Shown: positions 1 to 64,000 of the stretch, in pieces
Layout of the letters: each line of letters starts with the position of its first letter
How positions within the stretch are numbered: the first letter of the stretch is position 1
Assembly (NCBI GenBank): GCA_944390195.1
Contig: CALXOZ010000009.1
Coordinates: 1 to 64,000 of the forward strand
Reading direction: 5' to 3'
Length of the DNA stretch: 64,000 nucleotides
Source of the DNA: an uncultured Alphaproteobacteria bacterium
GTDB taxonomy: Bacteria; Pseudomonadota; Alphaproteobacteria; CAAGCB01; CAG-977
Program-made: the position numbers and the translations under genes
Notes under the pieces: model-generated
What the model was told of the DNA's origin: nothing
What the model saw: the letters and a program-made list of their open reading frames with translations, nothing else
Databases searched by the model: none

Positions 1-631
1 GAAGGTTCTTCCTAAAATTTATCTCAGGCAGAAAGAATACGGCTCAGAATAGAGCCGTATTCTCCGAAAAAAATCGGTCGCCGCACACGCGGCGACACCG
101 TTTGAACAGTCATCAATAAAGGGCGGTCGGGCGGGCGAGGTCGGGTTTAAGGCTGTTTTGAGGCTGATTTGCAAGTGATTGATTTTATTGAAGGCTACTT
201 TTTTGCAGGATAGCCTTTTCGTCCGACAACGAATGCAAAGTTTTGGTGGTATTTTTTAACCGTTTGAAACAAAACGGAAAAAAGACGTTTTTGATGTTTC
301 TTGATATTATCGAAAACGGCGGCAGGTAACAGCGAGGTAACAGAAAAAAGTCCTTTGCCGAAATCTTCCGAAGATTTCCGATGAGAGAATAATTTTGCGA
401 ACTATTCCCTCTGTGATTAAAAGTAAAACAAGAACGGATTTTTAGCAATGAAAAACCGTCCGGCGGACGAACGGCAAAAATGAAAACCCGACTGCTGTTT
501 TTTTTCCTCTTTGCCGTCGGCAAATGCCTCGCAGAGTTCACCGGCAAGCGTTCGTATTACGAATTGCGTATCCTGCCCATCTTCTGCCCATCTTCTGCTT
601 TTCTTCTTCTGACAGGCTTTTTCTTGCTATC
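1..631. other. Left-edge non-coding stretch with two strong hairpins and a tandem GGTAAC motif
   Basis: No convincing gene is visible. A perfect 11-bp inverted repeat (GAATACGGCTC / GAGCCGTATTC, 6-nt loop) lies at 35-62. A GC-rich 8-bp stem (GTCGCCGC / GCGGCGAC, 4-nt loop) lies at 77-96. Neither is followed by a long T run on the + strand, although A-runs at 67-73 would give a U-tract on the - strand for the first hairpin. At 324-341 a GGTAAC motif is repeated with an 11-bp period. The same double motif recurs just upstream of the integrase (4244-4260). These may be terminators or recombinase/accessory-protein sites. Confidence 0.4.
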
Positions 632-2383
632 TTATTTCTCGGGAATAAGATCAAGCTCCTTCAAATAACTGTTTACCATCTCTGTCAGAAGCTCGCGCCG
701 TTTTTTAATAAACTCTGGATACTTATCTATATTCCACAATGTTGTATCCGTCGGAATACAATGTTTTTTAAAATTTTCTTCGCCTTTTTTCTTAAGAACT
801 TCAGGTAAATATACAGCAGGATCGTCATTCCTAATCAAAACATTTGTGCGTTTTACGATAAATGTTTGATTTGAAATATCGTTAATTTCATCTCTTTCAT
901 ATTTCCCTTTAAGAAAATCCTGCGGAAATATGTGATGAAACTCGATTTGATTACGATTTGCAACATTATTCATACTGATTATTTGCGGTGTATTCCAATC
1001 CAATGCACCATTGTGTCTCATTACTGTAAACATAGTTTTGAAAATGCCACTAGCTGTATTTTTATTTTCAAAATCAGTTGTATGGAAGTCAAGCCTACCA
1101 AATTGCATTTTGAGGTTATCAAGTAAACCTTGTAAATTGTTGTTTTTAATCGCATATAAATCTTGATCCAAAATGGTTTCTGATGAACCGCGCGAATAGC
1201 GACCTTTTGCATTGGCAATAAGAAACCATTTTTTGATTATTCTTGCTTCATCTTCCATCAAAATATTATTTTTTGTATGGTATAAAAACGACAGAGAAAC
1301 GATAAAATACGGCGATGAAAGTGTTGCGTCTGTTTCGAGACCGAATGTGTTTTTCAGTTCATCTAATGTATGCTCTAACGCTTTAGCAACCCTTGGCCAA
1401 GCGTTTTCTAAATCCTCTTTCGTTAAGGACGGAACAATCTTAAATTTTGATTGTGCTGTAAGAATAGCTACAAGCGTTCTCACGATAATACCAGTGCTGA
1501 TATCCCATCCGTGTTTTTCACAGTTTTCTGCTTCTTTATTAAACTTGATTAATGCGCCTTCTTTAACTCCTTCTGGCGTTTCAATTGTCGGCCATTTAGC
1601 GGTTATCTGAGCTAACGCCAAATCAGATCCTTTTAATTTTGTTCCTGCTGAATTAACACGGACAAATATTTCAGTCACTTCCTCATAGGACATTCCTGCC
1701 GGCAAAGTTTTTACTTGAAAATCATAATTTTCAATGTTTTTTAAGGCATTAAAGCGAACCATATATTTCTTTAACCGTTGCTCGCCTTCAGGCGTTTTGA
1801 TATCACCGGCTCTTTGCATAATGTCGATTTCATCAATTTTTTTTGCAAATACACCTGCGACAGAAATCCAATTTTTTTGGCTTTTTACCAATGGGTTTTC
1901 TACTACAAAAGCGCGGCGATTTAAGTCATCAAGACGGCTTTTGTTTTCTTCCTCATCCGAGGTAATTTTAATGTCGTCATCCTCTTCAAACTCAGTTTCA
2001 TTGTCATCATCTGTAGCGACTTTTGTATTTTCCAATTTATCCGGATGATCCAAGTTAAAGTAGATATCGATGGCTCTTTTTCGACCGCGTACATTAACGG
2101 GTTCGCCGCAAAGAATAGCTTTTAATGATGTTAGACGTTGCTGACCATCTAACAGGAGATAGTAGGACTCATATTTTGTATCATCTTGGGAAACAGCGAA
2201 ATCACGCGTAGGAACCTTTTGTGTGGTTTCCCATCTTAAAATAGTACCGGTCGGATATTTACGGTACAAAGAATCAAGTAAATCTCTTACTTGCGTAGAC
2301 TTCCAAACATATGCACGTTGCATTTCCGGAAGACGCATTCTATTAGATTTAATTTCATCAATAAGAGTTCTAATTTCGGTCAT
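632..2383 (-). CDS. GmrSD-like DUF262 / HNH (DUF1524-type) defence protein
   Basis: This 583-residue protein has an N-terminal DUF262 (ParB/Srx-like) domain: LPEMQRAYVWKS near residues 18-29, then DLLDSLYRKYPTGTIL, then the signature LLLDGQQRLTSL near 77-88. Its C-terminal part carries EFHHIFP (residues 481-487), a His-Me/HNH motif of the DUF1524 type. The domain order matches single-chain GmrSD-type enzymes. In that family GmrS (DUF262) binds NTP and GmrD (DUF1524) cuts DNA containing modified cytosines, so a type IV restriction role against modified phage DNA is the best guess. The substrate here is unknown. An acidic linker (EFEEDDDIKITSDEEE) near residue 130 separates strands of the N-terminal domain. 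The start is supported by AGAAAGGA upstream. It stands alone, next to the integrase. Confidence 0.8.
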   Translation of the reverse strand: MTEIRTLIDEIKSNRMRLPEMQRAYVWKSTQVRDLLDSLYRKYPTGTILRWETTQKVPTRDFAVSQDDTKYESYYLLLDGQQRLTSLKAILCGEPVNVRGRKRAIDIYFNLDHPDKLENTKVATDDDNETEFEEDDDIKITSDEEENKSRLDDLNRRAFVVENPLVKSQKNWISVAGVFAKKIDEIDIMQRAGDIKTPEGEQRLKKYMVRFNALKNIENYDFQVKTLPAGMSYEEVTEIFVRVNSAGTKLKGSDLALAQITAKWPTIETPEGVKEGALIKFNKEAENCEKHGWDISTGIIVRTLVAILTAQSKFKIVPSLTKEDLENAWPRVAKALEHTLDELKNTFGLETDATLSSPYFIVSLSFLYHTKNNILMEDEARIIKKWFLIANAKGRYSRGSSETILDQDLYAIKNNNLQGLLDNLKMQFGRLDFHTTDFENKNTASGIFKTMFTVMRHNGALDWNTPQIISMNNVANRNQIEFHHIFPQDFLKGKYERDEINDISNQTFIVKRTNVLIRNDDPAVYLPEVLKKKGEENFKKHCIPTDTTLWNIDKYPEFIKKRRELLTEMVNSYLKELDLIPEK

Positions 2384-2900
2384 TTTGATCCTTTCTCCCG
2401 AATAACATTTATCCGATTTTTATAAAAATCTCTGCTCTCTTCATAATTATGTCGAAGACTGTAGGACTATATCCGGTTTTAGCTAAAGTACTTCTTCTTT
2501 GCAAGAGCTTTTAGGTGTTTTCCAAATGCGCCATTCTAATCATTTATTGGTATCGTATTTTTTATCTTTGCCGTCGTTCGCTGCGGTATCTTATTAAGAC
2601 GGCAAAAGAGATGTCGGTAATCTGTTTCAGTTCAAAGATAGTTTCCTGTTTTTAAACGATAGGGATGAAACTCAAAGGAAAGAGGGATAATATCTCTATC
2701 TCTCCCTCTATCTTATCTCTTTCTCTATCTCTATCGGTAGTGTTCGTATTCGGGCGTTTACATTCGTATTCGTCCGTAACATCTTTTTACGGCGGTATTC
2801 CTTTGTTTATGCTTCTTTGCCACGGCAGAAAAATCTGCCATAGCAAGTTAGGGCAGAATTTCTTCTGCCCCCTTGCCAAAGGGACTTCGCCCCTCTCGGA
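2384..2900. other. Non-coding stretch with CT-rich simple repeat and hairpins
   Basis: No gene is supported here. A pyrimidine-rich run based on CTCTAT(C/T) units lies at about 2690-2738. Downstream of the integrase stop there are stacked inverted repeats: GGCAGA/TCTGCC at 2824-2839, GGGCAGAA/TTCTGCCC at 2852-2871, and AAGGG..CCCTT-type pairing near 2877-2894. These can terminate integrase transcription (leftward) and separate it from the GmrSD-like gene. Shorter inverted repeats TTTGCCGTC/GACGGCAAA lie at about 2570-2607. Confidence 0.35.
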
Positions 2901-4220
2901 TCACCCCGCCGCCCTCTGTTTCCGGGATGGGATCGGACGTGGATATTCCTCCGGCTTTACAAGGTGAAGCTTGTAAAGATGAATCCCCCGCGGAAACATC
3001 TTCACGTCCTCCGGTTTGGCGCATCGTTCGGGGATATTCAGCAACGCGGCAATCTTTCGCGTTATTTTATCCGCCGCTTGCAGGACGGCGTCTTCCGTCA
3101 CGTGCGTATATCGCGCTGTCATACTCTGTTGCTTGTGTCCCAACAGTTTCGCGACAATCGCTTCCGGAAACCCGATCGCCGCCGCCATCGACGCGAACGT
3201 GTGCCGCAAACTGTGAACTTTCTTCTTCGCAAACTCCGGCTTTGATTTGACGTGAACCTGAAAGAAGTTCTTGGCAACGTCCGTTCCTTTCCCCGACTTC
3301 GGGAACACAAACTCGTCGAGGCCTTGCGGCTGAACGGTGTCTTTCATTTGAAGAAGCAATTTCTTGACCGCGATGCCGAACGGTCTGTCCTGCGCTCCCG
3401 TCTTCGTGTCGGGAAAGAGGAACAACTGATGCTTGAAGTCGATATACGACCATTTCAGATTTTCGATTTCCTTTTTCCGGCATCCGGTCATTACAAGCAA
3501 CCGGATAACATTCAGATAATACGGATTGACGTAATTACAGGTGTTTATAATTCTGCCGAGCTTTCTGATTTCCGCTTCGTCAAAGAACTCGTAACTGCAC
3601 GGATTGGGGAAAGTTTGCAATTCCTTGACCGGATTGAAGTCCACCAGTCCCAAAGAACGGGCGTAATCGAACATACACCGCAAAGGGACAAGAACCGTGT
3701 TCGCCGATCCGATATGCCGGAAGTCTTCTTTTCCGTGTTGGAAAGTCGTTATCCCTTTTCCCATCAGCAGATCGTTATAATACCGTTGAGCGTCCGAATG
3801 TCTGAAAGCTTTGATCGGCGTTTTGCCCAAATCCGGCTTGATGTGCTTTTTAACCGCCGATTGATACGAGTTCTGCGTCGCCTGTTTCAGAAACGGCAGT
3901 TTGAATTTAAGAAACTCGTCCGCCAGTTCGCCGATCGTCAGTTCTTTGCGGCGTTCCAGTTTTTCCTGTTCCGGGTCTTTGCCCTGAACGACCAAAGCCA
4001 AAAGCCGCTTGGCTTCGTCCCGTGCTTCGGTCGGCGTCATCAGCGTCGTTTTGCAGATGGTCAGCTTCTTTTGCCGCCCATAGGCGTTGCGATACATCAG
4101 AATATAACTCGCGGACGATTTGCAGACGCGGACGCCGAAGCCTTTGACGGCATCGTCGAAATAGGTCGTTTCCTTGCCCGAAAAAGACAGGGTGTTGATG
4201 AAAGATTTATTGATATTCAT
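2901..4220 (-). CDS. int: Tyrosine recombinase / site-specific integrase
   Basis: A 439-residue phage-type integrase of the P4/DUF4102-like family. The N-terminal part (1-90) is the arm-binding/DUF4102-like region, residues about 95-200 the core-binding SAM-like domain, and 215-390 the catalytic domain. All catalytic residues are visible: Arg248 in TGCRKKEI, His336-x-x-Arg339 in HSLRHTF, His362 in LLGHK, and the nucleophile Tyr371 in TARYTH. It should catalyse integration and excision of the surrounding element at a tRNA 3' end, in agreement with the tRNA-Thr fragment at 20685-20735. The gene is read leftward, and tandem GGTAAC motifs lie just upstream (4244-4260). A proline- and lysine-rich C-terminal tail of about 45 residues follows the catalytic domain. 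A long open frame on the opposite strand (3252-4259) is only its shadow. Confidence 0.93.
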   Translation of the reverse strand: MNINKSFINTLSFSGKETTYFDDAVKGFGVRVCKSSASYILMYRNAYGRQKKLTICKTTLMTPTEARDEAKRLLALVVQGKDPEQEKLERRKELTIGELADEFLKFKLPFLKQATQNSYQSAVKKHIKPDLGKTPIKAFRHSDAQRYYNDLLMGKGITTFQHGKEDFRHIGSANTVLVPLRCMFDYARSLGLVDFNPVKELQTFPNPCSYEFFDEAEIRKLGRIINTCNYVNPYYLNVIRLLVMTGCRKKEIENLKWSYIDFKHQLFLFPDTKTGAQDRPFGIAVKKLLLQMKDTVQPQGLDEFVFPKSGKGTDVAKNFFQVHVKSKPEFAKKKVHSLRHTFASMAAAIGFPEAIVAKLLGHKQQSMTARYTHVTEDAVLQAADKITRKIAALLNIPERCAKPEDVKMFPRGIHLYKLHLVKPEEYPRPIPSRKQRAAG

Positions 4221-4529
4221 AGGCGTTTATCCTTTCGATTTGAGGTAACACGGAGGTAACTTCCGGAGGGGTAATCCGCCAAAGGAAAGTATGTTTCAGT
4301 TTGCCCTCACACCTTTCATTAACGCCTATTTATTCAATAATATCAATATGTTGGTATAAACAAACATCACTCGGTAAAAACTATCGTTCCATCCCTTTTC
4401 CGTAATGCGCATTTCGTCGGACGAAAAGAGCGAAAAATGCCACGCCAACCCGCCCTTGAAATCGCCCTCAAACAGCTGTAAAATTTCTTCCGTCACACAC
4501 GCTTGAACGACTTTATTGCGAGGCTAAAG
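4221..4529. other. Putative origin of transfer (oriT) region between integrase and mob genes
   Basis: This intergenic stretch separates the divergent integrase and mobilisation genes, the usual place for an oriT. It contains the tandem motif GGTAACACGGAGGTAAC (4244-4260) and a tight inverted repeat TTTCGTC-G-GACGAAA at 4412-4426. The latter sits within a larger imperfect pair, GCATTTCG (4409-4416) and CGAAAAATGC (4431-4440). Relaxases nick next to such inverted repeats. No nic consensus was identified with certainty, so the call is inference from position and symmetry. Confidence 0.35.
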
Positions 4530-4874
4530 ATGCCAATGTTGCGTAAATCGTTCAGAATAGAAAAAGAAATTTGGGACGCGCTCGTCGCCGAAAAACAATG
4601 TCCGTCCCGTTTGATCCGCTTGTTCATTCTTGCCGGGATTCATCAGATGAAAATCCCGCACTATGACGAAATACTCCTGCTGACAAAGCTGGAAGAAGAG
4701 ATCCGAAAGGTCGGCATCAACACCAATCAGGCCGTCCGCGCTTTGAACACGACGCTGATAAAAAAGGACTCGCTTGAAGAAAAAACGTTGCAGGATTTGC
4801 GGCGGGTTTGTCGTGAACTTCACGCGCTTCGGGATAAAATCAACAGACTTTTGGCGGCGTATTATGGCGAATAA
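4530..4874 (+). CDS. MobC-like mobilisation accessory protein (ribbon-helix-helix)
   Basis: A 114-residue basic protein. Residues 1-30 look like a ribbon-helix-helix DNA-binding segment (MLRKSFRIEKEIWDALVAEK). The middle has the MobC-family signature around GINTNQAVRALN, followed by a helical region. MobC proteins bind oriT and help the relaxase open the strands. The ATG at 4530 is chosen because GCGAGG lies at a good distance before it; a TTG at 4503 is also in frame but has no clear ribosome site. The gene overlaps the relaxase start by 11 nt, so the two are probably translationally coupled. Confidence 0.72.
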   Translation: MPMLRKSFRIEKEIWDALVAEKQCPSRLIRLFILAGIHQMKIPHYDEILLLTKLEEEIRKVGINTNQAVRALNTTLIKKDSLEEKTLQDLRRVCRELHALRDKINRLLAAYYGE

Positions 4875-5595
4875 GCGAAACTGGTTAGACGAACATATCC
4901 GTGGGATTTATGTTAAACATCAACGTTTTCCGATTGATTATCCTCCGCCGGCAAAACAGAAGGCGCCCCTTTCTTTCAAAGTTCCCGTCCCGGAAGCGAT
5001 GGTTAAAGTCGCGTTTTATATCAAGTCCGCTCAGGGCGTGAAAAACACTTTGCAGTATATTGCTCACGGTTCGGAGGGAATGGAAAAAGACGCTCGTGTT
5101 TATGACGACGAACGGCGACTGATCCAGACGGAAAAACTGAACGAAACGATAGACGCGTATCAGATGAAACAACGTCGGAAAAACGGCAATCTGATGGTTC
5201 ATCTGATCGTGTCTTTCCCAAAAAGAATGAAGGTTGGCGAGGAGGAGGGGTATCGGTTTGTTGAACGGTATATGGAGCCGTTTGCGAAAAAAGGATACCG
5301 GTATTTATTCGCCGTTCACACACATCAATCGGCAACGCACGGGCATATTCTGCTTCAAATGTCGAACGGTCGGGATCGTCTGAAATTCAAAAAGCCACAG
5401 CTTCAAATGCTCCGCCAACATCAGGTCGAAGTCGCCAAAGAGTTCGGTTGGGAGATGCAGGCGACACGCTTCCAAGACAGGGATTTTTCTCTGACGCAGA
5501 TGGTTATTCCGCGAAAGCACAAAACGATCCGGCAACTTCGCTTAATTCACCAACAGGAAAAATTGCTTGAAATGATTAAGGAACGGAACTGGTAA
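4864..5595 (+). CDS. Relaxase (MOBP/VirD2-like mobilisation nuclease)
   Basis: A 243-residue relaxase domain protein. A candidate nucleophile Tyr65 sits in TLQYIAHG, and the metal-binding three-histidine motif is HTHQSATHGH (His152, 154, 159, 161). This HxH...HxH pattern is the HUH-type active site that nicks oriT and stays bound to the 5' end of the transferred strand. The start ATG at 4864 overlaps the stop of the MobC-like gene; an upstream in-frame start at 4774 would lie inside that gene and is less likely. The protein is shorter than most relaxases, having only the catalytic domain and no primase or helicase extension. Its 3' end overlaps the convergent trbL-like gene by 54 nt. Confidence 0.8.
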   Translation: MANKRNWLDEHIRGIYVKHQRFPIDYPPPAKQKAPLSFKVPVPEAMVKVAFYIKSAQGVKNTLQYIAHGSEGMEKDARVYDDERRLIQTEKLNETIDAYQMKQRRKNGNLMVHLIVSFPKRMKVGEEEGYRFVERYMEPFAKKGYRYLFAVHTHQSATHGHILLQMSNGRDRLKFKKPQLQMLRQHQVEVAKEFGWEMQATRFQDRDFSLTQMVIPRKHKTIRQLRLIHQQEKLLEMIKERNW

Positions 5596-6531
5596 AAATA
5601 ATTTTTTCCCGAATGGAATATGCCCTTTCGCAAGGTTGACAGCCTTGTTCGGTAAGCCTCCGATGAAGGTCAGGACGGGATTTGAGGGAGCGACGTTCCC
5701 GACGTTCAGGATTTGGACCGGTGTGTTGATGATGATGCCGTAGGCTCCCCAAAGCAGTGCGCCGGTGAACAGCATTTGCATATATCCGACCGTGCCGACC
5801 GTTACGGCAACATTGTTGTCCTGAAACATATCGAGGCTGTTCAGGTAAGTCAGGACTATTCCGATCGTACCGCAGGACAGAACGATTTGCAGGCTGTTCG
5901 TCAATAAAATCCGGATCGCCGCAAAGCAGGCTTTTTTAAAAGGCGGCAGCGCATAAAAGGTACATAAAACAGGTGAAAGCAAAGTGATCGCGAACAGCTG
6001 AACGAACACGTTAAACAAGCTTGCAAATATTCGCCATAAAAGCAAAAAGTAGATGATGCCGACCGGGATGATGGCAACAGCCAGTTTCAAGCTTGCCCAC
6101 GACACGTCACTCATCATTACGCCGATCTTGTCTAAAACGGGCGTAAAAGCCGTTTCAACGTATGTCAATAAAGTTGCCGTGCCGGAGGAAGTTTTTAAAA
6201 CGGCTTGTCCCTCCGAAGTGATCCGCAGGATTCTGATGACTAACTCCATGCCGAAATGATAAATCCAGAAACAGACACCGCTCCAATACTGAAAGCTCTG
6301 TAATAACGCCGTTGCAATCGAAAGGTCGATAAATTCCCTTAAAAGAGTGTGCGGATTTTCTTGTTTTCCGATTAACATTTCACAAAGCCGATACACGATC
6401 CAAAGCATAAACAGATACGCTAAAAGCGACTTCAATTCGGGCGTTACGGCGCTAAAAAAAGCTGAGCAAAACGAAAGTGTTTTTTGATTGAACACATCAA
6501 AAATCTGACAGGAATAGCACGTTTCAGGCAT
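5542..6531 (-). CDS. TrbL/VirB6-like conjugal transfer inner-membrane protein
   Basis: A 329-residue polytopic protein with several hydrophobic segments (about residues 32-48, 65-90, 150-200, 205-230 and 250-275). The pattern and the GIIINTPVQILN / NPVLTFIGG C-terminal part fit TrbL/VirB6, the inner-membrane channel component of type IV secretion systems. It is shorter than most TrbL proteins, mainly at the C-terminus. Its ATG overlaps the stop of the preceding frame (6524-6526) by a few bases, which suggests coupling to the trbJ-like gene. Its end overlaps the relaxase end in the opposite direction, an unusual tail-to-tail overlap. Confidence 0.7.
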   Translation of the reverse strand: MPETCYSCQIFDVFNQKTLSFCSAFFSAVTPELKSLLAYLFMLWIVYRLCEMLIGKQENPHTLLREFIDLSIATALLQSFQYWSGVCFWIYHFGMELVIRILRITSEGQAVLKTSSGTATLLTYVETAFTPVLDKIGVMMSDVSWASLKLAVAIIPVGIIYFLLLWRIFASLFNVFVQLFAITLLSPVLCTFYALPPFKKACFAAIRILLTNSLQIVLSCGTIGIVLTYLNSLDMFQDNNVAVTVGTVGYMQMLFTGALLWGAYGIIINTPVQILNVGNVAPSNPVLTFIGGLPNKAVNLAKGHIPFGKKLFLPVPFLNHFKQFFLLVN

Positions 6532-6802
6532 TAAGCTTCTCTGTATATTGTTTTTCTTTGAAGTAAATCGGCGTTTCGCAATAAACAGGACGAGTCATAA
6601 AGCCTTGACATAACAGAACGTGCCGCCCGAACGGGATGGATCCCCAATCGGCGACACTCATCAAATCGCGCCCCTCAATGTTTTGAGAAACGGACGAGCC
6701 GCATTTGCTTGATCTTGACAGGCTTTGACGTTTGGCGGTCGTTTTGCCGGTCATTTGAGACAGTTCTTTTTGCGTGTTGAAGTTGTTTTGCGCGTAAACC
6801 AT
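6524..6802 (-). pseudogene. C-terminal part of trbJ-like gene in a shifted frame
   Basis: This 92-codon frame overlaps the end of the trbJ/virB5-like gene in another phase. Its residues (QNNFNTQKELSQMTGKTTAK) continue what looks like the natural helical C-terminus of the TrbJ/VirB5-like protein, whereas the tail of the upstream frame after KLLLFNG turns into basic low-quality sequence. The frame ends where trbL begins, with overlapping stop and start. The simplest reading is one ancestral gene (6524-7454) with a frameshift near 6795-6815. A separate coupled gene starting at ATG 6802 is the alternative. Confidence 0.45.
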
Positions 6803-7454
6803 TAAATAGGAGCAGTTTGTTTTGATTTTCCATAATCGTTAAAGACGTGTTCGTGTCCCGAATGATCGAGCTTGCCGCTTTTGACAGCGTGTTTGCTTCA
6901 GCTTTAACCGCCATGGCGTTCGCCAAACCGTCGTCAACGCTCTTTTTATGAAAGTCCGTGCGGGCTTTCTTGACTTTCCGCCACTGCGCCTTTGTTTTGT
7001 TTGAACCCGTCGTAATGCCCCGCCAGGAATAACTGCCGCCGATTGTGCCGGCAACAGTGTTCAAACCGTTTTGAATGTCGGTGTCGGCAGGCAAATCCAA
7101 CGCCTGCCTGATGTAATCCTGTGCCGTGCAAATGTTCGTGACTTCAAAATTCGCTCCGTTCAAGAGAAACTCCGGCGTAACGCATTGAAGCAAATGATCG
7201 GCGTTTGTGATAAAGCTTTGCGCCGTCAACGCCAGAGAAACCGCGCCGCCGACCGTGTCCGTGATCTGTTTTGTCGCTTCCAGTCCTTCTTTGGTCGTGT
7301 TCCAAAGAGCCTTGCCGTTTTCCAAAATCGCCGCCATTGTCGCGTTTTGCTTGATGCTTTCCGCCAAGCCGTTCGTGTCAATGACAGCCATTTGAGCACT
7401 CGCCGTGCGAGCGAAAAATAAAAGACAAACAGTTAAAAATAGAAGCATCCCCAT
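6675..7454 (-). CDS. TrbJ/VirB5-like conjugal transfer protein, probably frameshifted near its 3' end
   Basis: A 259-codon frame with an N-terminal signal peptide (LLFLTVCLLFFARTASA, cleavage near AQM), then an alpha-helical secreted protein containing a central WRGITTG stretch. VirB5/TrbJ family proteins sit at the tip of the conjugative pilus. The last 45 codons are basic and unlike a pilus protein. The expected helical continuation lies in the frame 6524-6802, which suggests a lesion around 6800. The gene precedes the trbL-like gene, the same order as in Trb-type conjugation clusters. A terminator-like hairpin (7465-7494) separates it from the cas2 end. Confidence 0.6.
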   Translation of the reverse strand: MGMLLFLTVCLLFFARTASAQMAVIDTNGLAESIKQNATMAAILENGKALWNTTKEGLEATKQITDTVGGAVSLALTAQSFITNADHLLQCVTPEFLLNGANFEVTNICTAQDYIRQALDLPADTDIQNGLNTVAGTIGGSYSWRGITTGSNKTKAQWRKVKKARTDFHKKSVDDGLANAMAVKAEANTLSKAASSIIRDTNTSLTIMENQNKLLLFNGLRAKQLQHAKRTVSNDRQNDRQTSKPVKIKQMRLVRFSKH

Positions 7455-7462
7455 TCCTATGC

Positions 7463-7496
7463 AAAAATAACGAAGCTCTTACAGCTTCGTTATTTT
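7463..7496 (-). terminator. Hairpin between cas2 and the transfer genes
   Basis: An inverted repeat AATAACGAAGCT / AGCTTCGTTATT with a short loop, followed on the + strand by TTTT and preceded by A-rich sequence, so it can act in both directions. It would end the long leftward cas transcript before trbJ. Confidence 0.55.
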
Positions 7497-7600
7497 ATGC
7501 CAGGCTTCCGTTATCGTTCAGTTCGGTTTCGGTGCATAAAGGGGAATTATGGTGCTCAAATACACAGATTGTTTTTTTGCAAAACGCGTTGCAGGTTCAA

Positions 7601-7930
7601 TCAAAGAAAGGAAAGTTGTTTGGCTGTTTGTATTTCATTTTTTGAAATTTCACCGACTAAAAGCTCCATTTTTTGATACTGATTTTCCGTAATGACCAGA
7701 ACACGAACGGATCCTTTTGCGGGCACGTATCGCCTTAATCGCATAATGTGTGTTTGAACAACGGCATCGCTACTGCAATATCTGGAATAGACGGAATACT
7801 GCATCATTAAGAACCCGTTTCCGATCAGGTCTTTTCTAAATCCTGCCGCCGCTTTTCTTTCAGATTTGTCCGTTGTGGGCAAATCAAAAAAAACGATCAC
7901 TCTTTTTTGTTGAGATTCAATCGCAGTCAT
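7601..7930 (-). CDS. cas2: Cas2 endoribonuclease, type II-like family
   Basis: A 109-residue Cas2 with the ferredoxin-like start VIVFFDLPTTDK (the Asp of the conserved FDLP motif present) and the central FRKDLIGNGFLMMQYSVYSR. The sequence style (KAAAGFRKDLIGNGF, MQYSVYSR, VLVITENQYQKMELL) is that of Cas2 proteins found with Cas9, not of those usually found with Csm systems. Cas2 dimers bridge two Cas1 dimers in the spacer-integration complex. Its start overlaps the cas1 stop by 14 nt. It is the last gene of the leftward CRISPR locus. Confidence 0.9.
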   Translation of the reverse strand: MTAIESQQKRVIVFFDLPTTDKSERKAAAGFRKDLIGNGFLMMQYSVYSRYCSSDAVVQTHIMRLRRYVPAKGSVRVLVITENQYQKMELLVGEISKNEIQTAKQLSFL

Positions 7931-8816
7931 TAATCAATTCGGGCAGGATCAGTTTTTCCGCATCATTTTCTTTCATTGCCGTGATAAAAGAACAAACCGT
8001 TTCTTCCATAGCATTTATCAGTACGGTTTTCTGTCCGTTAATACGACATTTCAGGTATAACAAAGATAACAATGTTTCTCGGATATCTTTTGTTAAAACA
8101 CTATCAGTTAAAGGCATCATTTTTAATACGGCCCGATCGGTAAAAGCTCTGTAAGGTTCTATTAAATCGTCAGCCAAATTAAAATTATTTAATACGCTGT
8201 GATGATGAATTCCCAGGCTGGCAATCAAACCGTGAGCCGTAATATTATTAATCAACACATTTCTGAAAACAGCGTATCCGTAATCCAGCGCCGCGTTAAT
8301 GGTATCTTCGCTATGTCGAATGAATGTCCGTCCGAACAGACATTCCCAATAAAGTCTGGCGGCGACAGCTTCGGCGTTTTCGGAATCCCCGGAAAGGACG
8401 TTTTTCGATATTTTTTGTAAGATAAGAGCCTTATCAGGATTGACGCTGTTTAAAACGAGACTTTGATTTACGATTTTTTGCTGAATATTCCTTTGCCAAA
8501 GTCTTTTTTGCAACGGTTTGGACATACCTGTTTGTAAAAAAGCAATTTCAGTTTGCCGCAAAGGCTTTCCCACAGGAGACAAGACGCTGACAGGTTTATG
8601 CTTCCCGTTACAAAAAATAACGGTTACGGCTTTTTCAGCCAATTCGGACATCAAAGTGCTTGTCAGAGAAATTTGTAAACTTTCCAGAATGACGACGGCA
8701 ATATCTTCCAACGGAAAGAAGAAAACCTGATCTGTTTGCTGTTGATGAAAACACAATCTGTTGTTGTTGAACGAAAGTTTTCCCGGAGTTTCGAATTTAA
8801 TAATGCGCCAAGACAT
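7917..8816 (-). CDS. cas1: Cas1 integrase, type II-like family
   Basis: A 299-residue Cas1. The N-terminal beta domain begins MSWRIIKF, with IPL-like strands and VIFCNGKHKPVSVLSP, a pattern typical of Cas1 from Cas9 systems. In the catalytic alpha-helical domain the acidic/His residues are visible: Glu in AVAARLYWECLFG, His in GLIASLGIHHHS, and Asp/Glu in LADDLIEPYRAFTD. It should integrate new spacers with Cas2. Together with Cas2 it forms a type II-like adaptation module beside type III-A effectors; no Cas9 or Csn2 is present. AAGGGAA precedes the ATG. Confidence 0.92.
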   Translation of the reverse strand: MSWRIIKFETPGKLSFNNNRLCFHQQQTDQVFFFPLEDIAVVILESLQISLTSTLMSELAEKAVTVIFCNGKHKPVSVLSPVGKPLRQTEIAFLQTGMSKPLQKRLWQRNIQQKIVNQSLVLNSVNPDKALILQKISKNVLSGDSENAEAVAARLYWECLFGRTFIRHSEDTINAALDYGYAVFRNVLINNITAHGLIASLGIHHHSVLNNFNLADDLIEPYRAFTDRAVLKMMPLTDSVLTKDIRETLLSLLYLKCRINGQKTVLINAMEETVCSFITAMKENDAEKLILPELINDCD

Positions 8817-8891
8817 TTTTTTGTTCCCTTAATCATATTCCGATTTTCAGCAAAGCATAAAAGAGGGATTTTTAAATAAATTTTGCTGAAC

Positions 8892-9332
8892 TTAATCGTC
8901 CCCAATGATAGTCCAACCATTTCCGTATGGGTTATTCGGGCTGTCAACGGAATACGGGTTTCCGGCACCGTAGGGATTGTTAATGCTGTCGGGGGAATAT
9001 TTACTTCCGTATTTTCCGTAAGGGTTTGATATGGATTCGGGATCATATTTATTGTTACTTAATTTTCCTCTGTAATTTCCCCGAGAATCATAAAGTTTAG
9101 TCGCATTGTCGGCATAAGGATTGTTAACAGATTTATCGCTGTAGGCATTACCATATTGACCATAAGTGTTATTGATGCTGTTCGGACTGTATTTATTGCC
9201 GTATTGCCCATAAGGATTTGAGACGGAATCCGCGTTATAAGGATTATTCGACAGTTTTCCAAGATATTGCTGAGCCATGACCTGATCAGGGAAAAATAAA
9301 ACAGCGAACAAGAATACAAACAGGAATTTCAT
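8892..9332 (-). CDS. Secreted NPYG-repeat protein inside the CRISPR locus
   Basis: A 146-residue protein with a clear signal peptide (MKFLFVFLFAVLFFPDQVMA, cleaved before QQYLG). The mature part is almost entirely short repeats built on NPYGxYGxxYSPxSINN. About six to eight units are visible, such as NPYGQYGNKYSPNSINN and NPYGKYGSKYSPDSINN, broken by two GKLSNN blocks. Similar Asn-Pro-Tyr-Gly repeat proteins occur widely in Proteobacteria without known function. The ATG at 9332 is chosen because GGAGAAA precedes it; a longer frame would run into the CRISPR array. It lies between cas1 and the trailer end of the array, so it could share transcription with cas1-cas2. A direct CRISPR role is not supported by the sequence. 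Confidence 0.72.
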   Translation of the reverse strand: MKFLFVFLFAVLFFPDQVMAQQYLGKLSNNPYNADSVSNPYGQYGNKYSPNSINNTYGQYGNAYSDKSVNNPYADNATKLYDSRGNYRGKLSNNKYDPESISNPYGKYGSKYSPDSINNPYGAGNPYSVDSPNNPYGNGWTIIGDD

Positions 9333-9420
9333 AATTGTTTCTCCATAAAATCTTTGAGTGTGAGTTATAAAAACGAACAAATAAATATTACGACAACAAG
9401 AAGACAAATCATGTCTGTTT

Positions 9421-9851
9421 GTTTTGCCGCCCTCAAGAAAACAGGGCATGTGAATTAACGGAAGTGACTCGCGGTGAGTCAGTTTTCGAATCCCCAAGAA
9501 ATCGGGGCATGTAAATTTTAAGGGTATTCGCCGGCTGTAAATGCCCTAAGTTTTCCAATCCCCAAAAAATTGGGGCGTATGAAACAACTCTATGTAAAAA
9601 AAGGCGATTAAATTTAGTTTTCCAATCCCCAAGAAATCGGGGCATGTAAATTCCCTGTTACTGGAAAGTAATATGGGTAGGGGTTTTCCAATCCCCAAGA
9701 AATCGGGGCATGTAAATTATTGGCTGGCGGAGAGTTGATTTTAACTTAAGTTTTCCAATCCCCAAGAAATCGGGGCATGTAAATTGAAAAAACTTTTAAT
9801 ATGATACTGAGAACAGTTTTCCAATCCCCAAGAAATCGGGGCATGTAAATT
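9421..9851 (-). CRISPR. CRISPR array, 7 repeats of 36 nt and 6 spacers
   Basis: Repeats start at 9421 (degenerate), 9482, 9550 (degenerate), 9617, 9683, 9750 and 9816. On the + strand the unit begins GTTTTCCAATCCCC and ends GGGGCATGTAAATT with an 8-nt middle, so CCCC/GGGG form a hairpin. Spacers are 25, 32, 31, 30, 31 and 30 nt. Read on the - strand the repeat ends GGGGATTGGAAAAC. This resembles type III/Cas6 repeats, where cleavage under the stem leaves an 8-nt 5' tag (here TGGAAAAC by analogy). Degenerate repeats lie at the left, so the leader should be on the right, next to cas6, with transcription leftward like the cas genes. Confidence 0.97.
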
Positions 9852-9952
9852 CTTTATGCTTCAACCTTTTGATATTTAATATTAAAAATTGTTTTTTTAC
9901 TATAAAAAAACATGACAACACCCCCATTTTTTAGACCGTTCTTTTGTTTTTT
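9852..9952 (-). promoter_or_regulatory. Probable CRISPR leader
   Basis: An AT-rich 100-nt stretch between the last intact repeat and the cas6 stop. It adjoins the conserved end of the array, away from the degenerate repeats, as expected for a leader with the array promoter and Cas1-Cas2 docking site. No -10/-35 pair could be assigned with confidence. Confidence 0.5.
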
Positions 9953-10885
9953 TCATGATAAACGTTTAATTTCATATTTTCCCATGCCTAAGACGGCACT
10001 TTTCCCGATATGGAAATATGTCCCTGTAACCATATACGGATACAATTGTGTTAAATTTCCTTTTAACGTAAATTCACCCATTATGCCCCCCAGTGCAATT
10101 TTCGTTTTTTGACGCGAAGAATAGCGTGACCAATCGAACCAGTGGAGTGTCGCTTGTGTTAAATCCGCCGTTTCAATGTCGGAACGCAATACGTTAAATT
10201 CAATTATTGGAAAAGTCGGTATATGTTGTTTCGCTATGGTTTGCTGGCGGCGAATTACGGCAATCAAAAAATCTCGTGCTGTCAATTTTTCAGCTGAAAC
10301 GGGATGACCCTGATGTTGTATGCGCAAAGGTGTTGTTAATCGGATCTGCATGGCTGTGGTTTTCTGTTCTTCCGGCAGGGAAAAATCGAATTTCGCAGAA
10401 ACAGTTTCCGCATCTGCATCTTCAAAGTCGTATAACAGGGCGATACTTCCGTTTTCAAAAACCTGATGCACTTGGATCAACCGTGCTTGTGTGCGTTCTT
10501 TGGTAAAACCCATATTGCCCGTTTTCGACCACGCCAACAAAATATATGACAGCTTGTCAACAGCGGTGCCGAACAACAAATGATGAAATGTAAAAATCTC
10601 TCCTTGTTTGATGATTTTCTGACCCATCGGCATCGGTTCGATAACATAAGGGTTAGTCATTTCTTCGCCTTTGGAAACAGCAATATATCCGTTTTCAAAA
10701 ACAGCGGCGTAAGGACATGTTGATAATGCGGCGCAACCGGCACAATCTTCTTTTTTTGCCAGACAGGACACTTGGCGCAAAGACTTGCCGAATATACCGC
10801 GTAACGCCGAACCGGCATACACCGGAAAGTTCATGTCCTGCAACGCACGAAACGTCAGGCGTAATTTGATCAAAGGAAATGTCAT
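9953..10885 (-). CDS. cas6: Cas6 pre-crRNA endoribonuclease (RAMP)
   Basis: A 310-residue Cas6 of the large, cysteine-cluster family. The N-terminal RAMP fold includes a cysteine group (CLAKKEDCAGC, then CPY) near residues 45-60. The C-terminal glycine-rich region carries GGIMGEFTLKG and IGKSAVLGMGKYEI, typical of Cas6 repeat-RNA nucleases. It should cut array RNA below the CCCC/GGGG stem. The ATG at 10885 is preferred (GAGGAAG upstream) and overlaps the csm5 stop as ATGA. It lies between csm5 and the array leader. Confidence 0.88.
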   Translation of the reverse strand: MTFPLIKLRLTFRALQDMNFPVYAGSALRGIFGKSLRQVSCLAKKEDCAGCAALSTCPYAAVFENGYIAVSKGEEMTNPYVIEPMPMGQKIIKQGEIFTFHHLLFGTAVDKLSYILLAWSKTGNMGFTKERTQARLIQVHQVFENGSIALLYDFEDADAETVSAKFDFSLPEEQKTTAMQIRLTTPLRIQHQGHPVSAEKLTARDFLIAVIRRQQTIAKQHIPTFPIIEFNVLRSDIETADLTQATLHWFDWSRYSSRQKTKIALGGIMGEFTLKGNLTQLYPYMVTGTYFHIGKSAVLGMGKYEIKRLS

Positions 10886-12123
10886 TTTACTTCCTCGAAT
10901 TCGACAACGCACCACCCGAACGGCAATCTTTCTTTGCCATCGTTCGCAAACCAGTATGTCGTCGCGTGATTATCAAAACGTGCCGGTTTATCTTTTCCTT
11001 GCATGATTCTGATCTTCCGCATACCATCTATTGTCTTGCTTTCCGCGCCACCATGCTTGCCAAGGCAAAGTAAAAACGCTTGTCTCGGTCTTTCATTCGA
11101 TTTTCGGATCCGGTTAAATAAATCCGCCGGAATGCCGTGCGTGTGAACCTGCTGATCTTCCTGATCAGAAAGAATGTCCGTATAAAAATCATTACAGGCT
11201 TTTTGTATGGATGACATATCTTCGCAAAATGATCTATTTTGCATAATTAACAAAGATGATTTAAAAACTGTACCGGGCGGAATGACTTCGATATATGTTG
11301 ATATTCCTTTTTGATCTAAAAGTTTTCCGCTGTTACGTTTGACGTTTTCGGCTGTATCAATGCTGGTTATAAAGGATTCTGTTGCGTGTCCGTCTTCAAT
11401 CTTTAAAGCCTTGAAAGGATCTTCGGTTTGATCTTTATAATTATATAGTGTTTTTTCGGCATCGTTGGCTTTTTGATATAACTCTTTATTTAATCGCACC
11501 CGTTCGTTTCTTGCAGACATCAGGGCCGTTCGGATCGCTCCTTTGATTGAAGACCCCGGAATGTACGGCAAGCCGGTTACGGCATCGGAAATCTGCTTTT
11601 CAATATTGAAACGCGCGAAATCATTGTTTTTGCTGCTGACTTTTCCGAATTTTTCTTCGTACTTCTTTGCAACCTCCCGACAGACGATAGCCCGTTTCGT
11701 TGCCGTTTTGACAATAGCCGCGGCTTTGCTTTTGAAAAAGCTTTGCAAAGCCATAAGCTCTCCTTTGTTCGCTTCTTTAAGTAAAAGTGCTTTTTCCGTA
11801 GGGGAAAGTGCGTCCGATAATTGTCCAGGTGTGAACGTGTACAAATAACTGTCCGGTTTTTTCTCCGGTTCTGATTTTTTCACAGAAATGGTTTGTCTGG
11901 GCAAATCATAAGCGCAAGCGCCACAGTATGTCGATCCTGCCGGATTTTTATATCCACATTCCGGACATATAATAATGGTTTTTTCTTTCTGTTGATCTGG
12001 TTTTGAAGTTCTTTTTTCCGAATAAATGGCATATTCAGTTGGTTCCAAATCCGTAGAGGCTCCGATATGTATGGGCGATAATACGGTGATCTTCAATTTG
12101 TATGTTTTCATAAATTCTGTCAT
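10882..12123 (-). CDS. csm5: Csm5 (type III-A RAMP) with embedded zinc ribbon
   Basis: A 413-residue Csm5. The N-terminus KLKITVLSPIHIGAS and the central GLPYIPGSSIKGAIRTAL are classic RAMP motifs of Csm5. The family caps the crRNA 3' side of the Csm complex. Unusually, residues about 40-75 contain a four-cysteine zinc ribbon (Cys53, Cys56, Cys67, Cys70: CPECGY...YCGAC) between the first RAMP strand and the rest. Csm5 proteins I know lack this. Both ends overlap neighbours as ATGA (csm4 upstream, cas6 downstream), so translation is coupled. Confidence 0.88.
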   Translation of the reverse strand: MTEFMKTYKLKITVLSPIHIGASTDLEPTEYAIYSEKRTSKPDQQKEKTIIICPECGYKNPAGSTYCGACAYDLPRQTISVKKSEPEKKPDSYLYTFTPGQLSDALSPTEKALLLKEANKGELMALQSFFKSKAAAIVKTATKRAIVCREVAKKYEEKFGKVSSKNNDFARFNIEKQISDAVTGLPYIPGSSIKGAIRTALMSARNERVRLNKELYQKANDAEKTLYNYKDQTEDPFKALKIEDGHATESFITSIDTAENVKRNSGKLLDQKGISTYIEVIPPGTVFKSSLLIMQNRSFCEDMSSIQKACNDFYTDILSDQEDQQVHTHGIPADLFNRIRKSNERPRQAFLLCLGKHGGAESKTIDGMRKIRIMQGKDKPARFDNHATTYWFANDGKERLPFGWCVVEFEEVK

Positions 12124-13058
12124 ATCGCTGTTTCCTTTGCCGTTAGTCCGATGACGGGCGCATATCCTTGAAAAACGGTTCTGTCATCTGTCAATGAAAC
12201 ACCTTTTATGCCCTTACCGGTAAATAAAGGGGCTTTATTTGCTTTTTGTTTCGGTGTCAATACTGCTCCGGTATCCATCGTCAACACAGGAATTTTAAAC
12301 GGATTGTTTGATAATGCCGCTTTATTGCCATGCCTGCCAAAACGGACGAAGACTTTATAAAACGATCTGTCCTCATCAAATTCGTTTCTTTCCGGCACGC
12401 ACGGCGCAAGTGTCAGCAATGCCGTATAGTGTGGATTATCAAACGAAATGCGTTTCATTGATTGAACTGAAAACTTGCCGCCGCCGGATGAGGCTTTTTT
12501 ACCGTATCCCGTCAGACCGATCTGTTCAAACAACCCCTTGACTTCATCAGCGGTTATTCGGTTTTCGTCAATGACGGCATATACGCTCAATTCCCCCTGA
12601 TAGTAAAATTGATCCGTCATATAAGCGGAATATTTGCCGCCGCTTGCGTGATTCGTTTCAGGATTGACGCTGTTCGCCGTTTTTAAGGTTTTTTTGATGA
12701 ATAAAACTTCGGCAAAAGAATCTCCCATCTGATTTGTCGGCAAAGCAATCTTATCTGCCGGTAACCATTCGCGGCGTTTGAATTTCTTGCGATTTTTGAC
12801 ATCAAATTCATCGTCTTTTTGCCCTTCTTTTTTATAATACGAAAAGGGCAATACGGGTTTGGGAAAATAGCCTTTCGGAAAGGCGTCCGATAAGACTATA
12901 TACGGGCGGTTGTCCGTATATCCTTCTAATAATGTTGTCAGTCGATCTGACCCGAAACGTTCCATAATCGCCCAACAAAACATACCGAACAGTGTATCTC
13001 CTTTTATTTGTGTATAAAATCCGCCTGTCGGAGCTATGTCAATTTGATATAATTCCAT
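12120..13058 (-). CDS. csm4: Csm4 (type III-A RAMP)
   Basis: A 312-residue Csm4. The N-terminus matches the family, with IAPTGGFYTQIKGDTLFGMF, and later GYGKKASSGGGKF, the glycine-rich RAMP loop. Csm4 binds the 5' tag of the crRNA and contacts Cas10. The ATG at 13058 gives the family start MELYQI and follows GGGACAG; an upstream in-frame start at 13106 would overlap csm3. Its stop overlaps the csm5 start. Confidence 0.88.
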   Translation of the reverse strand: MELYQIDIAPTGGFYTQIKGDTLFGMFCWAIMERFGSDRLTTLLEGYTDNRPYIVLSDAFPKGYFPKPVLPFSYYKKEGQKDDEFDVKNRKKFKRREWLPADKIALPTNQMGDSFAEVLFIKKTLKTANSVNPETNHASGGKYSAYMTDQFYYQGELSVYAVIDENRITADEVKGLFEQIGLTGYGKKASSGGGKFSVQSMKRISFDNPHYTALLTLAPCVPERNEFDEDRSFYKVFVRFGRHGNKAALSNNPFKIPVLTMDTGAVLTPKQKANKAPLFTGKGIKGVSLTDDRTVFQGYAPVIGLTAKETAI

Positions 13059-13071
13059 ACTGCTGTCCCGA

Positions 13072-13713
13072 TTAAACAAATCTGTTTTCAAAAGGTTTGA
13101 CGGCATCCAAATCGGCTTGAATGTCTTTGCCGTCCAGTTTCAATTCTTCGAATTTCACGCGACCGTAACCGCGGGATCCTGATCCGCCTAAAGCGTCCAT
13201 TTCCAACAGTTTCATCGTTCCCAATACCTGCGGGATAACATTTTCGTCATCATATTGTTTAACGGTCAGTTTGAAATCAAATTCCGAACCGGGCAATACG
13301 CGTTCCGTGTTACGCGGATGTTCTGCAGTTCCAGTTATACGGCTGATCATGTTTTCCATTTTAACTTCAGTATAAAGCATTTGCTTTTTGTTGATGGTTT
13401 CTTTCCAACCTTGTGTTAAAAAACAGTCCCAAAATGACAGACGTGCCGGTTTGACATCTTTTTGATCGCCGCTTGATCCGAATAATTTAACAACGATTTC
13501 TGCATTATCGTTACCACCTGTATATAAACGCAGCAAACTGCGCATTTTGCCTTTCAGAGAAGATCCGGGAATGTACGGTTCGTTTGTAGCGGCGTTTTTG
13601 ATGACGGGATTATCCGTTCCGCCGATGTGCATTTCCGTATTCCCCGAACCGATGTGCAATCCCGTAACGACTTTGATTTTTCCGGTGATCATTTTCATTT
13701 CAAATTTTATCAT
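13072..13713 (-). CDS. csm3: Csm3 backbone RNase (type III-A RAMP)
   Basis: A 213-residue Csm3, normal length. It has GKIKVVTGLHIGSG, then GGTDNPVI, where Asp34 matches the catalytic Asp that cuts target RNA at 6-nt intervals, then PYIPGSSLKGKMRSLL and the glycine loop LGGSGSRGYGRV. Target-RNA cleavage should therefore be active. AAAGGAA precedes the start. The gene lies 14 nt after csm2 and 13 nt before csm4. Confidence 0.93.
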   Translation of the reverse strand: MIKFEMKMITGKIKVVTGLHIGSGNTEMHIGGTDNPVIKNAATNEPYIPGSSLKGKMRSLLRLYTGGNDNAEIVVKLFGSSGDQKDVKPARLSFWDCFLTQGWKETINKKQMLYTEVKMENMISRITGTAEHPRNTERVLPGSEFDFKLTVKQYDDENVIPQVLGTMKLLEMDALGGSGSRGYGRVKFEELKLDGKDIQADLDAVKPFENRFV

Positions 13714-13727
13714 GGCAGGAATTCCTT

Positions 13728-14195
13728 TTATTTTGTTGGACGGTATTGTTTGTAAAAGCCCATTATTGCTTCCATAAACAGTTTGGCGTTGTTTAGTGTG
13801 TCTTTGTCTTTGATCTGATTGATCAGTTTGTTGAGAAACTGCTGAAAAGTCTTGTCAACATTTTCACGACCTTTAGCATAGGCAACTTTTGATTTCATCA
13901 TATACACAAAAGGTTCGATATCTTTAAAATCTGTATTTGTCTGTGCGCGTTCGTTCCACATGACCAGTTCATCATAAAAACGGCGAAGCTGTGTCGGCAT
14001 GTTTTTTGTAAGTTGATTTTCACCACGATAATTTTTTTCAATATTTCCTGCATCATCCATTTTATAAGCAATTTTTTTTGCCCATTCAGATGCCGTTTTA
14101 TCAAACAAATCCTTTGTCAAATTTTTGACGTCAAAGTCCAATGGATTTTTCTTTTGAGGTGATGGTTTTAACGTCAAAGTTTTATTATCAGTCAT
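13728..14195 (-). CDS. csm2: Csm2 small subunit (type III-A)
   Basis: A 155-residue, mostly helical, basic protein in the csm2 position. It has the family-like helices TQLRRFYDELVMWNERAQ and a C-terminal LNNAKLFMEAIMGFYKQY. Csm2 (Cas11) forms the inner filament of the complex. The N-terminal 25 residues are polar and probably disordered. It overlaps the cas10 stop by 8 nt. Confidence 0.85.
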   Translation of the reverse strand: MTDNKTLTLKPSPQKKNPLDFDVKNLTKDLFDKTASEWAKKIAYKMDDAGNIEKNYRGENQLTKNMPTQLRRFYDELVMWNERAQTNTDFKDIEPFVYMMKSKVAYAKGRENVDKTFQQFLNKLINQIKDKDTLNNAKLFMEAIMGFYKQYRPTK

Positions 14196-16719
14196 TTTGT
14201 TCCTCTCTTTGTTGGTAAAGCCAAGTGAATAAGGCTATTTTGTAATCCGTTTTGTATTTTGCGATAGCGTTTCCTATTTCTTTGGCTATCGTGTCGGCAA
14301 GAACTTGTTTCTGTTCAGTATCAAAATCTTTTAACGTTTCCACAAAGCGGACGGTTTTATAAACCAGTTTCGAACGCCACATCGCGTTGGAAAGATTTTT
14401 TCCTTTTTCCGCTTCTTGCGCCTGATCGCACAGCGTTTGCAGGCTATAGACATATCCGATTGACAAATTGTATTTTGCTTTCATGTCATCCAAACGGTGC
14501 TCCTCCGTCATCAGGTTATCGTAATCGGCAAAGCTGACCGTTTGTCCGAAGCAACAGACGGCGTTTTTAGTGGCGTTTTCTTCATTCGGATATTTTTTCG
14601 CTTTTTCCAAAGCTTCTTCCGTCATTGTTGACATGGTAATCACATCTTCGCCCGATCCCGTCATGCACATGCCGATCGAAAACGTAATGTCTTCACGATT
14701 ACAGACATATTCTTTGAATTTATTGCGCAGTATCGGAACCATTCTGATCTGGTCAAGCCACGGTCCGATTAAATAAAAATCGTCTCCGCCCGCGAAAACG
14801 GTATAAATGTTTTCCGCATTTTTCTCGCTTTGGCACAGCCACGGCAACCAGATCGTAAAGAAATTGTTCAGTTGGCGGCTTAATCCTGCCAGTGTCGCAA
14901 AAGTCGGTGTTTTAATGCCGGTTTGCAACAAAGATCCCAGATTGTCGATGTCGCCTTTGATGCTCATGACGGCGGATTTTACAACCTTTTTCCCGTCTTT
15001 GACGTAGCAATCAATTTCTGCCAAATCGGAAAACGTTTTGATGTTATTGTTCTCATCGCGCGGCACATAGGCGTTGATGTATCTTCTCGCCTGTCCGTTG
15101 AACAAAGCTTCATCCGCGCTTTCCGGCAAGGAAATATCCCAGCGGCGCAAGGCTTTCTCGGCATTCTTTTTCCACCCGATGTAAAAACCGAAAATATCGG
15201 ATTTCCAACCGCCTTCAACCGGTTCGGCGGATATGGTCATACAAGCCTTTTTTGTCAGATTTTCGCCTAATTGCAAAATGTCCATACAGCTTTGGCAGGC
15301 ATAAGCGGGTTGCCGATCCGAATTTTCTTCCGTGTCATAGTTGTTGACTGCAGTTTCTGCCGGCATTCTGCCGTCAAAACAACAGATGCCCATTTGCTTG
15401 TCATAATTATCGGCGAAAATTTTCATTGCTCCGGCGTTTTCCGCGCATAAATTGAATTTTTGCAATTTCGCCTTGCCCAAAGAACGGAATATCTTTTCTT
15501 GCAAAGCGGCAAATCCTTTTGCTTCAAAATCGCGTTGAGACGCTTCGATTGTTGCTAAACCCAAAGAAACTTCGCCGTAGTATTTCTTTAAAAACCACGC
15601 ATTAAGCTCTTTTTTGATTTTTTCGATTTTTTCAACCGTTGCCGGCGTGTTCGGGGCAACAATAATAAATTTCCCCGCCGCATTCATAATTTGTGAGGTG
15701 GAAGGCAAACCGATTTCCTGCAGCACTTTCAATGCCGCGCATTCGGAAAACAACGATATTAAAAAAGACCGTCCCCGCAACAGCTTGTAGGCGTTTTTGC
15801 GCGTATGCTTGCCGACGTCAAAAATAAAACTCTGAATGCCTGAAACATCGCCTTGAATCAACAAGAATTTTTTCTCTTCTTTGTTGTCCAAAGCCTCTTG
15901 CGTTTCAGTTTCCGTTTCTTTGTGATAACGCCATAAAGCCGTTGCCAAAGCGGCCGTGCTTTTGGAGTGGTCGTACAAAGATACGTCCGCTATTGTGCCG
16001 AATGCCGTCGCGGAAGGAATGTTCTGGGTATAAACGGAATAAAGCGTGTCAAAATGATCCAGATACAAATCCCAATTTTCGCGATCGTGGATTTTTTTGA
16101 CGTCTTCGACAAAAGCGTTCCATAAAGCCAGATATTCTTTTCTCGCTTCCTCTATCGTCAGATGATGCCGCAATTCAGGAAAAATGGCGGCGGGCGATAA
16201 CGGTTTTAACGGATAACGGTATTTCAGCGTGTCGGGTGTTGAATTTTCTCGTTTGTCCGTTTCGGTGGAAAGCTTGTCAAACAAGGGGATTAAGCGGGCA
16301 ATCTGATATTTCTCGCCATCTTTTTTTTCATTGTATTTTTCGTAATCGGAACGTTCGAAAGCACTCGAAAGACGGTCGGCGATACAAACAATTTTTTGTA
16401 AATAAGAGGACGGATTATGATGTGCCGCCGCCGCTCTGATAATGGAATCATCCGTGTCAGTCTGTTGAAAAGGGTAGGTGTCCGCATCGCCTTTGATCGC
16501 GGGCAGGGATTTTTCGATCAAATCAATCGCAATTCCCGTGTAAGCCGCGTGCGTATGCGTAAAGTATCCCTCTTTATCGTTAAAAGGGCAAAATGTATGT
16601 TGATTTTTTTCTTTGACATCCGGCGCAAGTTCAATCTTCGCTCGTTCGGCGAACTTGCCGATGTCATGGATCAAAGCCGCAAAAGCGACCCTGCAAGACG
16701 GATAAAGATATTCGTTCAT
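14188..16719 (-). CDS. cas10: Cas10/Csm1 large subunit with HD and cyclase motifs
   Basis: An 843-residue Cas10. The N-terminal HD nuclease motif is intact (ALIHDIGKFAE, residues about 14-24, then later histidines in FTHTHAAYTG). The cyclase-type Palm has VFAGGDDFYLIG near residues 640-650, with the GGDD that makes cyclic oligoadenylates. A zinc-binding cysteine pair ACQSCMDI lies in the middle. Both target-activated DNase and second-messenger synthesis are therefore expected. Its start overlaps the csm6-like stop (TGATG), so the two are coupled. Confidence 0.95.
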   Translation of the reverse strand: MNEYLYPSCRVAFAALIHDIGKFAERAKIELAPDVKEKNQHTFCPFNDKEGYFTHTHAAYTGIAIDLIEKSLPAIKGDADTYPFQQTDTDDSIIRAAAAHHNPSSYLQKIVCIADRLSSAFERSDYEKYNEKKDGEKYQIARLIPLFDKLSTETDKRENSTPDTLKYRYPLKPLSPAAIFPELRHHLTIEEARKEYLALWNAFVEDVKKIHDRENWDLYLDHFDTLYSVYTQNIPSATAFGTIADVSLYDHSKSTAALATALWRYHKETETETQEALDNKEEKKFLLIQGDVSGIQSFIFDVGKHTRKNAYKLLRGRSFLISLFSECAALKVLQEIGLPSTSQIMNAAGKFIIVAPNTPATVEKIEKIKKELNAWFLKKYYGEVSLGLATIEASQRDFEAKGFAALQEKIFRSLGKAKLQKFNLCAENAGAMKIFADNYDKQMGICCFDGRMPAETAVNNYDTEENSDRQPAYACQSCMDILQLGENLTKKACMTISAEPVEGGWKSDIFGFYIGWKKNAEKALRRWDISLPESADEALFNGQARRYINAYVPRDENNNIKTFSDLAEIDCYVKDGKKVVKSAVMSIKGDIDNLGSLLQTGIKTPTFATLAGLSRQLNNFFTIWLPWLCQSEKNAENIYTVFAGGDDFYLIGPWLDQIRMVPILRNKFKEYVCNREDITFSIGMCMTGSGEDVITMSTMTEEALEKAKKYPNEENATKNAVCCFGQTVSFADYDNLMTEEHRLDDMKAKYNLSIGYVYSLQTLCDQAQEAEKGKNLSNAMWRSKLVYKTVRFVETLKDFDTEQKQVLADTIAKEIGNAIAKYKTDYKIALFTWLYQQREEQND

Positions 16720-18029
16720 CAGTTGTTATCCTTAAATGTGTTCATAAATAAAGCGGCATTTAGCTTGGACTGGGATTCTTCTTCCCCGACAATCAGACGA
16801 AGCTGTTCTATCAGAGAAGTAAAAATAGTTTTTAATTCCTGAGCGTTTTTGACACGGGAAGAGTATCCGTGAATTAAAATAGAGTTGTTGCGTATGTCTG
16901 CAATTATTGCGTCAGTGTTTTGCAGATAAGCTGTTTTTGGATGTTTGAGGTAATCTAAAAAGTCAATGACTTGTTTTCTGCCGAACGGCGGATAAATATC
17001 AGTGTTATCTTTTTTTCTTATGCGGTTGTTTTCCGCAAAATCACGCACTTTGGGATCGGAAGCGGACATGTGATTTGAAATGTATCCTTCTTTAAACAAA
17101 TAAAATTGTCCCAACATTTCCGCAATACGATAAGCGCGAATGGCGGCGTCTTCATATTGGCCTGAATCCAACCGGCGCAAACCGTTCGCATATAAATCAA
17201 ACATCATGTTTAAAACAATTGAGGCGTTTTCCTCCAATTGGTCATGTGATAAAACCTCATGTTTTTTTTCATCGGGTTCGATAACGAATTTTGATAAACC
17301 GCTTATCCAGTTTTGAACCGTCGGTGTTGTGGCAAAGCCGAAAGACGGCATTTCAAAAACGGGACAAATATCGGCGGCGGTTTTATAATCCAAACGATCC
17401 CAAGCGGAATAAAAATCGGCCAGCATTTTGACATTATTGACCGTTATTTTTAATTTTTCTGTCGGTTTTTCAGTCGAAAGCAAAGATTTTGCCGCCGGGA
17501 ATTGCCATGTTTTAAACAAAATCCGACATTGATCTAAAACAGATAAACCGCGTGCGTAAGAAGCGTCAAAATTTTTAACGGTTTCTCCTTCGATCAAATT
17601 TCCGTTCTTATCATTGTTACGTTGAATATAATGGAAGTCGGAAACGCGATAACGCATACCTATAGCATACAATGCCGCGCTCATCGCTTTTGTGCCGTGT
17701 GTAAAATCAATGATGAAATCTTCGGCAGAAAAACCGTTTTTAAATAATGTTTGAAATTTCCCTTCAAAAAATTCGAAACATTTGTCCGCATCGAATTCCA
17801 TGTTTTTTTCCGGCAGGTCTTCAATGAAAACCTTAAGGGAAGCCTCATATTCCAGTTTGATGGCTTCGGCATTTTTTTTGCTGGAACCCGACGGGAAAAG
17901 GATAATGTATTTTACATTAGAAAAATCAATAGCTTTTCTTAATAAACGGTAATATGATTCTGGATAACCGATTTCTTTCGGGTTTCCTTTTCCCACAATT
18001 AAAAATAAGACTTTTTCACAACTAAGCAT
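16719..18029 (-). CDS. csm6: Csm6-like CARF-HEPN ancillary RNase (TIGR02710-like)
   Basis: A 436-residue protein. The N-terminal CARF-like part has VLFLIVGKGNP, IILFPSGSSKKNAE and the ligand-site motif DFTHGTKAMSAAL (about residues 105-120). The C-terminal HEPN RNase motif is R380-x6-H387 in RNNSILIHG. CARF-HEPN proteins bind cyclic oligoadenylate from Cas10 and then cut RNA non-specifically. It is the first gene of the leftward effector operon. The form resembles the TIGR02710 family more than classic Staphylococcus Csm6. Confidence 0.85.
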   Translation of the reverse strand: MLSCEKVLFLIVGKGNPKEIGYPESYYRLLRKAIDFSNVKYIILFPSGSSKKNAEAIKLEYEASLKVFIEDLPEKNMEFDADKCFEFFEGKFQTLFKNGFSAEDFIIDFTHGTKAMSAALYAIGMRYRVSDFHYIQRNNDKNGNLIEGETVKNFDASYARGLSVLDQCRILFKTWQFPAAKSLLSTEKPTEKLKITVNNVKMLADFYSAWDRLDYKTAADICPVFEMPSFGFATTPTVQNWISGLSKFVIEPDEKKHEVLSHDQLEENASIVLNMMFDLYANGLRRLDSGQYEDAAIRAYRIAEMLGQFYLFKEGYISNHMSASDPKVRDFAENNRIRKKDNTDIYPPFGRKQVIDFLDYLKHPKTAYLQNTDAIIADIRNNSILIHGYSSRVKNAQELKTIFTSLIEQLRLIVGEEESQSKLNAALFMNTFKDNN

Positions 18030-18059
18030 AGTATTTCCAATAAAAATAACAAGTTAAAA

Positions 18060-18090
18060 TATGATTTACTGTTTTATAAAAAATGTCAAT
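18060..18090 (-). promoter_or_regulatory. Candidate promoter of the csm/cas operon
   Basis: On the - strand a perfect TTGACA (+ strand 18084-18089) lies about 55 nt upstream of the csm6-like start, followed after 17-20 nt by weak -10 options (AATCAT or CATATT). It falls after the stop of the acidic small gene, suggesting the effector operon has its own promoter. Confidence 0.4.
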
Positions 18091-18107
18091 AAGTATTTAC
18101 CTTATTT

Positions 18108-18275
18108 TTAATTGTATTCTTCAAAAGCCTCTTCATACATGTTTTCGATCATATCAATAAGCGAGCCATATTCATTCTCATAATATTCTGCATCTCTGTC
18201 ATCTTCTTCAACGCCTTCATATCCGTCATCTTCTAATTCTTCCGAATAAAATAAGGTATCTGTATCTGCAAACAT
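18108..18275 (-). CDS. Very acidic 55-residue protein upstream of the csm operon
   Basis: A small protein with 22 Asp/Glu and one basic residue out of 55, rich in Tyr (ELEDDGYEGVEEDD; EYYENEYGSLIDMIENMY). The ATG at 18275 is preferred over 18293 because GGAGAGA sits just before it. It lies between csm6 and the divergent WYL regulator, in the same direction as csm6. No family was recognised. Such composition suggests a binding partner of a basic protein or a DNA/RNA mimic, but that is a guess. Confidence 0.6.
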   Translation of the reverse strand: MFADTDTLFYSEELEDDGYEGVEEDDRDAEYYENEYGSLIDMIENMYEEAFEEYN

Positions 18276-18369
18276 TCTTTTCTCTCCTTGCATTCAACTT
18301 GGGACTGTTATTATGCTAGTACAATAAACAGACAAACTGTGTCGCTCTTTTTTTGGAGAAAGAAAAAAT

Positions 18370-19344
18370 ATGGATGAAACACGTTATTTTAAAAAAATTT
18401 ATGAATTGGTTTTAAAGCTTCAGAATACACGCTCAGGCTTAACAAAGAAAGAAATCGCCGATTTTTTAGGATGTTCTATGAAAACTGTAGAAAGAAAAAT
18501 GGTCGAAGTTGAAAGATGTTTCGGAGATGCCTTTGTAGAAACATCAAGCTATCCCAAAATGTATAAAATTAAATCCATGCAACTTCCGAAAGGTGTCGTC
18601 CTTTCTTCAACGGATATTGCCGTTATTCGTCAAGCGGCGGATTTAATGAAAAAAAATGACAGAGATGAAGAAGCGTCGAACTTAAGACTGGTCGCAGAAA
18701 AATTACAACGCATTCTGGCTCCTGAAAGTAGCAGAGAAGTAGAAGCTTTAATGATCGCCGAAGGAAATGCCCGTCGCCCTGTTCCGCATAAAAAAGTTGA
18801 TATGGATATCGTTTCCGTTCTGCGCGATGCAATAAAAAACTGGAAGGCCGTTCAAATCGAATATAAACCTAAAAAAAGCCAAAAATACAATTCTTATACG
18901 CTTTGTCCGTTTGGAATTCTATATGGAGAAAGAAATCATTATTTGTTGGCTAAACGATATGATTATCAAGATACGGACGATTTGCATTATTATATTCTCT
19001 CGAATATTCGTCAGGTGTGTCTTTTGAAAGACAAGGACTTTTTCGTCCCCGAAGAATTTTCAATAGAAAAACACACAAAAGATTTGTTCGGAATGTATAA
19101 TGAGCCACCGTTTGATGTAGAATGGCTTTTTTCTCCAAAGGCGGCGGGTGAAGCAGAAAAATTTATTTTTCATTCATCGCAAAAAATGGAAAAAAATAAA
19201 GACGGTTCGCTAACCGTTCGTTTTCGTGCGGGCGGATGTTTGGAAATGGCATGGCATTTATACACTTGGTGCGGACAAGTTAAGGTTATAAAACCGGTCG
19301 ATTTCTGGCAACGTGTTGCCAAACTTCGTCAGGAATGGTTTTAA
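18370..19344 (+). CDS. WYL-domain transcriptional regulator
   Basis: A 324-residue regulator. The N-terminal winged helix (GLTKKEIADFLGCSMKTVERKM, about residues 22-43) is followed by a helical linker, the WYL domain (VQIEYKPKK, CPFGILYGERNHYLLAKR) and the WCX C-terminal extension. WYL regulators bind nucleic-acid-like ligands and often control CRISPR and phage-defence genes. Divergent placement 95 nt from the acidic gene suggests control of the CRISPR locus. GGAGAAAG precedes the ATG. Confidence 0.88.
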   Translation: MDETRYFKKIYELVLKLQNTRSGLTKKEIADFLGCSMKTVERKMVEVERCFGDAFVETSSYPKMYKIKSMQLPKGVVLSSTDIAVIRQAADLMKKNDRDEEASNLRLVAEKLQRILAPESSREVEALMIAEGNARRPVPHKKVDMDIVSVLRDAIKNWKAVQIEYKPKKSQKYNSYTLCPFGILYGERNHYLLAKRYDYQDTDDLHYYILSNIRQVCLLKDKDFFVPEEFSIEKHTKDLFGMYNEPPFDVEWLFSPKAAGEAEKFIFHSSQKMEKNKDGSLTVRFRAGGCLEMAWHLYTWCGQVKVIKPVDFWQRVAKLRQEWF

Positions 19345-19357
19345 GAAACTCTTTATT

Positions 19358-19681
19358 TTATTCTTGTGACGACACAGGACGTTGATTTGTCCGTTTTTGA
19401 AAAAGGTATTTTTGACTGATTTCTAACATTCCATTGTTATACAACCGGCGTGCCTGCCAACGGGATAAATTGACGTTTTTTTGTATGACTTTCCAACATA
19501 ACCCTTTGGCTCGTAACCAGATGATTTTTCGTGCGCGCAAATCGTTGATCGACGGCAACAACACATCTGTGGCGTATCGAGCCTTTTCCCGTTCCGTATC
19601 TGTAATATAAGGGGAATCTAACGGATTCTCAGTGATTTCCACTGCCAACTTTAACAACTGTTCGATTTCCTTTTTTTTCAT
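19358..19681 (-). CDS. DUF6362-like helix-turn-helix protein
   Basis: A 107-residue protein whose C-terminal half looks like a helix-turn-helix (IWLRAKGLCWKVIQKNVNLSRWQARRLYNNGM). It resembles the DUF6362 family found in phages and integrative elements of Alphaproteobacteria; its role is unknown. Its ATG overlaps the stop of the truncated virB4 (ATGA), so it belongs to the ancestral transfer operon rather than to the CRISPR locus. Confidence 0.6.
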   Translation of the reverse strand: MKKKEIEQLLKLAVEITENPLDSPYITDTEREKARYATDVLLPSINDLRARKIIWLRAKGLCWKVIQKNVNLSRWQARRLYNNGMLEISQKYLFQKRTNQRPVSSQE

Positions 19682-20607
19682 CGGTTCGCTCCATAGTGTT
19701 TGAGATAGTAAGTCGCCGGATCTTCCGGTTTGAACAGCTTGGCGTAATCAAGGAAACGGACGGCTTTAGCGCCGCCTTTAAAGGCGTTCAGGTAATTGCC
19801 AAGGCAAGTCATATCCGTTTCCAAAAACACGTTGACGCCGTTCCTTTGCATCAAAACGGGGCGTTTCGCTCCCTCGATCCGAGCCCCTTTCGTCAGCACA
19901 AAGTCCGTCTCGCTTTCCGTCAGGTTAAAGCCGTCGATTTCCTCCGGCGTTCCCGCACAGCCGTCATAGAAAAACCTTGTGTGGCAGTTCGTTAAAATCG
20001 TTTCCTTGATATTCAGCGTCTTCAAATCGTTCGTTCCCTGAAACGCCATAAAAATCGCCATTCTTTGCTTTCTTGCGGTTTTAAGCAGTTTCTCGATTTC
20101 CGTTTTCAGAGGATGCGAAGAAAGAAGTGTCGGAGCTTCGTCAACAATCAGCAAAGACGGTTTGCCGTTTTGCGCGTTCTTTTCGATCTTTTTGAACAAA
20201 TGGAAGAATAATGCCGCCGCCGCGTTCGCATCGTCCTTCACGTTATCCAAACCGAACACGTTTAACCGGTTTTGCGCTACGTCAAGCGTGTCTCTGTTCC
20301 CGTTGAACAACTTGGCATTCAATGTGTTTCCTTTAATCCATTTTTCAAGCTTTTCTTTGAACCGCCCGTTCGGAGCCAATTCGTTCGCATATAAATCCAT
20401 GCGTCTGTTGAAACGAGGCTGTTTCAGCATTTCGGACACGAATATCCGAATGTCTTTCTTTTCTTCTTCCGTTTCGGCACAAGTCAGTATCTGCATAAAC
20501 ATATTCAGCGTCGTTTCTTCTCCGGCTCCGCAATCAAACGGGTTCAGACTGATTTTCCCGTCCTGACTGATCTGATGATACGTTCCGCCGACCAAGTCCG
20601 TGAACAC
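19678..20607 (-). pseudogene. 5'-truncated VirB4/TrbE-like conjugation ATPase
   Basis: The 309 codons match only the C-terminal half of VirB4. They begin at the strand following Walker A (GGTYHQISQDGKISLNPFDC) and keep Walker B (SLLIVDEAPTLL), the KTARKQRMAIFMAFQG helix and the SETDFV region. The Walker A loop and the whole N-terminal half are missing. In frame, a TAG lies just two codons upstream of the first GTG, and the tRNA-Thr attachment fragment lies 80 nt further. The coding sequence therefore stops being VirB4 at the element boundary. It cannot be an active ATPase. Confidence 0.75.
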
Positions 20608-20640
20608 CGTTCTAAAAGCCTTTATTTTCTGCGGTTTTTA

Positions 20641-20684
20641 TAATCAAACGCACTATGGCGCAATATAACGCAATATATCAGACC
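20641..20684. repeat. Direct repeats beside the attachment core
   Basis: GCGCAATATA and ACGCAATATA are adjacent direct repeats (20659-20678) immediately left of the tRNA fragment. Their position inside the element end fits integrase arm-type sites. Confidence 0.35.
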
Positions 20685-20735
20685 GTCTGATTTGTAATCA
20701 TCAGGTCTGGAGTTCAAGTCTCTCTGCCGGCACCA
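20685..20735 (+). other. Attachment site: 3' fragment of tRNA-Thr(UGU)
   Basis: The sequence has an anticodon loop TTTGTAA (anticodon TGT), the T-loop GTTCAAGTC and the acceptor end TGCCGGCACCA. No 5' half follows upstream: neither GCCGGCA nor a D-arm is present. It is thus the 3' part of a tRNA-Thr gene left at one end of an element integrated into that gene. The anticodon-stem and T-stem pairing is imperfect, which fits a decaying duplicate. The intact copy would be at the other element end, outside the window. Confidence 0.7.
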
Positions 20736-20739
20736 TAAA

Positions 20740-20767
20740 AAAGCCACCTTTTAGGTGGTTTTTTTTG
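20740..20767 (+). terminator. Terminator of the original tRNA-Thr gene
   Basis: AAGCCACCT / AGGTGGTT stem followed by eight T. It directly follows the tRNA 3' end, so the chromosome proper resumes here. The next 250 bases up to 21017 hold no gene I could identify. Confidence 0.8.
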
Positions 20768-21017
20768 TCTGTAAACCTTTTTTTAGTTTGGCGTAAATTA
20801 TCAATATTTTTAATAAATCTAAGGCATTTTTTTTGAAAGAAAAACGGTAAAAAAAGAATAAAAGTATCAAATTAAAGAATAATAAATAAATGTTTTTATA
20901 TAAACATTCCTATTTTATGCTTACCTTTTTGTGAGTATTATCCAATATTGTAAGTGTTGATTTTTTTTAATAAAAAATAGCATGAAAATATTATCCGTAG
21001 TTTTGAAAAGGTGAAAA

Positions 21018-21572
21018 ATGAGCAAAAAAATCATTATACTTAACGGAAGTCCGAGAATAAACGGAAATACTCAAGGATTGATTGATGCTTTTACGAAAGG
21101 TGCGCAACAAAAAGGTCATGAGGTGATTTGTTTTAATTTGGAACAGCTTAAAATTCACGGATGCTTGGGCTGTTTCGGCGGTGGAAAAGATAGGAAAAGT
21201 CCTTGTGTTCAGAAAGATGATATGCTGAAAATTTATCCAAAATATATAAAAGCCGATGTCGTTGTTTTGGCATCTCCGATGTATTACTGGGGATTTTCCG
21301 GACAATTAAAATGCGCCTTTGATAGATTGTTTGCTGTGGCGGAATGTGAGGCAAATTATGAAAATCCTAAAAAAGAATGCCTCTTGTTAATGGCATCCGA
21401 AGGTGACGGAGATGAAAACAGCAAACCGATTCTTGATTATTATGAAGCTTTATTAAAACATCTGAATTGGAAAAATCTGGGGGACATTATCGCCGGCGGT
21501 GTTTTAAAAATCGGTGACATTAAGAACCATAAAGCTTTAGAAAAAGCTTTTGAACTGGGGATATCCTTATAA
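21018..21572 (+). CDS. NADPH-dependent FMN reductase / flavodoxin-fold oxidoreductase
   Basis: A 184-residue flavodoxin-like protein. The FMN phosphate loop is at the N-terminus (IIILNGSPRINGNTQGLI), followed by the CLGCFGGG cysteine pair and the ring-binding SPMYYWGFSGQLKCAFDR. Enzymes of this family reduce quinones or other substrates with NAD(P)H; the substrate is not evident. AAAAGG precedes the ATG. It is convergent with the split hxlR gene. Confidence 0.85.
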   Translation: MSKKIIILNGSPRINGNTQGLIDAFTKGAQQKGHEVICFNLEQLKIHGCLGCFGGGKDRKSPCVQKDDMLKIYPKYIKADVVVLASPMYYWGFSGQLKCAFDRLFAVAECEANYENPKKECLLLMASEGDGDENSKPILDYYEALLKHLNWKNLGDIIAGGVLKIGDIKNHKALEKAFELGISL

Positions 21573-21576
21573 TTTT

Positions 21577-22327
21577 CTATTTGGGGCGATGCTTGTCGCC
21601 CCATTCGCATAAAGCAAATAACATCGGAATTAGAGATTTTCCTTTTTCAGTGAGGCTGTATTCGACTTTGGGTGGAAGTTCCGGATAAACTTTTCGGTTT
21701 ATTAATCCGTCTTTTCCCAGCTCTTTTAAGGTTGAACTCAGCATTTTAAAAGATAATTTATTGTCAATGGTATAAGTAACTCAGCCGGTTCTTTCAAGAT
21801 ACTGTTCATATACGGGTTGGCTATTATCTTTACACCTTCAAAACAACTTCCCTTTTTAAAACACCTCAGCATGTTTTCAGCCTCTTGTAAAGCTGCATAA
21901 ACACCTTCTCCGTTTTGTTTCCAATGAAGAATTAAACGAATTGCACCTTTATATGTTTCCGTTTCGTCTATGTTATAGTTTGATGTGTCAAAAGGTACTA
22001 TTACAATTTCCCACCAGTTTTTACCTTTCTTAAAATTGTAATTTGTATTCAAATATTTAACAGGAAGATTTGTAAATTCACCTGTTTTGGTTTGTATTAT
22101 TTTTACAAGTCTTATGTTGTTCATCTAAATCTCGCTATAGAATTTCTAAGATGATCCTTCCATAAAGAAATCTTGCCAATGAGCCGATGCAAAGCATTAT
22201 GCCGCAAAACCTCGAATTCCCCCAACCAATACAAAACGATCATTTTATATTTTCCCCCGATCAGCGATAAAGTATAGCCAAAACCGGTCTTTTCAATTTG
22301 TGTGGAAGGTGGAATACATTGCGTCAT
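21577..22327 (-). pseudogene. HxlR-family regulator split by an insertion
   Basis: The N-terminal half (from ATG 22327) reads IEKTGFGYTLSLIGGKYKM and HNALHRLIGKIS. The C-terminal half reads [17 protein letters not shown], then [15 protein letters not shown], and stops at 21577. These two halves together make a normal HxlR winged-helix regulator, but about 390 bp containing another open frame lie between them. HxlR proteins sense electrophiles or redox stress and usually regulate a divergent oxidoreductase; the flavin reductase at 22562 is placed exactly so. Confidence 0.8.
21738..22124 (-). CDS. Phage-like small protein inserted in hxlR
   Basis: A 128-residue frame between the two hxlR halves: [17 protein letters not shown], then [20 protein letters not shown], then [11 protein letters not shown]. 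The pattern (amphipathic strands, an IPLTI end) recalls small phage tail or head-completion proteins, but I cannot name a family. Its ATG overlaps the stop of the hxlR N-terminal frame, and its end runs into the hxlR C-terminal half in another frame. It could also be a relic of a larger inserted piece. Confidence 0.45.
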
Positions 22328-22561
22328 CTGACACTCTCTTTTAAGTTAGTGTGAGATATAATTGTTAGTATTGAATTTTTATGAAAATATATACCTGTAT
22401 ATAGATATGCAATAAATATTTAAGGATTTGAAAGTTCAAATATGTTTTTATTGCTCAAAAAAAACATATCAAAGATTGATCGAGGCTTTTATATGAACGA
22501 CGTCTGATAAAAGGTACAAAATAAAATGACATAAGATGAACGTACAATCCTGAAAGGAATC

Positions 22562-23065
22562 ATGAATATGAAAGAAATCAGCCTTCCGAAAGCATCTCAA
22601 CTTACTTCACCAAACCCGGTTACCTTGGTTTGCACACAAAAACCGGACGGAGCAACCAATGTGGCAACGGTTTCTTGGTGGACATACCTGTCTTTTAATC
22701 CTTATATGATTGCCTTTGCTATGGCAAAAACATCATATAGCGGGGAAATGCTGAGAAACAGTGGAAAAGTTGTATTAACCGTTCCGGGATCAAAACTTGC
22801 GGATATCGTTCTGGCATGCGGCTCTACATCAGGCCGTAACACGGATAAGGTATCTCAGTTTAATATAGAACTTACCGACTTGGAAAACAGCGCAATAAAA
22901 ATCCCTTGTCATAGCAAAGTCGCCATTGTGTGCCGTTTGAAGGAATATCACGAGGCCGGCGATCACTATTTGTATATATGCAATGTTGAAAAAGTTTATG
23001 GTGATGATTCTGAAGCTGCTTTGTTTGCTTGGAACGGATACACTAAAATTCATCCGATACAATAA
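22562..23065 (+). CDS. Flavin reductase-like (FMN-binding split barrel) protein
   Basis: A 167-residue protein of the flavin reductase-like family: SPNPVTLVCT near the start, GATNVATVSWWTYLSFNPYM, then SGEMLRNSGKVVLTVP, and a C-terminal DHYLYICNVEKVYGD. It binds FMN and reduces it or uses it for an unknown substrate. GAAAGGAATC precedes the ATG. The divergent hxlR pseudogene was probably its regulator. Confidence 0.85.
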   Translation: MNMKEISLPKASQLTSPNPVTLVCTQKPDGATNVATVSWWTYLSFNPYMIAFAMAKTSYSGEMLRNSGKVVLTVPGSKLADIVLACGSTSGRNTDKVSQFNIELTDLENSAIKIPCHSKVAIVCRLKEYHEAGDHYLYICNVEKVYGDDSEAALFAWNGYTKIHPIQ

Positions 23066-23223
23066 TATTGCTCTGCACTAAAAGAGATGACGGATATTGC
23101 GGATTAATACCGGACGGGCATAGGCTCATCTGTTTTTTGTTTATGTTGTTCCCATGACTTTAATCTTTTACACTTTTAAGTGTGTACAGATTATGAAAGT
23201 GTTGAAAAACAGGTGTGAATAAT

Positions 23224-23568
23224 ATGAAACGAGTGAAAATTACAGTGTTAAAAAAACATTTTGATAAAGAGCTGGCTCGAGAGTACGGCGCAGACGGATT
23301 GACGGCTTGTCCGATGTTACGGGAAGGGCAGGTCTTTTATGCCGATTATGCCAAACCGGAAGGCTTGTGCGATGAAGCTTGGAAAGCGATCTACCAATAT
23401 GTTTTTGCTTTGGCTCACGGTGCGGATAAACAAGTTTTTTATTATGGCGACTGGATCAAAACTCCAGGCATTGCGATCTGCAGCTGTAATGACGGTCTTC
23501 GTCCGGTCATTTTTAAATTGGAAACAACTGATGAAGATGCCGTCATTGATTATGAACCTGTCGTATGA
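23224..23568 (+). CDS. TIGR04076 family protein
   Basis: A 114-residue protein matching the TIGR04076 pattern: KRVKITVLKKHFDKELAREY, CPMLREGQVF, DWIKTPGIAICSCNDGLRPVIF, with conserved cysteines. The function is unknown; relatives are often found in anaerobes. The ATG at 23224 is preferred to a GTG at 23215 because AGGTG lies at a better distance. Confidence 0.75.
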   Translation: MKRVKITVLKKHFDKELAREYGADGLTACPMLREGQVFYADYAKPEGLCDEAWKAIYQYVFALAHGADKQVFYYGDWIKTPGIAICSCNDGLRPVIFKLETTDEDAVIDYEPVV

Positions 23569-23589
23569 CAAGGTTATATTTAAATTAGG

Positions 23590-24006
23590 TCAGTTACCTT
23601 TATATGTCGAATAACCGTTTGCCGATACGGTAATCGGAATATGGTAATGACCCGTACCGCTGATCTCAAAAACGACTTCGATATAAGGATAGACGGATTT
23701 TAAATTTTGAGATTGGAAATAAGGCGTCGTGTGAAAACGTAGTTTGTAAACGCCGTTTTCTTTGCCATCGGTCGGCACAAAGTTTGCAATTCTACCGTTT
23801 TCATTGGTTTTTTCAGATTTTAGAAATTGCCATTCATTGCTTTGCGCTGGATTTTTGAAAAGATCCACTTGAACGTTTTGAGCTGGTATACCGCGGGAAA
23901 TATCTAAAATATGGGTGCTTAAACGATATGTTGTTTCTTGAGCCAGAACAGTCGATGCCATACCGTTTGACAGCAAAATAGTCAAAAGTAAAAGAGTTTT
24001 TTTCAT
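23590..24006 (-). CDS. Exported 5-hydroxyisourate hydrolase (transthyretin-like)
   Basis: A 138-residue protein with a signal peptide (MKKTLLLLTILLSNGMASTVLA) and a mature transthyretin-like fold. RLSTHILDISRGIPAQNVQV is the N-terminal motif, and HYHIPITVSANGYSTYKGN is the C-terminal one, where the family normally ends YRGS. The enzyme hydrolyses 5-hydroxyisourate from uric acid oxidation. The signal peptide places it in the periplasm, as in some other Proteobacteria. The other urate-pathway genes are not adjacent. Confidence 0.85.
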   Translation of the reverse strand: MKKTLLLLTILLSNGMASTVLAQETTYRLSTHILDISRGIPAQNVQVDLFKNPAQSNEWQFLKSEKTNENGRIANFVPTDGKENGVYKLRFHTTPYFQSQNLKSVYPYIEVVFEISGTGHYHIPITVSANGYSTYKGN

Positions 24007-24479
24007 AACAGTTCTCCTTTTTAGATTTATTCTAAAGTTAGCAAAAAAAGAGACTTTTGAAAAGAGGGCTTTTTTATTATCCTGAAACGGCGCTGGTTAG
24101 ATTAAGGACGGTAAAAGCGATAAGAGGGAGACTGTTTGTTGGCAGTATGGCGTGAAATGTAAATGATTGCTCTTTTCCCTTTAAAAAAATTGAGCATATG
24201 GAAATTCGGTCAAATACGGACAATCTGGAAAAAGGGATAAGATATTTGCGCAAATATCCGACATATTTCAAAAAAATACGTTATCTGATCAATCAATGTC
24301 ACTATTATTTGTTATAGGACTTGAAAACGGTTTATGGATTTTTGTCGATCCTGAAAAATTTAAAGCCGAACAAGTTTCATATGCGCTTTTATTGAGGCGC
24401 TACCATTAATATGGTTTTGTCATAGAAAATAATGAGCATACACGAAAAACCCCGCTGTTTGTGCGGAGTTTTTGTGAAG
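24007..24479. other. Intergenic stretch without a supported gene
   Basis: Only short unconvincing frames occur. The right end carries a bidirectional terminator (24445-24473). Confidence 0.4.
24445..24474. terminator. Bidirectional terminator
   Basis: AAAAACCCCGC / GCGGAGTTTTT stem-loop. It would end the membrane-protein gene that stops at 24480 on the - strand. Confidence 0.6.
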
Positions 24480-24839
24480 TTAGTTTTTTTTATCCTCTAA
24501 GGACTGTTGCGCTTTTTTTGTTTTTGCGGAAAGTACGGCTTTTATTTTCAATTCGACAGGGTCAAAGATGATAATACGTTCGCTGTCGAAATCTGAAACA
24601 ATCCGTACACATAACATATTGGCGCAGGCGTGAGAATCTTGTATATGTTCTTGTTCGGACAAATTCAGATCAAATTCCAAAGGTGATTCTTTTGATGATG
24701 ATAGAATTCTTTTTTTGCCACTGAATAATTTGGGAGTCGTTCTGTAATTTACGATTCCGTAAATAATTCCGCCCAGTGTTAAAAAGATAAGGAATGTCAT
24801 AACCCCGACAAGTATTTTTAAATAGAATATTTTATTCAT
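24480..24839 (-). CDS. Single-pass membrane protein, DUF6476-like
   Basis: A 119-residue protein. A short cytoplasmic start MNKIFYLK is followed by one membrane helix (ILVGVMTFLIFLTLGGIIYGIV), then a soluble domain with two cysteines (CANMLCVRIVSD) and a beta-hairpin-like end (RIIIFDPVELKIKAVL). It sits divergent to the rluD-type gene, as DUF6476 proteins of Alphaproteobacteria often do; assignment to that family is tentative. The ATG at 24839 follows AGAGGT. Confidence 0.65.
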   Translation of the reverse strand: MNKIFYLKILVGVMTFLIFLTLGGIIYGIVNYRTTPKLFSGKKRILSSSKESPLEFDLNLSEQEHIQDSHACANMLCVRIVSDFDSERIIIFDPVELKIKAVLSAKTKKAQQSLEDKKN

Positions 24840-24961
24840 GAAATACCTCTGAAAAAACATAGCGTTTTCTTTTATACAGAAAAAAGGATAGTCCCGAAAG
24901 GAAAGTTTTTGGTAAACTGAAAAAAGTGTGTCATTTTATTTATCCAGAGCATGGTTGATTT

Positions 24962-25939
24962 ATGATTAATTCTGAAAATGAGAACATACTGACGACGCCT
25001 CCGGTTGACGAGCAACATATAAAAGTACGTTTGGATAAATGGTTGGCGTCTTGTACAGATCTTTCACGCAGCCGCATTTCCGCTTTGATTGCGCAAGGGG
25101 CTGTTTTCTTTAACGATGAATGCGTTTGTGATCAAGATCGCAAGACGATATTGAACGAAGTTTATGAAATACGGATACCTCCCGCTGTTCCCGCGAATCC
25201 GGAAGCGGAGCAAATAGAACTTGATATTGTTTATGAGGATGAAGATTTGCTGGTGATCAACAAGCCGGCGGGAATGGTCGTTCATCCGGCGGCTGGAAAT
25301 TATGAAGGGACTTTGGTGAATGCTCTGTTGGGGTATTGCAAGGGCTCTTTGTCGGGGATCGGAGGTGTTATCCGTCCGGGTATCGTCCATCGTTTGGATA
25401 AAGAAACAAGCGGATTGATGGTGGTTGCTAAAAACGATAAGGCTCATAACGGATTGTCTGCCCAGTTCAGTGTGCATAGTTTACAACGTCGTTATTTGGC
25501 TTTGGTTTGGGGGATTTTGACGCCTCGAAGCGGAGTCGTTGAAAATCAGATCGGGCGAAGTCCGTATAATCGCAAAAAGATGGCTGTTTTGAAAACAGGT
25601 GGAAAAAGAGCGGAAACACATTATCAAACGCTGGAAATATTCGCTCATCAGGCGTTCAGTCTGGTTGAATGTGTCTTGAAAACAGGAAGGACACACCAAG
25701 TCAGGGTACACATGACGGATTTGGGACATCCTTTGATCGGAGATAAAGTTTATGGGAAAGTTCCCAAAACAGCGATTCGCGATGAAGTGTTGAAACCGGT
25801 TGTTTCTTTTCCACGTCATGCGCTGCATTCATATAAAATGAGTTTCATTCATCCGTTGAGCTGTAAAGAAATGAATTTTGAAATTCCTTTGGCGCAAGAT
25901 ATGCAAACGATCGTTAATTCTTTCCGAACTCAAAAATAA
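24962..25939 (+). CDS. rluD: RluA/RluD-family 23S rRNA pseudouridine synthase
   Basis: A 325-residue enzyme. An N-terminal S4 RNA-binding domain (VRLDKWLASCTDLSRSRISA, residues 22-41) is followed by the catalytic domain with LLVINKPAGMVVHPA and the catalytic Asp in GIVHRLDKETSGL. The C-terminal part includes GRTHQVRVHM. It isomerises uridines in 23S rRNA; the RluD subclass is likely from the S4 domain but not certain. A strong terminator follows. Confidence 0.92.
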   Translation: MINSENENILTTPPVDEQHIKVRLDKWLASCTDLSRSRISALIAQGAVFFNDECVCDQDRKTILNEVYEIRIPPAVPANPEAEQIELDIVYEDEDLLVINKPAGMVVHPAAGNYEGTLVNALLGYCKGSLSGIGGVIRPGIVHRLDKETSGLMVVAKNDKAHNGLSAQFSVHSLQRRYLALVWGILTPRSGVVENQIGRSPYNRKKMAVLKTGGKRAETHYQTLEIFAHQAFSLVECVLKTGRTHQVRVHMTDLGHPLIGDKVYGKVPKTAIRDEVLKPVVSFPRHALHSYKMSFIHPLSCKEMNFEIPLAQDMQTIVNSFRTQK

Positions 25940-25940
25940 A

Positions 25941-25971
25941 AAGAAAAGCCTGCTTTTGCAGGCTTTTCTGT
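25941..25971. terminator. Terminator between rluD-like gene and rpmJ
   Basis: AGAAAAGCCTGC / GCAGGCTTTTCT hairpin, bidirectional, serving both convergent genes. Confidence 0.8.
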
Positions 25972-25982
25972 TTCGATCCGCG

Positions 25983-26108
25983 TTAGCCCTGACGAGCCTT
26001 CATGCGCGGATTCTTCTTGTTAATAATATAAACGCGCCCTTTTCTACGAACGATTTTGCAATCTTTATCGCGTAGCTTTGCGGACTTCAGGGAATTACGA
26101 ACTTTCAT
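25983..26108 (-). CDS. rpmJ: 50S ribosomal protein L36
   Basis: A 41-residue protein, [18 protein letters not shown]..., ending NPRMKARQG. It is the long form of L36 common in Alphaproteobacteria, with [10 protein letters not shown] and [13 protein letters not shown] characteristic; only one cysteine of the zinc-binding set remains, as in the zinc-free type. AAGGATT precedes the ATG. It is short and easily overlooked. Confidence 0.93.
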
Positions 26109-26234
26109 AATACAATCCTTAAACTTAACATTCTTCTGATGAAGTTAGATGACAATACAAAGAATGTCATGTATTGTCAATCATTAAAGAGAAGGTTTAT
26201 TCATATATTCGATTGTTGAAAAGGAGTTTTCTTT

Positions 26235-27008
26235 ATGCGCTTTCTTTTTTATTTCTTTATGTTGCCCATCTTGGCTTCATGCACTTTTTTACCTGAAGAA
26301 TGGATCGGGCTTTCTTCAAGTTTTAAAGATATGCATTCTCCCGCACACTCTTATTCCATTTTACCGCCGCCTTCGGCATCCGTTTTTGCGGGGACGCAAA
26401 CAGTTTATCAAAATAATTATGTGTTGAATGAAACGATGTCCGCCAAAGTCGGTGAAACCATGTTAAGGGTTCAGGCTTTTAAAAAAGAGAATCAGTTGAC
26501 ACGCGAATTGTATATAGACCGTCCGATTACGATCAGAATCGGTGTCGATGAAATAACTTTGCCGGCGAAAAAATATTCTGTATTCGGTATGTTTGATTTG
26601 GATGATGAAAAGTTCTTTGTCTTGCCGAAAGTGGGACATTATTATTTCTTAGTCGATTCAAAGGGAAAAATTCAAGAACGCTTCCTGTATGATATTAAAA
26701 ACAGTGATAAAGTAACGATCTTTCCGGACAAAGCGGAAATTTCCCCGTCTTCAGCCAGAATGAAAAGAGTGACTTTACATGAACAGGAAAAATTGCCGTT
26801 CTTGGATTTTGATATCGTTTATGACGGTATTAAGAATGATAATATCATTTTGTTTTATAAAAATGCCGTTCCGGGAACGAACGGAGAAAGCGGAAGCTTT
26901 GAAACATTGGCTTATCCAAAAGACGTAACGTTGATTTCGGTAAAAGGGATGTTAGTCCGTATTATCCGTGCCGACCAAGAGCAAATAACTTATATGGTTG
27001 TGAAATAA
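26235..27008 (+). CDS. Putative lipoprotein of unknown function
   Basis: A 257-residue protein with a lipoprotein signal (MRFLFYFFMLPILASC, lipobox LASC). The mature part is beta-rich without a recognised domain: SFKDMHSPAHSY, ELYIDRPITIRIGVDEI, KVGHYYFLVDSKGKIQERF. AAAAGGAG precedes the ATG. It forms a single-gene unit with its own terminator. Confidence 0.75.
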   Translation: MRFLFYFFMLPILASCTFLPEEWIGLSSSFKDMHSPAHSYSILPPPSASVFAGTQTVYQNNYVLNETMSAKVGETMLRVQAFKKENQLTRELYIDRPITIRIGVDEITLPAKKYSVFGMFDLDDEKFFVLPKVGHYYFLVDSKGKIQERFLYDIKNSDKVTIFPDKAEISPSSARMKRVTLHEQEKLPFLDFDIVYDGIKNDNIILFYKNAVPGTNGESGSFETLAYPKDVTLISVKGMLVRIIRADQEQITYMVVK

Positions 27009-27575
27009 TTGCCGGATTTCAAGCTTATACAAGGCAAGGCGTTCCGCTTTAAAAGCGGAACGTTTTTTTCATATGGATAAAAACGTCTGTGAATTTAATT
27101 TTCTGACTGTAAACAGAATCTGTTTTTTGTCATACGGGATTTAAAGAAAAACGCGATCAATTCATATCCAGAGAATTAAAAAAAACAGCTCTATGAAATT
27201 CTGCCAGTTTGGATAAATTAAGATAATTTGAAAAGATGATATTGATAAAGTGTTAGAGATGGGTTTTGTGATATATTACGATATAAATTGATATGGTGCG
27301 ATGTGAAAAAACAAACAGGATCTTGATCAAAAAGAATACTGTCACATTCAGCGAAAAAAACGCACAAAGAACAGATTTTCAGACATAAAAAATGAATAAA
27401 GACGGTTATTTTTGAAATTGAACCGTTTTTATATAAAATCGAATTGTTCCGGCATATTTGAAAAAATAACAGATCTTTCGCTTGGTGAGCGCTTTAAGTT
27501 ACAGATTAATAATAGGTTTACTTGTTTTTTGAAAAAGTTTCGGATTGGACTAACAGGATATTTTTTATATGAGTG
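27009..27575. other. AT-rich intergenic stretch
   Basis: Apart from the terminator at 27040-27069, no gene, repeat or RNA structure was recognised. Confidence 0.4.
27040..27069 (+). terminator. Terminator of the lipoprotein gene
   Basis: CGTTCCGCTTT / AAAGCGGAACG stem followed by T7. Confidence 0.85.
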
Positions 27576-28499
27576 TTATAACTGACGGGCGGCGAAACTC
27601 TGTTCGGCGTTCAGCGGCTCGCCCGCGCGCCGTTCTGTCAAAACCTTGAATGCGTCCTCTTGCTCGGCGTTCAGCTTGATTTCCGCAAACGTCATCTTTC
27701 CGCGGCTCGCCTGATTGATGCCCGCGGCGTCCTTTTGCGCCAACTCGGCCATAACCTTTTTGATGTCTTCGGGCGTGTCGATGCGGGCGAAATTGATATA
27801 AACGTCGTCGGTATTGACGGATTCCGCCTGTTTTGCTATATTGTTCTTACTGGTCGATTGACCTGAAGCCCCTTTATCCCCCCCGCTTGTTTACGGGACC
27901 AGGCTTGATAAGGGGCTTCATCTATTTGGGCGTCCCAAAAATAATTTCCCGCCCCGTCTTCTTTAACCGTCAACCGGACATGCTTTGTCTTCCCGTCAAA
28001 AGACACAATACAATCCGCTTTATGATAAGCTTTGATGTTTTTTTCTTTTATTTTGTCGTAAGGCGCCTCGGTGATTTTTGAAAAATCAGCTTTTTCCAAC
28101 AAATCTGGAATATAAGCGGCCAAGACCTGTTTATCCTCTTTTGCTGAAAAACGCCTGTATTTATCAATGCTTCCGCGCTGTATTTTAATATCCGCACCCA
28201 AAGAGGAATTATATATCCTTTTATCTTTAAACCTTTTCAAAAAAGAAATAGCCCTGTCTTGCAATGTTTCTCCGGCTTCTTTTTCCAGTATTTTTTTTGC
28301 TTCCTGCGAACTGATTTCAACAATCGGTTTGATTTGTTGGACGGCTTTGCTTGCAATCAACCCCGCGTCGATGTCGCCTAATTTGAATGGCGTAATGCGT
28401 CGCCATTTGTTTTCTCAACATGAATTGATTCGCCTCGCTCGGATTTTCCAACGCCAGACGGGATAATTCCTGCAACTTCGCCGCGCTTGCCGCCCACAA
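27576..28499 (-). pseudogene. Relic of a large polyvalent (phage/mobile-element) protein
   Basis: Three pieces in different frames read as one protein. 28499-28380 gives LSRLALENPSEANQFMLRKQ, 28360-27880 gives the core (RFKDKRIYNSSLGADI, KAYHKADCIVSFDGKTKHVR), and 27870-27576 gives AESVNTDDVYINFARIDTPE and KMTFAEIKLNAEQEDAF. These are hallmarks of the large polyvalent proteins of phages and conjugative elements (LPD3-like region in the middle). The frame changes near 28380 and again at a G7 run (27878-27884 on the + strand as C7); one extra G would rejoin the reading frame. The 5' part of the gene is missing. GC content is visibly higher than around it, a sign of transfer. Confidence 0.65.
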
Positions 28500-29702
28500 A
28501 GGAATATCAGAAATAAAGTAAAGTCTGATAGATGATTGTTATCATGAGATGTTTATGTCGTAGCTAAATGTATAAAAGGAATACGGAAAGGTTAAAGTTG
28601 ATAAACTCTATTTTTACATAAAGCAATAAAACGAAAAGTCATCAAAAAAAGCGGCGTTTAAATTGTAGAAACAGGGGAAAGTGCGTGTTACCGAGTGTTG
28701 GAAAATGTCCGGTCTCTATTATAGAAAAAAATGTTTTTTTATCATGTATGACATTTTATTCAAAGCAGTTGTTTTTGGGTAAAAACGGATATTCAGGGAA
28801 GGTACGAATAGTATAAGAATTTTCAAAGTTTGGATAACAAGGACGATTTCGTGTTCGGATTTTATTAATCCGTTGTGAACTGTCTTTTATATCCTCGTTT
28901 TTATAATTTTATTCAAATTTTTTTATATCTTAGAAACGCATTGGAGAATGTTCGTTTAAAAAAACTCTTGCTTAACGTGAAGCTCTTCATATCGGTTATA
29001 ACTTTTATACCACCAGTTACGTCTGAACGGCGTTTTGTTGGCTTTAGAGGATCAATTTGTTCTGTACTACCTGTAAACAAACTGGGGACTCTAGCGTCTA
29101 TTGATTTAATATCACGCCATTTTCCGGTTAATGTCGGATATATCCTGTCATTTTCTTTGTATTTTTCCGTTGTATCAAAATATCAACATCTGCTTTGAAA
29201 TTTTTCGTTTCGGCATACGTATTTGATTCTATTTTGTTGTCCGTAAATTACAAAGTTGTTTTTGCTTTCTAAAAGTCTCGTAAATTCCTTAGCCACATCT
29301 TCGAGAGCCATTTGAACGGGATCCGATCCGGATATGCTTCAACTTCCGGAAAATTCACTCTTTTACAGTTACAAGATGTACTTGTCATTTCATCTGTTTC
29401 ATACAGTTTTTTACTGTAAACACATTACTGTGTGTTACCACAGCGCAAAAACAATTTGATATTTGCTTTCATATTGTCAGAACGGTCTTGTCCGGATCAT
29501 TTTTTTTGTGACTTTAATGCCCGTCAATTTACAAGATCTCTTTTATTCCATCAAAGGCGTTTTTTGTGCGCACGGCTATAAGATTGTCGAAGCCGCATAA
29601 TTGGCTCGGGATTTTTCGGTTACAAAAAAAGCGCTTGTTTCAAGCGCTTTTTTAAGTTTATTGAGCATACAATTATTTCATTGACCTTTTATTCTCGTTT
29701 TA
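28500..29702. other. Long gene-poor stretch with a decayed coding relic
   Basis: No intact gene is seen. On the - strand between about 29340 and 28910, protein-like stretches can be read across several frames (VQMALEDVAKEFTRLLESKN; IYPTLTGKWRDIKSIDARVP), but stops and shifts break them. This looks like a dead gene of unknown family. A terminator for the downstream enzyme gene lies at 29624-29653. Confidence 0.35.
29624..29655. terminator. Terminator after the DPD-like gene
   Basis: AAAAGCGCTTG / CAAGCGCTTTT hairpin flanked by A and T runs; active for the leftward gene ending at 29703. Confidence 0.8.
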
Positions 29703-32210
29703 TCAACCGACAACAATTTCCGGATGGATTTCGTCAGGTTTGCGTTCCCGCATTGTCAAAGCTCCGGCAAAGCAGATTTTGGTGCAGAATGTGCATCCAA
29801 CACATTTTGCTGGATCGAATACGGGATACCCTTCAGGTCCTTTAGAAACGGCCATATAACCGCAGTGTGTGCAATTTCCGCAATGTTGACATAAATCAGG
29901 ATTGCATTGCGGTATTTGTTTGACAGGGGATAAAGCCATAAAATCAGTGATCGGGTTTGGTTGGGCAATACCGATCAATTCCTTGACTGATTTCAAGCCC
30001 CGAGCCTGTAACAAATGCGATAAACCGCTTTCCAATTCTTTGATTATATTAATTCCATATTTGAAAGCGATCGAGCAGAATTGGACATTTTTTACACCTA
30101 AAGCCAAGAAGTTTGCGGCTTCCATATAGCTCTGAGGTCCGCCGTTTCCGGAAATCTCAATGCCTGTTTTTCCTGCATTCGCCAATGTCAAATAAGAAAT
30201 CGGCAATACACCGCGTCCCAACGAACCGACATTAACACCTTGATCCCATTTTCCTTCCGATCCGTCCGTGCGTTCTCGCCAAGTTAAGGAGGGAAATGAA
30301 TTTGCCAATGTAATACCCGCTTTTTTATCCGGATATTTATCAAAGACTTCCTGAATGGCTCGAATGATCGGTACGATTGATGTTACCGCTCCCGTTAATT
30401 TAAACATTTTAGGAATGTCCGGATTGGAGATTTCCATGACATAGTCGATGATTTTAGCCGTTAAAGCGGCATTCTGAGAAACAATGTCTCCGTCTGTGCC
30501 ATCGCCGCCCTGTGGACAAGACAGAGAATATTCAACAGCAATGGAACCGGCGTTTTCCATTTTCTTTGTATTGGATTGCCAGCCTGCGCGATCATGTTCT
30601 TCATTTCCGGTAACCGGTCCGCCTGTTGATCCCATGATTAAACGATCGGGCCATTTTTTGCGTAATGCTTCGATTTCTTTGCAAACGTGATCAATAGGGT
30701 GGTCTGATACGTTGTCACAATTGGCATAGGTTGAATCGGAAAACTTGAACATATATCCTGCCGGAATATGAATATCGGCAGACGTTTTTACGTCGAAAGC
30801 CGTCTTCATGACGCCTCCCGCCCATCCTGCTTTCATTGCCGCATCCATTTGTTCATAACCGTCGGTGTGCGGAGCTGCGGACAGCAAGAAAGGATTACGC
30901 AGCTTAAATACCCCGAAAAAATCAGTAGTCAGATCCACTGGATTTTTTTCAACGCCTTCAACAACAGTGCATGATTTTGCTTTATAAGAAACAATTTTAC
31001 TTACAGGGCATATATTTTCCTGCACTTCTCCGGTTATGGCGGCGTGCAGTTCGTTTGCCGCATTTTTACCCGAAGCGACGGCTTCGACAATTGTTGATCC
31101 GCCATGGTTGCAATCGCCGGCGTAAATGACTTTTTCAGCTTCTGTTTTCGGGTCGGCTTTCGATCCGACAGCCATGATGACATGAGCGAAATCAGGACGT
31201 TTGATTGTGGTTTGCGGAATGTCTTCCAATTTCGTACCGTTGAAACGTGTCTTACAAGTGTATAGTGTATAGGTGTCTGCGGTTTTTTCGATTTTTTCCA
31301 CGCGTGTCATTGATGTGATATCAATGGATTTATCCATCAACCAAGAACGTTCTTCACCTGTCAGACGCATATCGGACACACGGCGACGTACAAACATTTC
31401 AACGTTTTCGGCACCGTTGTCTTTTGCCGTAATTGCGCAGTCCGTCGCTACAGCACCGCCTCCGAGAACGGCAATATTTCCTTTTGTCTTGTATTGTTCG
31501 GGGGATTTTAAGTAATCCATGAATGAAATTGCCAAATCTTCTCCGGGTATTCCCATTTTTGCCGTGTGAGGTTCGCCTACAGCAACAATGACACCGTCAT
31601 AACCGTCTTTGAGCAGATCGACGGGGTTTGAAATACGGTGATTCATTTGTAACGTGATATCGCCGAATGTTTTAATATAATCCCAATCTTTTTCGATAAC
31701 GGCTTGAGGTAATCTGGCTTCTGGAATTAATTTTGCCGCTCCTCCGACTTTATCGGATCCTTCAAAAACGGTTACGCTGTAGCCCTTTCGAGCCAGAACG
31801 GCAACTGCGGCCATTCCCGCCGGACCGGCGCCCACAACGGCGATGTTTTTCCCGTTGGCAACGACTTTTTCGGGAATATCAATGGCATTGAGTTTGCGAG
31901 CTTTTTCCAAAATTGCCGCTTGAACTGCCGGTATTCTGATCGGAGCGTCAAAACCTTTGCGAGAACAAGCCTTCATGCAAAACTGATCTGGACATGTCAA
32001 TCCGCACATTTGCCCCAACGGGTTTGATTTTAAAATCATACCGGCGGCACGACCGTAATCTTTTTCACCGCCTTGTTTGGCTGCCATAATGAAATCCGCC
32101 GGTGAACAATTCGCCGGGCAGGCTTTCATACAGGGCTTTTCCGCGCAGTATAAGCAACGATCCATTTCGGCTTTCAACTGTGCATCTGTTAAATAAAGTC
32201 TTTTTGTCAT
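29703..32210 (-). CDS. Single-chain dihydropyrimidine dehydrogenase-like iron-sulfur flavoprotein
   Basis: An 835-residue protein with the domain order of dihydropyrimidine dehydrogenase in one chain. Residues 15-90 form an Fe-S domain (Cys19, 22, 27, 31, 35, then CGLTCPDQFCMKAC). The FAD fold follows (NIAVVGAGPAGMAAVA, near 122), then an NAD(P)H fold (NIAVLGGGAVATDCA, near 245), then an FMN TIM-barrel from about 440 (SLSCPQGGDGTDG; GNGGPQSY). The C-terminus has two [4Fe-4S] clusters (CQHCGNCTHC and CVGCTFCTKIC). Bacteria usually split this into PreT and PreA. The active-site loop differs from the CPHGM loop of classical enzymes, so the substrate is uncertain. The SsnA-like gene directly upstream suggests purine or pyrimidine breakdown. 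Confidence 0.85.
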   Translation of the reverse strand: MTKRLYLTDAQLKAEMDRCLYCAEKPCMKACPANCSPADFIMAAKQGGEKDYGRAAGMILKSNPLGQMCGLTCPDQFCMKACSRKGFDAPIRIPAVQAAILEKARKLNAIDIPEKVVANGKNIAVVGAGPAGMAAVAVLARKGYSVTVFEGSDKVGGAAKLIPEARLPQAVIEKDWDYIKTFGDITLQMNHRISNPVDLLKDGYDGVIVAVGEPHTAKMGIPGEDLAISFMDYLKSPEQYKTKGNIAVLGGGAVATDCAITAKDNGAENVEMFVRRRVSDMRLTGEERSWLMDKSIDITSMTRVEKIEKTADTYTLYTCKTRFNGTKLEDIPQTTIKRPDFAHVIMAVGSKADPKTEAEKVIYAGDCNHGGSTIVEAVASGKNAANELHAAITGEVQENICPVSKIVSYKAKSCTVVEGVEKNPVDLTTDFFGVFKLRNPFLLSAAPHTDGYEQMDAAMKAGWAGGVMKTAFDVKTSADIHIPAGYMFKFSDSTYANCDNVSDHPIDHVCKEIEALRKKWPDRLIMGSTGGPVTGNEEHDRAGWQSNTKKMENAGSIAVEYSLSCPQGGDGTDGDIVSQNAALTAKIIDYVMEISNPDIPKMFKLTGAVTSIVPIIRAIQEVFDKYPDKKAGITLANSFPSLTWRERTDGSEGKWDQGVNVGSLGRGVLPISYLTLANAGKTGIEISGNGGPQSYMEAANFLALGVKNVQFCSIAFKYGINIIKELESGLSHLLQARGLKSVKELIGIAQPNPITDFMALSPVKQIPQCNPDLCQHCGNCTHCGYMAVSKGPEGYPVFDPAKCVGCTFCTKICFAGALTMRERKPDEIHPEIVVG

Positions 32211-32235
32211 TCTTCACTCCAAGTTAAAACGCTTT

Positions 32236-33567
32236 TTAGAAACGATCCCACAACTTTTCAGCTAATTCAACAGAACGTGCATAAGTTTGTTCCACATCTA
32301 TATCCAATTTTAATTCTTTGTTTTCCATTAATATTTTTCCGGCGACAATCGTTGTGTCTACAGGGACTGTAGCGAAACCGAAAATCAAATGTCCCAACCA
32401 TGTCGTTTCATCCAACGGGGTGGGGGGCAAGTAATCCAAAATAATCAAGTCGGCAACACCCCCTTGCGTTAAGGTACCTATTCCCATTCCTTCCCACAGG
32501 CGATCGCAAATTTTCGGGTTGTTAAAAGCGACTGTTGAAGCCAGTTCCATAAATCCGCAAGCAGGATCCCGCTGACCGTATTTTTGAGCCCACAGCCCGC
32601 ATCGCAGCTCTTCACGCATATTAACGGTCATTGCGTCCGTACCCAACCCGATCAAAATCCCTTTTTGAGCCATTTTTACCAAATTGGCAATACCGACGGT
32701 ATTATTCAGGTTGGACTGAGGATTGGTAACAACGATTGTATCCGTTTGAGCCAGTAAGTCCATTTCATGTTCATTGATATGGACGCAGTGAGGGCAAATT
32801 GTTTTTTTTCCGAGAACACCTTTATTATAAAACCGTTCGACAACACGGCAACCGTGTTCTTTTTCACAAGCCTCTTCATCGGAAGCGGCTTCTGCGGTAT
32901 GGACATGGAAACCGGAATTATGTTTTTTAACAAAATCGACAGCACGTTCAAGATCCGCGTCGCAAACCGTGAATGAAGCATGTAACCCGTACAATCCGCG
33001 CAACATATCATCATTTTCCTTTTCGCAACGCAAAATGAAGTTTTCATTTTCAGTCATACCTTCATCGGCGATTTTTTGCCCATCGCGATCAGATACTTCA
33101 TAGCATAAACAGTTTCTTAACCCGACTTCTTTTCCAGCTTTTGCTATGGCGTCCAAAGATCCTGTGACATGGAACGGCGAAGCATGATGGTCTATTAAAG
33201 TGGTTGTGCCGTTTCTGACGGCTTCGATCATAGGGATCAAAGCGCTATAGTAGGTATCTTCAATTGTCAGCTTTTTATCCAACCGCCACCATAAGTTTTC
33301 CAGAACACCGATGAAAGTCGAAGCGGGTTCGGCTTTTCCCAAGCCTCGAACCATCGTGGAGTAGTAGTGCATATGGGCATTGACATAGCCGGGCATTACA
33401 ATGCGTCCATGCGCATTGATTTCTTTACCGGTGTAATTGTTGAATTCGTTGTCCGGAGCAATTTTTTTTATTGTTTTATTTTCGATCAAGACAGCGTGAT
33501 TTTTCAAAACGGGCGCTTCGGATCTGAAGGTCAGAACCGTCGCGTTGCGAATTAGAATTGTTGACAT
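32236..33567 (-). CDS. ssnA: SsnA-like aminohydrolase (amidohydrolase superfamily)
   Basis: A 443-residue metal-dependent deaminase. The metal motif HMHYYSTM (first His pair, near residues 65-67), HVHTAEA, CVHINEHEM and the Asp of IGLGTDAM are all visible. SsnA proteins belong to the guanine-deaminase/TrzN-like branch and occur in purine-degrading clusters of gut bacteria with YgfK-type flavoproteins. It is transcribed with the DPD-like gene (25-nt gap), probably as the first gene of the pair. Confidence 0.85.
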   Translation of the reverse strand: MSTILIRNATVLTFRSEAPVLKNHAVLIENKTIKKIAPDNEFNNYTGKEINAHGRIVMPGYVNAHMHYYSTMVRGLGKAEPASTFIGVLENLWWRLDKKLTIEDTYYSALIPMIEAVRNGTTTLIDHHASPFHVTGSLDAIAKAGKEVGLRNCLCYEVSDRDGQKIADEGMTENENFILRCEKENDDMLRGLYGLHASFTVCDADLERAVDFVKKHNSGFHVHTAEAASDEEACEKEHGCRVVERFYNKGVLGKKTICPHCVHINEHEMDLLAQTDTIVVTNPQSNLNNTVGIANLVKMAQKGILIGLGTDAMTVNMREELRCGLWAQKYGQRDPACGFMELASTVAFNNPKICDRLWEGMGIGTLTQGGVADLIILDYLPPTPLDETTWLGHLIFGFATVPVDTTIVAGKILMENKELKLDIDVEQTYARSVELAEKLWDRF

Positions 33568-34281
33568 ACAAACCTCATTGAAAAAATTTAATTAAAAACA
33601 GTCTAATCGTTTTCATGGCTAAAAGGCAAGGTATAAAATTCAAGGCTTATAATGGTTTTTTACAGCTGAGTTCTTGTTTTAAAGTTCGTTTTAACGAAAT
33701 AAGTTATCTTTAAGGTGTGTAGGGGCTTTCAGACTTTCGGTATTGAAACTGGAAAGCATTATCAATTGTCAGCGGACTTAATGGTTTGATCTTTTTTTAA
33801 AAAAGAAACAATATGATAAAATCATAGCAATTTGATCACCTTAATTATCTGATTTTCAAGTAACGGGCATATGGCGAATTTGATTTTTGACTGGAGGCAA
33901 ACAGTAAAATCCGTTAGAAGTCTTTTTTTTGTCAAACGTAAATGAAATTAAGGCAAGCGGGAAAATGTAACAGTTTTATTTTTTTCCATGTCAGAAAGAC
34001 GGGAAAAGGTTTTAGAGTTTTTCATAGGAAGATTTGGTAATTAACGATTGTCTTATGGGACTATAGCTAAAAGATTAGCGGTTTGTTTCAGACAAGACGC
34101 GGAAGAAGGACATTAATAGGTTGGCAATTCTTTAATTACTATTTGCGATATGGTTGTATAACAATCATATCGGACGTTTTTTCATTAATTATCAATAACA
34201 TAACATATCCGGTGAAAACAGGAACGTTGTCAATAACGTGTTCAAACTTTTAGATGAAACTTTATTCTTTTAAAGACAAGT
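33568..34281. other. Intergenic stretch of about 700 bases
   Basis: AT-rich with only short frames. No convincing gene, tRNA or repeat was seen. It must hold the promoter of the ssnA pair, but no clear boxes stood out. Confidence 0.35.
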
Positions 34282-34989
34282 TCAGTGTCCGAAACGGCGT
34301 TTGAAAGCCAAATTGTAGGTGGAAAAAAACTTGAGCAGGGGACGAAGAAGATGTGGAGACGCTCCCGCCGCCGAAAAACGGACGGGGATTTCATCCAACC
34401 CCAGATCCAAAGCCATTCCTATACGGTGATGTCCGTTGTTGACACAATCTTTCGCTCCTAACAGGCGGCAAAACATGATGTCAATAGGATCGTCATCTTT
34501 AAATCCGTTTTCTTTAATACTGTTAAAAATCCTGTCATATTCAGTGTTTCTTTCTTGTAATGACATTTTATAGCGGGGATTTGTAAAAGAGTAAGCATTT
34601 TGACGGGTTTTTATTGTGCGCTCGATTTTCATGTTCCGGATGTTTTTCGGATCTATGTGGTAGACATTTGAACCGTAGTAGCGGATTTTATAACGGAGCT
34701 TGCGTATTATCGGGGACAGCAGGTCAAAACGTTTATTGGCAGGAATGAAAGCAAAACGTACGGGAATGAATTTTTTATTTTGTTCAATAGCCTGCCGTAC
34801 CTTTTGATATCCTTGAATCAAGATGTCCTTTGATCCGTTTTCATTGATTGTATTATTATGACCGATCAAAACAACGATTTCATCTTTAAAGGAAGCCGTT
34901 TCGGGAAGAACACCCGTTTTGAATTCCAAAACGGCGACATCGGTCGTTTTGATTTGATAGACTTCTGAAGAATAAACGGGCATAGACAT
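34282..34989 (-). CDS. Hypothetical protein with ParB/Srx-like C-terminal motif
   Basis: A 235-residue protein. The C-terminal part has PIDIMFCRLLGAKDCVNNGH then HRIGMALDLGLDEIPVRF, the GHHR...A..LG...VPV pattern of ParB/sulfiredoxin-like folds. The N-terminal half (VVLIGHNNTINENGSKDI; KKFIPVRFAFIPANKRFDLL) is not recognised. No strong ribosome site precedes either ATG (34989, 34983). Function unknown. Confidence 0.6.
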   Translation of the reverse strand: MSMPVYSSEVYQIKTTDVAVLEFKTGVLPETASFKDEIVVLIGHNNTINENGSKDILIQGYQKVRQAIEQNKKFIPVRFAFIPANKRFDLLSPIIRKLRYKIRYYGSNVYHIDPKNIRNMKIERTIKTRQNAYSFTNPRYKMSLQERNTEYDRIFNSIKENGFKDDDPIDIMFCRLLGAKDCVNNGHHRIGMALDLGLDEIPVRFSAAGASPHLLRPLLKFFSTYNLAFKRRFGH

Positions 34990-35160
34990 AACTATCTACT
35001 TTCTTATCAGAAAAATTTGTTAACCGCACAACTAAAATATATATGATTGTTTTGGAAAAAACAAGAATCTGAAGATTAGAAAAATTTCGCAAAAAAACTC
35101 TTTTTTGTCTAATATTTTTATGGTATAGTTTTTTTATTGTTTTGAAGGAATGTGTTTTTT

Positions 35161-36066
35161 ATGGCGATGAAATCTTTTAAAGAGGGGACTTTATCTTCCG
35201 TTTTTTCATTTACAGAAGAAGAACAGGAAGCTCAATATCAGAAACGGATAAAAAAAATAATCGACCGTGTGTCAAAATCCAGTCCGCTTGGCAGAAAAAT
35301 TGTTAATTCGGCCTTATCAAAAGGGGTTGTCATAGAAATGGAGCAGGGGGACAATAATGTAAACGGCAGATACGTTCCTTCTATGAAGTGCGTTTTTCTA
35401 AACGCTTACGTTCCAGACGATGTGTTGCTGGCAACGATTGTTCACGAGTGTCGACATTCAGAACAAAGCTTGGATTATGATCATACTTACTCTGTGCATT
35501 CCGCGGTTTCCATTGTTCGTGCGCTGGAAGCCGATGCCATGGCGCATGAATGTGCGGCCGTTTATCAAATGCGAAAAACAGAGCCGGAAACTTATGACGC
35601 TTTTTGTTTTCGTCACGAAAAAGTAATGAAAGCATATGAACAGTCGTTTGAAACGGAAAAAGACGAAAATAAAGCGAAAGAAGAGGCATTTAAAGCTTGG
35701 TATGATCATCAAGAGTATGTTGAACAATATGATGCCCATACCGTTGATTACATGGCAATGGGAAAGTTATATGCGGGAGCTTATAAAAAAGAAGTGTCTT
35801 CAAAAGATTTTTTAAATGACATAGGATATGTCAATCCTGATTTTTTTAATTCAGCTCGGGCAAATACCGTTTCTCATGATGTGGCAAAAAGTGCGGAAAA
35901 GGTGGAACGTTCTCACATTCGCCATCTGCTAAAATTTGATAAATCGAATATAAAAACATCGGCGGCAAAATTTTTCGTTCGTAGCCAAAGCGGTCAAATA
36001 GAAACTTTTGGCGGAAAAAATGTTTTGAATGTCAAAATGATTAATAATAAAATGGCAGGACGGTGA
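35161..36066 (+). CDS. DUF6782-like putative metallopeptidase, copy 1
   Basis: A 301-residue protein with a zinc-peptidase-type motif HECRH (in ATIVHECRHSEQ, near residue 97). It is followed by LEADAMAHECAAVYQMR and AFKAWYDHQEYVEQYD, which recur in the next two genes. These features fit the DUF6782 putative metallopeptidases. The ATG at 35161 follows GAAGGAATG; a GTG at 35152 is also possible. No signal peptide. First of three tandem paralogues; 1 nt separates it from the next. Confidence 0.72.
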   Translation: MAMKSFKEGTLSSVFSFTEEEQEAQYQKRIKKIIDRVSKSSPLGRKIVNSALSKGVVIEMEQGDNNVNGRYVPSMKCVFLNAYVPDDVLLATIVHECRHSEQSLDYDHTYSVHSAVSIVRALEADAMAHECAAVYQMRKTEPETYDAFCFRHEKVMKAYEQSFETEKDENKAKEEAFKAWYDHQEYVEQYDAHTVDYMAMGKLYAGAYKKEVSSKDFLNDIGYVNPDFFNSARANTVSHDVAKSAEKVERSHIRHLLKFDKSNIKTSAAKFFVRSQSGQIETFGGKNVLNVKMINNKMAGR

Positions 36067-36067
36067 A

Positions 36068-36985
36068 ATGAAAATAAGTATTGCGCAACTGTTTTCAGGA
36101 AATTCTTATCAGGATAAATCCGAACTGCGTTGTCAAAAATTGATCGAACGCGTATGCAATTCTTCTGCCATTGCCAAAGATATTGTTGAAAAAGCTCTGG
36201 ATAACGGAGTGAGAATTGAATTCAATGATGATATGGACGCAATCGGGAGCTATAGTCATGATGAAAATCTGATCAGCCTTAATACTTTTCAGAAGGACAG
36301 CCGGTTGATGTCGACATTGGTTCATGAATGCAGGCATTCGCTTCAAAAAGCCAACAACGGTCTATATCGGTATGATATCTGTTCGGCAATCGGTATCATC
36401 AGGGGAAGGGAAGCGGATGCTATGGCTCATCAATGTGCCGCCGCATATCAAATGCGTACTTCCGAGCCTGCAGCGTTTGCCGCTTTTACCGATGAACATC
36501 CTTTTATTATGGCGGCGTATCAAGAAACAATGGAAAAGTCCAAAGATAAAAACGAGGCTTTGAGAGAAGCTTTTAAAGCTTGGTATGACGATGCCGATTA
36601 TGTTGAGTGGTACGATGAAAAAACATTGCTGCGTATGCAAGGCGCTTGTCTTTCCGCAAAAGCGTATAAGACAACGCTTGGCGCAGAAGAATTGGCAAAA
36701 ACGGTTTGTATGGCAAGGGGTGAGGACAAGCCTTATGTCGAAGCGTCGTTTTTTAAATCTCAACGTGCAAATACCGTAAATCAGTCTCATTATCAAAGAG
36801 CCTGTAAAATCGAGCGTTCTCATCTCAGGAATCTGTTGCGTTTCGGAAACAGACCGGTTTCCGCCGATAATTTCTATGTCCGGAAAAATAACGGAGAAAT
36901 TGTTTCTCCTCATCAAAAACAAACTTCGGATTCCAGACAAACCATACTGAAATATTTATCAGAGCGTAAAAATGCCGGCAGGTGA
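36068..36985 (+). CDS. DUF6782-like putative metallopeptidase, copy 2
   Basis: A 305-residue paralogue of the preceding protein. It has STLVHECRHSLQ with an intact HExxH-type core, READAMAHQCAAAYQMR and AFKAWYDDADYVEWYD, then the shared ERSHLRNLLRF tail. It begins 1 nt after copy 1 ends, so the two are one operon. Function unknown; cytoplasmic by sequence. Confidence 0.72.
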   Translation: MKISIAQLFSGNSYQDKSELRCQKLIERVCNSSAIAKDIVEKALDNGVRIEFNDDMDAIGSYSHDENLISLNTFQKDSRLMSTLVHECRHSLQKANNGLYRYDICSAIGIIRGREADAMAHQCAAAYQMRTSEPAAFAAFTDEHPFIMAAYQETMEKSKDKNEALREAFKAWYDDADYVEWYDEKTLLRMQGACLSAKAYKTTLGAEELAKTVCMARGEDKPYVEASFFKSQRANTVNQSHYQRACKIERSHLRNLLRFGNRPVSADNFYVRKNNGEIVSPHQKQTSDSRQTILKYLSERKNAGR

Positions 36986-37255
36986 TAAGGAATTTTGTTT
37001 GTTAAAATTAAAAGTGCGGTCAACTTTGTTTGGGAGAAAAGTTGAAAATTATAAAAAGGATAAAACGGCTTTATTGATTTGACAAGTGCGTCAAAAATAA
37101 GAAAATAATTTGTATTTTTGGATAAAAACGCTTATGAAATACAAATTGTAAAAAATAAATCATTTTAGTTTTTTTGTTCTTTATTATAATAACTGAACTT
37201 AGAAAAAACTATATTGTTCAAATATCACGAAGTGAAATAAAAAAGGGGAATGATA

Positions 37256-38128
37256 ATGACAAAAAACCGTAAAGATTTGGCGATGGATATTATCGAGGCA
37301 AGTCCGTTGGCAAAAAATATAGTGAATCAGGCTGGATGTAACATATACGTTATTCCGTCCACACATCGCGAGGAAGCGGGGGAATATCATATGGATAAAA
37401 ATGAAATCCATCTGGATCCTACGCGAACTAATACAGAAATGGCTTTGGCTTTGGTTAACAAAGCACGTCATGCTGCTCGAAACGGGGTTCAGGTTGATCC
37501 GGCTTGTGACCTTAAAACGAATTTAAAGTCGACACGGGCTCAATTTGCTGATGCCGTTGCTGTTGAATGTGCGGTTGCTCATGAGTTAAAAGGTAAGCAT
37601 CCTGCTGCATGGGAGGCTTTTTCAAAAGAACATCCAAAAGTCGCGGATTCTTATCAGGCGGCTATGAGCAAAACAGGTAACGACCAAGCAAAGTCTATGT
37701 CTGTGGCATTTAAGGCTTGGTACCAAGAGTATGATAATGTTGCCGCTTGCGATAAAAGAACAATTGATTTGTTAACAAAAGAAATGGGAAAGAAACATCA
37801 GGATTTCTTGGGCAAGAGTGTTGATGGTGAACAGATCGGAGCACGGATCTGCAATATAAACGGCAAATCCTATCTTGGAAAAGGGTTCATGAGCGACGAT
37901 ATAAAGTCTTGTACTGTAGATAACAAAACAGCTCAAAAAATCGCTGAATTCAACAGTAACGCCAAACGTGTGGCAAAAGCGGACGACAAGTCCATAGAAA
38001 GCATTTATGTGGCGGATAATAAATCAATCGAGGCGCAAAAAGCTAAAGAAGCTGCAAAAAAAGAACAGCCGAAAGAGTCTGTATTTACTAAATTGTCAAA
38101 CTTCTTATCAGGTAATAACGGACGCTAA
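37256..38128 (+). CDS. DUF6782-like paralogue lacking the catalytic motif, copy 3
   Basis: A 290-residue paralogue. It keeps the family start (DIIEASPLAKNIVNQAG), the ADAVAVECAVAHELKGKHPA block and SVAFKAWYQEYDNVAACDKR. Where copies 1 and 2 have VHECRH, this one has VNKARH, so the glutamate and first histidine of the metallopeptidase motif are gone. It is likely a non-catalytic relative, perhaps regulatory or a binding partner. The C-terminal 40 residues are Lys/Ala/Gln-rich. The ATG at 37256 is chosen because AAGGGG is well spaced from it and too close to 37250. A 270-nt gap separates it from copy 2. Confidence 0.68.
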   Translation: MTKNRKDLAMDIIEASPLAKNIVNQAGCNIYVIPSTHREEAGEYHMDKNEIHLDPTRTNTEMALALVNKARHAARNGVQVDPACDLKTNLKSTRAQFADAVAVECAVAHELKGKHPAAWEAFSKEHPKVADSYQAAMSKTGNDQAKSMSVAFKAWYQEYDNVAACDKRTIDLLTKEMGKKHQDFLGKSVDGEQIGARICNINGKSYLGKGFMSDDIKSCTVDNKTAQKIAEFNSNAKRVAKADDKSIESIYVADNKSIEAQKAKEAAKKEQPKESVFTKLSNFLSGNNGR

Positions 38129-38151
38129 TTTTCTGGGCAATGATTAAAAAA

Positions 38152-38186
38152 AAATATCCGGAAACAAAAGTTTCCGGATATTTTTA
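38152..38186 (+). terminator. Terminator after the third DUF6782-like gene
   Basis: AAATATCCGGAAAC / GTTTCCGGATATTT long stem with AAAA loop and T run. Confidence 0.85.
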
Positions 38187-38258
38187 AATTATGATTGCAT
38201 TTAAAACGGATCGTTTTATACTTCGTAAGCTTAAAACATTAACACTACGGAGTATTTT

Positions 38259-38678
38259 ATGTTGATAAATCCCGCTTTTGCACAGCAAGCCGCTGCTACG
38301 GCTGCAAATGCTGTTGATCCGTCCGCGGCAGCGAATCCGCTGCGGATTTTAGTTCAATTTTTGATCATTTTTGTTGTTTTCTACTTTTTCCTGATCCGTC
38401 CGCAACAAAAAAAATTAAAAGAGCATCAGTTGATGCAAATGAATGTCGCACGAGGGGATACGATTGTAACTTCGGGTGGGATAGTCGGAAAAGTGATCCG
38501 TTCCAATCAGGATGATTTGCTGGTTGAAATTGCCGACGGCGTGCGAGTGATTGTTGTGCGTGACAGAGTGTTGGGACGTCGTTCGGAATCTTCCAGCTCT
38601 TTTTCAAAAGATGAATCGGTTAATGACAATGCCAAAAAAGGCAGTGAAGGTTTGAAAGACATTTTAACGAAAAAATAA
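38259..38678 (+). CDS. yajC: Sec translocase accessory subunit YajC
   Basis: A 139-residue YajC. A short N-terminal Ala-rich segment precedes one membrane helix (ILVQFLIIFVVFYFFLI) and the family motif RPQQKKLKEHQ, then GDTIVTSGGIVGKV. It assists SecDF in protein export. ACGGAG precedes the ATG, and it starts the yajC-secD-secF operon. Confidence 0.95.
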   Translation: MLINPAFAQQAAATAANAVDPSAAANPLRILVQFLIIFVVFYFFLIRPQQKKLKEHQLMQMNVARGDTIVTSGGIVGKVIRSNQDDLLVEIADGVRVIVVRDRVLGRRSESSSSFSKDESVNDNAKKGSEGLKDILTKK

Positions 38679-38690
38679 AAGGAAGTTTAG

Positions 38691-40250
38691 ATGTTTAATT
38701 ACCCAAAATGGAAAATAGCCCTGATCAGCATTATTGCTGGGGTCGGAGTGTTTTTCTGCATCCCTAATTTTTTACCGAAGTCCACACAGGAAAAGTTACC
38801 GCAATGGTGGCAACCGATGACTTTGGGGCTGGATTTGCAAGGGGGATCCCAGTTGCTGTTGCAAGTCGATTTAAATCAAGTGGTAACGGATCAGTTGAAC
38901 GCTTCGCTGGAAGCAGCTCGAGCCGCGTTGCGTGAAAAAGGTATCCGTTATACGGGATTGGCTGTTCAAGATGACGCTTTGACAGTAACGATTGTAAAAT
39001 CCGAACAACTGGCGAGAGCTAAAGAATTATTACGCAAGGTTGATAAAGGAAATGTCGATGTTACGGAAGATGGTAATGTTTTGACTTTGCGTTATACGGA
39101 TCTTGCTTTATCCCGTATGAAATCCAACGCCGTTGACCAGTCGATCGAGATTGTCAGACGCCGTATCGACCAGTTGGGGACAAAAGAGCCTTCAATCATG
39201 CGGCAAGGATCGGATCGCATTCAGGTACAATTGCCGGGTGTGGAAGATCCCAACGAAGTTAAAAAGTTGTTGGGGAAGACGGCAAAAATGTCGTTTCATT
39301 TCGTTGATGACACAACAACGATCGCAGATGCCAGACGTGGGAAGATTTCTCCGGAATCTAAAGTTGCTCAAGGCGCTGAAGATGCTTCTGACGCTTATTA
39401 TGTGATTGAACGCAAACCGATTGTCGGCGGAGAACATTTGGCGGATGCTCATGCCGATTTTTCAGAAGGTATGCCGGTTGTTGCTTTCCGCTTTAATTCT
39501 TTCGGTTCAAAACGTTTCGGAACAGCGACACGCAACGGTATCGGAAGACGTCTGGCCATTGTTTTGGACGGTAAAGTCATTACGGCGCCAGAGGTTAAAA
39601 GCGCTATTACCGGAGGGTCGGGAATCATTTCCGGGAATTTTACGGTTCAAAGCGCTTCCGATCTGGCTTTGATGTTGCGTTCAGGGGCTTTGCCCGCTCC
39701 TTTGGATGTTGTTGAAGAACGTATTGTCGGACCGGGGTTGGGAACGGATTCGATTGAAGCTGGGAAAAAATCCTGTATCATTGGTATGGCTTTGGTTCTG
39801 ATTTTTGTTGTCGCAACGTATGGACTGTTCGGTTTGTTCGCCGATGTTGCTCTGATTTTGAACCTTGTCATATTGTGTGGGGCTATGAGCGCTCTAGGGG
39901 CAACATTGACCTTGCCCGGAATTGCCGGTATCGCTTTGACTTTGGGAATGGCTGTTGACGCAAACGTCTTGATTTACGAACGTATGCGCGAAGAACAGTC
40001 TTTCGGAAAGTCCGTGCTCAACACGATTGAAGGCGGTTTTGAAAACGCGTCTTCGGCGATCTTCGATTCAAATTTAACAAGCTTTTTTGCCGGTGCCATT
40101 TTGATCTGGTTAGGAAACGGTCCTGTCCGCGGATTTGGTGTGACAACCTGTTTGGGGCTTGTGACGTCGGTCTTTACCGCTGTTTATGTAACAAAAGTAT
40201 TGATCTTGGCTTGGGTGAAATTGTGTAAGCCTAAGAAAATTAACGTGTAA
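38691..40250 (+). CDS. secD: Protein translocase subunit SecD
   Basis: A 519-residue SecD. The first helix is followed by LGLDLQGGSQLLLQVD (the D1 motif), the periplasmic P1 domain, and the C-terminal membrane block with GMAVDANVLIYERMREE. SecD-SecF use the proton-motive force to pull exported proteins across the inner membrane. It lies 12 nt after yajC with GGAAG upstream. Confidence 0.97.
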   Translation: MFNYPKWKIALISIIAGVGVFFCIPNFLPKSTQEKLPQWWQPMTLGLDLQGGSQLLLQVDLNQVVTDQLNASLEAARAALREKGIRYTGLAVQDDALTVTIVKSEQLARAKELLRKVDKGNVDVTEDGNVLTLRYTDLALSRMKSNAVDQSIEIVRRRIDQLGTKEPSIMRQGSDRIQVQLPGVEDPNEVKKLLGKTAKMSFHFVDDTTTIADARRGKISPESKVAQGAEDASDAYYVIERKPIVGGEHLADAHADFSEGMPVVAFRFNSFGSKRFGTATRNGIGRRLAIVLDGKVITAPEVKSAITGGSGIISGNFTVQSASDLALMLRSGALPAPLDVVEERIVGPGLGTDSIEAGKKSCIIGMALVLIFVVATYGLFGLFADVALILNLVILCGAMSALGATLTLPGIAGIALTLGMAVDANVLIYERMREEQSFGKSVLNTIEGGFENASSAIFDSNLTSFFAGAILIWLGNGPVRGFGVTTCLGLVTSVFTAVYVTKVLILAWVKLCKPKKINV

Positions 40251-40262
40251 GGAGTGTTTGAA

Positions 40263-41198
40263 ATGCCCAGATTAATTCATTATTTCATTAAACCGACGCA
40301 CATTGATTTCATCGGCGCACGCAAATATGCTTTTTTTGTTTCGTTGTTCTTGTGTTTATTGTCGATTTATTCAATCACTGTGAAAGGCATGAATTTCGGT
40401 ATCGATTTTAAAGGCGGTGTCTTGATGGAAGTTCAAGCTGAACAAAAAATCGATATGAAAGATTTGAGATCTCGTCTGTCAAAGCTTGATGTCGATTTGC
40501 AACCGGTCGGAACGGAAGGAACGGAAGTCCTTATTACGGCTCTGGGACGCGGTAGTGATGAACAGGAACAAATGAAAATTGCCAATCTCATTCGTCAGGA
40601 ATTGGGCGACGATTTCTCTTTTCGAAGAATTGAAATGGTCGGTCCTCGTGTCGGAGCGGAATTGATCCGTAATTGTATCTTTGCTGTCATTTTAGCGGCT
40701 GTCATGATCACCGTTTATGTTTGGACGCGTTTCGAGTGGGAATTTGCATTGGGGACAATGTTGTCTTTGATCCATGACATCTTGATTGCTGTCGGATTGT
40801 TTTCCGTTTTCCAGCTGGATTTTGATATGACGATTATTGCGGGATTGATGACTTTGGCGGGTTTTTCAGTAAATGACACGATTGTTTCTTATGACCGTAT
40901 GCGTGAAAATTTACATAAATACCGTAAAATGCCGATTGATGAAATGATCAATAAAACGACAAATGAAATGTTGCCGCGAACATTGTTGACCGGAATGTCG
41001 ACAATTATCATGTTGACAATTATGTTGTTTATGGGCGGATCCGTTTTGCAGGGATTTGCTTTGATCATGTTGTGGGGCATTATTGTCGGAACATATTCGT
41101 CCATTTATGTCGCTATGCCGGTTTTGATGTATCTGGATATTCGCAAAACTATAGAAAATAAGAACAAGAATTTAAATCCGTTTGAAAATGTTCAATAA
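40263..41198 (+). CDS. secF: Protein translocase subunit SecF
   Basis: A 311-residue SecF with MNFGIDFKGGVLMEVQ, the six-helix RND-type membrane domain, and FSVNDTIVSYDRMREN. The ATG at 40263 is chosen because AAGGAG sits 8 nt before it; GTG 40254 lies too close. It ends the operon and is followed by a terminator. Confidence 0.97.
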   Translation: MPRLIHYFIKPTHIDFIGARKYAFFVSLFLCLLSIYSITVKGMNFGIDFKGGVLMEVQAEQKIDMKDLRSRLSKLDVDLQPVGTEGTEVLITALGRGSDEQEQMKIANLIRQELGDDFSFRRIEMVGPRVGAELIRNCIFAVILAAVMITVYVWTRFEWEFALGTMLSLIHDILIAVGLFSVFQLDFDMTIIAGLMTLAGFSVNDTIVSYDRMRENLHKYRKMPIDEMINKTTNEMLPRTLLTGMSTIIMLTIMLFMGGSVLQGFALIMLWGIIVGTYSSIYVAMPVLMYLDIRKTIENKNKNLNPFENVQ

Positions 41199-41753
41199 AA
41201 CAGAACAAAAGTAAAGGCGGCATATAGCCGCCTTTATTTATACAATCGAATTATGATCCGGATATATGGCTTCGATAAGTTTTGGAGTCAAGAAAGTTTT
41301 CCATTTTTGCAGTAAAGAAAACCGCTTTAGCGAGTCAGGAAGGATTGATGCGGAAGATATGATTATATGAAGTTCATCGGTGTTAAAGAAGCAAGAAGTT
41401 TTTATGATGAACAAGGCTATGAAGCAGATATTTTAAGTGTGTGTTGAAAGCTTTGATTGGTAAGAATTGCGGGAGCTCTGGAATGGAATGTGCGCCATTT
41501 AATTGATGAACAAATTAAATACAAAAGTGAACGTTTTAGCTTTGGAAACGATAAAGACAACACCGAAGATTATTCCTCTTTAACAAAAGAAAAATTCTTT
41601 GTCAGAATAATTCCCATTAAACCTCGGATACATGATCTGTGACACAGGCAGGGCTTTTCTGTAAAAGAAATTTATATCAGGTGTTTTTATTGAAAAAATT
41701 CTGTCTGTATATTAGTGGTTAGGCAGGAACTCTTTATATTGTTTACAACAGAA
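41199..41753. other. Gap with possible decayed regulator
   Basis: Short frames such as IAGALEWNVRHLIDEQI (near 41460-41520) resemble the C-terminal end of XRE-type regulators, but no helix-turn-helix precedes them. A dead regulator is possible. The IS1595 insertion begins at 41754. Confidence 0.3.
41210..41240 (+). terminator. Terminator of the yajC-secDF operon
   Basis: TAAAGGCGGC / GCCGCCTTTA hairpin followed by T-rich sequence. Confidence 0.85.
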
Positions 41754-41932
41754 GGCTGTGTTATCATTAACGGTTAACGCTAACTCCGTGCAGCCGTAGG
41801 CGGAACGGACGCTTGTCAGGCGAGTAGAGGGATGCCGCTCATCCATTGTCTCTTCCTGTGGGAAGACTCCCTGTTTTTACCCTTGACGTTGAAAGTGGAC
41901 ATGGGTTATGGAGGTAAAAAGGGAGAATTAAC

Positions 41933-42358
41933 ATGAAAAGAACAACAGTAAAAATAAGCGATGGGCATGTAGTCTATTCAGTAAATTATGATGTAGAAGA
42001 TAGCGATACATGTAGTGGTATCTATAAAGATCTAAATCATTTTCTTGAAACAATTTCCGGTTATAAAGATGACAATGAAAAAGACAACGAAATGTCAGAA
42101 GAGAAGGATGCTATTAAAATATTGAGGACGAGATGGTATGTGCGGTATTCCGCATCAGCAGAAGGTTTGAAGCGGAAAATAGTTAATAAGGTTCAACAAA
42201 TATGCCCCAATCACGATTTTAAGTGTCATGTGGTAGAAGCTATAAAGGGATTGGAATCCTTACAGTTAGATGAACAAACCAAAAATAAAGTGACGAAATG
42301 GCTTAAACTTCATCCTATGAGGACTATACTCGACGTATATCGTCAAAATCATAATTGA
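41933..42358 (+). CDS. IS passenger protein of unknown function, 141 residues
   Basis: A hydrophilic protein with an acidic middle (GYKDDNEKDNEMSEEKDA) and a helical C-terminal half (LKRKIVNKVQQICPNHDFKC; TKWLKLHPMRTILDVYRQ). No family was recognised. GGGAG precedes the ATG. It overlaps the convergent 42324-42527 gene by 35 nt. Codon use is less like the surrounding chromosome, as expected for cargo. Confidence 0.6.
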   Translation: MKRTTVKISDGHVVYSVNYDVEDSDTCSGIYKDLNHFLETISGYKDDNEKDNEMSEEKDAIKILRTRWYVRYSASAEGLKRKIVNKVQQICPNHDFKCHVVEAIKGLESLQLDEQTKNKVTKWLKLHPMRTILDVYRQNHN

Positions 42359-42527
42359 GATGCTCCTTTATCAAGGCCAGAAGTTTCTTCTCAAAGACCC
42401 CAGAATCCCCTCCCCAATGAACAGGGATAATATATGCGTCTACGTCTATATCATGTATAGGCCCTCCAGCCTTGGACATGAGAATACATGGATTTTCAAT
42501 ATACCTGATATCTGACATTAGTGCCAT
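42324..42527 (-). CDS. IS passenger protein of unknown function, 67 residues
   Basis: A small soluble protein: SDIRYIENPCILMSKAGGPI, VDAYIIPVHWGG, LALIKEHLNYDFDDI. A strong ribosome site CAGGAGG precedes the ATG, so translation is likely. It follows the XRE regulator gene in the same direction with a 36-nt gap and may form a pair with it. No family was recognised. Confidence 0.55.
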   Translation of the reverse strand: MALMSDIRYIENPCILMSKAGGPIHDIDVDAYIIPVHWGGDSGVFEKKLLALIKEHLNYDFDDIRRV

Positions 42528-42563
42528 AACAGCCTCCTGAAGTTAAAGTTTAACATGATGAAC

Positions 42564-42842
42564 TTAAGTTCTCCTCAATGGGGGACTTTTTTGTTCTTCC
42601 GCAAGTCTGTTGACTTCGGAAATGACTTCCAAGACGAACTCGTCAGGAGTTAACCCGAGAGCCTCACTCAAGTAGAAAAGGACGTTGAGAGTGGGGCTTT
42701 TCGTTCCAGCCTCCAGACTGGAAATATACGCACGTTCAATCATGGCAAGCTCTGACAGCTTGCGTTTGCTCAAGCCGAGCTTCGCACGTCGTTTACTCAG
42801 AACCGTTGCAACAGCCGCATTAAGATAGGGATACTTTTCCAT
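42564..42842 (-). CDS. XRE-family regulator (IS passenger)
   Basis: A 92-residue helix-turn-helix protein: LSKRRAKLGLSKRKLSELAM, then ERAYISSLEAGTKSPTLNVL, the classic XRE domain. GGAAGGG lies directly against the ATG without the normal spacing, so the transcript may be near-leaderless. It is divergent from the membrane protein gene at 42931 and likely controls both through the 88-nt gap between them. Confidence 0.8.
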   Translation of the reverse strand: MEKYPYLNAAVATVLSKRRAKLGLSKRKLSELAMIERAYISSLEAGTKSPTLNVLFYLSEALGLTPDEFVLEVISEVNRLAEEQKSPPLRRT

Positions 42843-42859
42843 CCCTTCCCATAGCTGAA

Positions 42860-42895
42860 AAATCTTGACTTGGCATGGGACAATAGTAACATAGC
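42860..42895 (+). promoter_or_regulatory. Candidate promoter in the divergent gap
   Basis: TTGACT followed after 16-17 bases by TAACAT lies about 40 bases upstream of the membrane-protein start, facing right. The XRE protein may bind here; no clear operator palindrome was identified. Confidence 0.35.
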
Positions 42896-42930
42896 CCCCA
42901 CGGTAAACATAAAACCTAAAGGTGTTCAGG

Positions 42931-43509
42931 ATGTCGAGGATTAATCAAGGTAATCAGGTAGAAGGTGTCTACAAAATAGTAGACGCTGCATCTGTAGCAA
43001 AAGGCTTTTTTTTAATACTAGTTCTAGGAGTTATTGCATATATTCTTGGTCAAGAAGCATATAAGGCGGGAAAACCCTTTAGCTTTGGTAATTATCCAGG
43101 TTCAACAATATGTATTATTTTGGCATTTCTATTCTTTTTAGAATTTCGTGCAAATCTAAAAGGTTATGTTGGAGATGTTGAAAGAGGAATACTTGAGTTC
43201 CCAGGTGGAGGATTAGAGCCAAAATCATTCTTTAGTTATTTTTCCCCATTTTATTGGATACAAGATTTCAGGAGATATGAATTATCCATCCATGAAATTA
43301 GACAATTAGATAAATCAAGTCATACTACCCGTAGTAAGGGTTCTGATGGGGAGACAAAAACATCTACATCATATTTACTTAGCTTGGATGGAAAATTTGG
43401 GGCGGTCGTATTTTCCTTCTCGTCAAAAGCAAAACGAGATGAACTGTACTCCCTACTCGTTAGAACAATACAGCAGTATAATGGAACCCTAGAAAACGAC
43501 TTCGGCTAG
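42931..43509 (+). CDS. IS passenger membrane protein, 192 residues
   Basis: Two hydrophobic helices (GFFLILVLGVIAYILG near 30-45; TICIILAFLFFLEF near 63-76) precede a soluble domain with YELSIHEIRQLDKSSHTTRS and TSYLLSLDGKFGAVVFSFSS. The layout resembles small bacterial PH-like or stress membrane proteins, but no family is claimed. The ATG at 42931 (AAAGGTG upstream) is preferred to GTG 42922. It converges on the transposase gene. Confidence 0.65.
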   Translation: MSRINQGNQVEGVYKIVDAASVAKGFFLILVLGVIAYILGQEAYKAGKPFSFGNYPGSTICIILAFLFFLEFRANLKGYVGDVERGILEFPGGGLEPKSFFSYFSPFYWIQDFRRYELSIHEIRQLDKSSHTTRSKGSDGETKTSTSYLLSLDGKFGAVVFSFSSKAKRDELYSLLVRTIQQYNGTLENDFG

Positions 43510-43515
43510 ACAGCC

Positions 43516-44519
43516 CTATCCCACCACAGGAAAAGCTGGTTTGGCGGCAACGTCATGCCAGCTTTCGTCAAGCCTGCATCGTATAAGATTCCTGATAATG
43601 CAGCTCATTGATGACCTTCGTTCTACAATAATTGCCTCCCAAGAAAGATAATTGTTAAGATACTTTGATGCTACTCCACAAAACTTCCTGATGCGACTGT
43701 GAGCAGCATTAATGCGTTGAATACTGTATATGCCCTTTACTCGTTCATCTCCTTTTATCTGAACGTGTTTAAGGCCAGCAGTTCTAGCAAATTTTCGATA
43801 AGCACTATCTTTATCAGTAACAAGAACCCTACAGTATTCTAATCTTTTCTTCATGATTTTATTCAAATCTGCATATGTTACGCGCCCACGTTTTACTGCC
43901 GTAGCATAGAGTTTACCTAAATTTCCACTAGCTGATGTCACACATATTTTATCGTCTGATACTCCTCTCTTGTCTGGAGTTCCTCTTTTCTTTGCATCAC
44001 GACCTTCTGGAGTTGATCCTTTATAGGAAAGAGGGAAAAACATGTCATCCATTTCCGCGACACCACGAATTTTAACCCCTTGAAGGTATTTATATACAAT
44101 ATCTAATATTTATATACAATATCTAATATTTTATGCCTCCAGTAAAAGGCTGTACTTGGACTTATATCACATATGATTGCAGAATTTCTTATTGTTTTAC
44201 CGTCAACCATACACTGAATATATGTCTTCCATACACTTAAGTCTTTCTGACTGCGTTGCAGAAAAGTGTCATGAAGTTCATTAAAACTTTTCTTGCATCT
44301 TTTACAGAAATAGCGTTGCATCCCATTTCTCTTTCCGTTTCGGACTACATGGGTGCTTCCACATTCAGGACAAGCCAGCCCATGAGCATTGGCTTTTACC
44401 CTGAGAAGTTCTTCTAGGGAGATGTCCTGATCTCTCTTGAGGTATGCTTGAAGCTCAAGCCTCTCATCTTCCGAGAGATGGGAGAGGAGATCCTTAATTG
44501 TTTTCAATACGTTTGGCAT
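43516..44519 (-). pseudogene. IS1595-family (ISXO2-like) transposase, split by a 20-bp duplication
   Basis: The N-terminal frame (44519-44103) has a zinc ribbon (CPECGSTHVVRNGK, YFCKRCKKSF) and a helix-turn-helix (ISPSTAFYWRHKILDI). The C-terminal frame (from 44052 to 43516) is the ISXO2-like DDE-type catalytic domain (MDDMFFPLSYKG; LVTDKDSAYRKF; NAAHSRIRKF). The 20-base unit TATTTATATACAATATCTAA is present twice in tandem (44087-44126). Removing one copy joins the frames exactly into LDIVYKYLQGVKIRGVAEMD. The lesion should abolish transposition. Confidence 0.93.
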
Positions 44520-44811
44520 GATTATTGCATTTGTTAGTGGTTTTGAGACTTTCTCTCATTTCCCCTAACTATACGCCATATCGTTCAGCTTGCCAACCGC
44601 CAATGATAATACAGCCCAACAGAAACACAGCATTTTAACTAAAGAATGAAAACCCTTAGACGAAAAAACAGATCAAATTTTTTTGTTTGAAAAAGGTTGC
44701 TTTTTGACTGATCATTAATATGCGATACTGTTTTTTTAATAATTTTGAATACAGAACGCGACTTGAATAAGAGGGTGTTTTTTTTACTTTATACACATCT
44801 GAAAAAATTAA

Positions 44812-44850
44812 AAAGCCCTCTGCAACTTTTATGAAAGCAGGGGGCTTTAA
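44812..44850 (-). terminator. Terminator of elbB
   Basis: AAAGCCCTCTGC / GCAGGGGGCTTT stem just after the elbB stop. The 190 bases between the IS end and this hairpin hold nothing recognised. Confidence 0.8.
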
Positions 44851-44862
44851 AAAGTTAAAAAA

Positions 44863-45519
44863 TCACTTTAACATATCCATTAAATCCCTTACGGCATTAG
44901 ATGTGCTTTGAGCCACCTCCTTGAGGCTTTTGTCAAGCATATAACAGGGAGTCGTGATAATCTTATTTTTTTTATCGATACAAACTTGAGCGGCGGAACA
45001 AATTTCAGCAGTGGCTCCCATGGCTTTGATGGCCATAGAGGTTTCAGGATCGTTGCCGATCGTTACACTGACATCCCCTAAAATACGGGCAATTAAAACA
45101 GGAGCTATACATAGCGCCACAATGGGTTTTCCGGCGGCATGCATTTCTTTGACGACACGTTCGACATCTGGATGAACTGTACAGTCCTTTCCTTTTTGCG
45201 CAAAATCACAAAGATTTAAAATTGCCCCCATGCCACCCGGAAATAAAATGGCATCGTAATCGGAAACTTTGAAAGATTTCAAAGAGGATATGTCTCCGCG
45301 GGCTATTCTAGCGGCTTCTACGGGCATACGTCTTTTTTCGGCGCTCGGTTGTTTCGTGAGATGATTCATAACGACATTCTGTTCGCCTTCCGGAGCAAAA
45401 CAATGATAGACCCCGCCTTGTTGTTCAATGGCTAACATCGCCGTAACGGCTTCGTGAATTTCCGAACCGTCCATGACACCGCATCCCGATAAAACGACAG
45501 CAATTTTTTTATTGTTCAT
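44863..45519 (-). CDS. elbB: ElbB-type glyoxalase (DJ-1/PfpI superfamily)
   Basis: A 218-residue protein: KIAVVLSGCGVMDGSEIHEA at the N-terminus, YDAILFPGGMGAILNLCDF, and the nucleophile elbow KPIVALCIAPVLIARIL. ElbB has glyoxalase III-like activity on glyoxal and has been linked to isoprenoid production. The ATG at 45519 is preceded by AAGGAAAA; the open frame extends further upstream without homology. It is divergent from thrC, with about 100 bases between. Confidence 0.9.
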   Translation of the reverse strand: MNNKKIAVVLSGCGVMDGSEIHEAVTAMLAIEQQGGVYHCFAPEGEQNVVMNHLTKQPSAEKRRMPVEAARIARGDISSLKSFKVSDYDAILFPGGMGAILNLCDFAQKGKDCTVHPDVERVVKEMHAAGKPIVALCIAPVLIARILGDVSVTIGNDPETSMAIKAMGATAEICSAAQVCIDKKNKIITTPCYMLDKSLKEVAQSTSNAVRDLMDMLK

Positions 45520-45622
45520 AGTTTTTTCCTTAACATAAATGAAAATCTTTGATGTTGTAATTATATACAAGTTGTATTTATATACAATCATCGTAAAGTA
45601 TAGCTCTAAAACGGAGATGAAA

Positions 45623-47017
45623 TTGAAATACATCAGTACACGGGGGCAAGCCCCATCAATCGGATTTGAAGAAGTTTTATTGGCCGGTTTGGCATCTGAC
45701 GGCGGGCTGTATGTTCCGGAAAGCTATCCGGAATTTTCCAAAGAACAAATCCGTGCAATGAGATCGTTAAGTTACGCCGATTTGGCGGCGCAGATTATGG
45801 CTCCTTTCACGCAAGGGTGTCTGGATATGCAGGACTTGACGGAAGTTTCACATCAAGCCTATAAAAACTTTTCCCATACGGCGGTAGCGCCCCTGAAACA
45901 AGTTAATGACAATTTATGGGTGATGGAGCTGTACCACGGACCGACATTGGCTTTTAAAGATTATGCCATGCAAGTGGTCGGGCGTATGTTTGACAAGGTT
46001 CTTAAACGTAATAACAAACGTGTAACAATCGTCGGTGCCACTTCCGGAGATACGGGATCGGCGGCAATTGAAGCGTGCAAGGTGTGTGAAAATTTAAATA
46101 TTTTCATTTTACATCCATATAAAAGGATTTCCGAAGTCCAGCGTCGTCAAATGACAACGACAATCAGTCCAAATGTTTTTAATATAGCATTGGAAGGCAC
46201 ATTTGATGATTGTCAGTCGATTGTAAAGTCTTTGTTTGCAGATGATGTTTTCCATGCAAGGCATCAGCTTTCGGCCGTCAATTCGATCAATTGGGCCAGG
46301 ATTATGGTGCAAATTGTATATTATTTTCGTGCTGCTTTGGCATTGGGTGCGCCGGACAGGGAAGTGTCTTTCGCGGTTCCGACAGGTAATTTCGGAAATA
46401 TTTTCGCCGGTTATGTTGCCAAACGCATGGGATTGCCGATCAAACAATTGATATTGGGATCGAATGAAAATGATATCCTGCCACGTTTTTTGGAAACGGG
46501 GGTTATGCAAAAACGTCAGGTTAAACCGTCGATCAGCCCGTCAATGGATATTCAAGTGTCTTCCAATTTTGAACGTCTGTTGTTTGAAGTTTTGGATCGG
46601 AATGCTCAGGAAGTTTCCCGTTTGATGGAAAACTTCAAATATGAAGAAAATTACAGTGTTCCCCCCGAAGCTTTAAATAAAATCAACTCTTTATTTTCCG
46701 GTTTGCGTTGCACTGATCGTGAGACGAAAGATGAAATAGAAAAGGTTTATAAAATGTCTGGTGAAATTTTGGACCCGCATTCGGCGATCGGTTTTGCGGC
46801 GGCGGAAAAACATGCCAGAAAAGACATACCTTGTATTGTTTTGGCGACGGCTGATCCGGCTAAATTTCCCCAACCAGTCCATCAGGCGACGGGGGTTGTC
46901 CCGAAGTTGCCTGAAGAGTTGTCCGATCTGATGACAAGACGTGAAAGTTTTACAGTGTTGCCGAACAAATTGGAATCCATAAAATATTTTATAGAAACAT
47001 CAAACAGAAAGGTGTGA
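45623..47017 (+). CDS. thrC: Threonine synthase
   Basis: A 464-residue PLP enzyme making threonine from phosphohomoserine. It starts KYISTRGQAP as the family does, carries the PLP Lys in HGPTLAFKDYAMQ, ATSGDTGSAA and PTGNFGNIFAG. A TTG at 45623 is chosen because GGAG (45613-45616) is 6 nt before it and directly abuts the ATG at 45617, which is too close for normal initiation. The ATG cannot be excluded. It is followed 4 nt later by the M16 peptidase. Confidence 0.93.
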   Translation: MKYISTRGQAPSIGFEEVLLAGLASDGGLYVPESYPEFSKEQIRAMRSLSYADLAAQIMAPFTQGCLDMQDLTEVSHQAYKNFSHTAVAPLKQVNDNLWVMELYHGPTLAFKDYAMQVVGRMFDKVLKRNNKRVTIVGATSGDTGSAAIEACKVCENLNIFILHPYKRISEVQRRQMTTTISPNVFNIALEGTFDDCQSIVKSLFADDVFHARHQLSAVNSINWARIMVQIVYYFRAALALGAPDREVSFAVPTGNFGNIFAGYVAKRMGLPIKQLILGSNENDILPRFLETGVMQKRQVKPSISPSMDIQVSSNFERLLFEVLDRNAQEVSRLMENFKYEENYSVPPEALNKINSLFSGLRCTDRETKDEIEKVYKMSGEILDPHSAIGFAAAEKHARKDIPCIVLATADPAKFPQPVHQATGVVPKLPEELSDLMTRRESFTVLPNKLESIKYFIETSNRKV

Positions 47018-47021
47018 TCGT

Positions 47022-48281
47022 ATGAGTGCGCAAGTTACAGTTCTAAAAAACGGTTTGCGGGTTGTAACAGATCGCATGGACGAGCTTGATACCGTGTCTT
47101 TAGGGGTTTGGGTCGGTGTCGGCGCAATGTATGAACCGGCGGAAATCAATGGTATTTCGCATTTGCTTGAACACATGGCTTTTAAAGGGACGACGACCCG
47201 TTCCGCCCGTCAAATTGCCGAAGAGATCGAAGATGTCGGTGGTTATATCAATGCTTGCACTTCGCGAGAAACAACGTCGTACTATATCAAGGTTTTGAAA
47301 GAGGATGTCGATTTGGCGGTGGATATCCTGTCGGACATATTGCAAAATTCGACTTTTGATGCTCAGGAATTTGATCGGGAGAAAACCGTTGTTTTACAAG
47401 AAATCAATCAATCGATTGATACGCCAGACGATATCATCTTTGATTATTTCCAATCGTGCGCTTTTCCGGATCAACCTGTCGGACGCCCCGTTTTGGGCAG
47501 TATTGAAACCGTACGGCAAATTCAACGTGAGACATTGGATCAATATATGAAATCCAATTATACTCCCGAACGGATGGTTGTTGCCGCCAGCGGAAAAGTC
47601 GATCATGATCGTTTTGTGCATTTGGTCGAACAATCGTTTGGCTCTATGACGCATAAAGCGGGATTGAAGGCTTCTCCGGCGGTTTATAAAGCCGGAGAAT
47701 ACAGGGAAAACAAGGCGTTGGAACAAGTGAACCTTGTTTTGGGGTTTAAGGGGGTTTCTATTGCCGGAGACGATTATTATACCGCTCATATCCTGTCAAC
47801 AATTTTAGGTGGCGGAATGTCGTCTCGCTTATTTCAGAAAATACGGGAAAAAAGAGGATTAGCCTATTCCGTTTATTCCTTTAACGCGGCGGCATCCAAC
47901 GGAGGGTTGTTTGGCATTTATGCGGGGACGGGAGAAAAAGAAACGGCAGAGCTGTTGCCTGCCATATGTCAGGAAATTCAAAAAATAAAACAATCTCTTG
48001 TCGGTCGGGAAGAACTTATGCGTGCAAAAGCCCAGTTGAAAGCGGGTGTTTTAATGTCTTTGGAACATCCGGGGGTGCGCTCCGAACAAAATGCGGGACA
48101 CTTGTTGTCTTTTGACAGGCTGTTGTCAAAAGAGGAAATACTGCAAAAAATCGCCGCCACGACAGAAGAACAGGTCGCTCAGCTGGCTAATCGCATTTTT
48201 TGTGAAAAACCCGCCTTCGCTTGTTTGGGGCCGGTTGGATATGTCATGTCTTACGACCGGTTGATGGAAGCGTTACAATAA
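47022..48281 (+). CDS. M16 zinc peptidase, mitochondrial processing peptidase-like
   Basis: A 419-residue M16B peptidase. The inverted zinc motif HLLEHMAFKG (residues about 47-56) and the downstream glutamate region (EIEDVGGYINACTSRETTSYY) are intact, so it should be active. The glycine-rich C-terminal domain contains LGGGMSSRLFQKIREKRGLAYS. Alphaproteobacteria commonly keep this gene after thrC. It probably degrades or processes small peptides. Confidence 0.92.
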   Translation: MSAQVTVLKNGLRVVTDRMDELDTVSLGVWVGVGAMYEPAEINGISHLLEHMAFKGTTTRSARQIAEEIEDVGGYINACTSRETTSYYIKVLKEDVDLAVDILSDILQNSTFDAQEFDREKTVVLQEINQSIDTPDDIIFDYFQSCAFPDQPVGRPVLGSIETVRQIQRETLDQYMKSNYTPERMVVAASGKVDHDRFVHLVEQSFGSMTHKAGLKASPAVYKAGEYRENKALEQVNLVLGFKGVSIAGDDYYTAHILSTILGGGMSSRLFQKIREKRGLAYSVYSFNAAASNGGLFGIYAGTGEKETAELLPAICQEIQKIKQSLVGREELMRAKAQLKAGVLMSLEHPGVRSEQNAGHLLSFDRLLSKEEILQKIAATTEEQVAQLANRIFCEKPAFACLGPVGYVMSYDRLMEALQ

Positions 48282-48291
48282 GGGAAACCTT

Positions 48292-48480
48292 ATGACTTGT
48301 AATGATGAAATCCTCATGCAAATATATGCTGTCGGGAACGCGCTGAAAGTAACGGCGGTCGATGCCGCTTCAGGTGTGGAGGTGTCCTTTGTGGCCGCTA
48401 AAAACACCCCGTTGTTTTCTTTGAAAATGATGGCAAAAAAGAAATTGTCATACGTTATGGCAAAAAATAATCAAGCCTAG
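48292..48480 (+). CDS. DUF6898-like small protein
   Basis: A 62-residue protein: QIYAVGNALKVTAVDAASGVEV, then a lysine-rich MMAKKKLSYVMAK end. The pattern fits DUF6898, a small conserved alphaproteobacterial family of unknown function. It sits between the M16 gene and rpiB in the same direction. Confidence 0.7.
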   Translation: MTCNDEILMQIYAVGNALKVTAVDAASGVEVSFVAAKNTPLFSLKMMAKKKLSYVMAKNNQA

Positions 48481-48535
48481 CCAAAAGGGTTTGATTGTGT
48501 TAAGAAAGTAAAAAAAATGGGAAAAGGAGCTTTTT

Positions 48536-48976
48536 ATGAAAAAAAGTGTGGCACTCGCTTCGGATCACGGCGGCTTTGAATTGAAAAATTCATTAGTCGA
48601 AAAATTAAAAAAAGACGGTTATAACGTCTTGGATTTGGGAACTCATACTTCTGAAAGCGTCGATTATCCCGATATTGCCGTTTTGATGGCTGATGCCATA
48701 AAAAACAATAAGGTTGAATATGGTATTTTATTGTGCGGTACGGGAATAGGGATCAGTATTGCCGCCAATCGTTTTCCTTTCATACGCGCCGCTTTGGTTC
48801 ATGACGGTTTCGGCGCGCGTCTGTCCCGCCAGCATAATAATGCTAATGTCATGGTTTTGGGCGGTCGCACGACAGGAACGGAGATTGCTTACGATTGTGC
48901 CGATATATTTTTAAATACGGATTTTTTGGGCGGTCGCCACGCAAGGCGTGTTGAAAAATTGTCTCATTTGTGCTGA
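48536..48976 (+). CDS. rpiB: Ribose-5-phosphate isomerase B
   Basis: A 146-residue Rpi[31 protein letters not shown] (the phosphate-binding Cys region), and [17 protein letters not shown]. It interconverts ribose-5-phosphate and ribulose-5-phosphate. AAAAGGAG precedes the ATG. glyA follows 14 nt later. Confidence 0.95.
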
Positions 48977-48990
48977 AAGGTTATCTTAAT

Positions 48991-50277
48991 ATGGAAAATT
49001 CTTTTTTTTCGTCCTCTTTAAAACAAAGCGATCCGGATATTTATGCCGGTATTGTTAAAGAATTGCATCGTCAACAAAATCAGATCGAATTGATTGCTTC
49101 GGAAAATATTGTTTCTCAAGCGGTTTTACAAGCGCAAGGATCCATTTTGACGAACAAGTACGCGGAAGGTTATAGCGGCAGACGTTATTACGGAGGGTGC
49201 GAATTTGTTGATATTGCTGAAAATCTTGCCATAGAACGGGCAAAGAAACTCTTTGACGCCCAATATGTCAACGTTCAGCCTCATTCGGGAGCTCAAGCAA
49301 ACGGCGCCGTTTTGTTGGCTTTGTTACAACCCGGTGATACGTTGATGGGGATGTCTTTGGATGCAGGAGGACATTTGACACATGGCGCAGCTCCGGCTTT
49401 ATCGGGAAAATGGTTCCATTCCGTTCAATACGGCGTTCGTAAAGAAGACGGTTTGATTGATTTTGATCAAGTCGAAACGTTGGCAAAGGAAAACAAGCCT
49501 AAATTAATCATAGCGGGCGGTTCGGCTTATCCGCGTGCCATTGATTTTGCGAAATTCAGGGAAATTGCGGATTCCGTCGGAGCTCTTTTAATGGTTGACA
49601 TGGCTCATTTTGCGGGTCTTGTCGCCGGAGGCGTTCATGATAATCCGTTAAAATATGCCGATATTGTAACAACAACGACACATAAAACATTGAGAGGTCC
49701 TCGCGGCGGTATGATTTTGACAAATCGGGAAGATTTGGCAAAGAAAATTAACTCTGCCGTTTTCCCCGGGCTTCAAGGTGGTCCTTTGATGCATGTTATA
49801 GCGGCAAAAGCGGTCGCTTTGGGGGAGGCCTTAAAGCCTGAGTTCAAAGAGTATGCCAAAAATGTTGTCGCAAATGCCAAAGTGCTCGGAGAAACTTTGA
49901 TTAACAGAGGATTAAACTTGGTTTCCGGCGGAACCGATACGCATTTGGTCTTGGTTGATTTGCGTCCGAAACATTTGACCGGTAAAAAAGCGGAAAAAAG
50001 TTTGGAACGCGCTCATATGACATGTAATAAAAACGGTATCCCGTTTGATCCTGAAAAACCGACGGTTACTTCTGGTGTGCGTCTGGGAACGCCCGCAGGG
50101 ACAACTCGCGGGTTCGGTGTCGAAGAATTCAAATTGATCGGGAACCTGATCGGTGATGTTTTGGACGCTCTGGCTGAAAACCCAGAAGACAATTCTGTCG
50201 CCGAAGAAAAGGCAAAAGAAACTGTTTTGGGTTTATGCTCACGTTTTCCGATTTATACTCATCTGATGGAGGGGTGA
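48991..50277 (+). CDS. glyA: Serine hydroxymethyltransferase
   Basis: A 428-residue PLP enzyme that converts serine and tetrahydrofolate to glycine and methylene-tetrahydrofolate. Visible are [35 protein letters not shown] and the PLP-Lys motif [14 protein letters not shown]. The start at 48991 matches the family; an in-frame GTG at 48970 would lie within rpiB. rpiB-glyA-nrdR-nusB form a tight operon. Confidence 0.96.
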
Positions 50278-50280
50278 TTT

Positions 50281-50760
50281 ATGCGTTGTCCTTTTTGCGG
50301 GTTTGAAGAAACGCAAGTCAAGGATTCCCGTCCCAGTGAAGATAATTCCGCTATTCGCAGGCGTCGTTTTTGCACAGCATGCGGATCGCGGTTTACAACA
50401 TTTGAACGTGTCCAGTTACGCGAGTTGACGGTTATTAAAAAAGATAAAAGCAAAACACCGTTTGATCGTGAAAAATTACAACGCTCTATTACAATTGCGG
50501 TCAGAAAACGACCGATCAGTCCGGAACAGGTCGAATTAATTGTAAACAGCATACAACGGCAATTGGAACTTTCCGGAGAAAGTGAAATTTTATCAAAGCA
50601 AATCGGAGAAATGGTCATGGAGGCTTTGTCTGGTTTGGATCCTGTAGCTTATGTCCGTTTTGCATCAGTCTATCGCGATTTCCGTGAAGCCAAAGATTTT
50701 AAGGCTTTTATAAGTTCATTGGAAGCTGTCGCCGATTCTGGATCGTTAAAAGGGGAATAA
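50281..50760 (+). CDS. nrdR: Transcriptional repressor NrdR
   Basis: A 159-residue NrdR: zinc ribbon [17 protein letters not shown] / [11 protein letters not shown], then the ATP-cone. It represses ribonucleotide reductase genes according to (d)ATP level. GGAGGGG precedes the ATG. Confidence 0.96.
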
Positions 50761-50761
50761 A

Positions 50762-51241
50762 ATGTCGAAAATTAAAACTAATCGTAGCTCGGCTCGATTG
50801 GCTGCTGTTCAAGCGTTATATCAATATTCGTTCGGAGATAAAACATTAGATGAAATTGCGCGGGATTTCATGTCCGGAAACATCGGAGGAGAGCTTATTG
50901 AAGAAGATGCGGATAGCGGTACGGAACATTTTGTTCCTGTCATGACTGCGGAACCGACATTATTTGCGGGGATTCTTTCTTCATTTTCTGAAAATAACGA
51001 GCAAATCAATGACATGATAAATGCCTCTTTTACAGAAGAATGGCCGGCTGAACGTGTCGAATTGACGTTAAAAGCGATTTTACAAGCGGGAACAGCCGAA
51101 TTGCTGGCGTATCCGCAAACGCCTTTGGCAATTATCATTACCGAATATATTGATATAGCTAAAAGTTTTTATTCGGGGGCTGAAGTTAAAGTAACAAACG
51201 GTATCTTGGACCGTTTGGCAAAAATTTTACGTCAGTCTTGA
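50762..51241 (+). CDS. nusB: Transcription antitermination factor NusB
   Basis: A 159-residue NusB: RSSARLAAVQALYQYSFGD at the N-terminus and LLAYPQTPLAIIITEYIDIA with KVTNGILDRLAK at the end. NusB acts with NusE in rRNA antitermination. It begins 1 nt after nrdR. Between them is a 30-residue acidic insertion (GGELIEEDADSGTEHFVPVM) not seen in short NusB proteins. Confidence 0.92.
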   Translation: MSKIKTNRSSARLAAVQALYQYSFGDKTLDEIARDFMSGNIGGELIEEDADSGTEHFVPVMTAEPTLFAGILSSFSENNEQINDMINASFTEEWPAERVELTLKAILQAGTAELLAYPQTPLAIIITEYIDIAKSFYSGAEVKVTNGILDRLAKILRQS

Positions 51242-51660
51242 TTTCTTTTGTCTTGGATCAAAAGCGTCTTTTGGGAGGATGGTTTATTTGTTTGTTTGAC
51301 TGTGAATTCAGGTTCGATGTCTGGTTGTTCAGGTTGAAACGTGTCGGACGGAGAAAAAATCTTTTTCCAAATATCAAAAGATACTTTTGCACCGGATAAA
51401 AATAAGAAAAAATATATGAAATAATATCCGAAAAATAGTAACATAGCCCAAATAGGAGACCACCCCCATCCTTGAACGGCTCCGTAAACACCGACAAAAG
51501 GACCGATGACAGGAATAAATAATAATAATAATGCTGCAAAACCTGAAAAGATCCAATGCAGTCCGAGCAAATGGACGATGCCTTCAACACCGGCAAAAAA
51601 CTGTAATAACTTGATAAGTATGTAAAAAATAATAAAAAATAGAGATGACTTCAAAAACAT
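51232..51660 (-). CDS. Hypothetical inner-membrane protein, 142 residues
   Basis: Three hydrophobic helices (FFIIFYILIKLLQFF; LHWIFSGFAALLLLFIPVIG; MLLFFGYYFIYFFLFL) followed by a polar C-terminal tail with EQPDIEPEF. No family recognised. It converges on nusB and overlaps its end by 10 nt. Confidence 0.65.
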   Translation of the reverse strand: MFLKSSLFFIIFYILIKLLQFFAGVEGIVHLLGLHWIFSGFAALLLLFIPVIGPFVGVYGAVQGWGWSPIWAMLLFFGYYFIYFFLFLSGAKVSFDIWKKIFSPSDTFQPEQPDIEPEFTVKQTNKPSSQKTLLIQDKRNQD

Positions 51661-51784
51661 GATTTTTTTGTCCTTTTTCGATATTTTATCTATTTTTTAT
51701 GAAAAATATATCTTTTTTCCATATTGGTAATAAAATTTTAAAACAATAGCAGTATCTTGAAAATTCAACACACAGGAAGAAAGC

Positions 51785-52150
51785 ATGAGAAAAATTATTC
51801 AGGATAAGCTTTATTTCGTTTTTCGTGATTCTGATGGAATAATCGGTTTTACAATAAAGGCCTATGAGGGGGAGCCGGTCAATCCTCGCTTTTTATTTGA
51901 TGATGACTTCCATGTTTTTTTGTTGCGTCGTCCGGGGCAGGTTATTTTACTGGATAGTGTTGCAGAGGAATTGGTATCCTTGTTGTTGACAGCACGAAAA
52001 GTAAGATTTTTAGAAACACCGGAAGATTCATCTAAAATCGTTCGCCAATATGACGTGACTGTTACAAAAGTTCAAAATATTTCATTGTCATCAACGCAAA
52101 TCGTTCCTTCTGAAGAACCATTTTTTACAGAATTGTTGTATTCTGCCTAA
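51785..52150 (+). CDS. Hypothetical protein, paralogue of the gene at 59759
   Basis: A 121-residue protein with no membrane helix: FRDSDGIIGFTIKAYEGEPV, RFLFDDDFHVFLLRR, VILLDSVAEELVSLLLTARK. The same scheme (LKAREGSPDRPQILF; MIVLDYIHPEVCPLLKEA; VREYVATVRHVSKL) is found at 59759-60094, so both belong to one unnamed family. AGGAAGAAAGC precedes the ATG. Confidence 0.65.
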   Translation: MRKIIQDKLYFVFRDSDGIIGFTIKAYEGEPVNPRFLFDDDFHVFLLRRPGQVILLDSVAEELVSLLLTARKVRFLETPEDSSKIVRQYDVTVTKVQNISLSSTQIVPSEEPFFTELLYSA

Positions 52151-52392
52151 GTCCGTTCATAATACCAGTATCTGTCTGAAAAAGTGGTATCAAAACGCGT
52201 TTTTTCATGAGATAAAATATGGTTTTGAGCCGGAATGATAAAATCGCTTTTTAAATCATGTAACCCGTTGATGTAATCCGATAAGTCGATAGATTTCAAA
52301 CAAAGGGAGAGTTGTTGTATTTCTTTGAAAAAAAGTGATTCTTTTTCAAGAATGTTAAGTAAGATATCGTAATCGGTATAGAAAAGAGGCAT
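52147..52392 (-). CDS. Hypothetical protein, 81 residues
   Basis: A small soluble, helical protein: YDILLNILEKESLFFKEIQQ and LKSDFIIPAQNHILSHEKTR. It converges on the previous gene with a 4-nt overlap. No family recognised; AAGGAACG lies before the ATG. Confidence 0.5.
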   Translation of the reverse strand: MPLFYTDYDILLNILEKESLFFKEIQQLSLCLKSIDLSDYINGLHDLKSDFIIPAQNHILSHEKTRFDTTFSDRYWYYERT

Positions 52393-52467
52393 GAGCGTTC
52401 CTTAAAATAATAACAATATGTTATTTATTTTTTTTAGGAAATCAACCCTTAAATTATTCCAGAAATA

Positions 52468-52497
52468 AAAAAAGCCGAAAAGAATCCGGCTTTTCTT
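52468..52497 (-). terminator. Terminator of the outer membrane protein gene
   Basis: AAAAGCCG / CGGCTTTT stem with A and T runs, just after the stop at 52512. Confidence 0.75.
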
Positions 52498-52511
52498 TGT
52501 CTTGCTAAATG

Positions 52512-53057
52512 TTAAAATGCAAATCTTAAACCAGCATAAAACTCGTTTGATTTAATTTGTTCGCCAAGGTCTTGGAAACGATACCCTAAATCGAAAGTGA
52601 TATCATTTGTCATATCATAACCGACACCGACACCGCCACCCCATGAAAATTTATATTCTGTTTCAGAAGAAACGCCAATATACCTCTGTTTCAATCTGGA
52701 AGCACCGATAGCCAAGTTGATATAAGGACGTAATTCCGATCCGGTATCAATATCATAATATCCATTGACCATTAAGCTCATTGTATCGACTTTATGTTTT
52801 GCGCCCAAATAGTCCCCTTCGATTTTGTTACGGTATGTGTATTCCAATTCGGTTCTGAATTCATTCAACTGCATACCAAGAGCGGCAGATCCTTCCCAAG
52901 CATTTTTGTCGATATGATTTTTTAACATTGCCAAACCGGTTCTGACGGCAACGTAAGGACGATCACCGCAAGGTTCTTGGGCTTTGGCCGAAGAAACAAA
53001 AACAGTTAAAGCCATGGCGGAGGCAATACTTCCTAAAAGGATTTTTTTAAGTAACAT
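52512..53057 (-). CDS. Outer-membrane beta-barrel protein (OmpA/Omp25-like)
   Basis: A 181-residue protein with a signal peptide (MLLKKILLGSIASAMALTVFVSSAKA) and an eight-stranded porin-like barrel. Alternating strands such as RPYVAVRTGLAMLK, RTELEYTYRNKIEG, WGGGVGVGYDMTNDITFDLG and FYAGLRFAF are visible, ending in a terminal Phe as usual for outer-membrane insertion. AGGAGAA precedes the ATG. Confidence 0.85.
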   Translation of the reverse strand: MLLKKILLGSIASAMALTVFVSSAKAQEPCGDRPYVAVRTGLAMLKNHIDKNAWEGSAALGMQLNEFRTELEYTYRNKIEGDYLGAKHKVDTMSLMVNGYYDIDTGSELRPYINLAIGASRLKQRYIGVSSETEYKFSWGGGVGVGYDMTNDITFDLGYRFQDLGEQIKSNEFYAGLRFAF

Positions 53058-53204
53058 AATATTCTCCTTTACTATTTAACGATACATATATATGTATAAA
53101 GCTCGATTATTATAAAAATGCGTGCTTTCAAAAAATATGTTACTGTTTTTATTCACTTTGTCATGATGGTATTTGAGCTATAAATTAATAGAATTTTTTT
53201 TATT

Positions 53205-53713
53205 CTATTGTATATATTCGATCTTGTTCAGAAGAATATTCAGATTAAGCTCATTTTTTATTTTTTTCATCGTTTCGCAATCTATCTGTTTATAGGAATA
53301 AAAATCATATTTTCTTTTTAATTCGGCCCAGATAGAATTTGGATGACGATTTTGCTTTTTAGATAAGCCTTTGACATAATTTTTTAATAATTCTATTTCT
53401 GAAGGAGAAGATATACAACTTTCGGTTGTATTTTGCTTACTTTCAAAATTATGGCGGGAAACGGGGATTAAAAAAAGAGTAAAACAACAACAACCCCTAA
53501 AAAAAGAGGAGCTCTTTTTTTTGATTGCCAGCCAATATTATTATGATTTCCATTGATGTAAATGAAGATGACTTTATCTTTTGCTAAAAAAGGATCATGT
53601 TGTATTTTTTCTTGTTTTTTCTCTTGTCCTACAGGTTCATTAAGCAGATTTTGTAAGTGTTTTATACGGTCTTCAAAAGTATTTGTTTTTGGTCGGTTAT
53701 CTTGTTCTATCAT
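53205..53713 (-). pseudogene. Single-pass membrane protein gene, frameshifted at a T7 run
   Basis: Starting at ATG 53713 (overlapping the stop of the XRE gene, ATGA), the frame gives MIEQDNRPKTNTFEDRIKHL, KVIFIYINGNHNNIGWQ and the membrane helix PLFLGVVVVLLF. It stops at a run of seven T (A7 on the + strand, 53469-53475). With eight T it continues LIPVSRHNFESKQNTTESC and NRHPNSIWAELKRKYDFYS to a stop at 53205. The C-terminal WAELKRKYDFYSYKQI recalls phage antirepressor (ORF6C-like) sequences. Either the gene is broken, phase-variable, or the run was misread. Confidence 0.6.
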
Positions 53714-54111
53714 GCAACAGCCTCTATTACCCATTCAATTGCTTTTTGTGCATTTTCTGTTGATTCTGATACGATTATGTCATAAACAACAGCAACAATG
53801 CGGGCGCTCTGTTCCGCTGAAAAGTTTTTATGACGACTTTCTTCGTATTTTTTTAAAAATAAAACAGCTGTTTCCAGTGCATTTTTGTCAATTTTCGGTA
53901 ATTCTCTAGGAGTATTTTCTTCGAATCCGTATAACCAATTTGGTGATACATTAAATGTTTGACAAATTTTGCAAAACATTTGCGCATCAGGTTCACGTTT
54001 GTTTTTTAAATACTGATTCAGTCGGCTTTGACTGATTTCCAGCTGATCTGCTGCCCTTTGTTGAGTTAATCCCAATTCAGAAATCCTTTGATGCAGACGT
54101 TCTCCTATCAT
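53710..54111 (-). CDS. XRE-family phage-type regulator
   Basis: A 133-residue repressor-like protein. The N-terminal XRE domain reads LHQRISELGLTQQRAADQLE and ISQSRLNQYLKNKREPDAQM, followed by NVSPNWLYGF and a helical C-terminus (AEQSARIVAVVYDIIVSE). It is co-transcribed with the frameshifted membrane gene. This pair may be a phage remnant. Confidence 0.82.
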   Translation of the reverse strand: MIGERLHQRISELGLTQQRAADQLEISQSRLNQYLKNKREPDAQMFCKICQTFNVSPNWLYGFEENTPRELPKIDKNALETAVLFLKKYEESRHKNFSAEQSARIVAVVYDIIVSESTENAQKAIEWVIEAVA

Positions 54112-54254
54112 AATGACCTCTTAAATTTTTAATCAACTCTACAGAAACATATTGACATATTTTATCACAAAAAAAAATTAACTAGTTGTGATTGATTGTT
54201 TAAACAATATGTGATAAAATGCCCCTTTCTTAATACTTGATGCAGGAGACTTTC

Positions 54255-54710
54255 ATGCAAATATGCGCATATATTAATAATCAAAAATCTTTGGATTTAC
54301 CGGTGCTGGTAAAATTGTATAAAAACGGAAAATTGGGAAATTTCCCTTATTCGGAAAACCGGTTGAAAGCAGGGTTGATGTTCGTTAAGGATTATCATTT
54401 TTCTTTATTTTCACAAAAAACCACATTGAATTATGATCGATTGTTCGTTTCAGGAAAAACTGGAAAATATGAGGGCAGGGATTTACGTTGTGATGCGGCA
54501 GACAGATATTTACGAGCTTTAAAGTTTATGGGAAATTACGGTGTTTATGCTTTGCATTTTTTGCGAGATGATCAAAATGTTCGTTCATTTTTGCTTCGTC
54601 ATCCGGTTTTGAATAAAGGGTCTCAACGGACGTATAAAATGGTCTATCAGGCTTTAAACGCAATGTTGGATAAATTGATTGCTTTTTACGATCAAGAAGC
54701 GAAGAAATGA
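54255..54710 (+). CDS. DUF6456-like hypothetical protein
   Basis: A 151-residue protein: ENRLKAGLMFVKDYHFSLFS, DAADRYLRALKFMGNYGVYA, MVYQALNAMLDKLIAFYDQ. The spacing of RL..F..D and D...RY..AL..LG resembles DUF6456, seen in alphaproteobacterial replication-associated and phage proteins; this is tentative. The ATG at 54255 is chosen because AGGAG is 6 nt before it; 54237 lies upstream of that site. Confidence 0.55.
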   Translation: MQICAYINNQKSLDLPVLVKLYKNGKLGNFPYSENRLKAGLMFVKDYHFSLFSQKTTLNYDRLFVSGKTGKYEGRDLRCDAADRYLRALKFMGNYGVYALHFLRDDQNVRSFLLRHPVLNKGSQRTYKMVYQALNAMLDKLIAFYDQEAKK

Positions 54711-54736
54711 TATTATTATGATGAAGGCGGTTAAAA

Positions 54737-55228
54737 ATGTCGGTAAAAGATTTTTTTAAGTTTGTTTTGTGGGGATCAATTAAAACGGATCAATTTAAAA
54801 TGATCAATCCTTACAACGGTGATGAAAAGAAAATGGCATTCGGATTCAATTGGCAGATTTTATTGTTTGGGGGATTTTTTGGTTTGCCTTTATTTTTTAA
54901 ACGATTGTGGGGATGGGCTTGGTTTATGTTTTTGTTATCAAGCATTCAATTTTTTAATTTTTACGTTCGTTTAAAGCAGATATTGTCTGCTTCGACGTTA
55001 CAGGATTTTTCTTCTTTTGGTCGTCCGGATCCTGTCGATGCGATAACGGAAATACTGTTACTTGCCTGTTCTGTTTTGCTTGCTTTTAAAGGGAATGAAT
55101 GGTCGGTCAAAAGGCTATTGGAAAAAGGGTGGGAATTTGAAAACAAAAACGATCCGAATATAAAGAAGGTTGTTCAAAAATGGAAGATTTATGAACAACC
55201 CGTTATTGAAAAGGAGGAAAAATTTTAA
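54737..55228 (+). CDS. DUF2628-like membrane protein
   Basis: A 163-residue protein with a cytosolic start, the pattern AFGFNWQILLFGGFFGLPLF followed by LWGWAWFMFLLSSIQFF and a third helix (ITEILLLACSVLLAF), then a charged C-terminal tail (KGWEFENKNDPNIKKV). This arrangement matches DUF2628-type proteins (GFsWpAFlF..). It overlaps the lytic transglycosylase stop by 4 nt in opposite direction. Function unknown. Confidence 0.65.
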   Translation: MSVKDFFKFVLWGSIKTDQFKMINPYNGDEKKMAFGFNWQILLFGGFFGLPLFFKRLWGWAWFMFLLSSIQFFNFYVRLKQILSASTLQDFSSFGRPDPVDAITEILLLACSVLLAFKGNEWSVKRLLEKGWEFENKNDPNIKKVVQKWKIYEQPVIEKEEKF

Positions 55229-57189
55229 TTTTCGTTTTTTTCTTCGTTTATTTCCGCTTTTTCCCAGTTTGATAAACTTGTTGAAGGGTAATTCATATAC
55301 CTTCTATAGATGTGCAAATTTTCCAAAACGCGTTGCACATAGTTTCTTGTTTCCGTAAAGGGGATGCGTTCGATCCAATCAATCGGATCTATATCTTCAT
55401 ACGGGTATCCGATCGAGTTAAGCCAACGGTTGACATTGGTTGGACCGGCGTTGTAAGCGGCGATGGCTAATATATAGGATCCGTTGAATCTTTTAACCAG
55501 TTCTGCAAAATAGGCACTGCCCAATTCGACATTAAAATCCGGATTTGTCAGTTTTTTCAAAGAAAAGGATTTCCGTTTTTTCTGAGCCATTTCTTTTGCG
55601 GTTGCCGGCATGATTTGCATTAAACCACGGGCTCCGGCAACGGAAACAGCGTGTGTTGAAAAGCTGCTTTCCTGACGGATGATTGATAAGATGGCAGCGG
55701 TTTCTGCCTGTTCGTCATGTTCAAGATTCCATATCGGATAGCCTAATGATAAAATATCCGTACCGTTTTGGCGTATCCGTCTTGACAGTATGACCACAAG
55801 GTCGTCTCTTTTTAAATCGTTTGATAAAACATAGGCCAAGGCGGCAGCGCTTTGAGGATTTTTTACGCTTTGAAAGAGCTTGACAGCAAACAGAGTAACC
55901 AAATCATGTTGACCGGCGTTTTCCAGCATGGTCATAATTGTAAAAAGTTCGGATTTTTTGAAATTGTCCATTAATGCTTGATCTGGAACTTCTGTTATGG
56001 GTAATTTTCTCAAGGGGTGCTTGTCTTTTAATTTTTCGGCGGAAAGCTGTCCGTAAATCGTTGTGATTTTAGAAGAGGCCTGTTTATAGTATTGATCGGC
56101 TTTTTCCGGTTTTTTCATTTCTTCGTAAGTTCTGCCCAACCAATATTGAGCTCTGGAAACGCTCATAGGCAGGGAAACGGAATCCAAAAGCGTTAGAAAA
56201 TGTTTTTCTGCGAGCCGCGGTTTTTTCAAATTTTGCAAAGCGATCCAACCGGCAGTCCATTCGGCATCAGCGAAATCGGCTCCTTTTTTCATGTAGCTGT
56301 TTTTGGCTATGGTGTAAGCGTCTGAATAGTTGCCATTGTTTAAAAACCAGCGGATCAGGGCTGCTTTTTCCTTCCACCATCGGGAAGTGTTCTGTTTTTT
56401 TTCAGGAACTTCTTGTAATAACTTTGCGGCGGAAGCATATTTTTTATTAACTCGAAGCCAGCGCAACAAATCAAAAAAAAGTCCATCGTTTTGTTTTTGG
56501 ATATGGTCTAAAGATTTTATATTTCTTCTGGCGTTTTTTTTGTTCGAGATTAAATCCGCACGGACTTGGAACAATTTAAGGGTGTTTTCGTCAAGGAAAG
56601 GGAAAAAACGCCGCGCTTGTGTCGCTTTCCGTTCGTCAAGCAATTTTTTTGTCCGGTTGGCATAATCACGTTCGTCCAACAAAAAGAAAAGTTTTTCTTT
56701 AACTTGCTGTGTTTCGCTTTCATCCAGATTGCCTTTCGCCCACAAGGAATGTAGCATCGGCACAGCTTTTTCCCATTCTTTTTTTTTCATCAAGATATCG
56801 GCGTATTCTAAAACGGCTTGTGTCGAAACAGGAGGGTATTGCTTGAACCATTTTTCCAAAGCCTCTTTGTCGTCTTTTTTCAGCAAAGCTTTTTCTGCAT
56901 TGCGCCGGATCAAATAAATTCGAGGCCAACCGGGATTGTTTTTGATAAAGCGTTGTGTGTCTTCAAATTCTGGAATGTTTTTGGTGTCAGTCAACCGAAG
57001 CCATTCGACAAGTTTGATCAATTTCGGATCCAGCGTTTTTTTTGCTTCGTTTAATGCTACGGAATAATTTCCGCCGACGGCTTCATTAATTGTTTTTACA
57101 TAACTTGGATCAAACTGTGGCGTAGCGCTGTAACAGACTGAAATAAAAGAAAAATAAAAAAAACTGAAAAGTAAAACGCGTTGTTTCAC
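55225..57189 (-). CDS. slt: Soluble lytic murein transglycosylase (Slt-like)
   Basis: A 654-residue exported lytic transglycosylase. The signal peptide (VLLFSFFYFSFISVCYSA) is followed by a long helical superhelix (TPR-like, residues 40-480) and the catalytic goose-type lysozyme domain (about 490-620). Catalytic Glu lies in AILSIIRQESSFST, with GARGLMQIMPATAKEMA and AIAAYNAGPTNVNRW. It cuts glycan strands in the periplasm, forming 1,6-anhydromuramic ends. Length is normal for Slt70-like enzymes. Divergent from dapA. Confidence 0.93.
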   Translation of the reverse strand: MKQRVLLFSFFYFSFISVCYSATPQFDPSYVKTINEAVGGNYSVALNEAKKTLDPKLIKLVEWLRLTDTKNIPEFEDTQRFIKNNPGWPRIYLIRRNAEKALLKKDDKEALEKWFKQYPPVSTQAVLEYADILMKKKEWEKAVPMLHSLWAKGNLDESETQQVKEKLFFLLDERDYANRTKKLLDERKATQARRFFPFLDENTLKLFQVRADLISNKKNARRNIKSLDHIQKQNDGLFFDLLRWLRVNKKYASAAKLLQEVPEKKQNTSRWWKEKAALIRWFLNNGNYSDAYTIAKNSYMKKGADFADAEWTAGWIALQNLKKPRLAEKHFLTLLDSVSLPMSVSRAQYWLGRTYEEMKKPEKADQYYKQASSKITTIYGQLSAEKLKDKHPLRKLPITEVPDQALMDNFKKSELFTIMTMLENAGQHDLVTLFAVKLFQSVKNPQSAAALAYVLSNDLKRDDLVVILSRRIRQNGTDILSLGYPIWNLEHDEQAETAAILSIIRQESSFSTHAVSVAGARGLMQIMPATAKEMAQKKRKSFSLKKLTNPDFNVELGSAYFAELVKRFNGSYILAIAAYNAGPTNVNRWLNSIGYPYEDIDPIDWIERIPFTETRNYVQRVLENLHIYRRYMNYPSTSLSNWEKAEINEEKNEN

Positions 57190-57287
57190 TTCTTTTCCTT
57201 TGGCTAAAATGGGTAACTTGTTTAATTTTTGTGGTATTTTTTTTAAGATAAGGTTAATTTAAAAAGTAATTTTTTTTAGGAGGTCTT

Positions 57288-58166
57288 ATGTTTAAAGGAC
57301 TTTTTACGGCTTTGATAACGCCTTTCAAAGCGGGGCGGGTGGATCCGGAAGCTTTTCACCGTTTTATTGATTTTCAAATTGAATCCGGTGTCGAGGGTGT
57401 CGTAGTGTGCGGTACGACAGGGGAAAGTGCTGTTTTGACATCTTCGGAATACGAGGAAGTGATTAATTTATGTGTTCAATTCGTTGATCATCGAGTGCCG
57501 GTCATTGCCGGAACGGGGTGTAACAATACGCATAAGACGATTGAAAATATGCAAATTGCTCAAAAAGCGGGAGTTGACGGGGCTTTGATTGTTACCCCTT
57601 ACTATAATAAACCGACTCAAGAAGGTTTGTTCCTGCATTATAAAACGGTTCATGATGCTTCCTGTTTGCCGATTGTGTTGTATAACGTTCCCGGACGGAC
57701 GGGAGTTGATATCGCGGTGGAAACAATTGCCAGATTGGCGGAATTACCGCGCATATGCGGTATAAAAGATGCAACGCCGGATATTATGCGTCCTTTGAAA
57801 ATCAGGCAAGCCGTAAAAAAAGAGGGGTTCTCTGTTTTATCAGGCGAAGACGCTTCTATTGTCGCTTTTTTAGCTCATGGCGGGGATGGCTGCATTTCTG
57901 TTACATCAAACGTCGCTCCGGCTTTGTGTGCCGCTTTGCATCGGGCTTGGAAACAAAAGGATTGGGCTGAAATTGAAAAAATCCGTGATCTTTTGTTGCC
58001 GTTGCATGAAGCTCTATTCATTGAAACAAATCCGTGCCCTGTAAAATATGCGGCCTCTCTTTTGGGGTTCGGAGACGGTTCTTTGCGTTTACCTTTGTGC
58101 GAAATATCTGAAAAATCAAAACAAGCCGTTCTCTTGGCTTTGCAAAAAACGGGAGTGATAAAATAA
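57288..58166 (+). CDS. dapA: 4-hydroxy-tetrahydrodipicolinate synthase
   Basis: A 292-residue class I aldolase of the lysine/diaminopimelate pathway. VVCGTTGESAVL, VIAGTGCNNT, the catalytic Tyr in LYNVPGRTGV and the Schiff-base Lys in CGIKDATPD are visible. AGGAGG precedes the ATG. smpB follows 3 nt later. Confidence 0.96.
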   Translation: MFKGLFTALITPFKAGRVDPEAFHRFIDFQIESGVEGVVVCGTTGESAVLTSSEYEEVINLCVQFVDHRVPVIAGTGCNNTHKTIENMQIAQKAGVDGALIVTPYYNKPTQEGLFLHYKTVHDASCLPIVLYNVPGRTGVDIAVETIARLAELPRICGIKDATPDIMRPLKIRQAVKKEGFSVLSGEDASIVAFLAHGGDGCISVTSNVAPALCAALHRAWKQKDWAEIEKIRDLLLPLHEALFIETNPCPVKYAASLLGFGDGSLRLPLCEISEKSKQAVLLALQKTGVIK

Positions 58167-58169
58167 AGT

Positions 58170-58649
58170 ATGTCAGTTCGTAAAAAAACGACGATGATCA
58201 ATGTGGGAACTGTTGCCAAAAACAGAAAGGCCGGTTTTAATTATGCGATTCAGGAAACGGTCGAAGCCGGAATAATTTTAACAGGAGCGGAAGTCAAATC
58301 TTTACGCTTGGGACGGGCAAGTATAAACGAAGCTTATGCCAGCGCCCAAGAAGGGGAGTTGTTTTTAATCAACGCCTCAATTCTGGAATACGGATCGATC
58401 GGGTATGTCAAACACACAGCGGCCAGACCGCGCAAGTTGTTGTTGCATAAAAAAGAATTAAAGCGTTTGATCGGTGCTGTCGCCAGAAAAGGGTATACCT
58501 TGATTCCCTTGGAACTTTATTTCAACGCTAGAGGAAAGGCCAAAGTGAAAATAGGGTTGGGAGTTGGAAAAAACACGGTTGACAGGCGCGAAGATATCAA
58601 AAAAAGAGACTGGGACAGGGAAAAACGCCGCTTGTTAAAAGGCGGTTGA
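58170..58649 (+). CDS. smpB: tmRNA-binding protein SmpB
   Basis: A 159-residue SmpB: VAKNRKAGFNYAIQETVEAG, GAEVKSLRLGRASINEAYA, and the basic tail DIKKRDWDREKRRLLKG. It carries tmRNA to stalled ribosomes (trans-translation). No tmRNA gene is visible in the window. Confidence 0.96.
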   Translation: MSVRKKTTMINVGTVAKNRKAGFNYAIQETVEAGIILTGAEVKSLRLGRASINEAYASAQEGELFLINASILEYGSIGYVKHTAARPRKLLLHKKELKRLIGAVARKGYTLIPLELYFNARGKAKVKIGLGVGKNTVDRREDIKKRDWDREKRRLLKGG

Positions 58650-58715
58650 TTTAGTTTTTGCAATTTTTATGATTTTATGCTTTTTTATTTTAGATTTTTG
58701 CCGGAGGACGAAATT

Positions 58716-59675
58716 ATGCAAAATTTACAAGAAAAAATCAAAAAAATGCTCCTATTATCCGACGAGGATATCGAACCCTTGTTAAAAGGAGACCTTAAAA
58801 CTCTTTTAGTTCAAAATAAAGAGGGCGCTATTCGTGTGGCAATTGCTTACGGGGCGTGTATAGTTCTTTTATTGTTTTTTTTATTTCTTTTTTCACTTTT
58901 CGGTCTTTTCGGTAAATTCGTACTGATTTTTTTGTTGTTCGGTTCAATTGCGGCATTGGCTGTTCTTGCCGGTGAAAAAAATATTTTAAGAATTACCGCT
59001 TATCCGGCTTGTTCTTACTTTTTGCTGTTTATTTTTGCGGTCATGGCGCTGTCGATGTTTTCAGATATCGCTTCAAAAGGAGCTTTCTTTTCAAAGTTCA
59101 TTTTGTTTTGCATTATTGTCGGTTTGGGATACGGCGGCTATAAGATACATGAAAAAGCCAAAGAACGCGGCATTAATTTAATTCAATTAGTTTTGATGAT
59201 CTTGATTTTAACTTCTTTTCTGTTATCGCTGCAAGCTTCCGCCGTCCAGTTCAGTGTGGACAGGAAAATTGAAACGATTCAGAAAATACAAGAAGAACGC
59301 AGACAAGAAGACGCTGAAAAAATGCGTATGAGTATGAGTATGGCTTCAACAAAGGTGTGCACAACCGATGAAGAATGTCGTAAAATGAATACTAAAAAGC
59401 ATTCGTATTACGCTGAATATGAAGAAATCGCTCAGGAAGCTTGTGAAAATGCGGTGGCAAAGGAAATTACAGGGCGTTTTGAATGGACTGTCTCTGCAAA
59501 AGATTATAAGTTTACAAGTTATGAAGTCGATGTGTTAAATGATGACATTCTTTTAATGGGAGATCGTGCGCAATTGATCAGTAATGAAGGCGAAAAGACA
59601 AAAATATCTTATTCATGTCATTATAATACGAAAAAGAAAACGACGACTGCAACTGTTCGAGAAGAAGGAAAGTAA
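58716..59675 (+). CDS. Hypothetical multi-pass membrane protein
   Basis: A 319-residue protein: N-terminal cytosolic 45 residues, then about six hydrophobic helices (AIAYGACIVLLLFFLFLFSL; FSKFILFCIIVGLGYGGY; LIQLVLMILILTSFLLSL). A charged, Met-rich stretch (EERRQEDAEKMRMSMSMAS) and a C-terminal soluble domain with paired Cys (KVCTTDEECR) follow. The ATG at 58716 follows GGAGGACG. No family recognised. Confidence 0.7.
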   Translation: MQNLQEKIKKMLLLSDEDIEPLLKGDLKTLLVQNKEGAIRVAIAYGACIVLLLFFLFLFSLFGLFGKFVLIFLLFGSIAALAVLAGEKNILRITAYPACSYFLLFIFAVMALSMFSDIASKGAFFSKFILFCIIVGLGYGGYKIHEKAKERGINLIQLVLMILILTSFLLSLQASAVQFSVDRKIETIQKIQEERRQEDAEKMRMSMSMASTKVCTTDEECRKMNTKKHSYYAEYEEIAQEACENAVAKEITGRFEWTVSAKDYKFTSYEVDVLNDDILLMGDRAQLISNEGEKTKISYSCHYNTKKKTTTATVREEGK

Positions 59676-59758
59676 GGTATTTTTCTTGATATGAAAAAAT
59701 AGGCGAGTATAATATGCCTGCCTGTTCGGGGGAATGAAATGTGAGAACGGAGAATAAA

Positions 59759-60094
59759 ATGGTAAATGCTGCTGTAGAAGCCGAAAGTTATTATGATATT
59801 TTGGCTAATTCGGAAGGAGAGCTACTCTTTTGTCTGAAGGCGCGCGAGGGAAGTCCGGATCGTCCGCAGATTTTATTTAATGGTGAAAACCATGCTTTGT
59901 TTTATCGTACAGCAGACCAAATGATTGTTTTGGATTATATTCATCCGGAAGTATGTCCGTTATTGAAAGAAGCTTCCAGCGTTCTTGTCGCCGAATTCAC
60001 AGATCCTGTAGGGGATAATCCGATGAAAGGGATCGTTCGGGAGTATGTGGCAACAGTACGGCATGTATCGAAATTACCTTTTAATATCAGTTGA
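59759..60094 (+). CDS. Hypothetical protein, paralogue of 51785-52150
   Basis: A 111-residue protein, MVNAAVEAESYYDIL, then LLFCLKAREGSPDRPQILF and a C-terminal GIVREYVATVRHVSKLPFN. It aligns over its length with the gene at 51785 (shared EG.P..P..LF, ..LLD......LL..A, V..Y..TV..V). The ATG at 59759 follows GGAG; a GTG at 59741 is less likely. A terminator follows. Confidence 0.65.
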   Translation: MVNAAVEAESYYDILANSEGELLFCLKAREGSPDRPQILFNGENHALFYRTADQMIVLDYIHPEVCPLLKEASSVLVAEFTDPVGDNPMKGIVREYVATVRHVSKLPFNIS

Positions 60095-60643
60095 ATACCC
60101 AATTGGAAAACGTATTTTTTAATTTCATGATCCCCGCTTTAAAAGGCGGGGGTTTTTATGATATTTATATTGTAGTATAAACCGGATTTGCAGCTTTACA
60201 TTACTTCAATGATTTTGAATGTAACGGATATAGGCAAAAGGGGAATGCAAAAGTCTTTACGATTTTGACAAAAAATAGATTTAAACAGGGCGTCCTTTAT
60301 TTGCAAAAAAAGCCCTTTTTTACCATAATAAAATGATAATCATATATAATATAAATTCATCTAAGAGGTTGTCATACGAGTAAGCTATTATCAATAGCTC
60401 GGAATGAATAGGTTAAAAAGTTTTTATCATGCATACATAGATATATCCTCACCCCGTGTATAAACGGTATCAAGTCTTGAAAAATTTAAAAGCCGTTTGA
60501 TTTTCTGGGTGTTCATACGGACTTTCTTGTGTCCGCATTTGATAGACATATATTTCGATTTGAACCGATGGATTTTTTCATGAATGAAAAAACAATTTAC
60601 TAAGGGGATTTATAAGTCTATTGACCAGTTTTTTCGCAATTTT
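60095..60643. other. Intergenic stretch without a supported gene
   Basis: Beyond the terminator, AT-rich sequence with no convincing coding signal, RNA gene or repeat. Confidence 0.4.
60129..60158 (+). terminator. Terminator after the 59759 gene
   Basis: CCCCGCTTTT / AAAAGGCGGGG stem with T run. Confidence 0.8.
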
Positions 60644-61759
60644 TTAAATCGGGTCAGGGTAGCGATATATTTTGTTTTCAAAATTTTTCAACAAAATAAA
60701 ATCACCGTCTCGTCCCATATAACGTTGATCGTTAATAATGATTTTTCCTCCACCTCCAGGGATGTCTATAGCGTAAGTCGGTACGGCATACCCTGAAGTA
60801 TATCCTCGTAAAGCGTTAATCAATTCGATGCCACGGGAAACCGGAACGCGAAAATGCATTGATCCCAAGATCGGATCGCATTGAAACAGGTAATAAGGAC
60901 GAACTCGATGTTTTAATAATTCATGCATCAATTTTTTTAAAGTATCTGGATCGTCATTAATGTCTTTAAGCAAAACGGTCTGAGAACCGGCAGGGATTCC
61001 CGTATTTGCGATATCTTCACACGCTTTTGCCGTTTCAGGTGTGATTTCGTCGGGATGTGTGAAATGTAAACTGAAAAAAACGGGATGGTACTTCTGTATG
61101 ATTTTCAACAAATCAGGAGTGATGCGCATCGGTAAAACGGCAGGCACTTTTGATCCGATGCGAATAATTTCCACATGTTTTATTTCCCGCAAACGACAGA
61201 GCAGGTAATCAAGGGTATTGTCACTTAAAGTCAAAGGATCCCCTCCGGATATGAGAACGTCTCGGACTTCGGTATGCTTTGCTATGTATTTGAAAGCTTC
61301 TTCCCATGAAGCCTTTAACCCGATCGTTTCCGTTTGACTTGAATGGCGTCCGACTAGTCGGGAACGTGTGCAATAACGACAATAACAAGAACAATACTTT
61401 GTCGTTAAAAACAGGACTCTGTCCGGATAACGGTGAACCAAGCCCGGCGCAACCATACAAGGTTCTTCTCCCAAAGGGTCGTCGGTTTCTCCGTTTGAAC
61501 AGATTTTTTCTTTCAAGTCGGGAAACATCGTCTTGCGTAAAGGAGATCCGTCAACAACACTGGCATAATAAGGTGTAATTGCAAAAGGAAATGAGTCTTT
61601 TTGTTTTAAAGCCAGTTCCTCATCATGCGTCAAATCAAAAAGACGTTTCAGTTCTTGTTCTCCGGTCAAACGGCGACTGAGTTGCCAATGCCAATCATTC
61701 CATTGCTCATCAGATACATCGGGATAAAAGCGTTTGCGAAAATAATCTGCTTTGTTCAT
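60644..61759 (-). CDS. Lysine 2,3-aminomutase-family radical SAM enzyme
   Basis: A 371-residue KamA/YjeK-family protein. The radical SAM cluster CSCYCRYCTRSR (near residues 125-135) is intact, with DVLISGGDPLTLSD for SAM binding, and the PLP-Lys region in the C-terminal third (YAVPTYAIDIPGGGGKI). It interconverts alpha- and beta-lysine. EpmB and KamA share this fold; length and sequence suggest the catabolic or osmolyte-type KamA rather than EpmB, without certainty. AAGGGG precedes the ATG. Confidence 0.85.
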   Translation of the reverse strand: MNKADYFRKRFYPDVSDEQWNDWHWQLSRRLTGEQELKRLFDLTHDEELALKQKDSFPFAITPYYASVVDGSPLRKTMFPDLKEKICSNGETDDPLGEEPCMVAPGLVHRYPDRVLFLTTKYCSCYCRYCTRSRLVGRHSSQTETIGLKASWEEAFKYIAKHTEVRDVLISGGDPLTLSDNTLDYLLCRLREIKHVEIIRIGSKVPAVLPMRITPDLLKIIQKYHPVFFSLHFTHPDEITPETAKACEDIANTGIPAGSQTVLLKDINDDPDTLKKLMHELLKHRVRPYYLFQCDPILGSMHFRVPVSRGIELINALRGYTSGYAVPTYAIDIPGGGGKIIINDQRYMGRDGDFILLKNFENKIYRYPDPI

Positions 61760-62020
61760 AACAAAACCCCTTGAAATCATTCTTTTTTACCGGATCAGGT
61801 TTATTTCCTATTTTTATAAATTCCTAATTGAACATAAAACGATCTGATGCGGATCAACTGTAAACACATATGTTAAAAATGTAAAAAAAAAGTTCATAAG
61901 TGTTGAAAAGACCTTTTTGATTATGACTTTCGTTATAGTCTTTATGAATAATTTCAGAATTGTATCAGTATGACATTTAGTGTAAACTACCTCCATAATT
62001 GTAAAACAGGAGGAAATGTA

Positions 62021-62617
62021 ATGAAACGTTTAGATTCTCATGAAGCCGGTCGTTCCATGGTTGAAATGCTCGGTGTTCTGGCAATTGTTGGCGTCCTTTC
62101 CGTAGGGGGGATTGCCGGGTATTCTCAAGCCATGTCAAAATTTAAAATTACAAAGGCAATGGATCAGGTGCAGACAATCATCACCAACGTGCGCACCCTG
62201 TATGCTTCTCAGCGTACCTATACACCGTTAACGGCAAACCAGGCTTACGCCATGGGGATTTTGACAGAAGAATCCTTGGGGGATGGCGGAACTAAAGGAT
62301 TAAATCCTTTCGGAGGGGAAATTATCTTTGGTGTTGGCAACTCTGCCGGAGCTAACCGTTCTTTTACTATCCAATACGGAGGATTGACACCGGAAGCTTG
62401 TGTTAAAATGGCAACTGCGGATTGGGGGGCAGATCAATCCTCTGGGCTGTTGTCGATGACAGTTGGTTACACAACTTCCGATGACGGAGAGGTTGCTTCG
62501 AAGGGAACAAAGTTTACATGGACTGAGGAAGCTAATCCTTTACCGATAACTTTGGACAGAGCGGCTTCCATTTGCTCTGAGGGGAAATCAGGTTCTGTTA
62601 CTTGGGAATATCGTTAA
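62021..62617 (+). CDS. Type IV pilin-like prepilin protein
   Basis: A 198-residue protein starting with a prepilin-like leader. EAGRSMVEMLGVLAIVGVLS gives a short positive leader, a Gly before the cleavage site and the hydrophobic helix with Glu at +5; the helix extends GGIAGYSQAM. The remaining globular part has paired Cys (EACVKM; ASICSEG) and PYGG-type loops, as in PilS/TcpB-like pilins. A strong ribosome site (ACAGGAGGAAAT) precedes the ATG. No other pilus genes are adjacent. Confidence 0.82.
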   Translation: MKRLDSHEAGRSMVEMLGVLAIVGVLSVGGIAGYSQAMSKFKITKAMDQVQTIITNVRTLYASQRTYTPLTANQAYAMGILTEESLGDGGTKGLNPFGGEIIFGVGNSAGANRSFTIQYGGLTPEACVKMATADWGADQSSGLLSMTVGYTTSDDGEVASKGTKFTWTEEANPLPITLDRAASICSEGKSGSVTWEYR

Positions 62618-62634
62618 TTCGTAATTTATTGATA

Positions 62635-62666
62635 AAAACCGCCTGATCAGGCGGTTTTTTTTTATG
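62635..62666 (+). terminator. Terminator of the pilin-like gene
   Basis: AAAACCGCCTGA / TCAGGCGGTTTT perfect inverted repeat with T8. Confidence 0.9.
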
Positions 62667-63580
62667 GAACAGTGTTTCGACTAATGGAGAATCCGTATGT
62701 AAAAACACTTCACATGATTCTATGCGGGAAAAGCAGAGATTTTTTTATATGTACGGTAAAGATCTTATGAAAGAAAAAAAAGTGTAACATGAACAATGTT
62801 CATGAAAATGTTTCTTTGAGTTTGAGTTCTTTGATCGGTTTATTATGGTTGATATGCTTTTCCTAACTGAAAGCGTGGTAATATTTCGATAAATGGAGCG
62901 TGCGGTTGATATGTTAAAACCACTGGACATTACAAGGGCACATTATGAAGTCGGAATAAAATTCAGTACAATTTTTCTTTACTTCATCCTTTTTTAAAAA
63001 ACAATTTTTACATACAAGGTTTCAGTTTGGCATCTTATGCTATATTTTGACAAAGCATATCTGTATTTTTGGGAAAAATTCTGTCATGAACTCTGCTTTA
63101 TCCTGAAGCCAGAGATATAATGTTGAAATGGGTTTGGACAGTTGATGCCGTTTGTCAGGTTGAAAATGATTTATTTGTGAACCTGAGATGATTTCTGTTT
63201 TAAAATTTTTAATGTAGATATGGAAACTTGCTTTAGTGAAAAATTTTAATGAAAAATCACACTTTGTTTTAAAATCTGAAGCGAGTCTGAAATATATTGA
63301 AATCGTTATCAGAAATCAATTTTTAAAGACTCTTTAAAGTCTATAATGAAAAAAGTTTGCTTTGAAGTATAGAAGAAAAATCCGCTTTATTGTTGATGTT
63401 GTTTTAAACGTTGTGTTATAAAGTTGGAAATATTACTAATCTGAATATAAATAAAATTTTTTTTTACAGTTTTGTTTGTCTTGAGCTTTATAAATAAAGA
63501 GGTGATTTTCCAGTTGCCAATTGTATTGTTGCCTCTTTATTTAACCGGTTTGAATGGAAAAAAGTTTTTTAGCTACAAAA

Positions 63581-63601
63581 AATCCCCCTTTCGGGGGATT
63601 A
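63581..63601 (-). terminator. Terminator of gcrA
   Basis: AATCCCCC / GGGGGATT stem, followed on the - strand by T6. Confidence 0.75.
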
Positions 63602-63608
63602 AGAATTT

Positions 63609-64000
63609 TTAACGTAAAGTTTTAGCTGATACATAAGCAATTGCCGCATGTTCTTCACAATACGGTTTATCAGGCAAAGACTGCTTTCCACAAAAATGGA
63701 AATCTTCATCTTTTGGGTCCCCGATCGGCCAGCGACAAGAAGAAGAAGTCAGATCATTAACAGTAATAAACTTTTTCTTTTCTTTATCAGCAGACTTTTG
63801 AATGACAGTGGATTTCAGAATTTTTTTCTTTTCGTTTTGGTCTGTGGTTTCTGTTATATTTCTGTCTTCATCGTTTCTCCGGATAGGGGAAGGGCGGCTG
63901 TTCAATCCTAAACGATGCGCCTTTCCAACTACGGCATTTTTAGAAACCCCTAAGATCTTGCCGATTTCCCCTGTTGTCAACCCCTTTTCCCAAAGGTGTT
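63609..64000 (-). CDS. gcrA: GcrA cell-cycle regulator, partial (5' end outside window)
   Basis: The 130 visible codons begin inside the N-terminal helix-turn-helix (LWEKGLTTGEIGKILG, then VSKNAVVGKAHRLGLNSRPS) and end with the cysteine motif SSCRWPIGDPKD..FCGKQ and CEEH. GcrA is an alphaproteobacterial transcription co-factor that binds sigma-70 and methylated GANTC sites. The first residues lie beyond base 64000. An in-frame TTG at 63980 is internal, not the start. Confidence 0.95.
   Translation of the reverse strand, partial: HLWEKGLTTGEIGKILGVSKNAVVGKAHRLGLNSRPSPIRRNDEDRNITETTDQNEKKKILKSTVIQKSADKEKKKFITVNDLTSSSCRWPIGDPKDEDFHFCGKQSLPDKPYCEEHAAIAYVSAKTLR

Follow-up and report, generated by a model that had tools for sequence, protein, structure and literature searches.

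The locus described here raises the question of how a CRISPR system with type III-A effectors obtains its spacers when its Cas1 and Cas2 resemble those of Cas9 systems and no cas9 gene lies beside them. The window, by which we mean the whole 64,000-nucleotide stretch of alphaproteobacterial DNA that was analysed, carries a complete III-A effector set at positions 7601-18029 that adjoins a type-II-clade Cas1-Cas2 pair and an array of 36-nt repeats (Table 1). We favor, at a probability of roughly 0.6, the reading that the locus is a III-A (Csm) system equipped with a type-II-clade Cas1-Cas2 of its own, and that the III-A array of a congener, G005, was written in trans by a II-C module.

Table 1. 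Features of the CRISPR block and its surroundings (window coordinates).
Feature	Coordinates	Strand	Evidence or remark
Cargo block, approximate extent	7434..19673		between virB5-like and virB4-like genes of conjugative element
cas2, type II-like	7601..7930	-	TIGR01573 77.5 bits (above cut-off); PADLOC Cas2_II 137.9 bits, best PADLOC model
cas1, type II clade	7917..8816	-	TIGR03639 (type II model) 274.5 bits against a cut-off of 120; 81.8 with next-best model
Small ORF between cas1 and array	8892..9353	-	signal-peptide-like, NPYG repeats (by eye); no family match
CRISPR array	9421..9851	- (probable transcript strand)	7 repeat positions of 36 nt
Leader	9852..9951	-	aligns with leaders of orphan C22 array and G005 III-A array
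cas6	9953..10915	-	Pfam PF10040 48.5 bits, cut-off 25
csm5, zinc ribbon (PF13240)	10882..12123	-	TIGR01899 59.1 bits, above cut-off
csm4	12120..13106	-	TIGR01903 123 bits, above cut-off
csm3	13072..13713	-	TIGR02582 214 bits, above cut-off
csm2	13728..14195	-	TIGR01870 62.5 bits, above cut-off
cas10/csm1	14188..16719	-	TIGR02578 628 bits, above cut-off
CARF-HEPN protein (Csm6/Csx1 kind)	16719..18029	-	TIGR02710 CARF 85.1 bits, above cut-off; PF09670; PADLOC CARF-HEPN 154 bits
WYL-domain regulator	18370..19344	+	PF13280, PF25583

Effector genes and the Cas1-Cas2 pair

Effector families were assigned by NCBIfam cut-offs, supplemented with Pfam and PADLOC models. The III-A effector genes of the original prediction, with its gene calls and coordinates, were correct throughout 7601-18029, and the Csm families all scored above their NCBIfam cut-offs. 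The cas6 product reached 25.9 bits with the NCBIfam Cas6 model, under the cut-off of 58.65. The Cas10 sequence contains HDIGKF and GGDD, which we take to be its HD and GGDD motifs, and the CARF-HEPN protein has an R-x6-H stretch that is presumably the motif known by that name. Judged by sequence, the combination of Cas10/Csm1 with Csm2-Csm5, a Cas6 with a hairpin repeat, and a CARF-HEPN gene points to subtype III-A. A genome scan by Cas10 alignment gave at least six loci, all six distant, among the matches listed, and viral scans with Cas1 and Cas10 queries returned no relative.

The assignment of Cas1 and Cas2 to the kind found in Cas9 systems was upheld by the profile scores (Table 1) and by the Cas1 phylogeny that had been proposed as a check. 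The window Cas1 falls within the type II Cas1 clade (24 rows) with support of 100/100, a second tree places it there with the same support, and it branches with none of the eight type I and type III Cas1 sequences used as outgroup. An ordinary type III kind of Cas1 was dropped as a candidate since the tree puts the protein in the type II clade. The reading frames of cas1 and cas2 are uninterrupted, and candidate catalytic residues are conserved; E149, H205 and E220 of Cas1, which we assume to be catalytic positions, are invariant in an alignment of six sequences. All 29 type-II-clade Cas1 loci found in 28 other Pseudomonadota genomes (398 sampled) adjoin cas9, so a type-II-clade Cas1 beside III-A effectors looks rare in Pseudomonadota.

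The mix of III-A effectors with a type-II-clade Cas1-Cas2 is real, and it has a precedent in lactobacilli. A plasmid of Limosilactobacillus fermentum (CP033373.1) likewise carries III-A effectors beside a type-II-clade Cas1, with no cas9 annotated or matched within the 24.7 kb read, and its repeat, like that of the window, is 36 nt long and ends in GAAAAC. The two loci differ in that the plasmid Cas1, a 236-aa fragment, scores higher with the PADLOC model Cas1_IIIa (306 bits) than with Cas1_II (245 bits), whereas the order is reversed for the window Cas1 (214 and 319 bits), whose best PADLOC model is thus Cas1_II; the plasmid spacers are also longer, at 34-39 nt versus 30-32 nt. In the second tree the window Cas1 groups weakly with the L. 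fermentum III-A Cas1 as its sister (support 51/79), that group being represented by this one fragmentary row. Because of this plasmid, and because PADLOC names a type-II-clade Cas1 family of III-A loci (Cas1_IIIa, PDLC01741), the idea of a uniquely new hybrid was abandoned.

The surrounding element

The CRISPR block is cargo of a decayed conjugative element. On contig C8 of genome G007 (L110) the virB5-like and virB4-like genes are adjacent, with matches ending at 847 and 851, and among the G007 copies of the element the site of the block is empty in one and otherwise occupied in another. The virB4 gene is shortened to 309 aa here, versus 801 in G007:C59. The window has no tRNA gene according to ARAGORN, and the segment 20601-20760 has no exact repeat of length 14 or more elsewhere in it. 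An assembly chimera was dropped as an explanation in view of the empty or otherwise occupied G007 site and of repeat kin in C22 and G005.

Array, leader and repeat

The description of the array as 36-nt repeats with 30-32-nt spacers held for five of the repeats, which have 0-1 mismatch to the consensus. The other two are degenerate (8 and 7 mismatches), the most degenerate one being at the low-coordinate end; counted from the degenerate end the spacers measure 25, 32, 31, 30, 31 and 30 nt. A Cas6-type stem in the repeat was likewise found, with a fold z-score of -2.79 on the minus strand and -1.08 on the plus strand, and minus-strand z-scores for three III-A repeats range from -2.7 to -2.9. 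Such a fold is not a general mark of III-A because the z-score is just -1.04 for L062, a conventional III-A repeat.

A search of 12 genomes of the order with the G005 array turned up an orphan III-A-type array on contig C22 of the window's own genome (G000). When the window array served as the query at E 0.01, it retrieved nothing but itself, which shows that relatives can escape repeat searches of this sort. The window leader aligned locally to that of C22 with a score of 52 (shuffle maximum 45) and to that of the G005 III-A array with 50 (shuffle maximum 35); two of the three pairs of III-A-type leaders beat all 500 shuffles, and the score of the third pair was reached by 7 of 500. In the scheme that we propose, the cis Cas1-Cas2 would insert spacers of 30-32 nt among the 36-nt III-A repeats, at the end next to the leader (on the side of cas6), in both the window array and the orphan C22 array. 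Transcription would start from the leader on the minus strand, and Cas6 would probably cleave the product at the hairpin in the repeat. Guided by the crRNAs, the Csm complex would act on transcripts, and the likely output would come from Cas10 and the CARF-HEPN RNase. Spacer writing would not need Cas9 encoded in cis.

The shortness of the window array and its two degenerate repeats count against this scheme. Together with the decay of the surrounding element, including the shortened virB4, they would suit an explanation in which the arrays are relics, III-A spacers are not written at present, and spacer lengths reflect lost modules. The identity of 17 of 18 repeats in C22 and of 18 of 19 in the G005 III-A array argues otherwise, as does a comparison of 117 spacers with the sequences of retrieved loci (1.72 million bases in all, with some overlap), in which spacers of different arrays did not match one another. 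We consider relics the least probable of the explanations weighed here.

A II-C locus in the same genome and the congener G005

The absence of cas9 stood for the window, where four Cas9 queries gave no match at E 1, and failed for the genome: contig C30 carries a II-C locus (cas9-cas1-cas2). A nearby Cas9 locus sharing the repeat had been named as evidence against a hybrid; the genome does contain a Cas9 locus, of type II-C, though its repeat is different and its Cas1 is 37% identical to the window Cas1 over 221 aa and lies outside the 15-row subclade to which the latter belongs. No anti-repeat was found, in agreement with the original prediction, as an ungapped scan of 4001-21000 gave no match with a score of at least 12 outside the array; the same scan gave a score-18 match in the II-C locus.

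With cas9 in the same genome, the cis Cas1-Cas2 could be active and borrow the II-C Cas9 in trans to pick PAM-flanked prespacers, and a review describes Streptococcus pyogenes Cas9 as selecting protospacers (PMC9048733). We regard this as improbable given the low identity and different subclades of the two Cas1 proteins; moreover, the same text describes type III adaptation as PAM-independent, with Cas1-Cas2 sufficient. The need of type II Cas1-Cas2 for Cas9 is therefore weaker than had been supposed, with the qualification that the Cas1 proteins covered in that text possibly belong to another clade.

G005, of the same genus, has an orthologous III-A locus without cas1-cas2, which is also adjoined by a WYL-domain regulator (74% identical); the other module in its genome is II-C. 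One Cas1 gene, that of the II-C locus, is present in the G005 assembly and two are present in G000, both assemblies being drafts (about 98% and 98.55% complete). In the preferred reading the II-C Cas1-Cas2 of G005 would write its III-A array in trans. One integrase would then presumably serve both leaders of G005, III-A and II-C, and these show no resemblance (score 17, a value attained in 227 of 500 shuffles), which counts against that reading. G005 may instead have lost its own cas1-cas2 after the array was filled.

Spacer lengths and the writing module

Spacer length hints at the module that wrote an array. The III-A-type spacers of G000 (5 from the window and 17 from C22) have a mean of 31.5 nt versus 29.9 nt for the 27 spacers of its II-C array (p = 1e-5 in a permutation test, the lowest value that 100,000 draws can give), and the five window spacers by themselves also differ from II-C (p = 0.004). 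The corresponding means in G005 are 29.89 nt (18 III-A spacers) and 29.92 nt (13 II-C spacers; p = 1.0). We read these values to mean that the cis Cas1-Cas2 writes the III-A arrays of G000 and the II-C Cas1-Cas2 writes that of G005. Given the gap between window and C22 spacers (30.8 versus 31.7 nt, p = 0.014), two modules may have written the window array. Type-II-clade Cas1 loci supplied 39 arrays whose consensus repeat is 36 nt long; of their 632 spacers, 577 measure 30 nt and 16 have at least 31 nt, a length seen in 17/17 C22 spacers and 3/5 of those in the window. The range in five further type III arrays is 31-39 nt. The clade of Cas1 alone does not set the length, because the type-II-clade Cas1 of L. 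fermentum accompanies its 34-39-nt spacers.

These lengths also bear on whether the II-C module on C30 writes the III-A arrays of G000 in trans, with the cis Cas1-Cas2 a passenger. In PMC8092290, a II-C module writes VI-B arrays in trans in Flavobacterium columnare; the G005 III-A array looks trans-written, and, with the degenerate end set aside, two of the five window spacers have a length of 30 nt. The longer III-A-type spacers of G000 and the intact Cas1 and Cas2 frames argue against a passenger, and we consider it unlikely.

We put forward more tentatively, at somewhat less than even odds, that orthologous III-A loci within one genus use two type-II-clade integrases, II-C in trans in G005 (29-30 nt) and the cis module in G000 (30-32 nt), their III-A repeats sharing the 36-nt size and leader-end polarity of II-C with opposite transcription. 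If this is true, an adaptation module of the Cas9 family serves a type III effector with no Cas9 in cis, and II-C also cross-feeds III-A. The two species, with and without a cis integrase, form a natural test of Cas9-free writing of type III arrays by a type-II-clade integrase and bear on what sets spacer length.

Comparison with known systems

The nearest Cas1 found beside cas9 is in an Alphaproteobacteria II-C locus (G008) and is 43% identical to the window Cas1. Such loci share 36-nt repeats and short, near-constant spacers with the window but have a Cas9 effector and spacers chiefly of 30 nt. A further difference is that the four II-C repeats read from the same genus carry a TTGAC and TATAAT pair oriented toward the leader. 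In F. columnare VI-B, as described in PMC8092290, an RNA-targeting system is likewise served by a type II integrase, and the leader lies at the same repeat end as in II-C with the opposite transcription sense. The effector there is the class 2 Cas13b, and trans writing was confirmed by cas1 deletion, whereas for G005 it is our reading of gene content and spacer length. A survey (PMC8482600) describes type I modules that write type III arrays in trans, with type III loci that lack cas1-cas2 relying on a co-resident module as would G005. The donor there is type I and the one Cas1 of G005 is II-C, hence the interest of this case; the survey also rates type II spacers as less compatible with type III effectors.

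Protospacer searches

No protospacer was identified for any spacer in the following searches, and this too weighs against the preferred reading. A blastn search of phages and plasmids with the III-A array of G005 gave no match, nor did a search of phages with the G000 II-C array, and four single-spacer 24-mers matched no viral contigs. The C22 array matched 131 phage records at up to E 10, of which 128 had 80-90% identity and 94 were Escherichia phages; we judged the matches to be chance. The other three records had at least 95% identity and were not among the matches listed. Besides arrays, the G005-array search of the order genomes gave matches at E 0.006-1, one with 85% identity over 33 nt in G009, and these were also judged to be chance. 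The 117-spacer comparison gave no full-length match outside the spacers' own arrays; one partial 22-nt match was seen in it for a II-C spacer of G007.

The III-A locus and its surroundings

The window covers the first 64 kb of a 69,159-base contig (C9) in a draft genome (G000) of 2.12 Mb and 98.55% completeness. The III-A block described there in the original prediction was borne out in gene content and array, and is real and well described (see table). A short signal-peptide-like ORF with NPYG repeats (8892-9353), which had no match in Pfam or PADLOC, separates the array from cas1.

Features of the III-A and II-C systems and of the cargo site
Feature	Location	Strand	Content
III-A block	window 7601-18029	minus	cas2, cas1, small ORF, array, cas6, csm5, csm4, csm3, csm2, cas10, CARF-HEPN gene
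WYL regulator	window, next after CARF-HEPN gene	plus	
Window array	within III-A block		7 repeat positions; plus-strand consensus GTTTTCCAATCCCCAAGAAATCGGGGCATGTAAATT; spacers 25, 32, 31, 30, 31, 30
Orphan III-A-type array	L091:10160-11346 = G000:C22:16159-17345		18 repeats GTATTTCAATCCCCTAAAAGTCGGGGCATATAAATT; 17 spacers (32 nt in 12, 31 nt in the other 5)
II-C locus	G000, contig C30		cas9-cas1-cas2 and 28-repeat array; repeat GTTGCGGTTTGACTCAAAATAATCATCTGCTATAAT, unlike the III-A repeat
HipA-like ORF (by eye)	L115:13706-14971 (G007:C59)		virB4-virB5 cargo site of congener

The block is flanked by virB5/virB6-like genes, named by eye, and a TraG-type P-loop (virB4-like) gene; an integrase, a relaxase and a GmrSD gene lie farther out. 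The virB4-like and virB5-like genes are adjacent on contig C8 of a congener (G007) and about 12.2 kb apart in the window (7434-19673). On another contig of that congener, C59, the window-like flank extends to 7555 and the HipA-like ORF stands between an 801-aa virB4-like gene and virB5. The window retains the C-terminal 309 of these 801 aa (at 19678-20735, including a downstream stretch) and is without about 7.8 kb present in G007:C8 between virB5 pieces. Because the site is empty or otherwise filled in the congener and the virB4-like gene is shortened, the III-A block is, judged from sequence, cargo at the cargo site of an element that is no longer intact. A stretch resembling a tRNA 3' end was read at about 20690-20735, after the shortened gene, where ARAGORN found no tRNA gene; the 19678-20735 region is likely the end of a decayed integrative element. 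The GmrSD-type restriction gene near the integrase (632-2383; PF03235 112.8 bits, PADLOC HEC-05 171.7 bits) is perhaps part of the same element as the III-A block.

Kinship of the integrase

The type II model gave window Cas1 274.5 bits, the next NCBIfam model 81.8. In a 32-sequence tree (10 rows of odd composition, 4 long branches, the reverse-transcriptase part of one row removed beforehand) it grouped with 23 other type II-clade rows (support 100/100), apart from the 8 type I and III Cas1, upholding the claim that it looks like the Cas1 of Cas9 systems. It sits in a 15-row subclade (98/98), outside of which the genome's own II-C Cas1 falls. The closest protein by identity is that of G006 (44%), whose gene lies at a contig edge with no effector in sight; that of G008 (43%), which adjoins cas9, comes next. 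Given the long end branch (1.0) of window Cas1, recent capture from any locus seen is unlikely.

The original prediction also reported no cas9 and no anti-repeat. For the window this stands: none of four Cas9 queries matched at E 1, and no anti-repeat turned up in 4001-21000 in an ungapped scan, which did pick up an anti-repeat-like match when run on the II-C locus. It fails for the genome, which has cas9 on contig C30. The Cas9 locus there has a different repeat, and its proteins differ from those of the window (Cas1 37% identical over 221 aa, Cas2 40% over 75). Every repeat of the II-C array at L003:4772-6608 has TTGACT-N16-TATAAT, a promoter-like pair aimed at cas2.

The coupling of III-A effectors to a type-II-clade integrase was confirmed, but is less alone than thought, with precedent in lactobacilli. 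The PADLOC model Cas1_IIIa (PDLC01741) gave 158-207 bits with six type II Cas1 proteins and 214 with window Cas1; it was absent from the best 25 models of two conventional III-A Cas1. At a III-A locus on a Limosilactobacillus fermentum plasmid, the Cas1 fragment scored 306 to Cas1_IIIa and 245 to Cas1_II, and in a second tree this protein was sister of window Cas1 with weak support (51/79). On the strength of this model and this locus, III-A loci with type-II-clade Cas1 are already present in databases. Type III Cas1 is described as not monophyletic (PMC3150331), and II-A and III-A Cas1 of L. salivarius as about 25% similar (PMC11288051; for the 2025 CRISPR classification see PMC12669027).

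Within Pseudomonadota (398 genomes sampled) the pairing looks rare. PDLC01741 was matched at E 1e-40 in 29 genomes, G000 included; the other 28 held 29 loci, with a cas9 match at 29/29 and cas10 or csm3 at 0/29 (E 1e-6; 3 to 19 kb covered per locus). A class-level search found cas9 at 14/14 loci of other genomes. Besides the window's, the order yielded ten Cas1 loci; of the seven examined for effectors, six were beside cas9 and one at a contig edge. A 7-kb contig of a same-class assembly (L062, G049:C85), possibly a contaminant, carries a conventional-looking III-A locus with a 35-nt repeat and 31-36-nt spacers.

Spacer lengths in two sister species

Another congener, G005, has an orthologous III-A locus (identity: Cas10 78%, Csm3 86%, Csm4 82%, Cas6 76%, Csm5 70%, CARF 76%, WYL 74%, Csm2 55%) with a 19-repeat array. 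Neither cas1 nor cas2 was matched there at E 0.001 within 40 kb, and the one Cas1 found in G005 by Cas1 family search is a II-C copy on contig C15. Among 12 genomes of the order, window Cas10 was matched only in G000 and G005 (E 1e-5). Around the orphan array of G000 no cas genes were found at E 0.01 in 20 kb; the sole match was to 25 residues of the WYL query. On the plus strand, at least three spacers of this array (after 10160, 10905 and 11040) look like a ribosome-binding site with an ATG, so crRNAs from the minus strand would be complementary to the starts of messages.

In G000, the 22 III-A-type spacers (5 window, 17 orphan array) average 31.5 nt and the 27 II-C spacers 29.9 (p 1e-5, the floor of the test; the 25-nt spacer at the window array's degenerate end excluded). 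The 5 window spacers alone have a mean of 30.8 (p 0.004) and differ from those of the orphan array (p 0.014). In G005, 18 III-A spacers average 29.89 nt versus 29.92 for 13 II-C spacers (p 1.0). At type-II-clade Cas1 loci, 39 arrays with a 36-nt consensus (3 of other consensus length excluded) have 30 nt in 577/632 spacers and at least 31 in 16/632; five other type III arrays have spacers of 31-39 nt. From these lengths, the simplest reading is that the G005 III-A array was written by that genome's II-C Cas1-Cas2, and the III-A-type arrays of G000 by another module, the only one found being the window's.

II-C is described as writing VI-B arrays in trans (PMC8092290). Type III clusters reportedly show a PAM in 95% of cases if they lack cas1-2 and in 8% if they have these genes themselves, the donors being type I (PMC8482600); for type III, spacer lengths centred on 36 bp are described, with no dependence on a PAM and with Cas1-Cas2 being sufficient (PMC9048733). 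Judged from titles and passages, we recognised no description in the literature of a III-A array filled by a II-C module. What is new is the sister-species contrast, which allows a direct test of how a type-II-clade integrase and a type III effector work together.

Leaders and array polarity

The first 100 bases past the leader end were aligned locally and scored against 500 shuffles. The window leader resembled those of the orphan array (score 52, shuffle maximum 45) and the G005 III-A array (50, maximum 35); the latter two scored 35 with each other, equalled in 7/500 shuffles. The trailers of the three arrays showed no alignment (equalled in 68, 110 and 484 of 500). Against four II-C leaders most of 12 scores were near chance; the lowest counts were for G005 III-A with the G000, G002 and G007 II-C leaders (1, 4 and 11 of 500), and its comparison with G005's own was at chance level (227/500).

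From these sequence features we place the putative leader, in III-A and II-C arrays alike, on the AAT(T) side of the repeat. For III-A, the leaders are alike there, and the repeat that is variant or most degenerate lies at the opposite end (window, orphan array, G005). For II-C, the opposite end has a degenerate (G007, G006), one-mismatch (G002) or truncated (G005) repeat and the flanks are conserved at the leader end, although these enter cas2 within tens of bases; contrary to this placement, a repeat with one mismatch stands at the leader end of the II-C array of G005. Four same-genus II-C repeats hold TTGAC and TATAAT boxes, read from sequence, oriented to the leader. Three III-A repeats fold on the strand opposite to this box direction (z -2.79, -2.67 and -2.89); both strands were folded for the window repeat alone, which gave -1.08 on the other, and comparison repeats gave -1.04 (the conventional III-A of L062) and -1.05 (II-C). 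In Flavobacterium columnare, VI-B and II-C arrays are described with the same polarity as the III-A and II-C arrays here (PMC8092290).

Follow-up and report, generated by a model that had tools for sequence, protein, structure and literature searches.

Insertion sequences that carry passenger genes are mostly discussed in the context of antibiotic resistance. The locus described here, which lies within a 64-kb stretch of DNA (64,000 nucleotides, hereafter the window) from an uncultured Alphaproteobacteria bacterium, raises the question of what such an element is carrying when its passengers include no resistance gene, and whether those passengers act together. The element is ordinary in kind; its cargo, which consists of a repressor, a membrane protein and two orphans, is new, and its use is unproven.

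The element, its transposase and its insertion site

The region 41754-44616 (2,863 bp) is almost certainly an IS1595-family transposon with passenger genes. It is a tIS, that is, an insertion sequence with passenger genes; its transposase places it in the ISSag10/ISCaje5-like group, and it lies between secF and elbB, where 8 bp were duplicated on insertion (for background on the IS1595 family and tISCpe8, see PMC5704250, PMC7986276 and PMC8101967). Its ends and its transposase, which is encoded on the minus strand, are laid out as follows.

41746..41753, left copy of the target-site duplication, CAACAGAA, 8 bp
41754..41775, plus strand, left terminal inverted repeat (TIR), GGCTGTGTTATCATTAACGGTT, 19/22 identical to the right end
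43516..44109, minus strand, C-terminal part of the transposase (catalytic domain), a separate frame aligning with residues 134-345 of the ISSag10 transposase
44087..44126, minus strand, 20 bp repeated exactly in tandem (44087-44106 / 44107-44126), disrupting the transposase frame
44103..44519, minus strand, N-terminal transposase part with zinc ribbon and HTH, ending at a premature stop after 138 aa and aligning with ISSag10 residues 1-136
44595..44616, minus strand, right terminal inverted repeat, GGCTGTATTATCATTGGCGGTT (5' to 3' on the minus strand)
44617..44624, right copy of the target-site duplication, CAACAGAA, 8 bp, an exact match to the left copy

The TIRs are 22 bp long, the identity being counted after reverse-complementing the right end, and both the GG at the start of the ends and the 8-bp target duplication are as expected of an IS1595 member. 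The octamer is by itself not rare, with six occurrences in the window where 3.0 are expected; the chance of an identical octamer at both predefined outer edges is about 2e-5. The TIR pattern has exactly two matches in the 2.12-Mb genome, one in each orientation, and these are the ends of the element, which is therefore single-copy there; viral contigs gave no match to the pattern. Four frames unrelated to transposition lie between the two ends, as the definition of a tIS requires, and the position of the target duplication at the outer ends indicates that the whole unit moved together once, one copy being known.

The C-terminal part of the transposase matched the NCBIfam IS1595 model NF033547 (84.9 bits, cut-off 75) and the N-terminal part the IS1/IS1595 zinc domain NF050000 (57.5 bits, cut-off 28), whilst the score against Pfam DDE_Tnp_IS1595 was 25.8, slightly under the cut-off of 27. 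An IS1595-type DDE domain and an N-terminal zinc-ribbon domain are thus present, the latter being found in all IS1595 groups except IS1016 (PMC8101967). There is no single intact transposase gene. The 20-bp duplication, which was missed by the sequence-only reading, divides it into two overlapping frames, so that this is a disrupted copy and not a non-member; being frameshifted, the element is probably immobile by itself and movable, in all probability, only with transposase supplied in trans. The earlier proposal of an IS1595-family insertion, with its two ends visible beside an exact 8-bp duplication, is therefore upheld by the ends, the duplication and the transposase family, but its description as 'recent' finds no support: the target duplication has stayed intact, yet in the sole copy the transposase is disrupted by the 20-bp tandem duplication and the TIRs are mismatched at 3 of 22 positions.

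When the flanks were joined, no gene of at least 30 aa was seen that clearly spanned the insertion point and resembled a known protein, so no gene seems to have been interrupted. No congener offered an empty orthologous site for comparison: wherever a neighbour of secF or elbB is visible there, it is a different one. At the left end, a candidate feature of integron type or of structured RNA/DNA was rejected (RNA z -0.19; DNA z about -2, unconvincing; no match in Rfam).

The passenger genes

The passengers and the region between two of them are as follows.

41933..42358, plus strand, ORF1, 141 aa, soluble orphan; AGGGAG before the ATG, own frame best of six
42324..42527, minus strand, ORF2, 67 aa, orphan; AGGAGG 6 nt before the ATG, own frame best of six
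42564..42842, minus strand, XRE/Cro-C1 regulator, 92 aa; Pfam HTH_3 at 45.1 bits, above the curated cut-off of 23
42843..42930, divergent intergenic region between the XRE and membrane-protein genes, 88 bp; promoter-like TTGACT-16-TAACAT at 42865-42892 on the plus strand
42931..43509, plus strand, membrane protein, 192 aa (ATG at 42931) or 195 aa (GTG at 42922)

Judged by codon use and start signals, all four look like real genes, as had been suggested when an XRE regulator, a two-helix membrane protein and two small proteins were first read here. Scored by host codon use, the annotated frame of each comes out best of the six. Shine-Dalgarno-like sequences stand some 6-9 nt upstream of the ATG in ORF1, ORF2 and the membrane-protein gene, and in the XRE gene GGAAGGG immediately adjoins the ATG. 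A frame of 67 aa is not rare on length alone, 2.0 such ORFs being expected per random element, and the call of ORF2 therefore rests on its AGGAGG and its codon fit. ORF2 follows the XRE gene on the same strand after a gap of 36 bp, and at its 3' end it shares 35 bp with ORF1. The XRE gene is divergent from the membrane-protein gene, and the region between them is a putative site of repressor control; promoter-like sites are no commoner there than in shuffles, and the one at 42865-42892 is thus merely suggestive.

The membrane protein is predicted to consist of two N-terminal helices, a mostly beta domain and a C-terminal helix (topology from a low-confidence AF2 model, pLDDT 57). Foldseek searches with this model repeatedly returned solved PH/PTB structures, with probabilities up to 0.99 and E above 0.05; no match reached E 0.001, and Pfam gave no match. 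An identification as DsbG was discarded (E 0.13 only). Used as a single query, the protein found nothing in genome contigs, viral contigs, phages or plasmids, and a three-sequence profile found nothing in viral contigs. It does have distant homologues (L007, L024, L041, L042 and L043), to which it aligns over most of its length with 30.3 bits, the best of 2,000 shuffles scoring 6.2. These form an unnamed two-helix membrane family with common motifs FP..(x)E, YW, FG and KRDE, with only 24-28% identity to the protein studied here. They are chromosomal or plasmid genes outside IS1595 elements, in accessory and partly defence-like regions, adjoining SIR2, HipBA-like, NERD-nuclease-like and KAP-NTPase-like genes; no IS1595 element, ORF1 or XRE partner of this kind adjoins them.

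ORF1 had no relatives in Pfam, NCBIfam, PHROGs, PADLOC, PDB, phages or plasmids, nor in 349 genomes from the phylum; its AF2 model has a pLDDT of 37, and a match to a known anti-restriction protein (phrog_2568, E 0.037 only) was set aside. ORF2 had no convincing relative in Pfam, NCBIfam, PHROGs, PADLOC, plasmids or 299 genomes.

Related transposases and their cargoes

Elements of this kind are known, among them ISSag10/MTnSag1 with lnu(C) and tISCpe8, which are described in PMC5704250 as 1.7 kb long with one lincosamide-resistance gene (lnu(C)/lnu(P)) and an intact transposase; circular intermediates of MTnSag1 and its mobilisation by Tn916 are also reported there. The ISSag10 transposase belongs to the same family as that of the present element (42% identical in the N part, 34% in the C part). 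The elements share GGCTNTGT-type ends, a passenger between the transposase and the far end, and an 8-bp AT-rich duplication (AAACAGAA in pHN61); they differ in that the present element carries no resistance gene but four other genes, and in that its transposase is split.

Related elements were delimited by both ends and the target duplication, which gave nine distinct cargoes. Four of the nine contain clear defence genes (type II/IIG restriction-modification or AbiL-like abortive infection): a methyltransferase with a C-protein-like HTH in ISCaje5, a type IIG system in Neisseria gonorrhoeae, another in L056, and AbiLi/AbiLii in L059. The carriers of restriction-modification and AbiL-like genes are compact units of 2.5-4.4 kb. 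Other cargo comprises lnu(C), a DinB-type enzyme, an NTF2-like protein and a lone small membrane protein. ISCaje5, from a Campylobacter coli plasmid (NZ_CP082875), is 2,899 bp long with an 8-bp duplication and a transposase 41%/33% identical to that of the present element; its XRE-type HTH is identical to ours at 20 of 54 residues, whereas its cargo (a type II-like methyltransferase, a hypothetical protein and the C-protein-like HTH) includes no membrane protein. Two elements on IMG/VR contigs have an IS1595 transposase, perfect ends and an 8-bp duplication. The first (L055, 2,509 bp) resembles the present element in layout, with the transposase, an opposite-strand membrane gene and a divergent XRE gene near the far end, but its membrane protein, weakly TM2-like and followed by a tRNA_anti-like protein, is not homologous to ours and its XRE protein does not align. 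The second (L059, 2,997 bp) likewise carries a non-resistance module; its cargo differs in being the recognised AbiL-like pair.

Possible roles of the cargo

The passengers had been likened to a small defence or addiction module, which was not demonstrated: in Pfam, NCBIfam, PHROGs and PADLOC none of the four proteins matched a toxin or defence effector, the XRE domain alone being recognised. As to type II toxin-antitoxin systems, the best antitoxin model scored 32.6 bits against a cut-off of 71.65 and no toxin was found; PADLOC gave XRE-domain matches only. The passenger set was not found in plasmids or sampled genomes, single passengers being searched for in phages and viral contigs and the membrane protein in genome contigs as well; no conserved partnership therefore backs a functional unit. 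The scattering of passengers amid unrelated neighbours, which the sequence-only reading had held would count against it, was found in part: the XRE relatives inspected are solitary regulators amid unrelated genes, and the membrane protein's distant relatives have no IS1595 element, ORF1 or XRE gene of this kind beside them.

Indirect support for a defence or addiction module comes from the transposase relatives, which repeatedly carry defence genes, and from the partly defence-like neighbourhoods of the membrane relatives. A defence or addiction role, repressor-controlled and membrane-acting, is the best fit for the cargo, if a distinctly tentative one. On balance, the locus as a whole is best explained as a single-copy tIS with a split transposase and an XRE-controlled, membrane-acting cargo. 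Since the insertion, the 20-bp tandem duplication has split the transposase. The XRE protein, a presumed autorepressor, would bind the 88-bp divergent region and so repress its own operon (XRE-ORF2) as well as the membrane gene. With its two-helix anchor and a cytoplasmic, possibly PH-like beta domain, the membrane protein may be the effector or sensor and would act on the membrane once the repressor is gone or inactivated, whether because the element is lost or because a phage infects; ORF1 would be a separate orphan gene.

It is quite conceivable, though we lean against it, that the passengers are instead a chance collection gained piecemeal, which serves a non-defence accessory trait or nothing and has no joint function. 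The very mixed cargo of related elements, the separate occurrence of XRE and membrane-protein relatives and the differing G+C of the passengers (34% in ORF1, 36% in the membrane gene and 48% in the XRE gene), as separate origins would predict, are all consistent with this; the divergent XRE/membrane layout and close XRE-ORF2 pair, however, look like one regulated unit, and recognisable defence units make up four of the nine cargoes of the related elements. A toxin-antitoxin pair, with the XRE protein as antitoxin and ORF2 as toxin in one operon and the other two genes as extra cargo, is improbable: the small downstream frame has a strong ribosome-binding site and the XRE domain is weakly similar to a Y4mF-type antitoxin model, but that score falls far under the cut-off and ORF2 matches no toxin family. 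That the locus is an assembly artefact joining unrelated contigs is scarcely credible, for although the flanks meet only here and their intergenic parts are unmatched in the relatives, an exact duplication beside both TIRs on one 69-kb contig cannot come from a random join, and transposase relatives have the same ends and 8-bp duplications.

To return to the repressor-controlled cargo, a bolder and rather unlikely extension is that it represents an undescribed transposon-borne defence or addiction module of an XRE repressor and, under its control, a two-helix, PH-like membrane effector of an unnamed family, this IS1595 group being a general carrier of small defence modules. Because one transposase group carries restriction-modification and AbiL-like genes in compact form, IS1595-group elements may offer defence genes a simple means of spreading between plasmids, phages and chromosomes, and the element described here adds to them a new cargo that includes a directly testable, unnamed membrane protein family.

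The element, its ends and its transposase

The element spans 41754-44616 (2,863 bp), and both it and the flanking copies of CAACAGAA lie exactly where the sequence-only reading had placed them. Two duplications define its structure:

41746-41753 and 44617-44624: target duplication CAACAGAA, flanking the element on both sides
44087-44106 and 44107-44126: exact 20-bp tandem duplication inside the transposase gene

Chance identity of both flanking octamers is about 2e-5 at the window's base composition. The 22-bp ends are identical at 19 positions, and across the whole 2.12-Mb genome their pattern was found at exactly two sites, one forward and one reverse, which are the element's own ends. No second copy of the element's DNA was found in the genome, and the element was absent from 143 relatives searched, where the sole other match was a 31-bp stretch. 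Assignment to the IS1595 family was upheld by both parts of the minus-strand transposase: NF033547 gave 84.9 bits for the catalytic (C) part (cut-off 75), and the model of the IS1/IS1595 zinc domain gave 57.5 bits for the N part (cut-off 28). The transposase is not intact, since, owing to the 20-bp duplication, the N part stops after 138 aa and the C part, open over 197 aa, lies in another frame; jointly they span residues 1-345 of the ISSag10 transposase, and its residues 134-136 mark the break. From its sequence, the window copy is predicted to be unable to move itself, barring a sequencing error or read-through by frameshifting. The insertion had also been described as recent, for which the intact target duplication is the sole support, as the ends carry 3 mismatches and sister copies are lacking.

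Insertion sequences with passenger genes (tIS) are a described class with the IS1595 family as a named example. MTnSag1/tISSag10 and tISCpe8 are reported to carry lincosamide resistance and to be mobilisable by conjugative elements; their ends are 25 bp long and their duplications 8 bp (PMC5704250). The IS1595 family paper is cited in PMC7986276, and family features are treated in PMC8101967. On all structural tests applied, the window element belongs with these tIS, apart from its broken transposase. Its novelty lies in the passenger set, which the sequence-only reading had proposed to seek in other genomes and which was returned by no search run.

At the flanks (41199-41745 and 44625-44862), secF and elbB adjoin each other in this genome only. 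In congeners the gene after secF is what we take to be an M3-peptidase-like or an FtsZ-like one, and the gene after elbB is presumably Sel1-repeat-like; the region is therefore also a rearrangement point. Between elbB and thrC, a 17-bp palindrome-like unit, GTTGTAATTATATACAA, occurs in two tandem copies (45554-45587) and is possibly an operator. Elsewhere the window holds:

632-2383: 583-aa candidate defence protein, 171.7 bits with PADLOC HEC-05 models, close to the integrase and CRISPR genes
2901-4220: tyrosine-integrase-like gene
7917-18029, minus: Type III-A CRISPR-Cas locus with Cas1 (best match subtype II), Cas6, Csm5, Csm4, Csm3, Cas10 and Csx1/Csm6-like genes
9412-9851: CRISPR array, 7 GTTTTCCAATCCCCAAGAAATCGGGGCATGTAAATT-like repeat copies spaced 61-68 bp

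Passenger genes and relatives of the membrane protein

Four passenger genes had been claimed, and in each, host codon use ranked the gene's own frame first among the six. On the plus strand their order is:

41933-42358, plus: ORF1, 141 aa
42324-42527, minus: ORF2, 67 aa
42564-42842, minus: XRE regulator, 92 aa
42931-43509, plus: membrane protein, 192 aa counted from ATG

A normally spaced Shine-Dalgarno-like sequence precedes ORF1, ORF2 and the membrane gene, and the XRE gene has GGAAGGG directly against its ATG; judged by length, ORF2 is the least convincing of the four. An XRE domain is clearly recognised in the regulator, as first described. ORF1, ORF2 and the membrane protein had no matches in Pfam, NCBIfam, PHROGs or PADLOC. 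The one genome-wide scan for passengers was run with the membrane protein, first alone and then through a profile of two of its relatives; ORF1 and ORF2 were sought in samples, and neither gave convincing relatives in any collection searched, collections that may omit the window's own genome.

Among 398 genomes sampled from the phylum, one held a distant homologue of the membrane protein (L007), and a search from L007 reached an Alteromonas plasmid gene (L024) and three genome-contig genes (L041-L043). Homology is secure, at 24-28% identity, because a profile of these five gave 30.3 bits for the window protein and at most 6.2 bits for 2,000 shuffles that preserved the composition of its two halves. 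All members have hydrophobic stretches at the N terminus, and the AF2 model (pLDDT 57) predicts two helices, in line with the two-helix protein first proposed, followed by a beta domain, with a further helix at the C terminus. PH/PTB-type folds recurred in Foldseek, with no match reaching significance, which makes a PH-like fold no more than a lead. The neighbourhoods of the relatives are accessory and partly defence-like: SIR2 genes adjoin L007 and L041, the latter also near an SbcD-like phosphoesterase and what we take to be a DUF262-like protein; L042 adjoins a NERD-type nuclease and a HipBA-like pair, and L043 a KAP-NTPase fragment. Neither the window's XRE partner nor an IS1595 transposase was present in the stretches read.

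Related elements and a proposed switch

The transposase N part matched 58 plasmid records, with identity up to 44% among the best-ranked matches. Relatives gathered from plasmids, viral contigs and sampled genomes were delimited by both ends and the target duplication, and included plain insertion sequences of 1.02-1.06 kb without cargo (L063-L066 and ISAma5, L072).

Related elements with cargo
B. glumae element, 1,501 bp: NTF2-like gene
ISSag10 copies, 1,725 bp: lnu(C)
Niallia element, 1,765 bp: DinB-type gene
L060 element, 1,928 bp: 99-aa membrane protein
L055 element (4912-7420), 2,509 bp: XRE gene divergent from a small, weakly TM2-like membrane protein; tRNA_anti-like protein
N. gonorrhoeae element in L034 (2396-5049), 2,654 bp: type IIG methylase fragment, specificity subunit
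ISCaje5, 2,899 bp: methyltransferase, hypothetical protein, C-protein-like HTH
L059 element (4938-7934), 2,997 bp: AbiLi/AbiLii-like genes; perfect ends, TTGTTAAT duplication
L056 element (4718-9153), 4,436 bp: type IIG-like restriction-methylase, specificity subunit; target duplication 7/8 bp

The N. gonorrhoeae cargo is of the same kind as that of L056, with methylase and transposase both shortened, and in L059 a simple transposon carries what reads as an abortive-infection pair.

In the window element the XRE and membrane genes are divergent across a shared region of 88 bp, with 36 bp between XRE and ORF2. This is how an autorepressed switch is laid out. The L055 element has the same XRE/membrane layout, with proteins unrelated to the window's. 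From this layout, the XRE protein is proposed to repress the membrane gene; it would act through a putative binding site, and loss of repression would allow the membrane protein to act on the membrane. No enrichment of defence cargo is claimed, since the sample of related elements is small and non-random (plasmids and viral contigs); the prior that the uncharacterised cargo of the window is of defence type is nevertheless raised, because four of the nine related cargoes are plainly defence genes.
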